A program made the position numbers and the translations under genes. Of a stretch of 64,000 nucleotides of DNA, positions 1-64,000 are shown piece after piece. The stretch is from contig NC_090283.1 of NCBI RefSeq assembly GCF_037392515.1, forward strand, positions 40,068,249-40,132,248, given 5' to 3'. The notes under the pieces were generated by a model. The model made no database searches, had not been told where the DNA came from, and saw nothing but the letters and a program-made list of their open reading frames with translations. Position 1 is the first letter of the stretch. Every line of letters starts with the position of its first letter. Source of the DNA: Haliotis asinina (taxonomy: Eukaryota > Mollusca > Gastropoda > Lepetellida > Haliotidae).

Positions 1-962
1 TTCTCCATCATAAGGGATAAACATTTCAATGTAAAAACAATTAAGGGTCTTTTTAACACCGTAAGTTCTCATTTACTTCTTGGATTCTTAAAAGAAATTG
101 ATTTCATCTTTGAATTTTGATTATTATGTTCTGTAGATAGCTGCATTTTAATTCATGGTAGTTTAGATTAGTAACTTGAATTGTTAGTGGCTGTACCCTC
201 AAAGGGGGTTGAAGTACAGTAAAATTATTGTCCTCATGAGAGGGTACGTAAGTCCCAAAACATTTCCTGTAAGTTTAGACTTCCACTGTTTGTAATCGTA
301 GTATATGTGTATTTTTAATTTTTGGCTAGATGTGTCTAAATTGCTAACAGCTGAGGGGATGATGTAAATCCAACTAGGGTCCATGCAGGTAGCAAAGGTA
401 CTGTAAGTCCCCATGGTCCCTCGTATGGTGATCTACCTTCGGTTGTTGGCAATCTATAGCCTGATTTTGTGTTGTATTGTCCGAATAGTGATATTATTTT
501 TAACTTTCCACACTAGTTTTAATCATACTTGTGATATTCTAGTTGTTTTACTGTCCCTCGTTGACAGGATTTTATAGTATCGATATATTTCACTTCAGTA
601 TTAAACGTTCTCGTCACGATAAGGCTGAGATATTGCCGATGTGACGTTAAATATTAACTCACTCACTCACTCTACAGTACGTTACATGATCACTGGTTGG
701 TAAATTGTGTGTTATTGCTACATACCTAACCTCTAAATCTTGCACAAACACACACCAGTCAGAATTAGAAAACGTGGGTTTGTACCAAACAATAACGAAT
801 ATTGTTATCAAGTAATTTGATACAAGTTTCCGTGTCGCTATGAAAAATACAATCACTGACCAAACTAAGGATCGACAGGTTACCATCCCAACCATCCCAA
901 CAATGTGTCCACAGCAGTAGCATATATTACAGTTGTCTCCCCTTAATAAGTTATATTTTTCT
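1..962. other. Intergenic, no gene seen
   Basis: AT-rich sequence without a convincing reading frame or exon. The only recognisable item is a short (ACTC)n tract near 656-672, the usual 3' end of the SINE-like families in this window, here without a clear body. Confidence 0.6.
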
Positions 963-965
963 CAG

Positions 966-1139
966 TGCGGCGGGAAAACCTTGTGGTTGAAACATTTGCT
1001 CGTCTCACTGAAAACCCGTTTCGAGTTCGATTCCCCACATGGACACAATGTTTGCAGCCCATTTCTAATGTCCCCTGTCGTGACATTGCTGAATATTGCC
1101 AAAAGCGGCATAAGTTCAGTCAGTCATTCACTCATTACG
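966..1139 (+). repeat. SINE-A copy (tRNA-like head, ACTC tail)
   Basis: The copy carries a tRNA B-box-like stretch (GAGTTCGATTCCCC) near 1025, the family words 'cacatgg.acaatgt' and 'cccatttct', and the 3' part 'attgctgaatattgcc.aaagcgg'. It ends in a degenerate ACTC-type tail. I name the family SINE-A here; at least eight copies occur in the window on both strands. Confidence 0.75.
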
Positions 1140-2004
1140 TTTCTTCCTTCCATTGCGGTTGTCTGAAATGTTATAACTATCAGACAAAGTGTACATTGGG
1201 TTATGTATCCTTTGTATGACTGGAAATAATACTACTACCTCACTGTATGTACAGTAACAAAAGTTCACCCTATACAAGACATGGTCCAGCAGTACTTGAC
1301 AAGAATTGCACGCTACAGTATTCTGACAATGGCAGGTGAGTGTTGCATTTCTCCCAGCCTATATTTTGCCATCCAGTTCACATCTGTTGTTTACCCCACT
1401 GGTTATATGTGCGCTGAATGTGTAATAGTTGTGTACACACATGCCATATAGTAAAACCAAGAATGTGTAAAGTAACGTATGTGTTAAATGTGTCATATAA
1501 CGAAATATTCTTTAGTAACAGGTTAAAATCTATTTCAGCTCACCTCATCTCACGTCACCTCACCTCATAAAGCGTGTCTTACGCATTTCATGAAACAAAG
1601 CAATGAATGTGCAATATCATACCTATTGTACAGGTTGCTCAGCTTGAAGTGAGCTACTCTTATATGTGAATGGCTCGGGAAGTCAAATGGCAAAAGCCGT
1701 TGGTCGAGTTAATTTCATTAAACAGGGGAGGAGAGAATGCTATTGCACAGATGCTAAGCTGTTTTCAGTTATAAGCTATCTGTTGCTAACAACTCTGCCC
1801 ATATGTTGTGCAGCAAAATATTGAGTGTTTTGTATCACACGTGTCACATAACAAATCCAGAAGATATAATATTATACCAATTTAATTTATATTATACAAA
1901 TACAGAATGAGTAATATTTGAAACTCTTTGTATGTGTGATATGACAAATACCTGAACGTTTGATAGTATGTATATTTAACATTTGTTGTATTACAAACTA
2001 TTGA

Positions 2005-2006
<2 letters not shown>
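1140..2006. other. Intergenic, no gene seen
   Basis: AT-rich, with no frame, exon or repeat body that I can support. Confidence 0.5.
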
Positions 2007-2064
<58 letters not shown>

Positions 2065-2065
2065 T
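2007..2065. repeat. (CA)n followed by (TA)n microsatellite
   Basis: A perfect AC dinucleotide run of about 40 bp passes directly into an AT run of about 18 bp. Confidence 0.95.
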
Positions 2066-2126
2066 CTAAGATGCTTCGGCGAAAGATCAAAGGCGCCGAC
2101 AATACTTTCTCAGACGATAATCTGCA

Positions 2127-2217
2127 CTTTTTGCATTACGTCACAATGTGTTGACGTCGCCGCGCCATTCCAGTCTACCCCCTCGTAATCTAACTTTTTT
2201 GCATTACGTCACAATGT
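2127..2217. promoter_or_regulatory. Directly repeated bZIP/CRE-like sites
   Basis: The 19-mer TTGCATTACGTCACAATGT occurs at 2131-2149 and again at 2199-2217, each within a T-rich lead. It contains TTACGTCA, a CREB/ATF half-consensus. GACGTC cores follow each copy, and two full TGACGTCA sites lie at 3055-3062 and 3079-3086. No promoter or exon next to them was recognised, so a regulatory role is inference; the pair could also be part of a dispersed repeat. Confidence 0.35.
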
Positions 2218-3895
2218 AACCGACGTCATGGATGTCAGTTGCCATTGCCTCGTACAGCATCCCACAGTAAACTGCTTCGTCGTATCCCGTTTCTTGGTTT
2301 GCAGCTGCACCACACAGACAACATCACTGTGGAAACATTACGTTTATGTTTTCCGACGGATAAAATGTCTCATAGTTCGACTCAAAATCTTACAGAGACA
2401 CGGTAATGTTGGCAATGTTTACATTCCCATGATGCAATCGCCGAAGGTCGCTTGACTTGTCAGCTTCCTCTGAATGTACTGATCTAACATTTCGTTGGTA
2501 GTAGAAATGAGGCGGCCATATTGCCTTGTATGGTTCAATAGAATCACGGATGTAATTAAAATGATCTAGAGAAGATATTTAACCCGAACATAAACCATCA
2601 TCAAACTGTTCATCATTTGTTTTTTCTAGCAAACTTTGTCTTAACGTAGGGGACTGACACGTCAAAAGAACAGCGCGTCAGTTAGCCCTGTGCGAGGATT
2701 CTTAATTTAGGTCACAGACACCGTAGTTTGTTTTCTGCCATAGGTTAATCGAAATTAGGCTTAGAAGTTATTGAATATGGCATCTTGGAAACGAAATACA
2801 GTTCGCTCTACCACCATCTATAGTGTAATAAAGCACACTTTCGCCTAGAACTATTATAACGTTAAAGCACTCGGACGCACTATATATATACACACACATT
2901 CACATCTTGCATATTTCACAAACCAAAATCCTGAATGTATGACGGCATTCATATTTTATGTGTGTTATATTACAAATTATTACTCGCATGTTGAAGATAC
3001 TGCAGCGGAGTATTTAAACGTGAGTATTACACTAGTTTACTACAGCAAGATGGGTGACGTCATAATGGTTTACAGATATGACGTCAAAATTCTAATACCT
3101 CTGTCACCATGGTGACTGGCGGATAGCTGAGAGAAACTACACTGTAGGCAGTTTCTATCAATTTATGTTGGAGAGTAAGAAACAGAATTCTAAACTCACT
3201 TCCGTGGAATACCTTTTGTTAAACCCGTGAAAGAATTTGGCATCCAGTTCACTTTTGATCGTTTGATAGCAAATCACTGACTCGTTTAACAAAAATATTA
3301 TTATAGGGATGGCCGTTTAGTATCTTCTATGTATCATGTGTTTAATAATATACATTGTCATACTATATAATAAAATCCAGAATGTGTAGTATTTATTATA
3401 CCCATTTTTCACAATCGTACAACCCAAAACTGTGTAATGTTCTAGACATTATACATAAATTTGCCATATGACAGAACCTGATAGTGTGATAGCATACATA
3501 TTTTACATTTGTTATGGTACAGAATATTAAATGTGTAATATTACACTAAGATAAAGCAAATCCACATCGTAATGTCTTTTATTATCCATACAGTGAAACA
3601 TAACCGAGTACATAAAAATCATATGTTGCACACGTGTAATAAACCCTAAAACGAATTTTATTGGTCAGTTATCCGACCATGACCTCCATGACCCCATTGG
3701 AATGTGGAACTACTTTTTCCATTCACAACTGTTTACTACAAATTTACTACGAATGTTCAGTCTCGCTACTACAAGAACAAACCAATGAAATGCTATCAAA
3801 TACAAAACGTTACAAACAAACAATTTTTCACACACCGTGTTTATTGATATGAGATTTCAAGAAAAGGTAAAAATGAATTCGGATCGATTACGACA
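2218..3895. other. Intergenic, no gene seen
   Basis: Apart from the two CRE sites near 3.06-3.09 kb I see no exon. Open frames here are short and of random composition. Confidence 0.5.
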
Positions 3896-4062
3896 TGTGG
3901 AGCACACGTCACTGGCGACAAACGGCTAACTAATCACAGTGCCCGCAAACATTTGTTTCAGAAGTTCCAAGACAATAACGTAGCTCCAACGCAAATCATG
4001 CAAGTGTCTGGACATAAAAATGTACAGAGTGTGAACAATTACTCACACCTTTCTCCTGCACA
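3896..4062 (+). mobile_element. Crypton-like tyrosine recombinase C-terminal remnant
   Basis: The translation from about 3899 shows the end of a tyrosine recombinase: T-N-H-S-A-R-K (catalytic Arg box), then S-G-H-K-N (catalytic His), then N-N-Y-S-H-L-S (nucleophilic Tyr). This order and spacing match the R..H..Y core of Crypton and related YR domains of animals. Only the last 55 or so residues remain. The frame stays open to 4270 but the later part has no recognisable domain. Just after it, a 16-bp unit 'gtccaatataattggg' is repeated in tandem (4258-4291). Confidence 0.65.
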
Positions 4063-4291
4063 ATACCGGGGAAGTGGAAAATCTGTTGTCTTCGACCGGA
4101 AATCAGCCTGCCATGTTTCCATGCTCGCGTCGAGCATCTTCAATCGGTCCGTCATCGGCAGTTGGTCCGAAATACTAGTAAATCTTACATCCCAATGCAT
4201 GTCGTACACATACACAAGCAAAGCCTTGTCTAGCTATATTGTTCACACTATCTCCAGAGGTCCAATATAATTGGGGGTCCAATATAATTGG

Positions 4292-5544
4292 ACGTTACAA
4301 ACCGTCGCCGTGTTGCTCGCTCTCCTCTCACTCTTCTGACGACGAATAACTTTTCCATTAACAATGTTTCAAGTTATACACTTCTTACACTTACTTAAGT
4401 TGACAAAGATTAAATTTCAATTCAAACTGTGTTTGTATTTTTGGTCTTCGTGCAAGAGTAGCTAGTCAATATGTAGCGCTCTTTTCTTAGTAGCATTATA
4501 CAGAGAGTGTACGTCCATGATGCCGTATCACTGTATTCTTACGCGACCTTGACCTTTAGGTCAAGCGGCAACAGCTGATTTCATTTTACGTGGACTTTGT
4601 TGTTTAGAATGTTGTTCTTGATGTTGCAGCTGATGACGTCACCGTCAGCGTCCGATTGCGTAGGTGAATAAGACAGGGATAGCGGCCCTCGTGGGTTGTT
4701 GTGAGTCTATCCCCCACTTCTAGGTCGTTCACATGTCTGGCCTGTCATACTGACATGGTTAAACAGCCCAATTATGGTTTGTCTTGTGCAACCCCATGTC
4801 CTTGCAATATGGCTTTTGGAAGTGCCCATTTGTGACATTCCTGTGGTTCATTCTCGTGGCGCCGTGGAATTTTCTCGTGAGATTTTTGTCACATGATTGT
4901 TCAGTCTTCACGAGAAACATGTTTTATACCCTCTGTACAAAAATTGCTCATGCATGGAACAATAATCACAATTTTGCGAAACTTCCTGCAAAAATGTTTT
5001 TGGTTGCATTTTGACCGAAAAACCTAAACATATGGTGGTTGTGTTTTTATGCAGTTGGTGTTCTTCAATAATTGTACTATGTTTGGGATTGCAGCAACAA
5101 TTACACCTGTGCACTTTCTTTTGCTCGTCAGTTTTGATAGCGGGAGGTCGCTACACATAATCAAATCAAATAAAATAAATGCTAATCATGAACTGGTTTA
5201 CTTAATTCATTTCGAATTTAGAAGTCTTGGTAATAGTTTCGTTTAGAACGAGTCACACTGCTTGAGAAGCAATTGTGTTTTTAATTACTGGTGAATAGAC
5301 ATCAAAATGGCCTTTTTGTCGGGAGTGTTTGAGGGTAAGACTATATTTATCACACCAGGTCATCGATTTAAGAAAACATGCTACATGGACTAGATGATAG
5401 CGGAAACATTCTCAAGGCCGATAAGACCGTGTGTGTATTTACACACAGACACACGATGGATAAGGTAACCATGGTGCTTGTAGAGTGGGCCATCTTGACA
5501 CGTACGTAATGCTAACGGACTAAAACATCGTTTGTTTGTTTGGT
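4292..5544. other. Intergenic, no gene seen
   Basis: Unique-looking sequence with only short random frames and no splice-flanked coding pattern. Confidence 0.45.
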
Positions 5545-5762
5545 TGCCTGCCTGTTGTTTAACGCCACATACAACAGCATTGCAGATATATGACGTTGCT
5601 ATGTGAATAACCCAGAGTAACCAGTGATCAACAGCATGTGCATCAACATACGCAGTTGGAATTGGGTCAGGGAGTCTGGCCACACGATCCCGTTAGTCGC
5701 CTCTCACGATTAGCATAGATTACTAAGGACCAATTATAACCCGGATCTTCACGACTACCATC
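5545..5762 (-). repeat. Repeat-B copy (diverged)
   Basis: Reverse-oriented copy of a second dispersed family, here called repeat-B (about 270 bp when full). Matching words include 'ccagtgatcaacagcatg.gcat', 'cgatcccgttagtcgcctct' and 'cggatcttcacg'. A more decayed relative lies at about 6045-6225. Confidence 0.6.
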
Positions 5763-6654
5763 GTGCGGTTTTGTCCTGGTCTGTTCCTCCTACTGTCAAC
5801 CAGTCTTTTGTGAGAACGAGGACCGTTGGTGCGTCTTGGGTTCTTTACTAGTTCGGGTCGACGTCATGACATCGGTTTGAATATTTCCAGAGTTGTTTTC
5901 ATATTGGGATATCCATAATTAAGGATGACGAAAACAGGATATGTCGAGACTGTTTTTAAAAAATTCAAAGCAAACAAGGACTTTTGTTTGTTTTCCACTG
6001 TCTGAGTTGTTTAACGCTACTGCTGACGCTGCTATACGACCTTCATATGTACATGATCGATCCGGACAATCTGGTGACTGACATCATGTTCCTCGATTTA
6101 TGCAACTGGGGATATGAAGACATGCATCAGCCATATCAGCGTGCCTGATGACTAGATCCAGTCAGTCGAATTTATCAAGTATGGGTTGCTGAAGACAAAT
6201 CTATATCCGGATATTCACGGGTAGACGAAATGACGGTCGTAACATGCGATCTCACAGTATCCATGGAAACCTGTGTCAAAGATTAACACATTGAGGAAGT
6301 GACTTTCCATCATGCCTGTCTCTTTATATTATATTTCCGGTAAACGCATTCTAAAACTGGCTGTCTCAAGCAGTCGGCTAAGCCAATAGCGCCGCTTTAA
6401 AGCATTCTTCGTTTAATCAAAATCCTAAACACTAAAGTGTTAAATAACCTCGGATATCGCTATCACGTGAAGTCTGCAGTTCCTAAGACAACAGTAATAC
6501 TAGTCAGTTTGGCTTTAATCATGATTCACCAAGATAGGTTTTGAGGCCTATGCCTTGCGGGGTAACTCAATGGTTGAGTGTTATCTTGCCAAAATCGAGC
6601 TGGTATGTGTGTGAAACCAGAATTATTTGACAAAGAACATTGTCTCTGTTCCTC

Positions 6655-6995
6655 CAAAGTGCGACACGCCACAATGCCACAACGCGACATTTTAGTGTGT
6701 CGCGTTTTAGTCAATACGAAATAATCCATACTGTGGTCAATGTTTTAACAAAGTGCGACGCGCAACATTGCTACAAAGCGACATTTCGTCAGAATGTCGC
6801 GTTGTCGCATTGTCATGTGTTTCGTACAATGTGTTGTCATGTCTGTTTTTAGTTCTATTTGAATCCTGTCTTATTAACCTTGCACATGGGATGATTCACA
6901 ATACATCTCATACTTTCCCCACACACTACACCGCCGTAACTAATAAAACGAAACACATGACAATGCGACAACGCGACATTTCGTCAGAATGTAGT
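6655..6995. repeat. GCGACA-motif palindromic repeat cluster (MITE-like)
   Basis: Several copies of a CpG-rich word (AATGCGACAACGCGACATT and its reverse complement) face each other. The 33 bp at 6793-6825 is the exact reverse complement of 6948-6980. A short palindrome (GCGACATT, 7-bp loop, AATGTCGC) sits near 6778-6800. No transposase is present, so this resembles a nonautonomous inverted-repeat element. A related copy is at 8885-8985. Confidence 0.6.
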
Positions 6996-7219
6996 GTGTG
7001 GGTTATGAGTGCGTGGTTGATGGCCTATTCAAACTGTCTATTTTGCTGAAGAATATTATGATTAAGTAGGTGCATGTTTGAAATGATACAAGTACATAAG
7101 TATCGCTGGAGCTAGTATCCATATGAGAAAAGTATGAGATGTATTGTGAATCATCCCATGTGCAAGGTTAATAAGACAGGATTCAAATAGAACTAAAAAC
7201 AGACATGACAACACATTGT
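6826..7219. repeat. 91-bp perfect inverted repeat
   Basis: Positions 6826-6916 and 7129-7219 are exact reverse complements over 91 bases by eye, separated by a 212-bp spacer. Perfect identity among otherwise diverged repeats implies a recent inverted duplication, gene conversion, or an assembly fold-back. One edge touches the GCGACA palindromic cluster. Confidence 0.85.
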
Positions 7220-7256
7220 TATATTGAAACACCTTGCTAATTTGCGAAGCTTCCCA

Positions 7257-7430
7257 AACGGAGCGACGGAGGAGTGAGGAGTGAGGAGTGGTGTGGAGCG
7301 AAGAGGAGAGGAACGGGCTAGGGTGGAGTGGAGTAGAACGGAGCGCCGGTGGAGTGAAGGAGGAGGAGGGGAGAGGAGAGGTGTGGTGTGGAATGGAGTA
7401 GAGCGTCGCAAAGTAGGGGGAGGGAGGGAG
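7257..7430 (+). repeat. Purine-rich GGAGTGAGGAGTG-type tract
   Basis: About 170 bp almost entirely of A and G on the plus strand, made of variants of GGAGTG, GAGGAGAGG and GGAGCG. Long open frames across it on both strands are explained by base composition, not by a gene. Confidence 0.8.
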
Positions 7431-7779
7431 AGTTGGTTGCTGGCACTTCAAGGGTACTCAGCACTACCATGCGATTTCATCGTTCCTATAAACCATCCTT
7501 CCAAAAGAAACGCATAGGTCCTTTGTATTTTTACAACACTAGTAATTACCTGTTGTGTTCACTCAATCGTGAAAATATGTAACAGAAGTGTTGGTAACAT
7601 GATTTTACACAATTTACTGACTGGCAATCAAAATGAAGATAACTTTCCGAAATGTGGCATTCATTTTGAAGGCGTTTCAAGGTCAAATCACTACGTCACG
7701 TCTTGATTCGACACGTAATCTTGTGTTGCCAGGTTTCTGAATGTTAGTCTGAGTAAAATATAATGACTTGCAGCTCGTT

Positions 7780-8050
7780 GCAGCCAAACAGATGTAAGAA
7801 ATCACCTGCCCCGTGCAGGCAGATCTCGAGTTACCATTGCAGCTCAAGATCGGTACATCCGTGTACTACAGTCGCGTGATCGTACTCCCACGGGGGAGAG
7901 CACAACAGCCAGGACACCTGGGCTTCACAGGATTTCAGGTCAAAGTGTACGAAACAGGCTGAAAGAGATTCGTTTGAAAGCCAGAAAACCAAACCCCACG
8001 TCAGGGTCGTGCTACGTCGTCATCATCACACTCAACGTCTTCGCTATCTA
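7780..8050 (+). mobile_element. Tc1-like transposase N-terminal fragment
   Basis: The translation contains the DNA-binding and linker region typical of Tc1 transposases: R-A-G-R-S-R-V-T, then A-A-Q-D-R-Y-I-R, G-L-H-R-I-S, V-R-N-R-L-K-E and R-R-H-H-H-T-Q-R-L-R-Y-L. The catalytic half is missing and no terminal inverted repeats were recognised. The copy is an old fragment of a plain DNA transposon. Confidence 0.75.
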
Positions 8051-8884
8051 GACGTATATACCCTCTTCTAAGTTCATGCACTCATTACTCATGTACAATT
8101 TCATGCAATAAAGTCTATTATACATGTTTGAAAATTATCGCAACATATTTCTCGTCTATGTGTTTATTTCTTTGGGTAATATATCAAAATGATAACAAAC
8201 AATCTGTATGGCGTTTTTCAATTATGACGTTCAAAGCCGACCTAAACTGTCTTTGAGGTGTCGGGTGGTTGAGTGATATCTCATTCTACTTGGTATCCAT
8301 CCACTGATGGCTGAACAGAGGCAGATCTCAGGCAAATTCATCAGCGTGGGACAGGACTGTACCATGAAACTGTGTCAGGGGCCACATTATCGAACAAAGT
8401 GACCTATTAGAGGACATCACCTCATGTTTCTGCCGATGTGGCTTGAATTTTAACACTATTTCAGTTTCTCACTACCTGTCATCTTGATATCGGCGAAATG
8501 TCCAAAGCGATTATTGTGTTTGGTGCTGGGATTCGAAGTTATGATAATAGTTTTCTGGTGTCACTAAGAGACATTAATCTGCACAGCAAATTGAATGACA
8601 AGTCAACCGTGTGCCATGATTACAATGAAAAGCTGCGCAAATAATTGTCTTGCTGCTAAAGCACACTTCATTGGCTAAATACATGTATATATAAAATAAT
8701 TTTCAAACCAACAATGAAGATTTGCATTAAGTTCAAGAAAAGCAGTCCAACTGCCATTTCGAGCACTGCTTCATTTTAAAAACCATTGGAAGTAGCAAAA
8801 GGACCATTGAAGTGGGAAATAGAGTTTAACTTTTCCTGCGCGTGCGTATTACAATTGACTTTCTACGCATGCGCACCGGTAATC
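8051..8884. other. Intergenic, no gene seen
   Basis: No exon, RNA gene or full repeat body recognised. Confidence 0.45.
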
Positions 8885-8985
8885 AAAAAGGGCGACAAAG
8901 GGACAATGCAACAACGCGACGATGTGACATTTCAATATGTCGCATTGTCACGTGTCGCGTGTCGCGTTTTAGTAAATGTTTAGTT
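8885..8985. repeat. GCGACA-motif repeat, second copy
   Basis: Contains 'gacaatgcaacaacgcgac' facing 'atgtcgcattgtcacgtgtcgcg', the same inverted words as the cluster at 6.65-7.0 kb. Confidence 0.6.
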
Positions 8986-9571
8986 TTTTTTCTTTACACA
9001 TCTTAGATAGAGCTAACTTTAATTACATATGACAAAAGGGAAGAAGGTTATGTATTTTGTGGCTTACCTTATCACTGTCTGTTCGTCTAGAATACTTGAA
9101 CAATTGACTGTTTAATGATTCATTGTATATTCAGTTTGAGTTGTAGCACGTAACAATCTTCATAAATAAAGATGATCGATATATCTATCTAGTATCTATC
9201 CATAAGCCATTGTCTCAAAAGCTTGCTGTAGCCCTGTTAACATATGTTTTGTTTCTGATGATAGTTTGTGAGTAAATGAAAAAGAAATGCAAACATACGT
9301 ATGGACAAGTCATGCCTTAGAAGTTCAGCGCATAATCGCCAGCACCCAAACGTAGCTATTTAAAACACACAGGCGGAACCAGATAGGGGGTGTTCTGTCC
9401 TGAAGTTTCGTTATTGTTAATTCTCCGTACGAACATGCTGGAACGTTTTTCTCAATATAACGAAGAGTGTCATGAAATGTGCGAGATCCACCTCAAAGCA
9501 ATCTGCAACATATCAAACTCAATTACGATATGAACGCTCGCGCATGAACGGAAGTGGCATGTGCCACAAGG

Positions 9572-9634
9572 AGGCCGAACCTCCAAGTAGATATGTCCTG
9601 TTCTGTCCCAACACATCCCGGTAAGTCTGAAAAG
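9572..9634 (+). repeat. Dispersed repeat shared with 48.99 kb
   Basis: About 57 bp ('aaggaggccgaacctccaag' through 'caacacatcccggtaa') matches 48985-49040 at roughly 84 percent by eye. Both copies follow an ACGCTCGCGCAT word. Confidence 0.6.
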
Positions 9635-10113
9635 GGTTACATTGTTTGCTTACATTTTCAACCAAAACGACGGGTTTGTGTTATATCTATTATATCAATC
9701 GAAGGAAATGACGACAGATTTATCCAAATCGGTCATAAATCATGAAAATTATTTTCTATGAAATGGACAATGGCATACCTATGAAACTTAAACACTGAGA
9801 AAGTATCGCACAAACGCGGCTATTCACATACCAATTTTTATGCATAACGACATCTTCTGGAAGTGGCCATAATATCGGCCAAATGTGTGCGCTCGCGCTA
9901 CTAATCGTTAGTCAAATGCAGACTACTGCGAGAAACAGGAAGAGAGAGGAAGAAAATGACATATTTGTCACACAGTCTTGTGTAGTAAATGTGGAAAACA
10001 ACGTTGAACTGATGATGGTGACTTTGAGTTTAGTTTTGGCGTACCAGTGGTCAGTAATGACATCGGTAAGGAACTTCACATTTCTGTTCCCAGATCAGCT
10101 AAGCATAAGAGTC

Positions 10114-10383
10114 CCGTGAAGGTCCGGGCTAGATTAAGCCTTCAGAACCCCATACTTGCCCGAAAAGGCGACTATGCTTGTCGTAAGAAACGACTAAAGG
10201 GGTTCGGGCGGTCAGGCTCGCTGACTTGATAAACACGTGTCATTGCTTCCCAATTGCGCAGATTTATGTTCCTTCTGTTGATCACTGGATTGTCTGGTCC
10301 AGGCTCGATTATTTGCAGACCACTGCCATATAGCTACAATATTGCTGGGTGCGACAGAAAACTCAACTCACTCACTCACTCAC
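10114..10383 (+). repeat. Repeat-B copy, near full length
   Basis: Begins 'ccgtgaaggtccgggctaga', contains 'ggcgactatgcttgtcgtaa', 'ttcccaattgcgcagat', 'gatcactggattgtctggtc', 'cgattatttgcagacc', and ends 'attgctgggtgcgacagaaa' followed by (ACTC)n. This is a good reference copy for the family in this orientation. Confidence 0.8.
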
Positions 10384-12261
10384 TAAGCATAAGAACGTCT
10401 GAACCGCTGCAGTGTTTTCAACTCGGATGAGGGGAGATGTCAAGATCCTTTGCAGAGAAGATGGTTTAGGCGGTAATAAAACAAACCACTCGCTACTGCT
10501 GCAACAAGACTGTATGAGGCAAGTGTTGATGAACAATTTAATTGCAAAGTGACGGATGAGCATACATTTTATGATATTAATCATCCTAAACTTAAATATT
10601 GAAATTATAATGAAAATCACTTTCACTAAATAGACTTAGCTTTGTAGCATATGTAATATTACACTCTACGCTCATTTGTGTGTGAAATGCAATTGTGTGT
10701 ATTGTGAATCCATAGTTTTGTTTCACATACCAAAGTTTATGAAAAAGCATGGTCATCACTAGTTTAAAACTTTTTTTTTCTGAGACGTATTTTAACTACT
10801 TCGGGTCATGTGGTTTGAGATATTTGTTATTTGGAAATATGAGTACTGTTTTTGACTTTTCTTTACATGTCACAAAAGAGGAGCCGTCCGGTCATATAAA
10901 CGTACTTCATGTGTGGAACTCGACATTGTCTGATGTCCTTACCTTGGAGCCAAAACGTTTAATGTGTGAAATGACAACCCTGGCAACTACGGATACAGAG
11001 ACACCTGCTGCAGATTCAGGTTGGATCAACTAAATCATCACTTTCATTATTTCTTAAAATGTCATTGGAAGAAAAAGAACCATTGTCTCTGCTTGACTTT
11101 CTTTATCCACAAAGACAAAATGGGATATTGTACAGAAAGTCTACAGACGTCATGATGTTAATCTGATCGAACGCTTACCTGAGTCAGTATTTACAACATG
11201 AACGCTATCTCTGTAGACACTAGGAGATACACGGCTAAATTCATATGTACGCTTTATTAGGCCCAGCTGTGTGCAAGATTACTTAAGACTAGAAAACCAT
11301 TAGTTCTGATTAAATTGATGAAACGTTGAGATATGTATTGCTTGGGTCGAAGAAAGGTAAGGGTACTGGTTTTCAAAAATAGGATGTCAACACTACCCAT
11401 GTCAAGTGTATTGTACGAAAACTGTTTATTTTCTATAAAAATGTAAACGTTGTAAATTAAATTTTATATAAAATCGCTAGCATAAGACATTACCAATCGA
11501 ACATAAAAGTGTGACAAAATGAACAGGGAGGTAAAGTGTGACTGAAAATGAAACATACAGCTTTATGGATTACAACTTCTTGATTATTAAATTGAGCGAC
11601 GTTTCGATGTAGATTCTTATATTGTTATCATTATCAAGCAAAAAGTGAATACAACCAAATAGTGAGATGCTTTGTATACATGGTATGTTGTGATAAACAG
11701 CGGATTAACAGAAACAACGGCAAGTAATAGAAAAAAACGACAAGCGGTACGTGATTGGAAAAGGCCAATCGGGAACAAAAACAAGAAATAGCACCAGTGA
11801 TGAAAAACTATGGTTGATTGTTTCAGTTTGACTCAGCAACTTTTTCACTTCATGTGAAAAGGTAAGATAGATTGCCCGTATTTCAGCGTTAAGCTAAGAC
11901 AAGTCTACAGGTATTCCCATTGGCGCCAGTGACTATGACGCCGATCCATCCTAGGTTGTTACAGTAACAGGTGTGTGACACCCCTTTGTCCCTAGCCAAC
12001 ACTGACTGGGTTGGTTCTGTCTCGGCGTTTGACCATGCAGAACGATTCAATGACCGGCTGCTCAATTCAGTGGCACCGCTGCCATAAAAGAAAGTACATA
12101 TGTTGATCTTTGTATGCCTATTTGACCATAAGCGAGGCCCAATGTGCCTGTGTCCAGCCGGAACGCGTGTCTACTACCAGGACCTGGACCCCCTCGGCCC
12201 TTCCGTGTGGCTTTGATTATCATGACATTGTGTAATTCACATCGTTGTGTTATCAAGTTGT
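10384..12261. other. Intergenic with a hammerhead-like relic
   Basis: No gene recognised. At 11594-11638 the word 'gagcgacgtttcgatgtag' recurs at 28454-28475 and resembles the CGAAAC half of hammerhead ribozymes known from Penelope-like elements, read on the minus strand. Confidence 0.35.
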
Positions 12262-12443
12262 CATTCAGGTAGGGTACCTTCGGGTATCTTAATGGTTAAA
12301 ACGTTCATTCCTCACGCCGGAGACCAGGGTTCGATTTCCCACATGGGTACAATATGTGAAGTCCATTTCTGGTGCTTCCCGTCGTGATATTGTTAGACTA
12401 TTGCTAAAAGTGGCGTGAAACAATACTCACTCACTAACTTACT
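12262..12443 (+). repeat. SINE-A copy, well preserved
   Basis: Shows the tRNA-like head ('atcttaatggttaaaacgtt'), the B-box GGGTTCGATTTCCC near 12328, 'cacatgggtacaatatgtga', 'gtcgtgatattgttagac', 'attgctaaaagtggcgtgaa' and an ACTCACTCACT tail. Confidence 0.8.
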
Positions 12444-13649
12444 TACCTAGGTAGTTTCTTTTAAATATGGACGAGAATCCTGGCACGTAATCGAGCATAA
12501 TCTTGTTTACAAACTGTGTCTCGACTTTGTTCTTCATTCAGTTCACAATAAAGACTAGTTCTAACCTGACACATGCGCTTGATCCAGGTGAAGCGAGGAC
12601 CCACGTGTGTCTCAGCATCACTATTCTAGATCTGTTCTTTAACCAGTCACAAAGTCATGAATATGTATTCAATCATCATATTCATAACATGAATCTGGGA
12701 GTCAGTTCTTTAAATCTATATGGACTTTAATATGCAGACCACTAAACATATATCCAGAAAGTTTGGCGCTAGTTTGTTTTCAAGTTTATATCCTAGGCTT
12801 CCTACTTACAGTTTTATTTAAGTTTGTGTGTTATTTAAATACCCGTGTCATACACAGTTTAGCACAGCTATCTCCCTTGTGCCTTGTGGTTATTCCAAAA
12901 CTTGTCCACTCGGCACCTGTGTTTAACACGACAGCATGCCCTAATAGCCTTCTGTCGGGTCAACAACAAGCATCTCCAGACTCAGAAATAAACTTGGATC
13001 TATTTTACCCGTGTATACAATTTTTCACATCCCGAAATATGTCATGCATTTGTGTTTGAGCGTTAGCAGCCAGTTTGAGTGGTCATTATATATAAGGTTA
13101 CGGCACCTGGAGCCGGTGGCGCAGTGATGGTCTACAGCTTGTTGTTCAAGAATGATACTGGCAAATGTTCTGGGTTGCCGGTGTGAACGTCTCTGTTTAT
13201 CCACTGGGCAATGCCTTGTGGTCCGGCATGTTTTTGCCATGACCGTGCACTTCTCTGTATGATGCATAAAGACGCTTCACAAGCTGTGCGTATCAAGAGA
13301 CCCTGTGGAACTCACAAGTAGACACGCGTTATGTGGAAGAAGACATAAACAGTCTGAAATAGAAACATAAACTCGGCGCAACGTGCCTGCCCTTTCAAAG
13401 CTGACATGCGACAAGGACTACAGCAAGAAAAACGTCTATCATGCAGCATCTCACAGGTGTCAACAGGTAGATACTGACTTATATATAAACATAGTGATTT
13501 GTCATACAAACACTTGTCCACTCAATGTGAGAATAAATCTGGATGTTTGGGACGTTTAACTAAATGCTGAAGAATTCCAGCGGAATTTTGTAGTTGACTT
13601 ATGTACATTTGGTTTCCTGGCACGTACATACACGTGACATATATGGATG
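12444..13649. other. Intergenic, no gene seen
   Basis: Only random short frames; no repeat body or splice-supported exon recognised. Confidence 0.45.
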
Positions 13650-13978
13650 AAACTTGGTGAGGTAATTACAGTTGACGCATTCACATGGTAAGGTAATTAC
13701 AGGTGACGCATTCACATGGTGAGGTATTTTACAGGGACGCATTCACTTGGTGATGCATTTTATAGGTGCCGTATTCACTTGGTGAAGTATTTTACAGGTG
13801 GCGTATTCACTTAGTGAGGTAATCACAGGTGATATACCCACTTGGTATGATAATTACAGGTGATGTATTCACCTGGTGAGCTGATTGTAGGTGACATATT
13901 CACTTGTTAAAGTAATTGCAGGTGACATATTCACTTGGTGAGGTATTTTACAAGTGACATAAACTTGGTGACTTTCAC
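13650..13978. repeat. About 31-bp minisatellite, degenerate
   Basis: About ten to eleven diverged copies of 'ttggtgaggtaattacaggt' + 'gacatattcac', with frequent substitutions and one-base length changes, so this is an old array. Confidence 0.85.
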
Positions 13979-16150
13979 AGAGGGTGTTCCTCTCTGATTA
14001 CAGATCATGTACACGTCCGCTCACAATGACAAAGTTCTGGTTTCATTTAGCCAGGAACATCGTGTGATGGCTGTTCCAGTGTCCACTCTCGTTATACCAC
14101 TGCACTACTAACAAAACAACGTGTAACCGCTATGCCCATCCTGCTGACTACTTAGTGAGGTGTATGGAATGTACACTTGTGTCCGTGATTACAATGCAAT
14201 CAACAGTAAACAATGGTCAGCCCTTGGACTGTGCCCCAGAAACCACGAGCTGGTTAGTCCTTGTCAGATCCTGACACGGCATGCCTGGGGCAGAGATTCC
14301 TTCAACCACGTGGGAGGATTATTGGACATTTATAGTGAATTAACCTATCCGAACTCCCACACCTCGCCCCGTCATCCATGACGACTTGCAGTAGGTGGGA
14401 GATTTACAGTGGGTGAAAATGTCCTTCGTACACATACCAAATGGTCTTTGAACCAAAATGGTTTCAGGTCTAACTTTCGAAAAGAGCGAAATGGAATATG
14501 GTGAGAGTTCGAAACTTGTCTTGAATGTTTGGCAGAAGTGACTAACGGGATCGGAGGTCAGGTTCTTTGACCTTGATGTTCTATGTCAACTTATCCTGCA
14601 TTGATATGTGCTCGTGATGTCAGTCACCGATTGTGTGCTGCTCAAACTGCTGCCAGTCAACATACGTTGAGCACTAAATGAGGTTAAACAATGTATTCAT
14701 AAGTACGACACATCAAAATGATATGCTGAATTTTAGACCTTCAATGGATGCTTTGTAAGAATAGCAGTAATGGATATCGTTTCGAGGCTACTTAAATAGT
14801 ATCTTTCCAAGATAACAGCACAGCAAACTATGGCATGAATGTTGGCAATTCCATGATGCCAAAGTGCTGGTACTATTGGTTTCGGAGGCTGCACCATGGA
14901 ACGACGCCATGGATGCATCTTCAGCAGATATTAAAGAGATTGCATAAGATGCAGTGGGCTGGTGTTCCTCTGTTTCCAAAGAATGTGATTCATGTTGCTG
15001 CTCCGTGACAAAAACACAGGCCAACACAGATTCTCGGCACCAGAATTGCTCGTTAATCAACCCTCTGTTGCAGGTAAGAACCCAAGGACAGTCGGATCTC
15101 GTTACATCTCGGAACCATTCGTTACGTCGCGAGAACCCAGGGATCACTGAATTTAAACCTATAACTTCCGGTGAGGAAACACACGTAGTTAAGCTAGTTG
15201 GTTTGACCAGGTCAAGATGACCTAGTTGCGGTACTCTCAGACTCCAGTTTCACAATTTATGTAAACTTTAATGTTGTCAAATATCCAATGCTACCGACAC
15301 AACGCCGTTTAGACTAGATTATGTAATTTACGTAGCCAGGGGACTGGAATGGTTGTATACGGTCCAAGACGGGAACCTTGTTTATGGATCATACACAGAT
15401 TCGACAAGTGACCCTCTAGTTGTGACTGTACAATCAACCCAATCAGTGTACACGACACGATCGGCTCTGTGTGACGTCATTCGTGACCAACTGTTATCCC
15501 GCTACCCGCACCCCTTTGGAAGGATTTCATGTTGACGCATGAACACCAGAACTTCTTCATGCGAGAACAGCTACTTTTCTGTTTTCTTTCACCGGCAATA
15601 CACATGAAGGACGAAGTTGGCTACTTTTACAAATTTCGTACAATTTCGTATTTGTGTACATGACGGTTCTCATGTTTTCTGTTTTCACCGACGAGTTCGT
15701 TGGCATGCTTTCATGATTTTACGTGCGCTTTCCGACATGTACATGTTTCAAAACCTATCCAATTTGCAGTTCGTATTTAGAAATATACATCTGAAAATAT
15801 AAGGTGAACAATTGGCTATTATTACGTTGGAGTATGTTTTCAACAAGTCGCCCTCGTCACCATTGAAACCGGTTAAAATCTCTAATAAGCAGAGCGACAT
15901 TGTGACGAGAGTGTGAACTCTTTCCAGAAGGTGAGAGGATGGGTGAGTTAGCGGGTGAACTGGTGGGTAGATGGGCGAGAGAGTGAATGAGTGAGTTAAT
16001 TACAACTTCATGTAGACCGGAAGTGATGAGGATGCCAAGTACATGTGACGTCCTGAAGGAAGAGTATGGTAGTTGCGCCATCCTTACCTCAGAGGATTCT
16101 GAAATGGGCAAGGGACACAAACCGGTGTCCGAACGAAGTAATCACATGAC
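13979..16150. other. Gene-poor stretch downstream of the peptide gene
   Basis: No exon supported. The longest frame (minus strand, 14788-15147) has no recognisable domain. A fragment resembling repeat-B lies near 14525-14650. The stretch ends just beyond the poly(A) signal of the minus-strand peptide gene. Confidence 0.4.
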
Positions 16151-16169
16151 ATTGCGGACAGTTACTGCG

Positions 16170-16175
16170 TTTATT
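16170..16175 (-). terminator. Poly(A) signal of the EF-hand/cationic peptide gene
   Basis: AATAAA on the minus strand, 28 bases past the TAG stop of the peptide gene. Its position fits a short 3' UTR. Confidence 0.6.
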
Positions 16176-16202
16176 TGCTCAGGTAAGTGTGAAGTGACGT
16201 CA

Positions 16203-18688
16203 CTACTCGTTGGAGTAGAAGTCGTCAACGTCTTCGTCCTCTTCAGCAGCACGTCTCAGATCCGGATCTGACAGCAGAGAGTGGATAGGTGCATAACACC
16301 CAATACATAACAAAGGAGACATTGATCTGACAGCGGAGAGTGGATAGGTACATAACACCCAATACATAACAAAGGAGACATTCATACGTATTTCGAGTGA
16401 GTAAGTTTGCAGGGAGGTTTCGTTGGTCACAGTGCCTGTTATCCTTAACCATGTTATCCTTGATTATCCTTGATAGCGTGTATCCGCTTTGCTCAGTGAT
16501 TTCAATTACTGGTTTGTCTGGCCAAAACTTGACTTTTTTTAGGATCAATATTGACTGTGGTGTTAAAGGAACATTCACTGGAATATCAACTCTGATATGC
16601 TTATAGCTGGGCTACCTGCATCTATAGTCATCAGGTCTCGCATGGTCCTGGTGAACTCATCGACGCTCACTTCAGAATTGCCTGCCAATATTACAACATT
16701 ACAAGATTTCAATATAAGATTAGGACACAATAATACAATGAAATACTACAATCAAATATAATAATACGATGAACAAAATGTATTAATACAGTAGAATAAC
16801 AGAATACAATAATGGAATAATAGATTACTTAACAATAATGCAATAAAATACTACAAGTTTGCAGGTTGCATTACACAGGAGAACCCCTGCAGTCCCAGTC
16901 TAGAGGGACCGTTCTGTAACTGACCGTTCATTTGATGTAGACTGAGGACACGTATAAGCGTGGCAAACAGACGTGTTACACAATTTGTGGTCAATAACAA
17001 GCGTTTCCAGTCACGCCCAGGGCAGATGTGTTATTAACAAGGTGCCCATTGACGTCCAGGGTAGATGTGTTACCAACAGGGTGCTAAGTGACGTTCAGGG
17101 TAGATGTGTTATCAAGAGGGTGCGCATGCCCAGTCACGTCCAGGGGAGATGTGTTACTAGCAGGGTGACCAGTCACGTCCTGAGTCGATGTGTTGCCAAC
17201 AAGGTGACCAGTAACGTCCAGGGAAGATGGGTTACTAGCAGGGTGACCAGTCACGTCCAGGGTAGATGTGTTGCCAGCTGGGTGACCAGTAACGTCCAGG
17301 GTACATGTGTTGCCAGCAGGGTGACCAGTCACGTCCAGGGTACATGTGTTGCCAGCACGGTGACCAGTAACGTCCAGGATAGATATGTTGCCAGCACGGT
17401 GACCAGTCACGTCCAGGGTAGATGTGTTACTAGTAGGGTGACCAGTCACGTTCGGAGTAGATGTGTTGCCAGCAGGGTGACCAGTCACGTCCAGGGTAGA
17501 TGTGTTACTAGCATGCTGACCAGTCACTTCCAGGGTAGATGTGTTGCCAGCAGGGTGAGTAGTCACGTCCAGGGTAGATGTGTTACTAGCAGTCACGTCC
17601 TGAGTTGATGTGTTACTAGCAAGGTGCACATGCTCAGTCAAGTCCATAGAATATGTGTTACCAGCAGGGTGACCAGTGACGTCCAGAGTAGATGTGATAC
17701 TAGCAGGGTGCCCAGTTACGTCCAGGGTCACATCCCGGGTAGATATGTTACTAGCATCATGGCCAGTCAAGTCCGGGCTAAATGTGTTATGAGCATGTCG
17801 ATCAGACAAGTAACATTCGTGTCTGACAATAAAAACAAGCCGAAAACTTACCGTCTTCATCCACAAGAGGAAGAAAGTCCTTCACTGCGCGCGCATCAAA
17901 AACTTTCTCGGCCTCCGATTGGTCAATTATGCCATCCTTATTGATGTCAAGGTCGTTGGCATCACGTCCGTATAAGTAGTGACCTTCAACGAACAGAGAA
18001 CTGTTTAGCAGTATTACAGCAATTTCCCACCTGGTACACCAGAAGGATATTCGGAAATTCTAGTAGACTCGTTTGGAAAAACGATGTGCGACAGCTAACA
18101 AAACACAAAAGTAAGACTCAAACCTTACGGAGACAAAACCGGACCACTGTTAATCTTTCAAAATGCTCGTAAAATAACTTAGAAGTTCGTTTCAGAAAGC
18201 AGGAGGGGTGGCGGCAATGAGTATAGGGGTGGGGAAGTGGGTATGAATACGACAGTAGTGAGTCACCAAAAACATTAACCTCGCTGCTGCAGGGTTCATG
18301 CTTGACTATACCATACATACTGCACCACACTACAAACTACGCCCCTCCCCCACACACCACACACAGACACACACACACATGCACACACACGCGCACACAT
18401 GCACACACACAGGCACACACATTACACACACACGCACACACACACACCACAGCATCCCCCTACACACACACGCGCGCACACAAACGTCAATCTTCTTCTA
18501 AGGAGGCCATGATATCCATCCCTGCCTGGCATTACAGTTTTACCTCGTATGTGCTTGTATACTTTGTACACTCTGTACACTCTTCTGGCAATTCTCCATG
18601 CCCGTCTAATCCACCGTCGACGCCCCCACCCCTCGGCGTCTGGCAGCAGGATCAGTCCCAGGAGTAGGAACACTAGCAGCAGACGCAT
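16203..18688 (-). CDS. Cationic peptide precursor with EF-hand acidic tail
   Basis: Candidate secreted antimicrobial peptide precursor of 113 aa. Coding exons in minus order are 18688-18544, 17983-17852 and 16267-16203; all introns are GT-AG with phase 1 joins. Residues 1-20 are a signal peptide (MRLLLVFLLL start, DAEG end). Residues 21-48 (WGRRRWIRRAW to YKVYKHIR) hold ten Arg, two Lys, three Trp and repeated V-Y-R/K steps, as in membrane-active helices. Exon 2 gives G-H-Y-L-Y-G-R, then DINKDGIIDQSE, a canonical EF-hand loop (D1, N3, D5, G6, I8, D9, E12). The last exon is acidic (A-A-E-E-D-E-D-V-D-D) and ends S-N-E. The layout recalls tunicate styelin/clavanin precursors, where an anionic C-terminal part offsets a cationic peptide. 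I know no family that pairs such a peptide with an EF-hand. The gene model is strong; killing activity and cleavage sites are inference. Confidence 0.78.
16265..16382. repeat. 59-bp tandem duplication over a splice acceptor
   Basis: 16265-16323 is repeated at 16324-16382 with few changes. The unit includes the acceptor used by the last coding exon of the peptide gene (minus strand 'ctgctgtcag'). The second unit keeps an intact acceptor ('ccgctgtcag') further upstream on the transcript. Confidence 0.85.
16985..17780. repeat. 39-bp minisatellite inside an intron
   Basis: About 20 copies of a 39-bp unit built on 'gtccagggtagatgtgtt' and 'gccagcagggtgaccagtcac'. It lies in the intron between coding exons 2 and 3 of the minus-strand peptide gene. 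Because 39 is a multiple of three, long frames stay open on both strands (13-residue periodic peptides); these are artefacts of the period, not genes. Confidence 0.92.
18340..18483. repeat. (CA)n-rich microsatellite in an intron
   Basis: Interrupted CA/CACG/CATG repeats. The tract lies in the intron just after the first coding exon of the peptide gene, so frames running into it from that exon read intron sequence. Confidence 0.92.
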
Positions 18689-18904
18689 GATGATGTTGCA
18701 AAAGGTGTTGACGTTACCGACGTAATATACTCTTCAAGAAACAAAAAAAAATAACTATACATAAGAAATATTTTGAACTTTAGGAAAATGTTTGACACAA
18801 ACCAATCCATGCAGAATCCCAACATGTAGGGGTGTGGTTGCCGACGACATAACGTTTGAAAAAAGAAACGTTGAACAAAAGTGTAACGTTACACTCAAGT
18901 CAAC

Positions 18905-19065
18905 CTAATGTTGCTACCGCCGCTCAGGGTCGCTACATCCAGTTGAGACATCTTCGTACAAACACCACGGCCGCATCATCAACAACAATCCAAATCCTGG
19001 ATTGCACCGAATCTCCACCCAGAGCGAAATTGGCTATGGGACCTTGTGAAAGAGAACCGGTTCAA
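18905..19065 (+). mobile_element. Tc1-like transposase fragment in intron 1
   Basis: Encodes N-V-A-T-A-A-Q-G-R-Y-I-Q-L-R-H-L-R-T-N, the same Tc1 linker region as at 7.8 kb, and after a frame change P-G-L-H-R-I-S-T-Q. It sits in the first intron of the minus-strand peptide gene, in the opposite orientation. Confidence 0.6.
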
Positions 19066-19329
19066 CGTAACGATGTTACCTTCATCTAAGTCAACGGTTG
19101 ATCTTTGAAGCATGACAATTCTCGTCCTCACTTTGCATGTGTTTGTACAGGACTTTGACCAGCAAAACAATGTTCAGGTGTCACCTTCACATTCTTAGCC
19201 ACCCGATTTGAACATTAACCGATCTCATAGTGAGAACAGAATATTTTTACGCCAGTGTGGGGCCATTCCCCACCCCCTCCCACTTTGTGTTTTAACAACA
19301 TCTGAAGAAGAAGAAGAATGATAATGATG

Positions 19330-19500
19330 CACTTGTCTATTTCTGTCTTGATTCTACGACACGCTGGTGGTTCCTTGTGGTCGTTGAGCCTGAAAACTCT
19401 TCGACGAATGACTTCCTTGTCAAAGTTATCGAACTTCTGTTTTCTTCGTGGTTTAACTTTTGAGACGATCCCTACATGCTTTGTTTTGTTTACAGGTGAG
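19330..19500 (-). mobile_element. Possible DDE transposase N-terminal fragment
   Basis: Minus-strand translation contains K-P-R-R-K-Q-K-F-D-N-F-D-K-E-V-I-R-R-R-V, resembling the FDxxVIRR helix at the N terminus of a DDE transposase family common in aquatic invertebrates. The fragment is about 50 residues long, lies in intron 1 of the peptide gene and ends at a CTT/TCA simple repeat. The match is from memory and tentative. Confidence 0.35.
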
Positions 19501-20212
19501 CAGACTTTGTGACATGGAACTGAAAGTGCTCGACTAGTGCGGTACAAGATTTCACCCCGAACTTCGTCTAACTAAAGAAGTTGAACACATGACAAGTTTC
19601 AGTGTCCTGACTCATTGTGACTGTGCACTTGACAATCAACTCCGTAGATATGCAAGATGATAACCTTGTGATAACACTACAAGTGTGAAATATACTTTAA
19701 ATCTACATTTACTCATATGATTCTGTTTGTAAACATTAATGACAGTATCTTAAACATCTATAAATGAACTACCAGCCAAGGCGAGACGTACGTCCCGGTA
19801 AAGACATAGACTGAATACTGCTATATACACAGAGGAGCTACCTATTCCTCTCAACTAAATTTATCATATCACTGGTTTTGAAAACATCTTTAAAACTTTG
19901 AAAACAGAAACGGTAAGTGTTTAGAAAATAGCCAACACATTTTAAACCCTGCAAGCATTTCACGTGACTCTCAGCAACGTTTCTATTGATCTAATCTTGT
20001 TGTATTTACCCAACCACAGATTACTACTCACAAACTATTGCAGTCAGTTGTGATGGCATAAACGGACTCATGTCAGTGACCAAGCGCACATGAGATTCTG
20101 GAAACTGCATAAGAACCCCACAAATGAATATACGCGTTTGAGAAAGATCAAACGCAAGTAAAGTAATATGATTGGCTGATTGACAGATATCCTTGCTGCG
20201 ATCATGTGCAAA

Positions 20213-20251
20213 TGTGAGTGAGTGAGTGAGTGAGTGAGTGAGTGAGTGAGT
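20213..20251. repeat. (GTGA)n microsatellite
   Basis: About ten perfect GTGA units. The reverse complement is the (ACTC)n tail word, so it may be the end of a lost SINE. Confidence 0.9.
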
Positions 20252-20694
20252 CCACAGTATTCCAGCTCTATCGCAGTGCACGATGCCGACTCGTGATGTT
20301 TATCTCTTCAGGAAAAAGAACGAGCATACATGGAGCACTGTCACTGTTAGAGAGTTAAAGAGGGTGATCGGGGAGCCAAACTCGGGAATACATGGCTATC
20401 TGGGATGCCCAAAGGATCCATAAAATATAATTCTGTTAAATCTCCAACCGAATTATTTCCCACCCCGTCCTCCCAGTCCGCCCTGCAATGCTGAAGCCAT
20501 ACATTGGGCAAGTGGAGACGTCCTCAGGTTCTGGTCAGAATCTCCCATCTGCCTGGGACTCCTTTTTAGTTTGTTCCAATCCAGATTCTATATATTCAGA
20601 GACTAAACAGTAGTCTAGCCAGTACCTGGCACATGTGTATTGTCAGTACATTGTGAAGAAGAACGGAACCGAGGTATCAACAAGACGGACTTAC

Positions 20695-20740
20695 CTGTAG
20701 AGTTGTAACTGAAATTCTGTCTCCTGTGGATTGCAGCAGC
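20695..20740 (-). promoter_or_regulatory. Noncoding first exon of the peptide gene
   Basis: Minus-strand sequence beginning about 25-30 bases past the TATA box and ending at a strong donor, CTCTACAG|GTAAGT, with the last exon base at 20695. It would join an acceptor at 18731/18732 (T-rich, TTGAAG), 43 bases before the ATG. The transcription start is estimated, not observed. Confidence 0.5.
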
Positions 20741-20766
20741 GGTGATGTAGCTGTCCTGGTAGGCCC

Positions 20767-20774
20767 TATTTATA
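20767..20774 (-). promoter_or_regulatory. TATA box of the peptide gene
   Basis: TATAAATA on the minus strand followed by GGGCC, about 70 bases upstream of a consensus splice donor. The spacing fits a short noncoding first exon. Confidence 0.6.
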
Positions 20775-21014
20775 CACAGTTATTGCTGAGTGAGCAGACT
20801 GAGATCACTGACAGGTGACATATCCTTGTAACATACGTTGTAAACAGGTACCTACCCGTCAATATGTTCTTGATGTACCAAACAGATAAGGGCGATCGAT
20901 TCTACATTATACACGTGAACCTGATGTGAAATTCAGACGCTATGGAAATTGAGACTGGCTTCACTGTGGGTTATAGCATTGCAGAGAGGCTTAGGCAGTG
21001 GAGAAATAATGTGG

Positions 21015-21180
21015 TTCAGGGACTACGAGTGAGTGAGTTAGTTATACCCCGCCTTTTAGCAAAATATGACGGGGGACGCCAGAAATGGGCTTCACATACA
21101 TCGGGAATCTAACGGGGGTCTTTGGAGTGACGGTCAAAGGCTTTGACCACAATGCTACCCTGCCGAGCCTCAGGAGCCTC
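21015..21180 (-). repeat. SINE-A copy (diverged)
   Basis: Reverse orientation: starts with a GAGTGAGT tail word, then 'ccttttagcaaaatatgacg', 'gaaatgggcttcacata' and the head near 21150-21175. A decayed repeat-B-like piece follows at about 21250-21400. Confidence 0.6.
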
Positions 21181-21504
21181 AGAGGTGTTGGTAACTGAGG
21201 TCTAGCAGTGAATGAGTGAGGGTGTGTGAATGGGTGACTTATTGTTTGTTATGTAACGTCCAACAATAGTGATTGAGTGACCTTAATTTTACGCCAAACT
21301 GAACAACAATCCAGCCATATGAAGGTGGTTTGATAGTTATCGAATCCAGACCAGTCAAGATGTAATCCTGTGACTGGCATCATCGGTATTAGCGAACCTG
21401 AGGACAATGGTTTCTTGTGTAAAGTACGTATTAATGAGCATGGTATAATACCACTTTGTGTATGTCATCTCTAATACCGCTTCATCATCATGAAATTTGG
21501 GTCG

Positions 21505-21678
21505 GGGTCCAGGGGCACTGGGGTATTCTGGTGGTTAACACTTTCGCTCGTCACGAGGAAATCCCGGGTTAGAATCCCGACATAATTGCAATGTGTGAAG
21601 CTCATTTTCCGGGCCCCCGCCTTGATATTGCAGAAATGTTGCTAAAATTGAACTCACTCACTCACTCACTCACTCAAA
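21505..21678 (+). repeat. SINE-A copy
   Basis: Contains 'ttctggtggttaacactttc', 'cgctcgtcacgaggaaatcc', 'caatgtgtgaagctcatttt', 'ttgatattgcagaaatgttg' and five ACTC units at the end. Confidence 0.75.
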
Positions 21679-21734
21679 TGGCTCCAGTCCATGTGCACGG
21701 GTGTATTTCTATTGACTGGTACATGGTCACTTTC

Positions 21735-22034
21735 ACTAGCGAGATGTAGACTATGCCACGTGTGTTGCAGCAAACCTGGAGTTGTATAGAGTCAGTCTTA
21801 CTAGTCAGGTGTAGACTATGCCACGTGTGTTGCAGCAAACCTGGAGTTGTATATAGTCAGTCTTACTAGTCAGGTGTAGACAATGCCACGTGTGTTGCAG
21901 CAAACCTGGAGTTGTATAGAGTCAGTCTTACTAGTCAGGTGTAGACTATGCCACGTGTGTTGCAGCAAACCTGGAGTTGTATAGAGTCAGTCTTTCTAGT
22001 CAGTTGTAGACTATGCCACGTGTGTTGCAGCAAA
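21735..22034. repeat. 65-bp minisatellite
   Basis: Between four and five copies of a 65-bp unit ('gtcagtcttactagtcaggt', 'gtagactatgccacgtgtgt', 'tgcagcaaacctggagttgt'), nearly identical to each other, so a young array. It abuts the repeat-B copy that follows. Confidence 0.9.
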
Positions 22035-22066
22035 GAAGTTGTCTGTCGGAATATCATTCAAACAAA

Positions 22067-22295
22067 CAGTGAGTGAGAGAATGAGTTTAGTGCCACACTC
22101 ATCAATATTGCAGCTATATGGCGACGGTCTGTAAATAGTCGAGTCTGGACCAGACAACCCAGTGATCAACAGCATGAGCATCTGTCTACGAATTTGGGAA
22201 CCGATGACATGAGTCTGCCAAGTCAGCGAGCCTAATCGCCTTTTACAAATAGCATGGGTCACTGAAGGTCCATTCTACCCCGGATCTTCGCGGAT
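22067..22295 (-). repeat. Repeat-B copy
   Basis: Reverse orientation from the GTGAGTGAG end through 'caatattgcagctatatgg', 'cagtgatcaacagcatgag', 'gggaaccgatgacatgagtc' to 'taccccggatcttcgcgg'. Confidence 0.75.
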
Positions 22296-23084
22296 GTATT
22301 CACACAAACAAACCAGTATGCTGAAGATACTTCGCCACCGAGTCGTCGCAGACGTCGCTCGTTGCTGCATAGAGCTGCATCCCTTTGGCCTGCCACAATC
22401 CGGTAGTTGTGGGTTTGTCCGAGGTATGCACGCAGTATGCGTAATACCCGCAGGAGAGGTCAGCCGTGGAAATTTTACCGTCCGTTGGAGCTGCCGCCTT
22501 TAGTACCTGCATTACTTCTCTCTGAAGACTCACACAGTTTACCGACAGCTGTATCAGACCCAGACTCACTCACTCACGCACTCACACGAAACTTCAGGTT
22601 CCGGGCACCATTGAAGCGAAGCTGTTATTGAAAAAAGTGTTACTTTATACTCCTAGTTTACAACTGGGCAGTCTGTGCAGCGCTAAATGTTGGCACGGTG
22701 TGGATTTCACAGCTAACAGGACATATCAGCATCAAAACATTAGTTGAGGTGTGACAGAACCACATCCTGATTGCGTGACACACCTGTCCATGTCAACAGG
22801 TGTGATCCACTACCCGCGCGTCCACAGCAGCATGGCAGGGGTTACATGCTTACATAATATAAAACGCAATAGATATATTATGAAAATACAGCGAAAGCAT
22901 GTGAAGTCAAGTCATGTAAACTTCATGGGATTATCGTATTAACATCACGAACACAAACCTTCACTCAAAAAGAAAGTGAGACTCAATCTTCATAAACCTT
23001 TCATTTCTTTCCTTATGAAGATAAAGTTTAGAAACAATATTCCGTAACCGTTTGTCTTATTGCTTGAGGATCCAGTCCGCATTC
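22296..23084. other. Intergenic, no gene seen
   Basis: Three overlapping short frames on both strands show no domain or splice support. A CACTCACTCACG word at about 22570 is the only repeat-like item. Confidence 0.4.
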
Positions 23085-23990
23085 AGTGACTAATGTACAC
23101 AGCATAGCTCTGTGTACAGTGACTAATGTACACAAATTATCTATGTATACAGTGACTAATGTACACATCATCTATGTATACAGTGACTAATGTACACACA
23201 GTAATTATGCATACATTGACTAATGTACACAGAGTAGGTCTGTATACAGTGACTAATGCACACACAATACTTATATATACAGTGACTAATGTACACAGAA
23301 TACTTATATGTACAGTGACTAATGTACACAGAGTAGTTCTGTATACAGTGACATGTGTACACACAGTATCTATGTATACAGTGACAAATAAACGCAGAGT
23401 AGTTCTGTATACAGTGACTAATGTACACTGAATAGTTCTGTATACAGTGACAAATGTACACACAGTATCTATGTATACGGTGACAAATGTACACTGAGTA
23501 GTGATGTATACAGTGACGAATGTACGCACACCATCTGTATACAGTGACGAATGTACGCACAGCACCTCTGTATACAGTAACTAACGTACACACAGTATCT
23601 CTGTATCCAGTGAGTAATGTACACACAGTATCTCTGTATACAGTGACAAATGTACAGACAGTATTTTTGTATACAGTAACTAATATACACACAGTATCTT
23701 TGTATACAGTGACTAATGCACACACAGAATCTTTTGTATACAGTGACTAATGTACACACATTAGCTCTATATAGAGTATCTAATGTACGCAGAGTATCTC
23801 TGTATACAGTGACTGGTGTACACACAGTATCTCTGTTTACAGTGACTAATGTACACACAGTAGCTCTGCATAAGTGACTAATGTACACACAGTATCTCTG
23901 TATAGAGTGACTAATGTACATACATTATCTCTGTGTAGAGTGACTAATGTACACACAGTGGCTCTGTATATATTGACTAACACGCATAGT
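23085..23990. repeat. 33-bp minisatellite, about 27 copies
   Basis: Unit 'gtatctctgtatacagtgac' + 'taatgtacacaca'. Most units differ by a few substitutions. The 33-bp period keeps frames open on both strands (11-residue periods), which explains the long apparent reading frames. Confidence 0.93.
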
Positions 23991-24308
23991 ACTCACAGTA
24001 CCATGCACATTGAACTGGCAGTAAAGTTAGAAAGTGTTTTAGAAAACACTGCCAACAATACAGGAGTGCATATTGCACAGCACAGTGCGATTGTGTCTCC
24101 ATCACTGTTCAAATGACAGGTTTAATATAAAAAGTTGTCGTTGCGTTACGAGATGCAGCTGATGCGCATCGCTAGTGGATAACGTGCTGGTTCAGATTTC
24201 ACACGATCGAGATAAATGTCGGCAGGTGTACAGCAAGCTGAAGAGAGCTGAAATGTAACAGGATACTCGTCCTAATGCGTTTTTTCTGGTTAAAAAACGC
24301 CCGAAACA

Positions 24309-24438
24309 AACGAACGAACGAACGAACGAACGAACGAACGAACGAACGAACGAACGAACGACTGACTGACTGACTGACTGACTGACTGACTGACTGACTG
24401 ACTGAATGAATGAATGAATGAATGAATGAATGAATGAA
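24309..24438. repeat. Three tetranucleotide arrays in series
   Basis: (CGAA)n to about 24360, (ACTG)n from 24361 to about 24404, then (AATG)n to 24437, with no spacer between them. Confidence 0.95.
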
Positions 24439-24568
24439 AAGAAATAAACACCTTCAGGGTAGCCAGTAGCCAATTTATGTCTGAGTGTGCTTTGACTGTT
24501 GTTAAGCACGAGTCCGATATGGAAGCTTCGATGGTTCGCTGGAATGCTCAAGAATCAGTGACTGTGTG

Positions 24569-24716
24569 TATATATAGGGCTGGTTGTGCTGACCACACAA
24601 TAACGGAGTAATACAGGAGCTGTGTCATCATTCGGCCTCTCTACATCTGTCTTCCTCTTCTTCGAGAAAGTTCTCTGTGAAAGATTTAATAGAACTGGTT
24701 CTGTGACAAGACTTTG
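24569..24716 (+). promoter_or_regulatory. Candidate TATA promoter and noncoding first exon
   Basis: TATATATA at 24569-24576 followed by GGGC, a pyrimidine-rich leader without an ATG frame, and a donor CTTTG|GTGAGT after 24716. The arrangement mirrors the TATA-GGGC plus short leader plus donor of the peptide gene on the other strand 3.8 kb away. No partner coding exon was found downstream. Confidence 0.3.
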
Positions 24717-24983
24717 GTGAGTTGATATTATATTTGTGACCCGTTACTTTAGATTTAACTCACCTGCATTGTACTGGAAACCTCTTTTGTAAATCATTGC
24801 ATCTTGCTCTTTGTTCAATACATAATATTGAATATTTCAGACCTGTAGGATTTATATTTTTGCTGTTTCTGAGGGGATTTTTTTTATACCTTATATGACG
24901 GCAAACCGTAAGACAATACATAAGCCTTTGTTATATCCACATATCCGAGACCCGTAAGTTAGGTTACTACCAATACCAATTCC

Positions 24984-24985
<2 letters not shown>

Positions 24986-25029
<44 letters not shown>

Positions 25030-25043
25030 TGAGAGAGAGAGAG
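24986..25043. repeat. (GA)n microsatellite
   Basis: About 58 bp of GA dinucleotides with three interruptions. Confidence 0.95.
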
Positions 25044-25199
25044 ATCTGATATTATTGTAAAAGAGGACCTCTTAACCTCTTAGGCTGGTCAGACAACTGC
25101 AGCTAAGCCTTGGAGAATGGGTTATTATAATTAAAGACTATTCCTACATATGTAAACGTATTTACAACCTTTAGGATATAATCATTATATAAGCAATGT

Positions 25200-26180
25200 T
25201 CTGGCGATTTAATCTTCTGAAGACCATTACCTTTGTTTTAGCAAATTTGATTTACATCAAGTTCACACCGTTTGGAATAAGCTGACAACGAATTCATCTG
25301 TGTTTGCAACTCTTCAACAGATTCAGAAAATATTACAAGATCTTCAGCATACATAGGCAGAGACAGGTATAAGATTTAAACTCGTAAGGTATACAATTAT
25401 CTTTCAGGAAAAAATCAATGACGTAGAATGAAAATAAAATTGGTGATAATACTTCTCCTTGCATTAAGCCCAGACTATTTCTAAATACTGGCTTTTACAA
25501 CTACCGATCCTCACAGGTTACGTTAAGATATAACGGATGGACAACTGATAAAAGCTTCCCTCTAACGCACAATTGTGCAAATTCGAGCCATAATTTACAC
25601 CTATCTACTGAATCAAAAGAGCTTTTAAAATCCACAAAAGTACAATACAACCATTTTTTGCTATTCAGTGTACGACTAATCACTGCTTGGAGCTGAAATA
25701 TAGCATCAACTGCGCTGAGATTCGGACGGAAACCAAAGTGAGCATCGGCAACAGAGTTATGCTTCTCGGCTCAACTGAGGATCCTCTGATTAACAACCCT
25801 TGTCAACAACTTTCCAAAACAACTAATAAGGCCAATCCCTCTATAATTACTAGGAGCTCTTGGATCACCTTGAAAACTGGAATAATAACAGATGAAGCCC
25901 AGCACTCGGGCAAAAACACAATCAAATATTTTATGTGCAATAGGCAAACAATACCAGTCAAATTTAATGAAATATTTATTTATAATGCAATCACGTTCAT
26001 GAGATGTATACCGTTTCAAACCATCTATAGCTTGCTTTATTTAATTCATGATCAAGTTCTGGTAACACATCTGAGTCACCCAGGTTAGCGTCGGTGGCAG
26101 AGATATTTTCATCATTACAATCACAATCCAATATTTTCTGAGGTCATGGTAGAATGTTCATTGCTTGATGTTATTTTAAT
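25200..26180 (-). mobile_element. LINE reverse transcriptase fragment
   Basis: Minus-strand frames show reverse transcriptase blocks in order from high to low coordinate: Q-G-D-P-R-A-P-S-N-Y-R-G-I-G-L-I-S-C, then A-H-F-G-F-R-P-N-L-S-A-V-D-A-I-F, F-V-D-F-K-S-S-F-D-S-V-D-R, G-L-M-Q-G-E-V-L-S-P-I-L-F, and Y-A-E-D in place of the catalytic Y-A-D-D box. The pattern fits a CR1/Jockey-type LINE. Frame changes between blocks and the altered catalytic box show a dead copy. Neither a 5' part nor a 3' tail was identified. Confidence 0.8.
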
Positions 26181-26689
26181 ACAAAAATTGATAACATGCT
26201 TTGTGGTGTTTTCCTTAATAACTGTTCAACTGTTCGCAGGATAATATCGAAATCTGTAAGATTTGACACAGTGCATCGTTACACGTCCTTGAAGAGATGT
26301 GGCGTCAAAAGTCAGTGCACACATTCAGTATCGTGTGTGTCCGGAACTGGCAACGATGACGGATAGAGCTAAAGTCAATTCAGCTAATGTCAATGGCCAA
26401 TTCTAGACTTGGCGTGTACGTCTGAATGATATCATTAGTGTTAATCGCTTTGAGAATGCGCGTGGAAAGGATGTGCTACAGGGCTATATAAATACCCATA
26501 TATATTCCTGAATCACAGACCAGTCAGACTGTCATTGACAATGGCAAGTTGTGCCCGACCATGAGATGTGATGCCTCCCCATACCATGACTCTTTCGAAA
26601 CCTGTCGGTTCCTGACTAGATGCAACCCGGAAACTGTCCTAGCAGTCAAACTGTTAGTCACCAGCACCGATACCTTACAGAACACAGAC

Positions 26690-27235
26690 AGACCATGTCT
26701 ACGTCTACACACCTAGGGAATACAGACCATGTCCACGTCACCACCTTTAGGAAATACAAACAGACCATGTCTACGTCACCACCTTTAGGAAATGCAAACA
26801 GACCATGTCCATGTCACCACCTTTAGGAAATACAAACAGACCATGTCCACGTCACCACCCTTAGGAAATACAAACAGACCATGTCCACGTCACCACCTTT
26901 AGGAAATACAAACAGACCATGTCCACGTCACCACCTTTAGGAAATACAAACAGACCATGTCTAAGTCACCACCTTTAGGAAATACAAACAGACCATGTCC
27001 ACGTCACCACCCTTAGGAAATACAAACAGACCATGTCCACGTCACCACCTTTAGGAAATACAAACAGACCATGTCCACGTCACCACCCTTAGGAAATACA
27101 AACAGACCATGTCTACGTCACCACCTTTAGGAAATACAAACAGACCATGTCTACGTCACCACATTTAGGAAATACAAACAGACCATTTCCATATGTCCAC
27201 CTTTAGGAAATACAAACAGACCATGTCCACACTTC
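26690..27235. repeat. 38-bp minisatellite
   Basis: About 14 copies of 'aggaaatacaaacagaccat' + 'gtccacgtcaccaccttt', very uniform in the centre and diverging at the ends. The first unit has a different junction (tctacacacctag). Confidence 0.93.
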
Positions 27236-27774
27236 CACCTTGAGCTGGTTACGGAGAGAGGCGAGAGTTGACGGATGTATACAGATCTCGTATTACTGAC
27301 AAACACGGTGAGTAGTCTACATTATAGCTGCTTCACACAGTTCAGAAGAATGTACAATGTCATACAAATTTAAACTGACATCGTTTCTCCCGTCTTCGGA
27401 GAAAGCAACAGTAACGAAGAGAGCCACCAAAACAGTTACTTGATAACAGTGGTAGCTTCTACACCGGAACGTCATCTGTCAATATGACTTTACATGTTAA
27501 TTCCAAATATATCATGTATTATATTTGACCAGTTTCTGGCATTGTGTAAAATCCACATTGAGGCAAATCCACTGACTCGTTACCTACAATGCTTAATTAT
27601 TTAAATGTTTACCTTTCTACAGGTAGGCACGTCCAATGTTCAGGTTTTAATCAACCCTCTTTCGATCAAACAGTACATGAAGAAGTTTGGACTCTGGGTA
27701 TATTTCGTCTTAATTTTGACCCCGTTCACAACCATATGGCAGCTCACCAACCACGACAACCACGTGTCTAGTGC

Positions 27775-27970
27775 TCTTGACCCCTCTACAACCATGTCAC
27801 CAGTCGTCAACTAATGACAACCTCTACAACCATGTCACCAGTCGTCAACTATTGACAACCTCTACAACCATGTCACAAGTCGTCAACTATTCACAACCTC
27901 CACAGCCATGTGACCAGTCGACTCCACTGCCCCGCCTTACACAGTCCCGTCCCGTCCCGTCCCGTCCCGT
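27775..27970. repeat. About 37-bp minisatellite then (CCCGT)n
   Basis: Roughly four copies of 'caacctctacaaccatgtca' + 'ccagtcgtcaactattga', followed by a short CCCGT pentanucleotide run near 27944-27970. Confidence 0.85.
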
Positions 27971-28453
27971 CCAATTCCGCATCGCCCCGTCCCTACACTA
28001 CCCTCCACGCCACGCCACGCATCGTCCCGCACCTCACCCTGGTCAGCAAACCTACAACAGGCACCTCCCAACGGTTGATGGACGTATATTGATTTGAAGT
28101 TACTGTTGACATTAGACATGATACGTAGAACTGCTGTGATCCATGGCTGCACCCCCTGCTATTCATATGTGACATTTCGATGTATCAGATATCATTCATT
28201 GATAAGTGTTAGAGATATTCGACACTCAAGGAGTCCATCTGATCAAGAGACCGTGGATGGGCGAACCCAACAATGAAGAAAGCACACACTTTACACTTTC
28301 CATGTTTTACCACCGTCCATGATTCCGCTGGCACAGGTACATTGTTGGTGAAAATGGAAACACCTGACTAATTGTTTGATCGGCATTCTAGAAGTTGGTG
28401 ACTCAAAATTAAAACAAACAATATTATGGATTGCAAATTCTTATTTATTGTAT

Positions 28454-28475
28454 AAAGCGACGTTTCGACGTAGGT
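28454..28475 (-). repeat. Hammerhead-like CGAAACGTCGC relic
   Basis: Minus strand reads CTACGTCGAAACGTCGCTTT, the same word as near 11.6 kb. It may be a remnant of a Penelope-type retroelement end. Too little remains to fold. Confidence 0.25.
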
Positions 28476-28589
28476 TCTGGCATCTTGGGGTTGGGGATGA
28501 TCAGAGCCACTAGTGGTTTAAGGCAATCTGACTGCAAGTCGCTACATCGATCGAATCCTGCTACTTCAGCTCCTCTCACTTTTGACAGC

Positions 28590-28785
28590 CAGAGGGAGCT
28601 GCTTCAAAAGGACAACGTTCGATCCCACACAGCTCGTGTAATAGGTGACTCTCTCGCCAATGAAAACATCTTTGTCCTTCCCTGGCCTTCCAGATCGCCT
28701 GATCTGAAGCCGATCGAGCATCTGTGGGACGAACTTGATCGACGCGTCAGTAAACGTCGTCGTCATCATCATCATCATCATCATC

Positions 28786-28816
<31 letters not shown>

Positions 28817-28945
28817 GACACTTGCAGAACTTGCCATCGCGTTGCAACAGGAATGGCGAAGAATTACTCAAACAGAAATCCGACGAGTTCATGGATCCCA
28901 TACCAAGGCGGTTTCGAGCAAGGGTGGTGTCACCATGTACTGACA
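28590..28945 (+). mobile_element. Tc1-like transposase C-terminal fragment with His run
   Basis: Encodes the catalytic end of a Tc1 transposase: Q-K-D-N-V-R-S-H-T-A-R with the second catalytic Asp, W-P-S-R-S-P-D-L-K-P-I-E-H-L-W-D-E-L with the third catalytic residue (Glu), then Q-T-L-A-E-L and a G-G-V-T-M-Y end before the stop. A CAT repeat (28761-28816) inserts a histidine run between the RRVSKRR stretch and Q-T-L. The frame is still open through it. The N-terminal half is absent. Confidence 0.85.
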
Positions 28946-29551
28946 CCATGACCTCCCCCTTGTGTCAAGACACGTGATGTGTGTGACAACAATACATATG
29001 TTCGTCAGTTTGTCGACATTTTCTATGATCAAGCTTTATCAACTAATGTATACTTATATAGGGCCAATACATATCCTTATTTTGGGCCTATGCGTTTCTT
29101 TTCTTGAAGAGTGTAGTAGTATATGTGTTATTAACCTTGATAGGTGTTGTTCTAGTTGCAGTATTTTAGGTTGTAGTGGTAGTAGTGGTTGTTGTAATAG
29201 TTGGTAGTAGCAGAATGAAGGAATAAATTGATTCCTATTTTTGCTCCAGAATTATGATAACTTTATGTTAGGTAGTTTAATGTGAAATGTCCGTCATCTC
29301 TTTCCCCTTCAGTTTACCTCATACAGTAATATAACATACTCTTCTCCATTCAGCGTCACCACCATATAGCTGAAATATTGCTGAGCGCGGAGTAAAACTC
29401 AACTCACTCAAGTAATCATTCAGTGTCCCAAGGAAATATTCCAGCACAGATATGGTCGAAATGGCATCTTAAGGTTATATTTACAGGCTGCTGATGACAT
29501 TATATCACACATTCTGTGTCACCGTAGAGTATCGAGAATTTGCACACTTGT
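28946..29551. other. Intergenic with a repeat-B end
   Basis: A 3' end of repeat-B lies at about 29355-29415 on the plus strand ('accatatagctgaaatattg', 'ctgagcgcggagtaaaactc' and ACTCACTC). Nothing else recognised. Confidence 0.45.
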
Positions 29552-29640
29552 CTTCCGAGCCTTAGAAACATGTATCTGTCTTCCGAGCCGTAGAAGCCTG
29601 TATCTGTCTTCCGAGCAGTAGAAGCCTGTATCTGTTTATG
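29552..29640. repeat. 28-bp tandem repeat, three copies
   Basis: Unit 'tgtatctgtcttccgagc' + 'cgtagaagcc', nearly identical. Confidence 0.85.
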
Positions 29641-30689
29641 TGTCCTGTTGGTGACAACAATTCCACATCCGCCATGGTTGAGTCACTTGTTGAGTGTTTG
29701 TCTCAACCCTCGCAAAGTAGCATTGATCAATTACAAAAAGAAATATACCGCATATACCGCTAAGCAGCTCATAGACATAAATGAATGTGATAATCATTGA
29801 CTGCCATTATATAACAGAAATAGTGAGATAGCTGTTTAACCATACAGGCTTAGGTGAGCTGACTGTGACCCATGCAGTTGGACAACATGACACTACCACA
29901 GTCATATATTAGTGTTGTGTTACTGTACTACAGCACTGTGGCATGCTTGGATAGTAACATTACCCAGCTGCAGTGTGACGGGATTTGCTGGAAATGTCTG
30001 TTAAGTATCTCGACGATGTGATCTGACAATTGGAAATTTGAATCCATAAATAAACAATCGTTTCTTTTCAATTTATAAACGAGATCCTTAATTTAGACAA
30101 GAGAGAGACACGATGGTAGCTCCTGTGTCATACATGTACGCGCTTTTAACGTGTATTCAAAACATGTCGTAGTACCTAGTGATGGTCTTGTAGTGATGCT
30201 GGTAGAGATGGTGATGGTGTTGATGGTGGTAGTGATGTGGTAGTGTTGGTGATGGTGGTAGTGATGGTGGTGTTCCAGCGTTAGCTACAAATGCAGAAGG
30301 AGACATTTCTGGAGATCGTGAGTACTAAGAGTCACCTGAACACGTCCTGCCTATTTTCTTTCCGCAAAGCCGTAACCACTGAATCCCGATATAGCACATA
30401 CTATACCTGGTGCGTTCGAACACTTTGAACACCAATTTCCAATTATTTGAAACGCAGGGTTTGTATGTGTACTAATTTTGATTTCGTTATCAGAGGGTAA
30501 GGACGCCCGCACTATCGCAACTACCTAGAGAGGAAACCAGAAATGTTGTGACAAGTGCACGTGGAAAACGTAACTGAGCAGCCTTAAGCTGAGATGCTCT
30601 GATTATGACTGCATACACTGACGATAGCGTATTTCAACACCACCTCTGTGTAGATTATGTTTCAAATGTTTGTAAGAATGGTTGTGTGG
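29641..30689. other. Intergenic, no gene seen
   Basis: GATGGT-rich simple sequence at about 30180-30280; otherwise unremarkable. Confidence 0.45.
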
Positions 30690-30965
30690 ACGTGGTTGTG
30701 TGGTGGGATGATGTGGTTGTATGGAGAGATGACGTGGTTGTGTGGTGGGATGACGTGGTTGTATGGAGAGATAACGTGGATGTGTGGTGGGATGGCGTGG
30801 TTGTATGGAGAGATGACGTGGTTGTGTGGTGGGATGACGTGGTTGTATGGAGAGATGACATGGTTGTGTGGTTCTATGGAGGGATGACGTGGTTGTATGG
30901 TGGGATGACATAGTTGTATAGATGGATGACATGGCTGTATGGAGTTATGACGTAGTTGTATGGAG
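30690..30965. repeat. 42-bp minisatellite (two 21-bp half units)
   Basis: Alternating 'ggttgtgtggtgggatgacgt' and 'ggttgtatggagagatgacgt' types, about six to seven pairs. Period 42 keeps all frames open, so the periodic peptides on both strands are not genes. Confidence 0.92.
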
Positions 30966-31200
30966 GGATCCGAGGTTCGCGGCACCCTGAGCCTTAACAG
31001 ATATCCGAGGTTCACAACACCCTAAGCCTTAAGAGATAGGCGAGGTTAACACATCATAAGCCTTAACAGTTATGCGAGGTTCATGGCAACCTTAGCTTTA
31101 ATAGATATCGAGGTTCAAGTACCTTTACCTTTAACAGATATCCGAAGTTCACGACACCATTAGCCTTAATAGATATCCGAGGGTCACGACATCATTAGAC
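30966..31200. repeat. About 38-bp degenerate minisatellite
   Basis: Six diverged copies of 'gatatccgaggttcacgaca' + 'ccctaagccttaaca', directly adjoining the previous array. Confidence 0.8.
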
Positions 31201-32239
31201 CTACATTGGCCTTGTAAAAGTACAGGCAGAAGAAAGTGTAGTTCGTTTTGAGAAAACAATTAGGCACGGGACTGGAACAGTGGTCGCAATGTTGCAAACC
31301 TGTGATCCAAAATTATTTATATCTGAAATACGACTGTGAACATCAAAGCATTCTTATTTGTTTAATTTTAGCTATTATTAAAATGGTTTTATACTTATTG
31401 TTGCAAGGCAGCTGACCACGTAGGGGACGCTGGTATCACTTCTACCTGAAGAAGAAGATGATTTCATAATTATGGAGATATACTAGTAGTACTAAACGAA
31501 ATGTTTTTTTAAAGACGTTATCTGTTTCTAAAATATTGATAATCATAAAGATATTGTTGTTAAAATGTATAATAAACTATAGGCTGCCAAAAATATCATC
31601 CCGTGTCCTCAACCCGTTCCCCTTCCTGGGATACCGTACTCAAAACTCCGATGTCGTGTGATATTTAATTTTTTTTCTGTCAGTTTGCCAAGAGGAATGC
31701 TTGATGAAAACTCAACAAATGACTTTTATCTTCACGATTCAGGGAAACGGGTGATCCACATAGACACACATGATTAAAGCGAGCTCCTATCGAGTCCTCA
31801 CGTGTAATGGCTTGTCGACCTGCATGAAGTGCACATCAATACAGAGGCATAGCATCCATAGCATAGCGGTGTTAAAATACGTAAAAACAAACAGGAATGT
31901 CGAGTGTTTCCAAAGTAAGACCATCATGGAGATTATGTCAGTCAGGTGTAAACTCCGCACGTGCTGTGGGAGGGTAAAAACACGCCCACCCCCACCTACT
32001 CCCCCACCCATCCTCAAGTCGGTGCATGTCATACCGTGAGCCCGTGAGGCTCGTCTCGCGCGGATCGAGTTCGGTCTTGACAGGAGAATCGATGTATATT
32101 TGATAAGTACGTCGAACTTTGTTACCTAAACCAATTAGCCTGATATACATCCGGGCAATCAGCGGGGCTACTCCCGGATAATCAAGGGACGGGGTATTAG
32201 TGTCTTGCATATGACAGGCTATATTCAGGGGAGTGCACG
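31201..32239. other. Intergenic, no gene seen
   Basis: The longest frame (minus strand, 31938-32384) has no recognisable domain and runs into GGTGATG simple sequence. I would not annotate it. Confidence 0.4.
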
Positions 32240-32475
32240 GTGGTGGGGACGTGATGGTGGTGAGTCGAGCTGAGTTGGGCTTTACGTAACGTGGTGGTGA
32301 TGGTGGTGACTTTGGAGACGTGGTGATGATGGCGCGAATATGTGGGTGATGGGGGAGGAGGGTGATGGAGATGTGATGACGCAAAGATGTTGGTGATTAT
32401 GGTGACTGATGGCGGTGGTGATGGCGGTGGTGATGGTGGGGACGTGGTGGCGGTGATGGTGATGACGTGGATCGC
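32240..32475. repeat. GGTGATG-rich simple sequence
   Basis: Imperfect repeats of GGTGATGGTG and GACGTGGTG types. Confidence 0.85.
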
Positions 32476-32923
32476 GTGTGGCTTGTGTAGCTGTTGATGG
32501 GGCTGTCAGTCATTAAGTTGATGGTTATGTCCACCATGTTATCGCATACATATGTACGGTTGTGGGGTTGGTGTTTATAGTGACGCCTGTAATAAACAGA
32601 GCTGGCGATGTCAGTAACGCTGACATTGTCTCGGTGTTAGCCTGCTCAACAGTCCCTGAACCACACTACTTTCCCTTCTACCTACCCCCTCAGCAATACT
32701 AAAGCCCTAAATGAAGCATGTCTGGATTTCACAGGTTCTGAATCTCTGGTCTCCTTGGGGCTCCCACCCACAATGTGGAGTCAGATGGACCACAGGTTCA
32801 GATAGCTACATGGCGATACATGCTTGGAATATCCCCTTGCAGGTGCGTGTAGATGCCGCGGTCGCCCCTTCACCCTGCATCACCTAGGGAGTCTGTGGTG
32901 TGTAAGACGACGACTGCTAACGT

Positions 32924-32924
<1 letters not shown>

Positions 32925-32954
<30 letters not shown>

Positions 32955-33100
32955 AGCAGCAGTAGTAGCAGTAGTAGTAGCAGTAGTAGTAGCCGCTGCT
33001 TGTCAAATGTAGCCAGAGCTCGGTACTGGTATAGTAGCAGTCACAATTATAGCAGCTTGGTCAAGTAGCAGCAGCAATAGCAGCAGTAACAACAATAACG

Positions 33101-33135
<35 letters not shown>

Positions 33136-33140
33136 TGCAG
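32925..33140. repeat. CAT, CAG and TAG trinucleotide arrays
   Basis: (CAT)n, (CAG)n and (TAG)n runs are interleaved, with a second (TAG)n/(CAG)n block at about 33060-33150. Frames through it give Ser, Ala/Val or Ile runs with no context of a gene. Confidence 0.9.
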
Positions 33141-33934
33141 CAGCAGCAGCAACCGTCCACCCGATCCATGCCACTAACTTACCAACCACCGATCTACCCC
33201 ACAAACTCACCGACCACCCGATCCCACTCACCACCCCTCCAGTGTATACAATACATCCAATCTTCTTACAAGGACCAATGTCAGAATTTAATTATGTTGG
33301 TTTCCCGAATTCGGCCCTGATCCAGAAAAGATCACGACATGATTGAAGCCATCTTTCTCAAGTCATTAAAGTGACTGACAATATTCAAGGCACTCGAGTG
33401 AATTACAAATTACAGTCCCCATCGATCAGTGTGCAGAGTACTGTTTTTGGACGGACTTACAAGAAACAAGCTCTTCATCACCGACACACGCGACACCAGT
33501 AAATCCCAGGGAATGGCGACACGGCAAAAACTTATATTCAATATGTTTTGTTTGTAGGAGAATAGTGATTGCTGTGGGCTAACAACCCCGGGTGGTGGAG
33601 TGACGCAACTAGTTGTCTCCTACATAGAAATGTCAAGTAAAACAGGGCCGTTCCGGAGTGCTGTGCCGTGTCAAACTGCTGTAAAAAGAGAGAGCGTGTT
33701 TGGATGTCGGAAGCGAGGGATTATTCTTTCAGATTTTTCAAAAAGATTTTACAGGTCTTTGATAGCACTTTTTACACCAAAGCTGCATTTTTGTTTCTTA
33801 AAGAAACTGATTTATTGGAGCATAGTACAATATGAGCTGATCTCAATGTATGGGTTAGTCTTTCTAAGTCTCCAACAGCAGGTTCCGTAGTTGGGCAGCT
33901 CAAGGTTCATAAACATCCTAAGTAGTGTCTAAAC

Positions 33935-34210
33935 GTGTTTCCAACACCCCATCATTAGTGTGTGCACCTGTCTCGAACACATCGTTACTAGTGTTTGAGG
34001 ATGTCTCCACCATCACCCTGTCAGTGGTGTTTGAAGGTGTCTCCATCACTCCGTCAGTAGTGTTTGAAGGTGTCTCTACCACCCCGTCAGTAGTGTCTAA
34101 AAGTGTCTCCACCACCTCGTTCGCAGTGTCGGAAGGTATCTCCACCACCCCGTCAGTACTGTTTGAAGGTGTCTCTACCACCCCGTCAGTAGTGTATGAA
34201 GGTGTCTCTA
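33935..34210. repeat. 33-bp minisatellite
   Basis: About eight copies of 'gtgtttgaaggtgtctccac' + 'caccccgtcagta'. Frames are open on both strands (11-residue period: VFEGVSTTPSV on plus), and length changes are in threes. A coding repeat cannot be excluded but no flanking exon supports it. Confidence 0.9.
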
Positions 34211-34876
34211 CTCTCTGTGAGCAGTGTCTGAATTTTGTCTCCTCACAACGCAGTAGTGGCTTTGTGAAGGTGTCTCCATCCCCATACATCAAACACTCAC
34301 ACACTTCCCGACACGTAACTGACTTCCACTGTGAAGAGGAAAAGGTGTAAATGTTTCACTGAGGCATTGTCTTTTCTTACTTCTTCCTTAACTGCAGCAG
34401 GGACCACGATCGCATGTTACAGTTGCGCAATGTATAGAGCGTTCTCGGAACTGACAAAAACCTGTACATGCCGACTGCGCCGATTGCTAAAAACTGCCCT
34501 CTTCATTCAAATGCTCTTCCACTGGCTACAACAACGACGATGTGTCACTCCGCCACTCTGAAAGGATGTTTACCTTAGATAATGATACTTGAAGTGGAAA
34601 TCAGGTAAATATGATCTTGAAGATATCACATCATAAATTATCATGATATAAGCTCATGTGGCAGGCGCCAGTTCTGAATATTTTGTTTTGAATAGTTGTG
34701 AGTAGTTGTGAATAGTTTTATCCAATTCAGGAGTTTTATGTTCTGGTATTTTAAAGTTGTTAGGACACTAGTTTTTTTAACTTTTCCTTACTCTGCACTT
34801 GGTGCAACCTATTAAAAGTGAAGCGGTTTTAGCTTAGTCCATGTTTGTCATTATCTCCTGTTTGTTCTAACGACCT

Positions 34877-35090
34877 GTGAAGGTCCCGTGCTAGAATAGG
34901 CCTTCATCACCCCATGCTTGCCATAACAGGCGACTGTGCTTGTCGTAAGAGGCGACTAACGGGATCGGGAGGTCAGGCTCGGTGACTTGGTTGACACATG
35001 TCATCGGTTCCCAATTGCGCAAATCGATGCTTATGATGTTGATCACTGGTTTGTCTGGTCCAGACTCGATTATTTACACACGTACTATTT
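34877..35090 (+). repeat. Repeat-B copy lacking its 3' tail
   Basis: Runs from 'acctgtgaaggtcccgtgct' through 'ggcgactgtgcttgtcgtaa' and 'ttcccaattgcgcaaatcga' to 'gactcgattatttacaca', then stops before the ACTC tail. Confidence 0.8.
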
Positions 35091-36701
35091 AGAAATGGAC
35101 AGCTGCTGCAATGAATTTCAGGTGGAACTACAGTTGAACATTAAACCACTTCAGGCATCAGTAGACTAAGAATTTGTGTTCGTGGATTGTTTGGTGTGAT
35201 CAAACCCATTTTATTACCCACGTGGTACTTCGTCAAGGTGTTTCATAACAAAGTGTTATGTGTCATAACAGCTTCGAGTGATTTGATTGGCTAATGCGTG
35301 AACTTTGACATTACTGGTAATACTTTCATCACTCATTTCATTCATAATTTTCTTTCAAAAGTTTTCTCACCTGAGAGCATGTAAAACGAAAACACTTTTA
35401 TGGAATTGGATAAAATTTATTTAGTCTGGTTACTAGCATTATTTTCAATTCTATAATAACTCAAGTTGCTGTAATAAAAGCGAAAATAAAACAATCTATA
35501 ATAATAAGTAAACAAATACGTCTAGTAGGTCTCTCATAAGTGTAAACAAATATGGCGTCGCCCGTAAAAGTTATTGATTTTGTCAAAATTGAAGGACATT
35601 TGGTTGGAAGAGTTGTGAATATTATCAAGACATTGAATACCTTCTGCGTGTATGTTGTCAGGACTGCACACTAACACGCAACATCAAAAGACGAGCGGCG
35701 CTCTTGTATCTCTGTCACTGCCACTGTCTGCCGCATCCATTCGCGTCCTCCCGCACAAACATATTGTCACTGCCATGTCTCCCGTGGTTTCTTATGTAGA
35801 GGACAAAAGCTCTTCCCAGAATCTGAACACAATAGGCTTGAAATCGTCTTCGTTCGAGATTGTAGGCCGTGTTTTTAGACCCAATTTTTGGTGGAGTCTT
35901 CAACATAAACATCGAATCTCGACAAGTGGGAATTCCAAGCCGAGATGAGAAAGTGTCACTGGCATCCCGCGCAAAGCGTCGCCGAATTATTTACAGTAAC
36001 TCGTCCTCCCATGAAGAACATTAAGCTCAACTATTTGAGACATACAGTTCCCTGTTATTCACATTCATCTTTGCTGTTGAGTTTGCCGAGCCTAATTGAA
36101 TGCTCCCTATAATCTTCTTCTTTGTGAACACTTCTCAACATAACGACTAACCCAACAGTGATGGCCGACTGAAGTTCAGGCAAGGTCACGTAGTCAAGCT
36201 CAAAATATGTACACTTCACATGTGTTTTGATGAATTACATTATTGCTTTTCAAAACAAATCCTCAACTGAAAAGAGTTAAATTTTTATTCTGACTTGGTT
36301 CTGTCTTAATTTGTTTATTTTCTTCTGATAAAAGGCGTCGTATAGGAAATACATCGCCTCTACGCAGCGTACGTTTTCCTGAAGTGAAGCGGTTGACATT
36401 CCATTCACCAATATGATGTATTAATCCGCGTTACATGGTTCTATATAGGAAAACAAAATGCTGCATTATTTTAACGATGTTTTCAGTTTTAGAACGTGGA
36501 TAATAAATAGGATACAAAACTCGTTCCCGTTTCATATCAAGTTTATGTCCCTCGTGACAAATCAAAATTATTTCACTCGGGACATATGAAAGAGGAAGCT
36601 CGTTTAATATCCTAAAAATAATTATTGAAACCAGTTTAGTTTTAAGATTTAAAGATGTTAGCATGTTTACTTTCAGTGATTATTGGACATGTATGTTGCA
36701 G
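35091..36701. other. Intergenic, no gene seen
   Basis: A 41-residue frame at 35551-35673 starts with a good context (AAACAAATATGGCG) but has no recognisable domain or splice support. No sign of a RING/B-box exon that would complete the partial TRIM duplicate downstream. Confidence 0.4.
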
Positions 36702-36761
36702 ATGCTAGGTGTAGAAGCTACAGACGTGAAACCGGGACGATGACGCCGGTGGCTTTGCAGT
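36702..36761 (+). pseudogene. Duplicate of TRIM exon 5 (orphan)
   Basis: A 60-base segment with intact acceptor (TTGCAG) and donor (GTGAGT) encodes A-R-C-R-S-Y-R-R-E-T-G-T-M-T-P-V-A-L-Q, matching exon 5 of the TRIM gene at 53216-53275 with only a few changes and the same phases (1 in, 1 out). No RBCC exon lies upstream. The matching B30.2 exon is 6.5 kb away, beyond a mobile element fossil. It belongs to a decayed partial duplicate. Confidence 0.75.
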
Positions 36762-36844
36762 GTGAGTACAAACAGATGCTAACTGTCGTCAACATTTGAT
36801 GAAGTGACTTTGTCCATACTTCATAAACGGTACGTCAGTGAATA

Positions 36845-37070
36845 TCACATGTTAGAAGTGGTCTTCAGTAACACATGCTTGTCTCAAAAGACGGATCGTG
36901 TGGTCAAACTTTCTGATTTGCTTGACACATGTTATCGTATCCCAACTGAGTAGACCAATAATCATAATACCGATCACTGGATTATCTGGCACAGATTCAG
37001 TTATTAACAGACAGTCGGGATATAACTGAAACTTTGCTGAGTGCGGCGACAGACAACAGGCCAACCAATC
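36845..37070 (+). repeat. Repeat-B copy (diverged)
   Basis: Contains 'cttgacacatgttatcgtat', 'gatcactggattatctggca' and 'ctttgctgagtgcggcgaca'. The equivalent place in the downstream duplicate lacks it. Confidence 0.5.
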
Positions 37071-37261
37071 CGCAAATCATAAACAGAACAGGTCACTGAT
37101 TCCGTTTGTAACTGGAGATGTTGTACACAGGATTCTGCACACAGGACGAAGTACTGGCAGTGCAGTATACGGGATGGTTTAACTTTGCTGCTGACTCCTT
37201 ACCACACTGTATTTACGCTTGGTGGTTCTCTGATGTCCGTTACAGCAGAACAATTACTTTT

Positions 37262-37392
37262 CTCAATGTTACACCAATATCACAGCAGAGGACATCAGAA
37301 ATGGGTTTTACACATTATACCCAAGTGGGGAATCGAACCCGGCTTCTCGACGTAACGGGCAAACACTGTAACAACTAGGCTACTCCATAGTT
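37262..37392 (-). repeat. SINE-A copy
   Basis: Reverse orientation: 'cagaaatgggttttacacat', 'ggggaatcgaacccggcttc' (reverse B-box) and the head end near 37390. Confidence 0.7.
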
Positions 37393-39269
37393 GCAAGCGG
37401 TTCCTCCTTAACAGTGTCTAAAACACCGTCCGCTACTTAGAAAATTCATTTAAATATCGTTGACACATTAAACAGATTCTCGTGTTATCTTCTAATGTTC
37501 TTTTGTTCATCATAAACTAATCTAGCGCAAATGCCAGCAAATGTCTGATGTGTAAGATGTAAACCGAGAAATATAACAATAGGATGCAAAAAAGATGGGC
37601 TTTAATAGATGGGAAGAAAATATACTAAACAATTATTGACACGTATTAAATTCACCACCACGGAAACGGATAATATCGTTTACTAAGTAACAGCACTGGA
37701 AGTACCTGATCATTATTCAAGGGCGAAGATTACAGTTTTATTATGATTTATTTATTGTTTAATCAGATGGGCACACTGCTTTTCAGGCACATTCTGTTAC
37801 TGCTTAAAGGGTATTAGATGTCTCAGCACAGTGAACGAGTTTGTGACCGGCAGGCGGAGAAAGTAATCTGAACGAATACACTTGGTTGCTACAGGTACAT
37901 TGGCGATTAAGCACGTGCATGTGATCGTGGGGTGAACGCTACGGTTTAACACGTGTCTCGTTGAGCAACACCACCACGATACGATTCGCACGATATATGT
38001 AGACGAGACCCTGTTTCCCTCTTGTTTCAAATGAAATGTTCTGGGGGCCCTCCTATATATGCAAATGGGGGTCATTTGTCAGGTCGTGGCTCATCGAATA
38101 CTTCTCAAGTAAGGACAGATGATAAAGATGGTGTTCACAACATGTGTGTCAAAACGCACATTGATCAACGATACCGTTGCCTCTCTTCTAGCTTCTCCAT
38201 CTTCTTTTATTTCTCGGTGAATCATTATGAAAAAGTAAAGGATCATGACAAGTTTGAAAACAGAGTTCTAAAAAAACTACGTGGTAACACATGTCACAGT
38301 CTAGACACATAACGTGAGAACCTGTGTTCTACACAGCGATTGTGCTCATTCTGGGGTCAGTGGGCGTAGATACTGTGTCTGTTGAACACTCAGATGTTTA
38401 AGTATCGTCAACCAGCTGCTCTGTCGGTCTTATTGTTACTGTTTACTAAATGGTATAAGGAGAAGTTTGAGTCTATTTCTGACTACTTGCAGCTAATAAA
38501 CTCAACGAAAAAATTGTATGTAAAATGCATATGAAAACATTTAAAATAAGGATGCAAGTAATTTTCCTTATCCTGACTCATGCCTCTTATGCTTATCTCC
38601 TACCTCTTTGCGAAGATAGTTGAACACTTGAAATCCCGTTGAGGTTATCTTGTTGACACACAGTTACTCATCCACGAGTAGTCATCCTTTGCCTGCCCCG
38701 AAAATACATGGTTGTCACATGACTTGCGATGCTTGTTATTCTCTCCTTCGAGAAGGTTAAAGGCAACTATGGTCCTATACAGCGTTTATATCCTTTCAGA
38801 TTTCGGTTCTTTACACAAAATTTAGACGGCTTTCGGTCTGTATCATTTATCATTACAATGTGAAATTGGTGATAATTTTACATATGTTTTCATGTATGTG
38901 TTGTACAACATACATGCACATATGTTGACATGTATTTCATCATGGGAGATTGCATTTGAAATCGTGCACCCTGTGTAGGTATCGGCTGTCTGCGGCTGAT
39001 CTGCATATATTATGTCCTACATGCACAGTTGTTTGGTCTTTCAGTGTTCGCTGTAACAATTTGTCGGATACTGAATTTAGTTTATATTCGATTACTATTC
39101 AGAGATGTGCAAAGTACTAATTACGAATTCACTCTCAACTCATGTCCGGTTAATGGGTTGATAATGCATCTAGGAACTGTATGTTAACTGCTGTTGATGT
39201 ACATGTTTGTAGTGAATCAACTGACGTACTACATCAGAGGCTACAGCCAAGTCACAGATTAAACCCTCT
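37393..39269. other. Intronic remnant of upstream TRIM duplicate
   Basis: No gene. The stretch 38,270-38,560 aligns by eye with 55,510-55,920 of the downstream duplicate (shared 'ttgaacactcagatgt', 'ttgtttactaaat.gtataag' and 'gaaaacattta.aata'), which places the region inside the duplicated segment. Similarity is lost after about 38.6 kb. Confidence 0.5.
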
Positions 39270-42200
39270 TCAGACTTGGGGTCATCTAAACGTAAGAAGC
39301 TGAAGTCTACATCGTCAAGGACGAAGTATTCAACACCTCAATCTTCGTTGAAAGAATCGTCCTACATCTCATCGAAGTCCTTCAACGTAGACATCTACCA
39401 TGAGCCTCCTCTTCTATTTACCGAGGTACCAATAACCAGCAAGACGTCTCAGCGTTGAATTACTCCTAGACCTAGAGCAACTGTCACCAGACCATGTTTC
39501 ACTCACAAACATCTAGCGCATCAACGGGCACCCTCAACACGTCAGATGAATCATCTGCTCACTTACAGCTTCAGCATGCACCACAGAATTTCGACTCTGG
39601 ACTCTTCATGCAGCAGCCGACCGAAGACATGATGAACATCACCAGGAGGGGCATGCTTTCCAGAGGAAAGGAAACTCCAGTCACCACAGATGACAGCAGC
39701 CTTGTTTACTAGATCTGAAGGTGAAATGACACTCTTTGACAAAGTTAGTGAGTGAGTTTAGTTTTACGTCGCACTCAGCAATACTCCAGCAATAGTCCAG
39801 CTATATGGTGGCGGTCTGTAAATTGTTTGAACCAGACAATCCAGTGACTAACAATATGAGCAGCGATCTGCACAACTGTGAACCGATGAGATGAGTCAAC
39901 CAAGTCAGCGAGCACAAGGAGGGGCATTGGATGAATGCTTACGTTCGAGGAATTCTTCACCATCTGCTGCATTATCTACTTGCAGGGTGACCCAGCCAGA
40001 GCATTCACACAAGGAGCTTGACAAGGATGACTTCCCAGACAGAGAAATGCCATGAAGATCTTCACCGTCCGTTGTGACGAAGGTCTTTGGAAGAATCTGA
40101 GATTGCCAAGTCGGTGAGTACACTCACACGCCTTCAGGGCTCCAACAGGAAGAATTCAATGCCGGATGAAGAAAGTGCCATGTGTGAATGCTTTGGTCAA
40201 GAAGATCGACACCGGCAGTTGGGAGGAGGAGGTCTGGAGGGATCTGCAAGCGTCAATGTGGCAAGTGCACTCTGCAAAGGATCATACATGCACTCTCAGC
40301 ACTTCAATAGGGAGTGTTCGACGTGTGCTTTACCTGGTCACTACGGATTGAGAAACGGGTCGTCATCACTGCTGAAAATGAATCAGCATCCTTGTCAGGA
40401 GCATGTGTGCATACATGCGCCAGCACATTCGCGGAAGGTACAGAATTCTACTAGACAACACATGGGGAAGGAACAGAAGGACGTTCACCGAAGGGACGAT
40501 GCATGGAGAGACACTACTCTGAAGCATTTGTACAACGGTCTGAAATCTGCACCAAAGGCCTTTAATAAGAATCAGAACTTCATCTCCAAGAATGTGATAC
40601 AGACATCAGCGGGACTTGCTCCCTTAAGGAGTCAAGTATCATGGTCGTCGTGCACCAGGAACGAGGAATTCATCAAATCTTTTCTTAGAGATCCTTGATC
40701 GGTTTTGTCGGTCGTCAGTAGAAGACACAGCCACTGTCGCAGAGCACAAGACATGGTTGTGGGTTTTAATGATTATTTTAGGATGCGACACTCCCAGTGA
40801 CAGCAGTCAATCTGTATCAAAGTGAATGAAACGTGGAAATTGCTTCACAAAATATGTGTAAGATGACGACTGCGTTATCTTAAGTTAAAGAATGCAGACA
40901 CAACAGCCACCTCCATCAGTATTGAGTGGCGGAAGGTTTCGTGCGCTTTATTTTCGGTTATCTATACACCTGCTCACTGGTGTATCTCCGGGACAAGTCG
41001 AACATCGATGGTACAAACAGGCCCAAGTGCTAGCAAGGAAATCACCGCCTGTAACGAATTTCACGAGGATCATTTGGCTACAAAACAGGGGATGGCACAT
41101 ATCTGGAATCTGATTGGTCCACTCTAGACAAAGGCGTGAGCAGAGTGTGTCAGAGTTCACATGACAGGAAGTCGTCTACAAATGTAAACATCCCTTCCGA
41201 CATAGCAAAACTGACGATTATAAATACACTCGGTTCTCTTAGGGTTGGTGATTGGAAACGAAGTACATATTCCATAACCTGTACGACTGTCTTTATAAAT
41301 ATTCAGCTGATTGGAGTGTGTCTGTAGTTCTGAGCTCGAGCATGCCGTGCACAGAACGGTATCATATTACCGGAAGATTATTGATGAAGTCAGACTTGGA
41401 TCTGTGGTTCTGCATTCCGGGAAATATAATTCTTAACATCACGGAAGTGTTAGGACCAGATTCAAGCCATAGTAGAGCAAGCACTGCTCTCTCCATTAAC
41501 ACTCCAACAGTGGCTGTGTCTTCTCGGTCTACTCACCTCAGCACAGCACTTGACCAGCTGGGGAAAACTACAGCTACACTCATTACAACTGTTCCTGAAT
41601 ACTCACCTGGACAGTATATATGCGACAACACTGAAACCATGCCTAATGTGGTGGACTCACAGGTCGACGATTTGCACAGGAACTTATTTGCCAGAGTCGG
41701 ACTGCAACAGTCATCTCTGTTTAGATGCATCGCAGCATGGTTGGGGATGCCACCTAGACAACGAGGCTAGAACTTGGACAAGCCAGGAACGCAATTTGCA
41801 CATCAATTACTAGTCACCGTACTAAGACATTGGCCGAAAACATTGAGGGACAAACTACTTATGGTCCATACATACAACTGCACAGTAGCGTTCTATATAA
41901 ACGAGTAAGGACCAACAAGGTCTAACACGCTACTACAGCTAGCCGTTCAACTGTTCGCCATGGCCACATTGAAGGTGCACACATTGCCATGCCAGACATG
42001 CCATGCTATCATGTCCAAACCAACTATATCCAACAGGAAGCCTTTCGGCTAGTCAGTCAAGCCTATAGATCACTGTAAATAGACCTACACCCTACTGGCC
42101 AGTGAGGGAATGGTTTCAAGTACTCACAGACGAACTAGAAGAACTATTGCTAAAGGTACCAGAATGGAGAAATCGGGACACCAAGCGAGCTAATCATCGG

Positions 42201-42560
42201 GGACCCATCATCGTCATCCAACTTGTTTGAAGACACGAGGATATTCCACAAGAGAAGCGAAGTCAGTAACTTTGGCACTATGCCGATCGACTCGCACATT
42301 ATATTTTGACAAATGGATGCGATCTGAGGCGTATGTCAAAGGAAAAACTTTACAGCATGGAAAGCCTCACATCCTCAAGTGGCAGATTGTCATTCACGAC
42401 AGACACGAAGACTCAAGGGTTCCACAATATCGACTTGCCAGCCAGCACTCAGCTCCACTATCACCATGAAGATAGGGATAAGCTGACAAAGGTGCCAGAA
42501 TTACTCGCCCTACTGCGCTCGTTCAAGTTGGAGGACCAGCAACAAAAGTTCTAGGCACCA
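39270..42560 (+). mobile_element. Fossil DIRS-type (tyrosine recombinase) retroelement
   Basis: Old broken copy of a DIRS/Ngaro-like retroelement. A Ser-rich gag-like region lies at about 39.3-40.7 kb, an RNase H-like region at about 41.7-42.0 kb (D-A-S-Q-H-G-W-G followed by a H-I-N box and a F-Y-I-N box) and the start of a tyrosine recombinase domain at about 42.2-42.4 kb. It carries several breaks and is not functional. A repeat-B copy is inserted at 39752-39913. Family assignment rests on the RNase H and recombinase motifs; the gag part and both outer boundaries are approximate. Confidence 0.6.
39752..39913 (-). repeat. Repeat-B copy inside the DIRS fossil
   Basis: Reverse orientation: 'gtgagtgagtttagttttac', 'ggtggcggtctgtaaatt', 'gaaccgatgagatgagtcaa'. 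It truncates after 'gtcagcgagc'. Confidence 0.75.
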
Positions 42561-43223
42561 GCTGGGGATCTAAATGTCGTATGATACATACGAACCACTA
42601 GACCTGACATAGTTGACACAGAAAATCTGTTTCTGCTTGCTTAAGCAACAGAAGATCAGATCTAAGATGATGTTTTGATGAGGAAAGGTTTGACCCAAAG
42701 TGCTGAAGCTAATCTCTATATCCACATGGACACGATAACTCTCACTTCACAAGAAGCAAAGTCTGACATAGGGTCACGCCCTCTGACCCACCACCGGTTA
42801 ACACGGATTCTGTGAGCATAATAAGCATGAGTCAGGATGAAGGAAAACATGGAATTTTCAGATTAAATTTGATAAGTTACACTTATAATTATGTGACTCA
42901 TGACGTCAGCACTCCCAGTCGACCTTCTCACCACAGTATCACTGGTCGGGTTTACAAGTCGGAGAGAGTGGAAAACATGGCAAGTCATGTAACCGAGATT
43001 GGCTGAAAAGGCAAGGGATACTGCTCGTGGGTAAGTGATTGTACGTCATCTTCAAGAAGGGAACTTCAAAGGGATTTCATGTGTTCCACATGAGTCAGGA
43101 TAAGTACAAAATTTCAATTTTATCAATTTTATTCAGACAATTTTATTCACCCCGCCATTAAATTCACACTCAGAAATTGGCATATTCAGCGCATTAAACT
43201 GTAAACAAAATGTATATTTCCAA

Positions 43224-43869
43224 GTCCTAAACTAAAAGTGGACGCTGCTCGAGCCAACACATACGTGTGCCAAGTAAGTACAGATGGTCAACTCGTTCCC
43301 CACCACGTAACACAGACAAAGCAGCATGTTACAGGAATATCGGGGTACATGTGCCTCCATCCACATCCCCGTTCCTCCATCCCCCAACACACCAAAGTAC
43401 TTGGAGACACACTCTAGGGTGGGTGTGGTGGGTGGAGGGTTAGGGTATTTTGTCCTTGAGATGGGTGTAGTTGAGGAGAGCCAGGTGGACAGTGGACAGC
43501 AAGGCACCTGGTGTGTCAGTGTACAGAGCTGTGGCCTGCACAGGGAGTGTCTCTGTACCAGGGTGTGGCAGCCGGGGAAGGAGGGGAAGTGTTACAACAA
43601 CACAATGTCTGACACACTTGTTAGACAGGCCACCCTCCACTGTGGCGTTTTACTGGATGTGGTGAGGAGGAGACTCGCTTTCATCGACCTAAAGAGGCAG
43701 GTTGTTTTAGCCAAGATGGATGTAGAGTGGAGTGAGCCTCTTCTGTCAATTTTTGGTGTTGGGAAGCCACGTGTCTTTGCAGTCAACATGAAGGTGATAA
43801 GTGGAGCCGATATCACCCTGACTGACATAAGAAGTCGCTCATCCTTGACGCTTTGAATTAGACAATAAA
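43224..43869 (+). pseudogene. Decayed duplicate of the TRIM B30.2 exon
   Basis: Matches the last exon of the TRIM gene (56117-56835) through its length: D-A-A-R-A-N-T, G-T-C-A-S, the S-R-V-G-V-V stretch, K-E-G-K-C-Y-N-N-T-M-S-D-T-L, L-A-F-I-D-L, V-I-S-G-A-D-I-T, and a downstream AATAAA (43864). The acceptor that is AG in the intact copy reads AA here. The PRY-like start and the SPRY part are in different frames, and a small deletion near 43828 changes the C terminus. With no RBCC exon upstream it is best read as a pseudogene. An unannotated alternative acceptor could in theory rescue part of it. Confidence 0.75.
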
Positions 43870-44600
43870 ACAAACATGACATTGTGTAAACCTGTAAGTG
43901 GGACATATTTATATAAACTGTCAAAAGGATTAGAAATCGACATCACACATGTGTGATACCAGTTTTCTCACATGGCTTTCTCATTCCCGGGAGTGTGAGA
44001 ATGTAAGTGTAGTGACTGAGGCTGACCTATTCATAAGTTGTCCATGTGTTGTTTGTTGTGTACAAGAATGTAACGAGGTCAGCTAAATGTGTTTTTATCA
44101 AGTCCTGATAATGTATGTCCATATGTGGTTTCATCTCTGTAGCGGAAATATTTTAATCCCCACATGAACAGTCGGGATGAAATCATTATAGTTGTCAATC
44201 CACACACGAAACGTTTGATGTCAGTGAAGAGATGTTGTGAAAGGACATAGAATGTCCTCGTGTAGCTGATGACACGCATATTCAAAAACACAATCAAGTG
44301 TGCAGAATCTTTTGTTTCCATGCTTAGATGGCTTTTAATGTCAATAATCAGAGTTTCAAGTATACATTTGAACAGGTTTTGGGTTGAGTGAAGCGGAAAT
44401 GGCAGATTATAAATGTCTGTGCTAAGACTAAGCAGACACGGTAATGACTAAAGAAAAAATGACAACAGTTTCTGCGTGTTTAGCGGCAGTGATTATTCTG
44501 CAGCGCGCAATACATGCACTTTTGTCTTAAACAAAGGCAAGTATAAAGAGTTATATCAGCAACATCAGAGCTTAACATACAAAATATTTCTCCGACTGGA

Positions 44601-44760
44601 TTGTGGGACGGTTGGGTGTTACAAGCGTCTACTCGTCTCCCTGAAGGCCCAGATTCCATTCCCCACATAGGCACAATGCCTGGAGCCCATTTCAGGTGTT
44701 CCCCGTCGTGATTGCTGGAATATTGCTAGAAGCGGAGAAAACCATGCTCACTCTGTTAGA
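44601..44760 (+). repeat. SINE-A copy inserted in the upstream duplicate
   Basis: Contains 'cattccccacataggcacaa', 'gagcccatttcaggtgttcc', 'gctggaatattgctagaagc'. The sequence on both sides continues in the downstream duplicate (57.65-57.73 kb) without it. Confidence 0.75.
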
Positions 44761-44929
44761 CTGTTAGAGCTGTTAGACTGTTTTCAAGGACTACAGTGAA
44801 AGGGAAGTATGAACTCTGTGTGGGAAGCTGTTCCCGAACATGTTTTCACACTTCTCTCTCCATGCTTATGTTGCTGATGTCTGGATTGTCTGGTCCGATA
44901 TGGAAACATAATTTTTTATCCAGTGAAGT

Positions 44930-46460
44930 GTAATTCAGTTCTTTTATGGATACGAAGATTTTGTTTTGCGCTTTTATAAAGAAATAAACATGAGATAAGC
45001 ACAGAGATTTACTGTATGGCAATATTCAGTCTTAAACAACGGTATATCTGGGAAGAAGAAACATTACCTGATATAGTCATAATTCAATGTTGCTTTACGT
45101 AAGAGTTAATAATTTGATGTACAATTTCACACCAGTGCTAGTATTTGTGAGATGTATCTGAAGCATGTTGTAAATAATCTGTCAAGCATAAATTCGAGTA
45201 AGACGGCAATGGTTTCACAAGTTGGAAAATGTTTGTTTTAAGAAATAATACTAAAACAGGTGGTCATACACTTATAGAGAGTCAGTCATGAAATGATCGG
45301 CTTGCGAATGTGGCCGAAGTTTATCGAAACCTACAGCATAGAATCAGGTGTAATTTATTAATTGGGTTATTAGTAATGTGATCATAACAGAATTGTATAT
45401 AGCCACGCCTTCAACACCGTGTTATTATTGCGTGTCGGAGTCATGTCGGTAGAGAAACTAAAGTGATGCAAGTCTCTTGTGCTTTCTACTTTGGTGATGT
45501 TTTCAGGACGATCGGGGTTTCGCTCAAATGACCACTTGCAGGAACACTGAGATCATCTGGAACTGTCTCAACGTGTGTATTGTACGTCTGAACATATTTG
45601 TCAACTGTAAAGGCCAGGCCCGGATACGCTGACAAGTTAACACATGTGCTCCAACCGCCTTTATGGAATTTTTTTTTCTATTCAACATAAAACTGTTGTA
45701 GCAGTTGTTTTGTAATGTTGCAGTGGTATTTGTAAAAAATGTTTCACAACGAGACCAGCTATGCAGTCAAAGGGAAGTAATTCTGAGCTGGAAGCTGTGA
45801 CGGAACCTATTTTCACTCTACTGCCCTCGTGTGGGTTGGTTGTTGGCTTTGTTCCTTCACGCCGCACTCGGCAGTGTTTTAATTATATCGATGGTCTGTG
45901 AATAATCGAGTTTGGACCTGCCAATCCAGTGATCAATAACATGAGCATCAGTCTACACTGCTGGGACTCCATGACAAATCAACCACGACAACAACCCTGA
46001 CTACCCTGACAGCCTTCTACGACAAGCATGAGTTGATGAAGACCTGTTCTGAACCGGTGCCCCATGTAAGTATAGCCACTTGTAAATAGAAACCTTTATA
46101 CAAGATGTCATTGGCCTATATTCACAATATTAGTGTCCATTTTAAGATGTAACTCGTGATATATTTTGAATTACACCTTCATGGTAAAGTACATATTCTG
46201 AACCATCGGGGTTTCCATTTTTTAATACAGATTCAAACCCAAGTTCTTGCACACCGTCTGTGCTTGTCGATACAACCAACAGAACGGTGTGTGGTGGTAA
46301 AGAGAATTATCATCCAAAGGCATGTCTGTTTAGACGAAATCATCATAGCATACATGTAAATTTAATTATTTTTACAGAAAACGATAAACTAGCTTCTAAC
46401 CTGTAATAATTAAATGTGTTTTCTTTGTTGCTGGAAAACTCCTCGGTAAACAAAAGTATA
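44930..46460. other. Intergenic with a repeat-B copy
   Basis: A reverse repeat-B copy, diverged, at about 45855-46050 ('ccgcactcggcagtgtttta', 'ccagtgatcaataacatgag'). No gene recognised. Confidence 0.5.
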
Positions 46461-46732
46461 GTGAGTGAGTGAGTTTAGTTTTACACCGCACTCAGCAATA
46501 TTACAGCTACATGGCGGCGGTCTGTAAATAATCGAGTCGGGACCAAACAATCCAGCGATCAACAACATGAGCATCGATCTGCGCAATTGGGAACCGATGA
46601 CATGTGTCAACCAAGTCAGCAAGCCTGACCACCCGATCCCATTAGTCGCCTCTTACGACAAGCATAGTCGCCTTTTATGGCAAGCATGGGTTGCTGAAGG
46701 CCTATTCTACCCCGGGACCTTCACGGGTCAAC
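46461..46732 (-). repeat. Repeat-B copy, full length
   Basis: The best-preserved copy in the window: starts with the reverse (ACTC)n tail, 'ttttacaccgcactcagcaa', 'tacatggcggcggtctgtaa', 'gggaaccgatgacatgtgtc', 'cgcctcttacgacaagcata', and ends 'taccccgggaccttcacggg'. It can serve as a family reference. Confidence 0.88.
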
Positions 46733-46844
46733 AAAAGTATAACCAGCACCCATTTTAGCATAGTGAAATGAATGAGTATACACTTTCAGGTCATTGTAAG
46801 ACAATCTGTGATAATTCGGCTTCGAATTGATCTTCAGCAACTCA

Positions 46845-47090
46845 CGAGAGGCGACAAACTGGATTGGATGACTTGGCTGACACGTGTACATCGCATCCAC
46901 ATTGGGTAGACCAGTGCGTACATCGGATGACTTGGTTGACACATGCCAACATATCCAAATTGGGTAGACCAATGCGTACATCGATTATGTTGATCACTTA
47001 ATTGTTTGGTCGAGACTTGTTTAGTTACGGTCCGCTGCCATATGGGGGAAGATTGATAGGTACGGAGTTAAGCAACAAACAAACAAACAA
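46845..47090 (+). repeat. Repeat-B-like copy with internal tandem duplication
   Basis: The part 'tggatgacttggctgacacg' through 'gtagaccagtgcgtacatcg' is present twice in tandem (about 60 bp), followed by 'ttatgttgatcacttaattg' and an (AAAC)n end. Confidence 0.6.
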
Positions 47091-47639
47091 AATACACTCA
47101 TGCAGTCAATGATGGTACCAGGATGTCACCGTGCTAACAGCTTGTCCTAGACACCACTGAACCCACAATGAACCCAAATCTCAGAAAACAGCAACGACAG
47201 CAACGACACATCCAAGAACAAGGATATCCAGTTATAAGGTACAACTATGATCATTATGAGGCAAAGGCTCTTGAAGTACTCTATTAAAGGAAATCGCCAA
47301 CACAAGACAGCATTCAGTTTCCATAATCTGCCGAACCACTGAATGTGTTTAGTTTGACACTTTGCAAATATTTCGGCAACATCACGGCGAGAGACACCAG
47401 AAAGTGAAGTTGACCTGATTAAGAAATCGAGCCATTGTCTTCAGAATGAAAAGGAATGCTTTAACCCTTTACGCTACCTTGTCGGGAGTTAAAAGAGATC
47501 GTGTAAATAGATCGCCAGAGATCATTGATGACATCAGGTGTTCCCGAAAGAAAATAACTTCAAGCCAAATTGAAGCCCGACAGTAAAACAGAACGTATGT
47601 GGACGTGACGTAAGCGGCACACGTAAAGCTAATTTGCCC
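47091..47639. other. Intergenic, no gene seen
   Basis: No supported exon or repeat body. Confidence 0.45.
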
Positions 47640-47696
47640 CGTGTGTGCGTGTGCGTGTGCGTGTGCGTGGGCGTGGGCGTGGGCGTGGGCGTGTGT
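47640..47696. repeat. (GTGCGT)n/(GTGGGC)n hexanucleotide array
   Basis: Two hexamer variants in series, then a diverged repeat-B-like end at 47700-47850. Confidence 0.9.
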
Positions 47697-47850
47697 GCTC
47701 TTTAAGGCCACTCTCAGTAATCTTCCAACTTCATGACGGCAGTCTGTAAACACTTGTGTCTGGACCAAGCAATCCGGTGAACAGAATTAATAAGCATCTA
47801 CGCAGCTGGTCACTTCTTACGACAAGCAAGAGTTGCTGAAGACAACGTGT

Positions 47851-49561
47851 TACAGTATATAAACATAGCGATGTCAGTTTTGTGGGGAATTGGTAAGGCT
47901 TGTGATAAAAAAAATATGCTTTGAATAAAAATCTGGAAGATATTTTCGCAGCAAAAGAGAAATTCTAAAACATGCTGACAACAGGATGAGTCCAGCTTCA
48001 CATTGAAGCACTGAAAATGCAAGCAAACAAAGGCAGTCACAATTTAGTCATTGATGACCGATGAAATAACGCTGAAGTCGGATGTCCCTGTCAGCTGGTT
48101 GTATACTCATGCTCTAATAGTCGATTAAGTTATGCTCTGTCGGCAACTCCCTCAGAATTCACACCAGTTGGCAATGAAGGGAGGTAACTCTGTTAGGCTT
48201 ATCTCGACTCATGCAATTCTATCAGCCTGAGATAGAAGTACGCAAGGCACACTCTCTGAGACAAAATTGCACGTTTTGTTCGAACATAAAAGAATCAAAT
48301 TATACAAATGTTCTATTGTTTACTTACAGATCATGTACGAACAAAACCTGTATATTTAGCGTGTGTGAGTGTATTTGTGTTGGGTGTGTGTGTCTGTGTG
48401 TGCTTGTGTGTTTGTGTGAGAGGGGGGTGAGAGATAGAGAGAGAGAGATGGTTGTGTGATCTGTTTTGTTAAAATGAATCAGAGCAGTATTCGCTACGAG
48501 AGGAACAACTGGAGAAGTTGCGGGCGATATCAACACATGGATCATTATATACTCGGGTATCGTGCCATGTATCTTGAAACATCAAGCATCTTCACCATGA
48601 GCAAATAAAAGGTTAAACTATTCAAGTGAAAAGGTACTGCAACTGTACAAAACTTTTGAAGCTACATGTGTCAGTATCGTTTGCAGAAAAATACAACGTA
48701 TCATTTTGAATTTATTCATTTATCAAAATAATTCATTGTGTTGCGTCATAGTTGCAGAATGCATACCTTGGTGGAATTTTTTTATTAGAGTAGATATTGT
48801 ACAGGGCAGTCTTAACACATGTCATGAGTACATAGTACAAGTTGTGATTTTTTATCTCAATATAACGTGCAGTGCATTTACTCCAATTTATAAGACGTCC
48901 ATGTCAATGCATAATGCAACATGCTACTATTCATTTCCGATAACGCTCGCGCATAAAGATATGACCGGGAAGTGACATGTACAGCAAGGAAGCCGGACCT
49001 CCAGGTAGGTGTGTCCTGTCCTGTCTCAACACATCCCAGTAAAACTGTCTTGATATACATATAATTACAATCAAAATAAAACTTGCGTAGATTGTAGACG
49101 ATTATCTACTTATGTCGTAATTTAAGCGTATACAGTCAAGCGTCAAATCAAACGTATAATCCTATCATTGCCAGTCCTATTTCAGACGCCATTACCAGCA
49201 GTGTGCTTCGCTGGATCCGTTCAATTTTACACTTTAAAATCAAAACCATATGTTTTGACTTTGTGGCAGGAGCGTTGTTTACAAGGAGTAACCTGTAGTT
49301 GTGACATGACGTTGAAGTATACAATATCGTCGCTATGAATGTTTACAAGGGGTCGTAAACGGGGCAACACGACAGTTAGTTTTAGGTTAACAATGCTGCA
49401 TGTCACAATGACCTAAACACCAGGCGATTGTGCAGAAGTGTATGTAGGTCGGAGTTGCGGCTGGGATTACAGCACAATGTGTGCGAGGTATACGGGTGGA
49501 GCATTTGTGTAATTTGGAATATTCGTTTGATATGTGTTTAAAACGACACGCATGGAAAGCA

Positions 49562-49562
<1 letters not shown>
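47851..49562. other. Intergenic with simple repeats
   Basis: A GT-rich then GA-rich tract at 48361-48450, and a 56-bp dispersed repeat at 48985-49040 shared with 9.57 kb. No gene recognised. Confidence 0.5.

Positions 49563-49593
<31 letters not shown>
49563..49593 (+). repeat. Poly-G tract, 31 bases
   Basis: An uninterrupted run of 31 G residues on the plus strand. Such a run can form quadruplex structures. Its true length is uncertain because most sequencing methods misread long homopolymers. Confidence 0.9.
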
Positions 49594-49904
49594 CTTGATT
49601 ATTTTAAATCATTGATAGCAGAAGTTTTATTTAAAACTGTTAGGGTGCTTAAAATGGGTGTAAAGATAAAAAAGAATTGTATGTACTGGTGGATTTGTTG
49701 GATTTGTGAGCCAGGGTGGATAGTGTATACTGATAGATATCACACAGTGTCCGAGACTGGGGTTACGATGTGGTATATGGTGTACATACAGGGTTGGGTG
49801 GAGTGTCACAGATAGGGGTTAATGTTTTATTAAGATGTGTACATACAGAGGTGGGTGGGGTGGATAGTGTATGCTAGTAGGTAGCTGGTGTGGGTGACAG
49901 GAGT

Positions 49905-50300
49905 AAAGTGAATCGTGTCTGAGTGTTACGGGTGATGTGAATCGTGTCTGCATGTAGAGAGACATGTGAGTGTTACGGGTGATATGAATCGTGTCTGCTT
50001 GTAGAGAGACATGTGTGTGTTACGGGTGATATGAACCGTGTCTGCTTGTAGAGAGAAATGTAAAATATGTCCGCTGGTCGATAACTAAATATGTTGGATA
50101 TACGGGTGAAGTGAATAGTTTCTGCTGGTACATAGGTGTTGGTCATACTACAGTGAAAAGTGAACAGTGACTGTTGTTAGGTGTCAAGTGTGGATGATAC
50201 GGTCGAAGTGAATAGTGTGTGCTGGTCCGTTGTATGTGTGTGAAGTACGGATGAAATCAGTTATATCTGCTGGTAACCAATACACAGTATAAAAGTTACT
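49905..50300. repeat. Degenerate minisatellite, unit about 50 bp
   Basis: Diverging copies of 'gtgaatcgtgtctgc' + 'ttgtagagagacatgtg' + 'tgttacgggtgat', fading towards 50.3 kb. It lies upstream of the TRIM gene. Confidence 0.75.
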
Positions 50301-50755
50301 GATGGACTGAATAATGTTGGATATAAAGATGAAGTCAATAAAGTTACCAAGTAGATAAAAAAATGCATTTGGGGCATTCAGATCATGCAAATAATGTCTG
50401 CTGATAGATAATGCAATGGTGGCATAAAGAGATGGTGTAAATGGTTTATACTGGAATAAAGCCATATGTGTTGGAGGTTCAGATAGAGTAAAATTGTGTA
50501 TACTGTGATGTGAACAGGACAGTAAATAACGCCTGGTTAAACACTGTATACTCTATACTGTAGCGGTATCTCCTTGATTAACAAGACATTTCAATGGGAC
50601 TTTAATAATCATGGCTATAATATATTGTTGCTATACTTTAAAAGTTCATTAAGTGCTTCGGTGCAATACACGTGTTTTCTTTGAATTAATGTGAGATTCA
50701 TGTGAAGTGCAATCGATTGCATAGAGAGATCGATATTATCTGTTTCAGAAGTAGA

Positions 50756-53700
50756 ATGGACGCCTTCCCCAAGTGTTCTGTCTGTCACCAAAAGTTTACC
50801 CTGAAAGGCCCCGCACCCTACCTACTGCCCTGTCTACACGCCGTGTGTGAGACATGTGTGACATCTGGAGCTGGTGGTGTCATATCATGCTCTACATGTC
50901 ACAGGAAGGTCAACCTCACAAACACAACACTCCTGAAAGATGTAGTGAGACAGAAGGAAATATACTACCTGACTGTCAAACATTGCCCTACAGAGCTTCT
51001 CTGTACAAATGATGACGGAAACCAGGCTGTGTGTTGGTGTCCAGAGTGTGAAGAGTTTCTCTGTGAATACTGTCAGAACATGCACAATCGTTTCAAAGCT
51101 ACCAGAATACATGTTGTTGAAACACTTACGGATACCACACCGGGAAGCATGCATACTAAACCAGTTTGCAAACTTCACAGCCCTTATCCTCTTGAAGTTT
51201 TTGACAAGAACTGCAATATTTTAATCTGTTACAAATGCAGCAGACTTGGTGACCATGCCGGGCACGACGTTGGTGATGTAGATGTGGCTGCTGATGCTGC
51301 TAAAAGACGGATAGAGCAACATGAGAAGAGCGTGTCTACACATCATACTCGTCATCAAACATATCTGAAGAGCATCAACAAGGCCGTGAATGACACAAAG
51401 AAGACAAGCAGTGCTCTGAAGGATACCATCCACCACACGTTCCACTCTCTGAGGACACAACTCGATCAAAGAGAGAAGGAGCTGATCATTGATCTGGAGA
51501 ATCAGACAAGACAGGAACTGTCAAATCTCCACACCGAGCAAGTTACCTCTGAAGGTGAGAGTGAGCGTTGCAAGTGGACCTCAGACTATATCAAGACCGT
51601 ACTCGGATATGCTTCAAAGTCGGACTTTCTGACACTGGAGAGTTCAATACAGGACGCAACAATGACGCACCTCAGATCAGTTCCACTGAAGATGAACGAA
51701 TCACCTGCAACCGGTTTCAACACAAAGGGCCTTGATAAACTTAAATCCGATATATCCACATTTGGGTATGTCAATGCATATGGCTCAGTAGCAACAGGTA
51801 CTTGCTTACACTGTATATCAACATATATATATCAAATCTTTCTTACTGAAGCTTTGTCAAGAGTATATCAGGAGTAAACAGTTTGTGCCCTTTTTGTGGA
51901 AAATTACTTTATGTAACTTTGAGATGGTATGATCATTTTTGATCTATAATTTTCATACAACATCACACTGAACCGTTAACTATTTGATTTGTAATGCTTT
52001 GACAGACAAAGGAACACAGACAGTTGGCTGTCAGCTAGCTGATGCTGAGAGCATACACCAGCATGTAAGTACCTCCTAATTTGCGAAACACATAGTCGGC
52101 CTAGCTATATTCTTGATTTCCAATGTTTGAAAACCTTCTAATCAATTTTGAAGAAATCGTTAACAAAAGCCATATACAAAATTTGCCATCTGTGGGTAAT
52201 GTGTTTACCGAGATTTTAGTCAACATTCTAATATGTTTCTTGCATATTGTGTTCTCTGACGTGTGTGTTGCACTTTTTGCTGATCATGTGGTTTTGGGGG
52301 GGACATACCAAGATACAAAGAGTCATACAAAATGGGGATCGAGAAGCTGGAAGATAGCAAAACCATTTTGCTTGGGGTTGACAAATAATATGTTGAGAAA
52401 TAAACATTGTATCATATTCTAGGTGAAGCCGACTATTTCCCACACTCGTATTATTGTTCCCAAGGTATGTAATTACAACAATTTATGATGAACTCTGGAC
52501 ATATGTGCCTTGTTCACTGTACGGTAAACTGACGCAAGTGTGTCTGATTTTTAGTAAACCTCTTGTTCTTTAAAACATGAATTGTGTCATTAATGTGTTT
52601 CCTTTTATTACAAGCTGGAATACTTGGAGGTTCCTAACGATCCAACACCACTACCAGGGTTTGGTAAGAATATCTTTGACAGCATTTAAATACTTTAGTA
52701 TGTAAACTCTGTCTGACCTGTTCCACCACTTCAGAAGATAAAAGTGGACAGAAAATGTGTGTTGGTAGATGTTGTGGTATGTTCAGTACAATTTGTACCC
52801 CGATCTTTAAACCAAGTATAATTCTTAAAGGCACACTGTCACACGACACCTTTCTAAAACAAATGCTATGCATTTTCTCAATAAAACTTTCGATCCGCCC
52901 TCAAGGAAGCTACCGAATATGTATTCGCTCCATAATTAAGTATTTATATAACAATGTTAAATTGTACGGAGAAATTAAACATTCTGTGTAATTTATGGCA
53001 AGTGTTCTCTGTTCGGAAGCTGTTTACTTTGAAGTTTCAATGATCGATTTAAGGAAGGTCGCAAGGGAGTCTTTAAGTCTTTAAGTCTTTAATTCCAAAA
53101 TGTCGGACATTGTGCCTTTGACACTAAATCTAGTTTTAACAGTTAAGTATGGAAAAGCACGTCTTGTTTCTATTCTAAGCGATTCTGCGACTTGTAGCGA
53201 AAATGTTTGCTGCAGATGCTGGGTGTGAAAGCTACAAACGTGAAACGGGGACGATGACGCCGGTGGCTCTGCAGTGTGAGTACAAATGATAAATGTCTTC
53301 AGCACATGATGAGTGAGTGAGGGAGTATGGTTTTGCTTGAAGCAATATTCCATTAATATCACGGTGGGGAAACACAAGAAACTGGCTTCACACACTGTAC
53401 CCATTTGGGAAATCGAACCCGGTCTTCGGCGTGACAAGCGGACGCTTTACCACGAGGTCAATACTTGATGAAGCGTTGTTGTAAGCATTATTGGTTAGCG
53501 ATTGGCGAGAGTGACTGCTGTATAAACACTGGCTGTTGCACACCTGATGTCGTGCACGAGATGAAATGCCCTGTATACGGGACGACGTACCGGGCGTACT
53601 GTCAACGGAATGCTTAACCGGACAGGCTGTACAGGCGATGTGACGCTGCTGCTGGATCCCTTCCACACTGTACTTAGAGTTTGGTGTTTCTCTGAAGCAT

Positions 53701-56700
53701 AATGTAGTAACAGATATCGTTATTTAACAAACAGCTGAAACTCGAAGCATCCCCAACAGCCCTGCTAGGATGTAACGTTCTGCCCTTTCCACCCAAAGTA
53801 TAGAGAATTCGGTGTAGTGATTTTCTTTGCGTTATAAGCATTGGACATGTTGCTGTTTTGGGGATTGTTTTTGTTTAGCTTTTCTTTTATTTTCTATTAT
53901 TTGTTTACTATTTTTTCTTTCTTTCTTTTCTCTAGGCTCTTGTTGTTATTGCTTTTCTTTCGTAGAAGTTTTAAACAGGGCTAAGTACTAGGTTTGTAGA
54001 AATACCTTTATTTCTTTCAACACATGACTTCAGTTGAGGGTTTATGTACTAGTAGAGTCTATATGTAACGATAAGATGAAAAGTGGCCAGCCCTAGCAGC
54101 CTTCGGTGAATCTGCATTATTGTTCAAAAGACATACAGGCAGATGTAATTCGATTCTTTTTTAATGCAAGGAATGGAATGTTATGCATGTTCTGTGAATT
54201 ACGGTGTATTTCAGATCAGGGTGAAAAGGAAATATTTTCAAAAGTGTGACTTGTTCTACTTAATATGAAAGGTGCACTGTTCTTCAAGATACTTGTCACA
54301 TATGCCGTTTAAACAATATAAAAATAATATGAACACAATATCTAATGATGATTGTGGCCACATAACATTTAAAGCAAATATGTAAACAGTCTCCAACAGT
54401 TGCTCATGACATCGATGACTGGCATAAAAATCAGAGTTGTTATATTATCATTATTCACATAACTTATTCATCAGACAGAATGAACTGAAACTGTTCCTTT
54501 TTTGCTTGTCGATTTCACACAGATTCATGCATATCATGGTATATCAGACATCTGTGATGATTTTCGTTGATTCTGTGTGTCAGATGGAAAGCCGAGGGGA
54601 AAATCCAGACATCTGGAGCTCTTTCCACGTGCACCTTATTCCATAAGACCTACCAACCGACCTTTTTATCAAATATGTCATTTGTTGTCAGTCGTTTTAA
54701 ACAATTCCACGAAAACTTATAAAGCAATATTTAACGATGAATGTGGCCAAATGGCATATGCGAATCCTGTAGACAGTTTATGGCACTTTCTTTCCATGTT
54801 ACGAATTGGACGTAAACGTTAACGTTGTGGCTGATGCCAAAATTTGGAGTGATGTCAGATGATGTTCCCGTTTACAGGGGGCGTCCCTGTCACTGCACGC
54901 CCCAGAACGGTTGAGATTTTTTTCGCATTTAAAGGCTATGAAAACAAATATTAAGTGTACCCGTGAATTATGTTTTGTCTTAATCAACCCATGCGACTGA
55001 CTAATAGCAGCTCGCTGACTTGTTTGACATTTGTCATAGATCCCATTTGCGCAGATCGATGCTTATGAGTTTGAACACTGTATTGTCTGGTCCAGGCTCG
55101 ATCATTTACCTGGAGTGTTGAGTGCAGGGTTTAACAACAGTCAACCAGCCAACCATAATTATAGTCAGTTATAGCTCAGCTTCCTCTTATTGGGCTTTAT
55201 CAAAACTATGAACGGCGGTATCGCGTCAGCTGGTAGTAAACGAGAATTACATAAACAGGAGCAGAAACATGAATTTGCTCACCAATGCAACGACGGAAGG
55301 TTCACTTTACACGCACCATGATATTCGCAAAAGTTAAAACTGGAAAAGCTTAACTGGCCCAGTTTAGTTTAAAACGATTCCATCTTTATAATGTCCTAAC
55401 AAATGTCCTGGCACAGAAAATTTGGTTAACTATCTTTAACAGTTTGGGAAAAGATCTCATCAGAAAATGTTTATTTATATATCATAAACATAAATTGTTA
55501 TAAAAAGAAAAAAAAGAAAAAAACATGTTAGAGCACAAGTCACAGTCCATACACATAACCCGACAACCTGTATTCCGCCCAGTGAGTGTGTTCAGACTGT
55601 TGTCAGTGATTGATTGAAGCGGACGTAGAAGTTACCTGTTAATACTGGGTCTATTGAACACTCAGATGTAAAAATATCGTCAAACAACTATTTTGTCACT
55701 CTCATTGTTTACTAAATCGTATAAGAAGAGTTTAGAATACAAACAATGATAGTTTTATCCTGATATGAAGTTTATACAAATGTGTTTTCAGGCGGCAAAT
55801 GTCTATTTCTGACTGCAGACAGCAAACCAGCTCAACTAACAATTTCTGACAAAATGTTTCATGGAGTGTTTATTTCATTGTCAATCAGTGTAAAATTGCA
55901 TGAAAAACATTTAGAATAGCCACACAAATATGTTCCCACCGTCATAATATCTATTTATATCACAGTTATGACACAATTCACACACAGACGAAAATGGCAG
56001 CCGATATTCAGTGCGTTGTTTTGTAAACATTGAAACGAGGTTGACAATAAAATGTCTAATTTGTTGGTCTGTAGTTCGGAAATTTGTTAAACTGTAGACA
56101 AAATCTATATTTCCAGGTCCTCAACTACAACTGGACGCTGCTCGAGCCAACACAGACAGGTGCCACGTAACTACAGACGGTCAGCTGGTCAACTCGCCAC
56201 CCGTCACACAACACAGACACAGCGGCAGGTTACGGGAATATTGGGGTACATGTGCCTCCACCTCCATCCCCCTTCCTCCATCCCCTTCTACTGTCACCCC
56301 TGCCCCCCCCACCCCACAGTACTGGGATACACAGTCTAGGGTGGGTGTGGTGAGTAGAGGGTGTCCTGTCCTGAAGGTGGGTGTGGTGGTTGGAGGGTTG
56401 GGGTGGCTTGTCCTGGAGGTGGGTGTGGTGGAGGAGAGTGAGGTGGACAGTGAGAGGTATGTTTGTCTACAGCCCCGCTCCTGGTGTGTCCGTGTAGGGA
56501 GCTGTGGCACACACCGGGGGAGTCTCTGTACCAGGGTGTGTCAGGAGGGGAAGGAGGGGAAGTGTTACAGTAACACAATGTCTAACACACTCGGCACACA
56601 GGCCACCCTCCACTATGGCGTTGTGCTGGATGTGGGGAGGGGGAGACTCGCCTTCATCGACCTGGACAGAGAGGTTGTTTTAGCCAAGGTGGATGTTGAG

Positions 56701-56835
56701 TGGAGGGAGTCTCTTCTTCCCGTGTTTAGTGTAGGGCGGCCAGGTCGCTACACAGTCAACATAAAGGTGATAAGTGGAGCAGATATCACTATGACTGACA
56801 CCAAGAAGTCACTTATCTATGACGCCTTGAATTAG
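50756..56835 (+). CDS. TRIM-family protein with B30.2 domain, 656 aa
   Basis: Probable RING-type E3 ubiquitin ligase. Coding exons: 50756-51797, 52006-52064, 52423-52464, 52615-52663, 53216-53275, 56117-56835; all GT-AG, total 1971 bases with stop, in frame. The ATG lies 7 bases after an acceptor (TGTTTCAG), so a noncoding exon precedes it. RING ligands are C7, C10, C26, H28, C31, C34, C45, C48. A B-box 1-like Cys/His cluster spans about 83-119 and B-box 2 about 138-170 (C138, H141, D150, C153, C158, C161, H167, H170). Residues 175-330 are charged and heptad-like, fitting the coiled coil. Four small exons form a linker. The last exon (from residue 418) has a PRY-like start (LQLDAARANT) and SPRY signatures (GVVLDVGRGRLAFIDLD, LLPVFSVG). 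Pro-rich and Gly/Val-rich inserts lie between, so this B30.2 is atypical. In animals such proteins often act in immune signalling; target unknown. Confidence 0.82.
53311..53466 (-). repeat. SINE-A copy in the TRIM gene
   Basis: Reverse orientation from GAGTGAGTGAGG, 'caatattccattaatatcac', 'gggaaatcgaacccggtctt' to the head near 53460. It lies in the intron after exon 5 and is absent from the upstream duplicate. Confidence 0.75.
54995..55130 (+). repeat. Repeat-B copy, partial
   Basis: Contains 'cagctcgctgacttgtttga', 'ttgcgcagatcgatgcttat' and 'gtctggtccaggctcgatca', in the last intron of the TRIM gene. Confidence 0.65.
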
Positions 56836-56837
56836 AC

Positions 56838-56848
56838 AATAAAATAAA
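56838..56848 (+). terminator. Poly(A) signals of the TRIM gene
   Basis: Two overlapping AATAAA hexamers immediately follow the TAG stop. The same arrangement, with one hexamer, remains in the decayed duplicate at 43864. Confidence 0.6.
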
Positions 56849-57736
56849 CATGACATTGTGTAAACATGTAAGTGTGACTTATTTATTTAAACTGTCAAAT
56901 ATAATTGTAGTGATTGAGGCGGACGTGTAAGTTGTCTCTCTATGTGTTGTTTGTTGTGTACAAGAATGTAACGAGGTCAGCTAAATGTGTTGTTTTTCTA
57001 CTTGACTGGATTCTGTAGGATGTTACAAACATTTTGCATCCCCACATGACTATTGTTATGATTATTATTCTGCAGTAGTTAACCAGTTTACCATAAATTT
57101 CATATTTGTCTGGGAAATGGCACAACAAATAACCGAATGCACAAATTCATCAAAAGTTGTTTCAGATCATGAATTTATTACCATATTTGGTTTCTACTCT
57201 GTAATATAAATATTTTACATCCCCACATGAACAGCTGTGATGAAATTATTGTAGTTGTGAATCCACACACGTCACATTTGATGTCAGTGAAGAGATGTGG
57301 TGAAAGTGATTGAAGCGGACATAGAATGTCCTCGTGTACGTGGTGAGACGCATATTCAGAAACACAATCAAGTTAACGAAATCTGTTGTTTCTCTAATTA
57401 GCCTGGTTTTATTGTCAGTAAGAAGTGTTTCAAATCTACACTTGAACATATTTCGGGTTTAGTGAAGTTGATATGACAGATTAAACACTACACAGACACA
57501 GTAATGACTCAGGGGAAAAAATGAAAAAATTTCTGCGAGTTTAATGAGATTATTTATCCTGCAGTGACCAACACATGCACTACTTACTTAAAGCAAGAAC
57601 AAGTATACAGAGGTATATCAACGACATCAAAGGTTAACAATCATTATATTTCTCCGACTTGATTGTGGGGGCAGTTGCACGGGCTACGGTCAAAGGGAAG
57701 TAACTCTGTGCGGGATGCTGCGACCGGAGGAATATC

Positions 57737-58472
57737 GGCCGTCATATGTACAAACTTAGACCATCCTTGAAAGCTGGTCATAAAATTCGTCGGCGTATAA
57801 GGCGTGATGAGGTTATTCTTTCAAGACTTAGACTTGGACACTGTGTTCTAAATGCTTACAGGAGTATTATAGACACGTCGGTCACTTCCAAATGTGGTCA
57901 TTGCGATATGGAGACGCCAGAAAATATCGAACATATTTTTCTCATTACATGCCCTGGGGACAATAACATTCGATACAATCTCAGAAATGCTGTACTTGAG
58001 GTTGATGATGTATTTTCATTAGAAACAGTTTTGGACCCCAATATCATGTATGCGTCTGTGCAATGGGCAATTTTAGACTTTGTCTCGTCTTCTGGAAAAT
58101 ATGATGTTATATAGACAGGCTCTCGAATGGAAGTCAGTGGTTTTAAAACATTTTAACACTCTGTCATATGAACCGACTGCTCTTTTGATGAACAAGTATC
58201 TCGTCTTTCAGAAATGAAAGTGGTTACTTCAGGTTTTTCATCCGTAACACTAAGCACAGGTTATTCGATATGCTTATTTATCTATCTAAAGTAATATTGA
58301 TACTGTTGCGTTTTGTTTTTTGTTGTTTTTTTTATTTTAGTTAAATGTGTCACGTTGAAATTACAATACAGCTACATACGTTTGTTATTTAAATGAAGTC
58401 AATGTGTTGGACGCAAGTAGGCTTTTACTGGCCCATGTCGCCCTAAAACTGTAAAACCAACCAACCAACCTG
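57737..58472 (+). mobile_element. 5'-truncated LINE 3' end
   Basis: A 122-codon frame (57746-58114) ends a LINE ORF2: I-L-S-R-L-R-L-G-H-C, then C-G-H-C (zinc-knuckle-like), then E-H-I-F-L-I-T-C-P, the C-terminal pattern of I/Jockey-like LINEs. A 3' UTR and a (CCAA)n-type tail end at about 58472. Comparison with the upstream duplicate at 44.8 kb, which lacks it, defines both ends of the insertion. The fragment is a typical 5'-truncated, relatively young insertion. Confidence 0.8.
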
Positions 58473-58621
58473 TGATCGCACCTGTTTTCGCACTACTCCT
58501 CTCTCGATGCTCATGCTGTTGATGTCTGGATTGTCTGGTCGAGAATCGATTATTTACAGACCCCTGTCACTGTGGCAGCAGGTGGCATGCCTGTTAAGGT
58601 GTGACTCATTTATCAATACAT

Positions 58622-59069
58622 GGTGACAAAACATGTCTGGGTAAGAGTTCCTCCCATTACCCATCCCAAATAATACCGCAGATATATTCTAGAATTAGTA
58701 ACACAACCTAACACAACAATTGCAAGAGGACGCACAAATATAACGAATGTCTCGAAATCAAGTACAGCATAAAGATTTGAACCACTTAGTGTTACCTCTA
58801 TTAAAAAGCAGGAGAAAGAATATGGGGGACGGGAGGAACTCTTTTTCATGCCTGACCCCTCCACTATGTTGTCCATGTATATCGTCCCACATTTGAACAT
58901 CATATCTGCACAACGAATAAGGTTGCAAGACTCATATTTATCTTCCCGAGTGCCACGTTAAGTTTTTACAGTCAGAGGAGATGTCTTGATATCATTGAGG
59001 CTGCTCACACACTAATTAAGGATAGGATCCTAGCACCACACATGATTTTCATGGTCACATGACCTGAAA
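58622..59069. other. Intergenic, no gene seen
   Basis: No exon or repeat recognised. Confidence 0.4.
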
Positions 59070-59270
59070 GTGGTGCTGGGATATGAAACAAATTATGAGA
59101 TCTGCCAAAGTTTGAGTGGAAAGCGGGTCTTGAACTCCAGATGGTTCTTCCCAATCAAGGAAAGTAATATCACACACTATGCTGAAGTAAAAGCTGCACT
59201 GTGCCGAGGTGAGAGGACAGTTAAGACAGACATTTCTGATGCATATGAAAATTATGTCATATCTGCATGA
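59069..59270 (+). CDS. Unrecognised frame, possible exon
   Basis: An open stretch of about 66 codons (residues such as N-S-R-W-F-F-P-I-K and Y-A-E-V-K-A-A-L) has gene-like composition and ends one base before a perfect donor (G|GTAAGT at 59272). The stop so near the donor argues against a simple internal exon in this frame. No family recognised. It could be a 3' exon with an intron after the stop, or chance. Confidence 0.2.
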
Positions 59271-60651
59271 GGTAAGTATACACAAAATGAACCTTATGAA
59301 TCTTGCATTAACACACACGTCGTACATTATTGTAACTAAAAACTTGCAGATTTTGTTCAGTGTTTTTTTGGGTTTTTTTTTAAGTTTTCGGTTTATTCAG
59401 TCAAATTGCCATCGTGAGTGTACACAACTTAACAATGCTCCAACATGGGTGCCTTGCTTGTTAAACAACAATCACACATTGCTCCGCCTCGCTCAATACC
59501 TGATTTAACCTCACCTGTCTACTAAACAGAGGGAATCGATATCTGCTCTATTGTGTTCTCAGTTCCGGTTTGCTTTCCATGCGCTTGTCTGCCCAGTTGT
59601 ATCGGTGTCATGTAACTACACAAACTCAGTCATCCAATCAACATTGATGTCGTATTTTCTGTAACATGTCATTTATCGGATCACGCGATTGGTTTAACCA
59701 GTTACATATCCATATTAGTCAATATTCCTGCGCATTAATACACTTACGATAGTCATTCAGTGAAGAGGTGAGTTATTTATACGTGTATTCACTGAACAAT
59801 GTCACGGGATGGCCATCTGTTTTGCTAACCCTGGAGGGATTCGGAGGAGCATGGAAACCTGTAAGCTATAACTTTGGGTTTTCTGTGTCTACATTATTCA
59901 CCACCGATTGGTATTTATAATTTAGTATACGTTAACCAGGAAACCAGCCAGAACAGCTCATTCAATCCATGTCATGATGACCTGACACTAGGATGCCGCT
60001 ATGTTATATTTAGTTTCCGTTCAAACAGTACCGATTTGTTCGGCATGTAAGAGTCTTTCTTCTTATGTGCCGATACAAGAATTCCGGATTATATAAATTT
60101 AGAACTTTCTGTCTCATTATCATTATATTTTTAAGTTCGTCTTTTCTCGTATCCATTTGTGACGATCATAATTACAAAGCGAAACACAATGTATCTCAAT
60201 ACCACACATGGCAATTACCACGCTCAGTGTCCTCTACATAATCATAAACAAGGAAGTACATTCCAACTGATAGAACACCTTTGTGTTTATTTGACGACTC
60301 GACGTTCCCGCACTGGCGATACTACAAGCTGCGCATGAAATCAATACGATATCGCGTAACAAACCTGAAAATAGCACAAACAGAACCTGTCCACTTGATG
60401 AGTTTGCCAGGCGTTACCACTTTGCCTGGAGAGTACGTGAATAGTTTCTGTTGTTGCTGGGTTCACTTGCAAGTATAACATATCTGAACAACCTCGAAAT
60501 ATGAAAAGATTGTCAGATATTGTTTTCTAGGGAGGGGCCTCCAAAGGAGGTAGGGGTGGTGGTGTGGGGAGACAATTTGTCATAATTTGTTATTTTATAT
60601 CTATCTTGCACCTGTACTTCACCAGGTTGAAGTGTGGTATAAGTCACCACG
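59271..60651. other. Upstream region of the TNF-like gene
   Basis: No coding exon found. A possible noncoding exon ends at a donor near 59768 (GAAGAG|GTGAGT), but there is no TATA box or other support. Confidence 0.35.
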
Positions 60652-60800
60652 GGGTGGTAGGGTAGTCTTGTGGCTTAGAGCTTTCGCTGGTCATGTCACA
60701 TCGATTTCCCTGTTGGGATCACTATGGGCAGCCCATTTCTGGATTTCCCCTCCGTGATTTTGCTGGAGTATTGCTAAAACTGGTATAGCTTCACACACTC
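60652..60800 (+). repeat. SINE-A copy
   Basis: Begins 'ggggtggtagggtagtcttg', has 'gctttcgctggtcatgtcac', 'gcccatttctggatttcccc', 'ttgctggagtattgctaaaa'. It ends 57 bases before the first coding exon of the TNF-like gene. Confidence 0.7.
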
Positions 60801-60865
60801 CAGCTATTCACCAGCTAAGCTGGACGATGTGTAGTCGGTTCTCTTTCTTTACTTCAGGTTGCATT

Positions 60866-62331
60866 ATGAACACGTGGGGAAAAGCTGCCTTTGTGTGCAT
60901 ATTTATTTTCAACATAGCTGTTGGAATTGCAGCTGTTTGTCTAATGCTCACATCTCAGAATTTCAAGACAACACTTGACCAGGTCAGTACAAATATGGAG
61001 ATTGTCTTTCAAGGGTTATGTTTATGTAACCGATTGTATTGGAAAAGATGTTAATAATCAAAACAGAGGAACAGATGGCTGAAAATAATGTTCAATATGC
61101 ATGATTTGTCTTGCAGTTTATCATGTATTCTTATGCATGCTGTCTAAATTGGTCTAGTCGTTCTCAAATGGACGTTGTAAAATTGTCGAAGAATGGTTAC
61201 TGCGTAATATTGATATGAAATAAAAAGAAGAAACATAGCTCAGAATATACATCCTAACCAAATTATTGTATTTTTGTAGGTTTACAGGGAAGTGCTGGCA
61301 AACAGTCATGGGAAGACTAAAGACAAGACTAACGGTTAGTGGATGTTGTTTGTACCTCTGAGATATGTGTTTAATACATTAATGTGCAGTCCTATGGGCA
61401 AAAGGACTGGAATGGAAAGTACATATTGCAGGTTAATTTTTGTCATATGTATTTCACGTGTTAGTTACGTATCCAAAGTATTAGCTGGAAGTTACCTTTC
61501 AGTTACAGCTTCAGTGTGTTGCAGATGTGGGACCAATGAACATATCCTTGCAGATGCTCAACCTACTGAAACCTATAGCATTCCTCACAGGGCTGGACGA
61601 CACTGGACTTGTGGACGGTATGGTCATCTTACCCCTGTTGACCACATGGGAATTAGATCACATATACATAGTATCTACACTATGATGGCGATATTGTAAC
61701 ACATTCCTGTTACAACTTTCTTGTTGCTCCCATCACACCTTACAAGGGTTGGGATAGATTTTAGAAACAAATTTCAACATCGTTTGTGTTCCAAAATACT
61801 AGTATCACAAGCTTATTTATTGTTTTGTATTTTCTAAGCTCCTTTGTGTAAAGATTCTTTTTAATTTTATAACGTAAGAAAATAGAGAAGATATCAACTT
61901 AATTCTTATGTTTGCTTTTTTCAATTTTCAGATGACCACTACAGAGTCACTCCTGTAAGAGGATGGGCTGTCCAAACTATGGTTGGGTCGGAAAGACAAG
62001 TCCTGTACAATGGGATGCAGAATGATCATGGCAGCATCATGGCAGTGTTCCTGCAGCTGGTGCTTATATGGTATATAGCCACGTTATATTTCAAATTAAT
62101 GAAGACTGTGATGTTCTTCACCGTATAACCAGATACAATGCAGGGAAACAGGAGGAAAACATTGTCTTTCAGGACGTAGTCAGTGTAGAGGACAGAGTCC
62201 TGGTATCAGCAAGTGACATCCGTGGAATACTTCAGCTCAATGCTGGAGATCAACTTCGTGTCGACATATCAGGAGTAATTCAGTCAGGCTACGAGAAGGA
62301 TTGGTCTTACTTTGGCCTCTACAAGATCTGA
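60866..62331 (+). CDS. TNF-superfamily ligand-like protein, one frame break
   Basis: Type II membrane cytokine of the TNF superfamily. Coding exons: 60866-60982, 61280-61334, 61525-61617, 61932-62331, with matching phases 0, 1 and 1. Exon 1 begins MNTWGKAAFV; residues 7-28 form one hydrophobic segment, the signal anchor. The TNF homology domain starts near K-P-I-A-F-L-T-G (exon 3), continues with G-W-A-V-Q and D-H-G-S-I-M-A-V (exon 4), then A-A-G-A-Y-M-V-Y-S-H-V-I-F, L-N-A-G-D-Q-L-R-V and the C-terminal Y-F-G-L-Y-K-I, all classic positions of the jelly-roll. Between M-A-V and A-A-G-A-Y the frame shifts at 62045-62047 (two extra bases relative to an uninterrupted domain). That is either a sequencing or assembly error or a recent inactivating change. 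The intact product would be about 220 aa, short for the family. An AATAAA lies at about 62783. Confidence 0.72.
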
Positions 62332-63087
62332 ACTTCTTCATCTATGCTGGCGATTTAATAGGTCGTTTGCAATGAAGGGAACGGATTTTACATGGCTGAA
62401 TTTTCTCACTGATGTAACCTTCTAATGTGTAAAACCGAAAAAAGAGGGGGGTCACATTTTAAATAGATGTTTATTGACGTTAAGAACTCGTTGAATGTTG
62501 TGTTTATCACAATATGACTTGTTTGAATCAGCTTTTCTTTCTCTGACATGTAAATACCAATATGTATATGTATAGTCAAAACACCTTGAAAATCTCCCAT
62601 TGCATAGTGATTTCCACATTAAATAATACACTCCAAACTGTGTTTGATGTTTCGTTTTGTAATTGCGTGGTGAATGTTTTTCACATTTTTTGCAGAATTA
62701 AAACAATGACTGTTTCCAGGAAACAGTGCTTCTATGATTACTCACAGATATCAATTTTTTAAAACATAATAGCCTCAGAATAATAAACTGGAAACGTTAA
62801 CCTATGATAGTTCCTGTGAGGGGTGTGAGGGGGAAAGTGGGTTGGGTGTTGGGTGGGGTGAGTGGTTATTCTTACATAGATATATCTGCTCTGTCACTAA
62901 CAGCATCGAGTGAGTAAACTCCTCTCCGGTTATACCTCTGTGACGGTATGTTAATCCATCCCAGGTTGAATGTGTTGGTGCTTGAGCCTGTGTGAATGTG
63001 ATGGTAGCTGAATGAATTTTGTAATACAACCTCTTTGAAAACGAGAAACGGGCAGTATACGTGTCATAGTCATGTGGTAAAATCAAA
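62332..63087. other. 3' UTR and downstream of the TNF-like gene
   Basis: AT-rich; the most likely poly(A) signal is in 'ataataaactgg' near 62781. A G-rich GGTGTG stretch is at 62818-62862. No further gene. Confidence 0.4.
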
Positions 63088-63168
63088 ATAAAAAAAATAA
63101 AATAAAAATAAATAAAAAATTTTAAAAAATAAAATAAATAAAAATCAAATCAAATCAAATCAAATCAA
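63088..63168. repeat. A-rich (AAATAA)n then (AAATC)n
   Basis: Poly(A)-like simple sequence passing into five or six perfect AAATC units. Confidence 0.9.
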
Positions 63169-64000
63169 AGCTCTTTCCGTTTGACAAGCGAACCCGTTGT
63201 ACAATAAGCCATTCACTGCTTCTGCAATGACAACACGAAAACCTGCATCATTATCCGATTGAAATCAATGAGAATGATACAGAGGCGCGGTGTCCAACAA
63301 AGCTAGTACAATTACTAATGGCAAATCCATATGAACTTTTGTCTTATTGTGTACTTGTGCTGTTGCATCATTTATTTGTGTAACTGTCTACTGAGTTGAA
63401 TGAATAATAAAAAAAAAGAGAAAAGTTCCGTTTCACCCTAAAATGCGTCCGAAAGGCGGGGTTTCTGGATATACGGGGTCCAAATAAACAGGCTCCTCTG
63501 TTCATGAATATGCATGAATAAGTCACAGTATAGCTCATTGTGACGTCACTGTAACTGCACAAATCGAAGGCAGTAACCGCAGATCACCACGCTGGTTGGA
63601 CATAGAAATTATTTTTTATCAATACCTCATCTTTGTTATGGCAATGTTTGAAATTTTAACTTATCTAAAATGATCATCCCAAATTAAACAGATCAATATT
63701 TTAAAATTAATTTAAAATGATATAACGCAGTAGTGCTGCGGCACGAATGTATTCTTGCGCGGCTTTTGATGACGACATATTCAAGGTTAGTAAATTCAAA
63801 TGTGTTCCTATCGTCAGCAAGGAATGAACGTCAGTTGAGCATACAAACAAATGCTAGTTGTCTGAATAATATTTTGAATACTTGGAAGCTGGATAAAGTG
63901 TTTTTCTTGATTATTTTCTTGACGAAACGCGTAAATGATGCAGTTGTTTTGACCGCCTCTTACCTCATATCGACAGCTAGGATAAGAATAGAGTCGTGTG
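63169..64000. other. Intergenic, no gene seen
   Basis: No frame of gene-like composition and no recognised repeat. Confidence 0.45.

Follow-up and report, generated by a model that had tools for sequence, protein, structure and literature searches.

A gene on the minus strand of the window, the whole 64 kb stretch of DNA analysed here, probably encodes a secreted precursor of 135 residues, in which a cationic linear peptide is followed by an anionic pro-part carrying paired EF-hands, and is freed from it by proteolysis. Four exons form one open frame in this splice reading. The exon joins, the separation of charge between the two parts, the helical amphipathicity of the first and the two EF loops of the second are supported by the sequence. 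The reading made earlier from the sequence only, that in a single precursor, with an N-terminus resembling a signal peptide, a cationic amphipathic segment is combined with an acidic EF-hand part able to neutralise its charge, is upheld. The gene model on which it was based turned out to be incomplete. The product is a candidate antimicrobial peptide from an abalone.

Structure of the gene and of its product

The four coding exons, and a duplication found next to the last of them, are the following:

18544..18688, minus strand: coding exon 1, signal-peptide-like residues 1-20 and cationic amphipathic segment 21-48
17852..17983, minus strand: coding exon 2, HYLYGRD..., EF-hand loop 1 DINKDGIIDQSE (residues 61-72), the next helix and the start of EF-hand loop 2
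16616..16681, minus strand: coding exon 3, 66 nt, phase 1-1, AG/GT borders, absent from the earlier 113-residue model
16203..16267, minus strand: coding exon 4, acidic C-terminus DPDLRRAAEEDEDVDDFYSNE and stop codon
16265..16382, minus strand: 59-bp tandem duplication, 2 copies, 96% matches (TRF), duplicating the splice acceptor of exon 4

All three introns have GT...AG ends, and each is in phase 1. Exon 1 ends with the first base of codon 49 at a GT donor, and exon 2 is bordered by an AG acceptor and a GTAAGT donor. Joined in phase 1, the segments 18688-18544 (145 nt), 17983-17852 (132 nt) and 16267-16203 (65 nt) give a product of 113 residues. This is the three-exon model proposed earlier; its coordinates, GT/AG ends, phase 1 joins and length are all confirmed, but exon 16681-16616 had been missed. 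Exon 3 supplies NSEVSVDEF directly after the ...VDEDG at which exon 2 ends, completing EF-hand loop 2, DEDGNSEVSVDE (residues 90-101), and adds the helix exiting from this loop. The single EF-hand of the shorter model has to be abandoned in favour of the two loops of the full one. The other features read from the sequence at the outset are all present: the N-terminus resembles a signal peptide, residues 21-48 include twelve Arg/Lys and three Trp, the loop DINKDGIIDQSE follows, and the C-terminus is acidic. An AATAAA signal starts at 16175, 3' of the stop codon. No TATA[AT]A motif was found by scanning 15900-19600, and the bases 5' of the ATG, ...ACATCATC, lack an AG.

Charge is sharply partitioned along the chain. 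Residues 21-49 contain 10 Arg, 2 Lys and 3 Trp, with a net charge of +12 and a computed pI of 12.00; the other 86 residues (50-135) have a net charge of -18, and no cysteine is found in the whole product. When residues 21-135 were shuffled, a 29-residue stretch of +12 was obtained in none of 5000 trials, the maximum being +11.

The cationic part seems to form an amphipathic alpha-helix and no strand. With the best window and angle (90-110 degrees) sought in the shuffles as well, its helical hydrophobic moment was matched by 11, 0 and 0 of 1500 shuffles at 11, 18 and 24 residues, respectively. The strand moment was matched by 1424, 1341 and 1333 of 1500 shuffles at the same lengths. The V-Y-R/K steps pointed out earlier do occur in the segment, but give no hint of a strand, and reading them as such was rejected because the strand moment is ordinary in shuffles and the helical moment rare. 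At a fixed angle of 100 degrees, residues 24-41 are exceptional (0.0008 of 5000 shuffles), residues 21-38 (0.048) and 34-47 (0.073) are intermediate, and the entire 28-residue segment is not exceptional (0.088). AlphaFold2, run on the exon 1 product as a single sequence, predicted helices at residues 3-17 and 23-47 (mean pLDDT 73.5). A hydrophobic stripe (3-4 spacing, 7 positions) is also found in the cationic part, and was equalled by 97 of 3000 shuffles. The net charge of +12, the moment and the predicted helix 23-47 together make up the cationic amphipathic helix typical of alpha-helical antimicrobial peptides, the whole segment being unexceptional at 100 degrees. The two PDB matches of the segment (E 2.8 and 8.7) were regarded as fortuitous.

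The pro-part includes two 12-residue loops, DINKDGIIDQSE from residue 61 and DEDGNSEVSVDE from residue 90, both canonical by a PROSITE-like EF-loop pattern. Searching the six frames of the window with this pattern returned one match, corresponding to loop 1; loop 2 becomes visible only once spliced. The loops start 29 residues apart. In calmodulin the distance is 36 residues, and the pair may therefore not fold as a standard lobe. Residues 50-135 match the Pfam families EF-hand_1 (E=5.5e-05, 22.9 bits against a gathering cut-off of 25.4), EF-hand_6 (E=3.7e-04, 20.4 bits against 25) and, as a pair, EF-hand_7 (17.6 bits against 30), and weakly the SPARC Ca2+-binding region (E=0.056, below cut-off). 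No Pfam score exceeds its gathering cut-off, and given also the spacing of 29 residues, the fold of the pair is likely, not secured. The AlphaFold2 model of the exon 2 piece alone was poor (mean pLDDT 59.7). Calmodulins were the top matches in a sequence search of the PDB. The best match (E=0.0027) is weak, spans residues 81-128 and thus only one loop, and its best single stretch has an i-Evalue of 0.58. In NCBIfam, residues 59-106 gave one weak match (14.8 bits, cut-off 120) to a family of calcium-binding bacterial effectors, which was dismissed as generic EF-hand resemblance.

Comparison with known precursors

Precursors in which a cationic peptide is followed by an anionic pro-part include the tunicate styelins and clavanins, neither of which is known to contain an EF-hand.

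The initial assumption that no EF-hand pro-part was known is wrong, since the C-terminal extension of mussel mytimycin has an EF-hand, as described in PMC8004829 and PMC3210125; the design is thus not new as such. According to PMC8004829, the mytimycin precursor is 152 residues long, and is made of a signal peptide of 23 residues, a peptide of 54 residues with 12 cysteines (10-14 in mytimycins at large) and an extension of 75 residues, which is anionic, bears the EF-hand and follows a dibasic site. In the same account the role of the EF-hand is called unknown, and mytimycins are reported from mytilid mussels, one Perumytilus sequence being devoid of the EF-hand region. In PMC3210125, an EF-hand-like domain is described, and two public gene sequences feature 3 exons and 2 introns.

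The abalone product (135 residues against 152) shares with mytimycin the order of signal peptide, cationic peptide and anionic EF-hand extension, the latter having here two EF loops and a net charge of -18 over residues 50-135. It differs in having no cysteines in its 135 residues, no dibasic boundary between peptide and extension, and four coding exons in place of the three of the two public mytimycin genes. Lacking both cysteines and the dibasic junction, it was set aside as a mytimycin.

The peptide itself resembles myticalins, described in PMC5577615 and PMC12294457 as linear, Arg-rich cationic peptides with a pI above 11 and an anionic extension, the share of Arg exceeding 10% in PMC5577615. 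Like these and the modiocalins, among which Gly-Arg amidation ends are frequent (PMC5577615, PMC12294457), the abalone peptide is linear and Arg-rich (10 Arg in 29 residues, no cysteine), has a pI above 11 (12.00) and precedes an anionic C-terminal extension. The second exon of myticalin genes, as reported in PMC5577615, encodes the signal peptide, the whole peptide, a dibasic site and a few residues of the extension, and has an intron in phase 1 on its 3' side. Here also one exon encodes signal peptide and peptide, and the next intron, at codon 49, is in phase 1. The same source places an intron immediately 5' of the myticalin ATG, and in nearly all myticalins a low-complexity extension after a Lys-Arg site. 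None of these was found in the abalone gene: no intron immediately precedes the ATG, there is no Lys-Arg site, and two EF loops replace the low-complexity extension. For these three reasons assignment to myticalins was also set aside.

The gene appears to pair a myticalin-like front with a mytimycin-like back, and to belong, as far as tested, to neither family. No precursor of such design from abalone or other gastropods is named in the titles and abstract openings of the openly licensed papers among the matches listed; similarly, passages of PMC3039611, PMC5549309, PMC7653742, PMC11359391, PMC11767717, PMC8290317, PMC8945852 and PMC11491315 mention none outside mussels. What is known is the EF-hand pro-part, from mussel mytimycin; what looks new is the different, linear and helical peptide in front of it. 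If a linear helical peptide too comes with an EF-hand pro-part, the module would seem to accompany cationic peptides generally, and not one cysteine-rich fold.

Proposed processing of the precursor and alternative roles

We infer that the gene is transcribed and its product secreted, that the acidic part binds Ca2+ and masks the peptide until cleavage, and that the peptide acts as an antimicrobial. The putative signal peptide would direct the chain to the secretory route. The peptide, spanning about residues 21-48 and possibly reaching residue 53, would be an Arg/Trp-rich amphipathic alpha-helix able to disrupt microbial membranes. The pro-part would be a folded, Ca2+-loaded acidic module, covering the positive charge of the peptide within the secretory pathway and keeping it in this way soluble and harmless, until proteolysis frees the peptide after storage or secretion. 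Cleavage at Gly54-Arg55 could leave residues 21-53 as the peptide, its terminal Tyr amidated. Gly54-Arg55 could be a monobasic amidation-type site by analogy with the Gly-Arg ends described for myticalins in PMC5577615. Dibasic pairs are found only at 23, 24, 28, 35 and 119, and none in the 135-residue sequence lies at the junction of peptide and pro-part. This is the main point against a freed peptide, the release of which is presumed.

Canonical EF-hands bind Ca2+ at micromolar levels, and Ca2+ ranges from high micromolar to millimolar in the secretory pathway and in marine haemolymph. The EF sites would be filled both before and after secretion, which makes Ca2+ doubtful as release signal and proteolysis the likelier switch; gating of release by Ca2+ has little support. 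Most likely the acidic folded pro-part would mask charge, and proteolysis would then free a membrane-active helix.

In a special form of this scheme, which we regard as conceivable but rather unlikely, the Ca2+-loaded EF pair would grip the cationic helix of the same chain in the manner of calmodulin, and let it go when Ca2+ falls or the chain is cut; both the grip and the letting go are held with the same reserve. Basic amphipathic helices, which the cationic segment resembles, bind membranes and calmodulin alike. According to PMC6162328, the antibacterial melittin serves as a model calmodulin target, and a basic amphipathic nature is common to calmodulin-binding segments and antimicrobial peptides. 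The two EF loops of the pro-part adjoin the helix, and calmodulins are the top PDB sequence matches (best E=0.0027). Residues 27-40 moreover fit a 1-5-8-14 hydrophobic pattern. Such patterns, however, are frequent in shuffles (1-5-8-14 in 404 of 3000, 1-8-14 in 1216, 1-14 in 2537 and 1-10 in 2707), and the 1-5-10 and IQ patterns had no match. The combination of two EF loops and a basic amphipathic helix recalls a calmodulin lobe and its target in kind only: here all is in one chain with a signal-like start, the loops are nearer each other than in calmodulin, and the match to calmodulin is weak and limited to one loop. Finally, Ca2+ is probably saturating in each compartment met by the protein.

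Extending this scheme, the precursor would carry its own calmodulin, a two-EF-hand lobe clamping a membrane-killing helix of the same chain, and the mytimycin EF-hand would be either a relative or a parallel of it; this is a shade less probable still. If true, molluscs in general would use EF-hand pro-parts as a module to cage antimicrobial peptides of unrelated kinds. With an EF-hand module attached to a linear helical peptide, both masking and clamping could be examined directly by means of a short synthetic peptide and the 86-residue domain.

The absence of a dibasic site at the junction also fits a secreted EF-hand protein that is never cleaved, and whose basic helix serves as anchor to membranes or to an anionic matrix (mucus or shell polysaccharide, for instance). 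The SPARC Ca2+-binding region, which the pro-part matches weakly (E=0.056, below cut-off), points in the same direction. The order of the parts, with signal and cationic segment first and the acidic extension last, is instead the layout of mussel antimicrobial precursors, and Gly54-Arg55 offers a possible monobasic amidation-type site. An uncleaved protein is rated improbable, to the same degree as the in-chain clamp, and a precursor cleaved by proteolysis is preferred.

Chance expectation and surroundings of the gene

Candidate exons were defined as open, frame-keeping segments of 30-240 nt with AG/GT borders. In the 1584-nt interval from exon 2 to the last exon, 52 were found, and one of them, exon 3, completes an EF loop. 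In 400 dinucleotide shuffles a loose EF match was obtained 9 times, and a strict match never. At E<=1, the 135-residue form matches four Pfam families, three of EF-hands and the SPARC Ca2+-binding region, the best being EF-hand_1 (E=2.3e-04), and all below the curated cut-offs; at the same threshold the 113-residue form has no Pfam match.

The EF-hand scores under the curated cut-offs would suit a chance or decayed assembly of exons, the protein not being made. This is very improbable in view of three phase 1 joins that are all open, of an EF-completing exon strictly matched in 0 of 400 shuffles, and of a helical moment reached by 0 of 1500 shuffles at both 18 and 24 residues. Moreover, the only match to the EF loop pattern in the window falls in this same gene, and an AATAAA lies 3' of the stop codon.

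Skipping of exon 3 would preserve the frame, as the exon measures 66 nt and has equal phases, so that a 113-residue splice variant is possible; that this form, with one full EF-hand, predominates is the least probable reading of all, because the second loop is lost and no Pfam match at E<=1 is left.

The duplication at exon 4 provides an acceptor-like CTGTCAG at both 16327 and 16268. If the exon started from the upstream copy, at 16326, translation would give a non-acidic, cysteine-containing end, DQCLLCYVLGVMHLSTLCCQIRI, in place of the acidic tail. Repeated DNA is found also in two introns. Intron 1 includes a CA/GT simple repeat at 18351-18451, and intron 2 hosts a 39-bp minisatellite of about 18 copies (17007-17728), overlapped by long ORFs on both strands.

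No convincing second copy of the gene was found within the 64 kb window, where tblastn matches correspond to the four exons and to weak others; the best of the latter aligns residues 19-49 with 56393-56485 (E=0.036). Rfam matches were absent from 10000-25000. In viral contigs, none of 108 pattern stretches was confirmed by tblastn.

Eight of the 81 ORFs of the window were compared to Pfam. At E<=0.01, RING/B-box and DDE transposase families were matched, and also, below cut-off, SPRY and TNF families, in four ORFs altogether; this suits an animal genome. A 391-aa ORF at 50702-51877 encodes a TRIM-like RING and B-box protein (B-box E=2.2e-07). Two ORFs, 43326-43856 and 56341-56835, are alike by eye and may be the last exons of duplicated TRIM-like genes; SPRY is matched weakly by the second (E=0.003, below cut-off) and not by the first. 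The ORF at 62068-62331 has a TNF-like domain (E=2e-04, 21.8 bits against a cut-off of 23). The ORF at 28431-28943, which includes a TCA/His repeat at 28763-28816, matches the DDE superfamily (E=3.8e-08) and is perhaps a transposase fragment.
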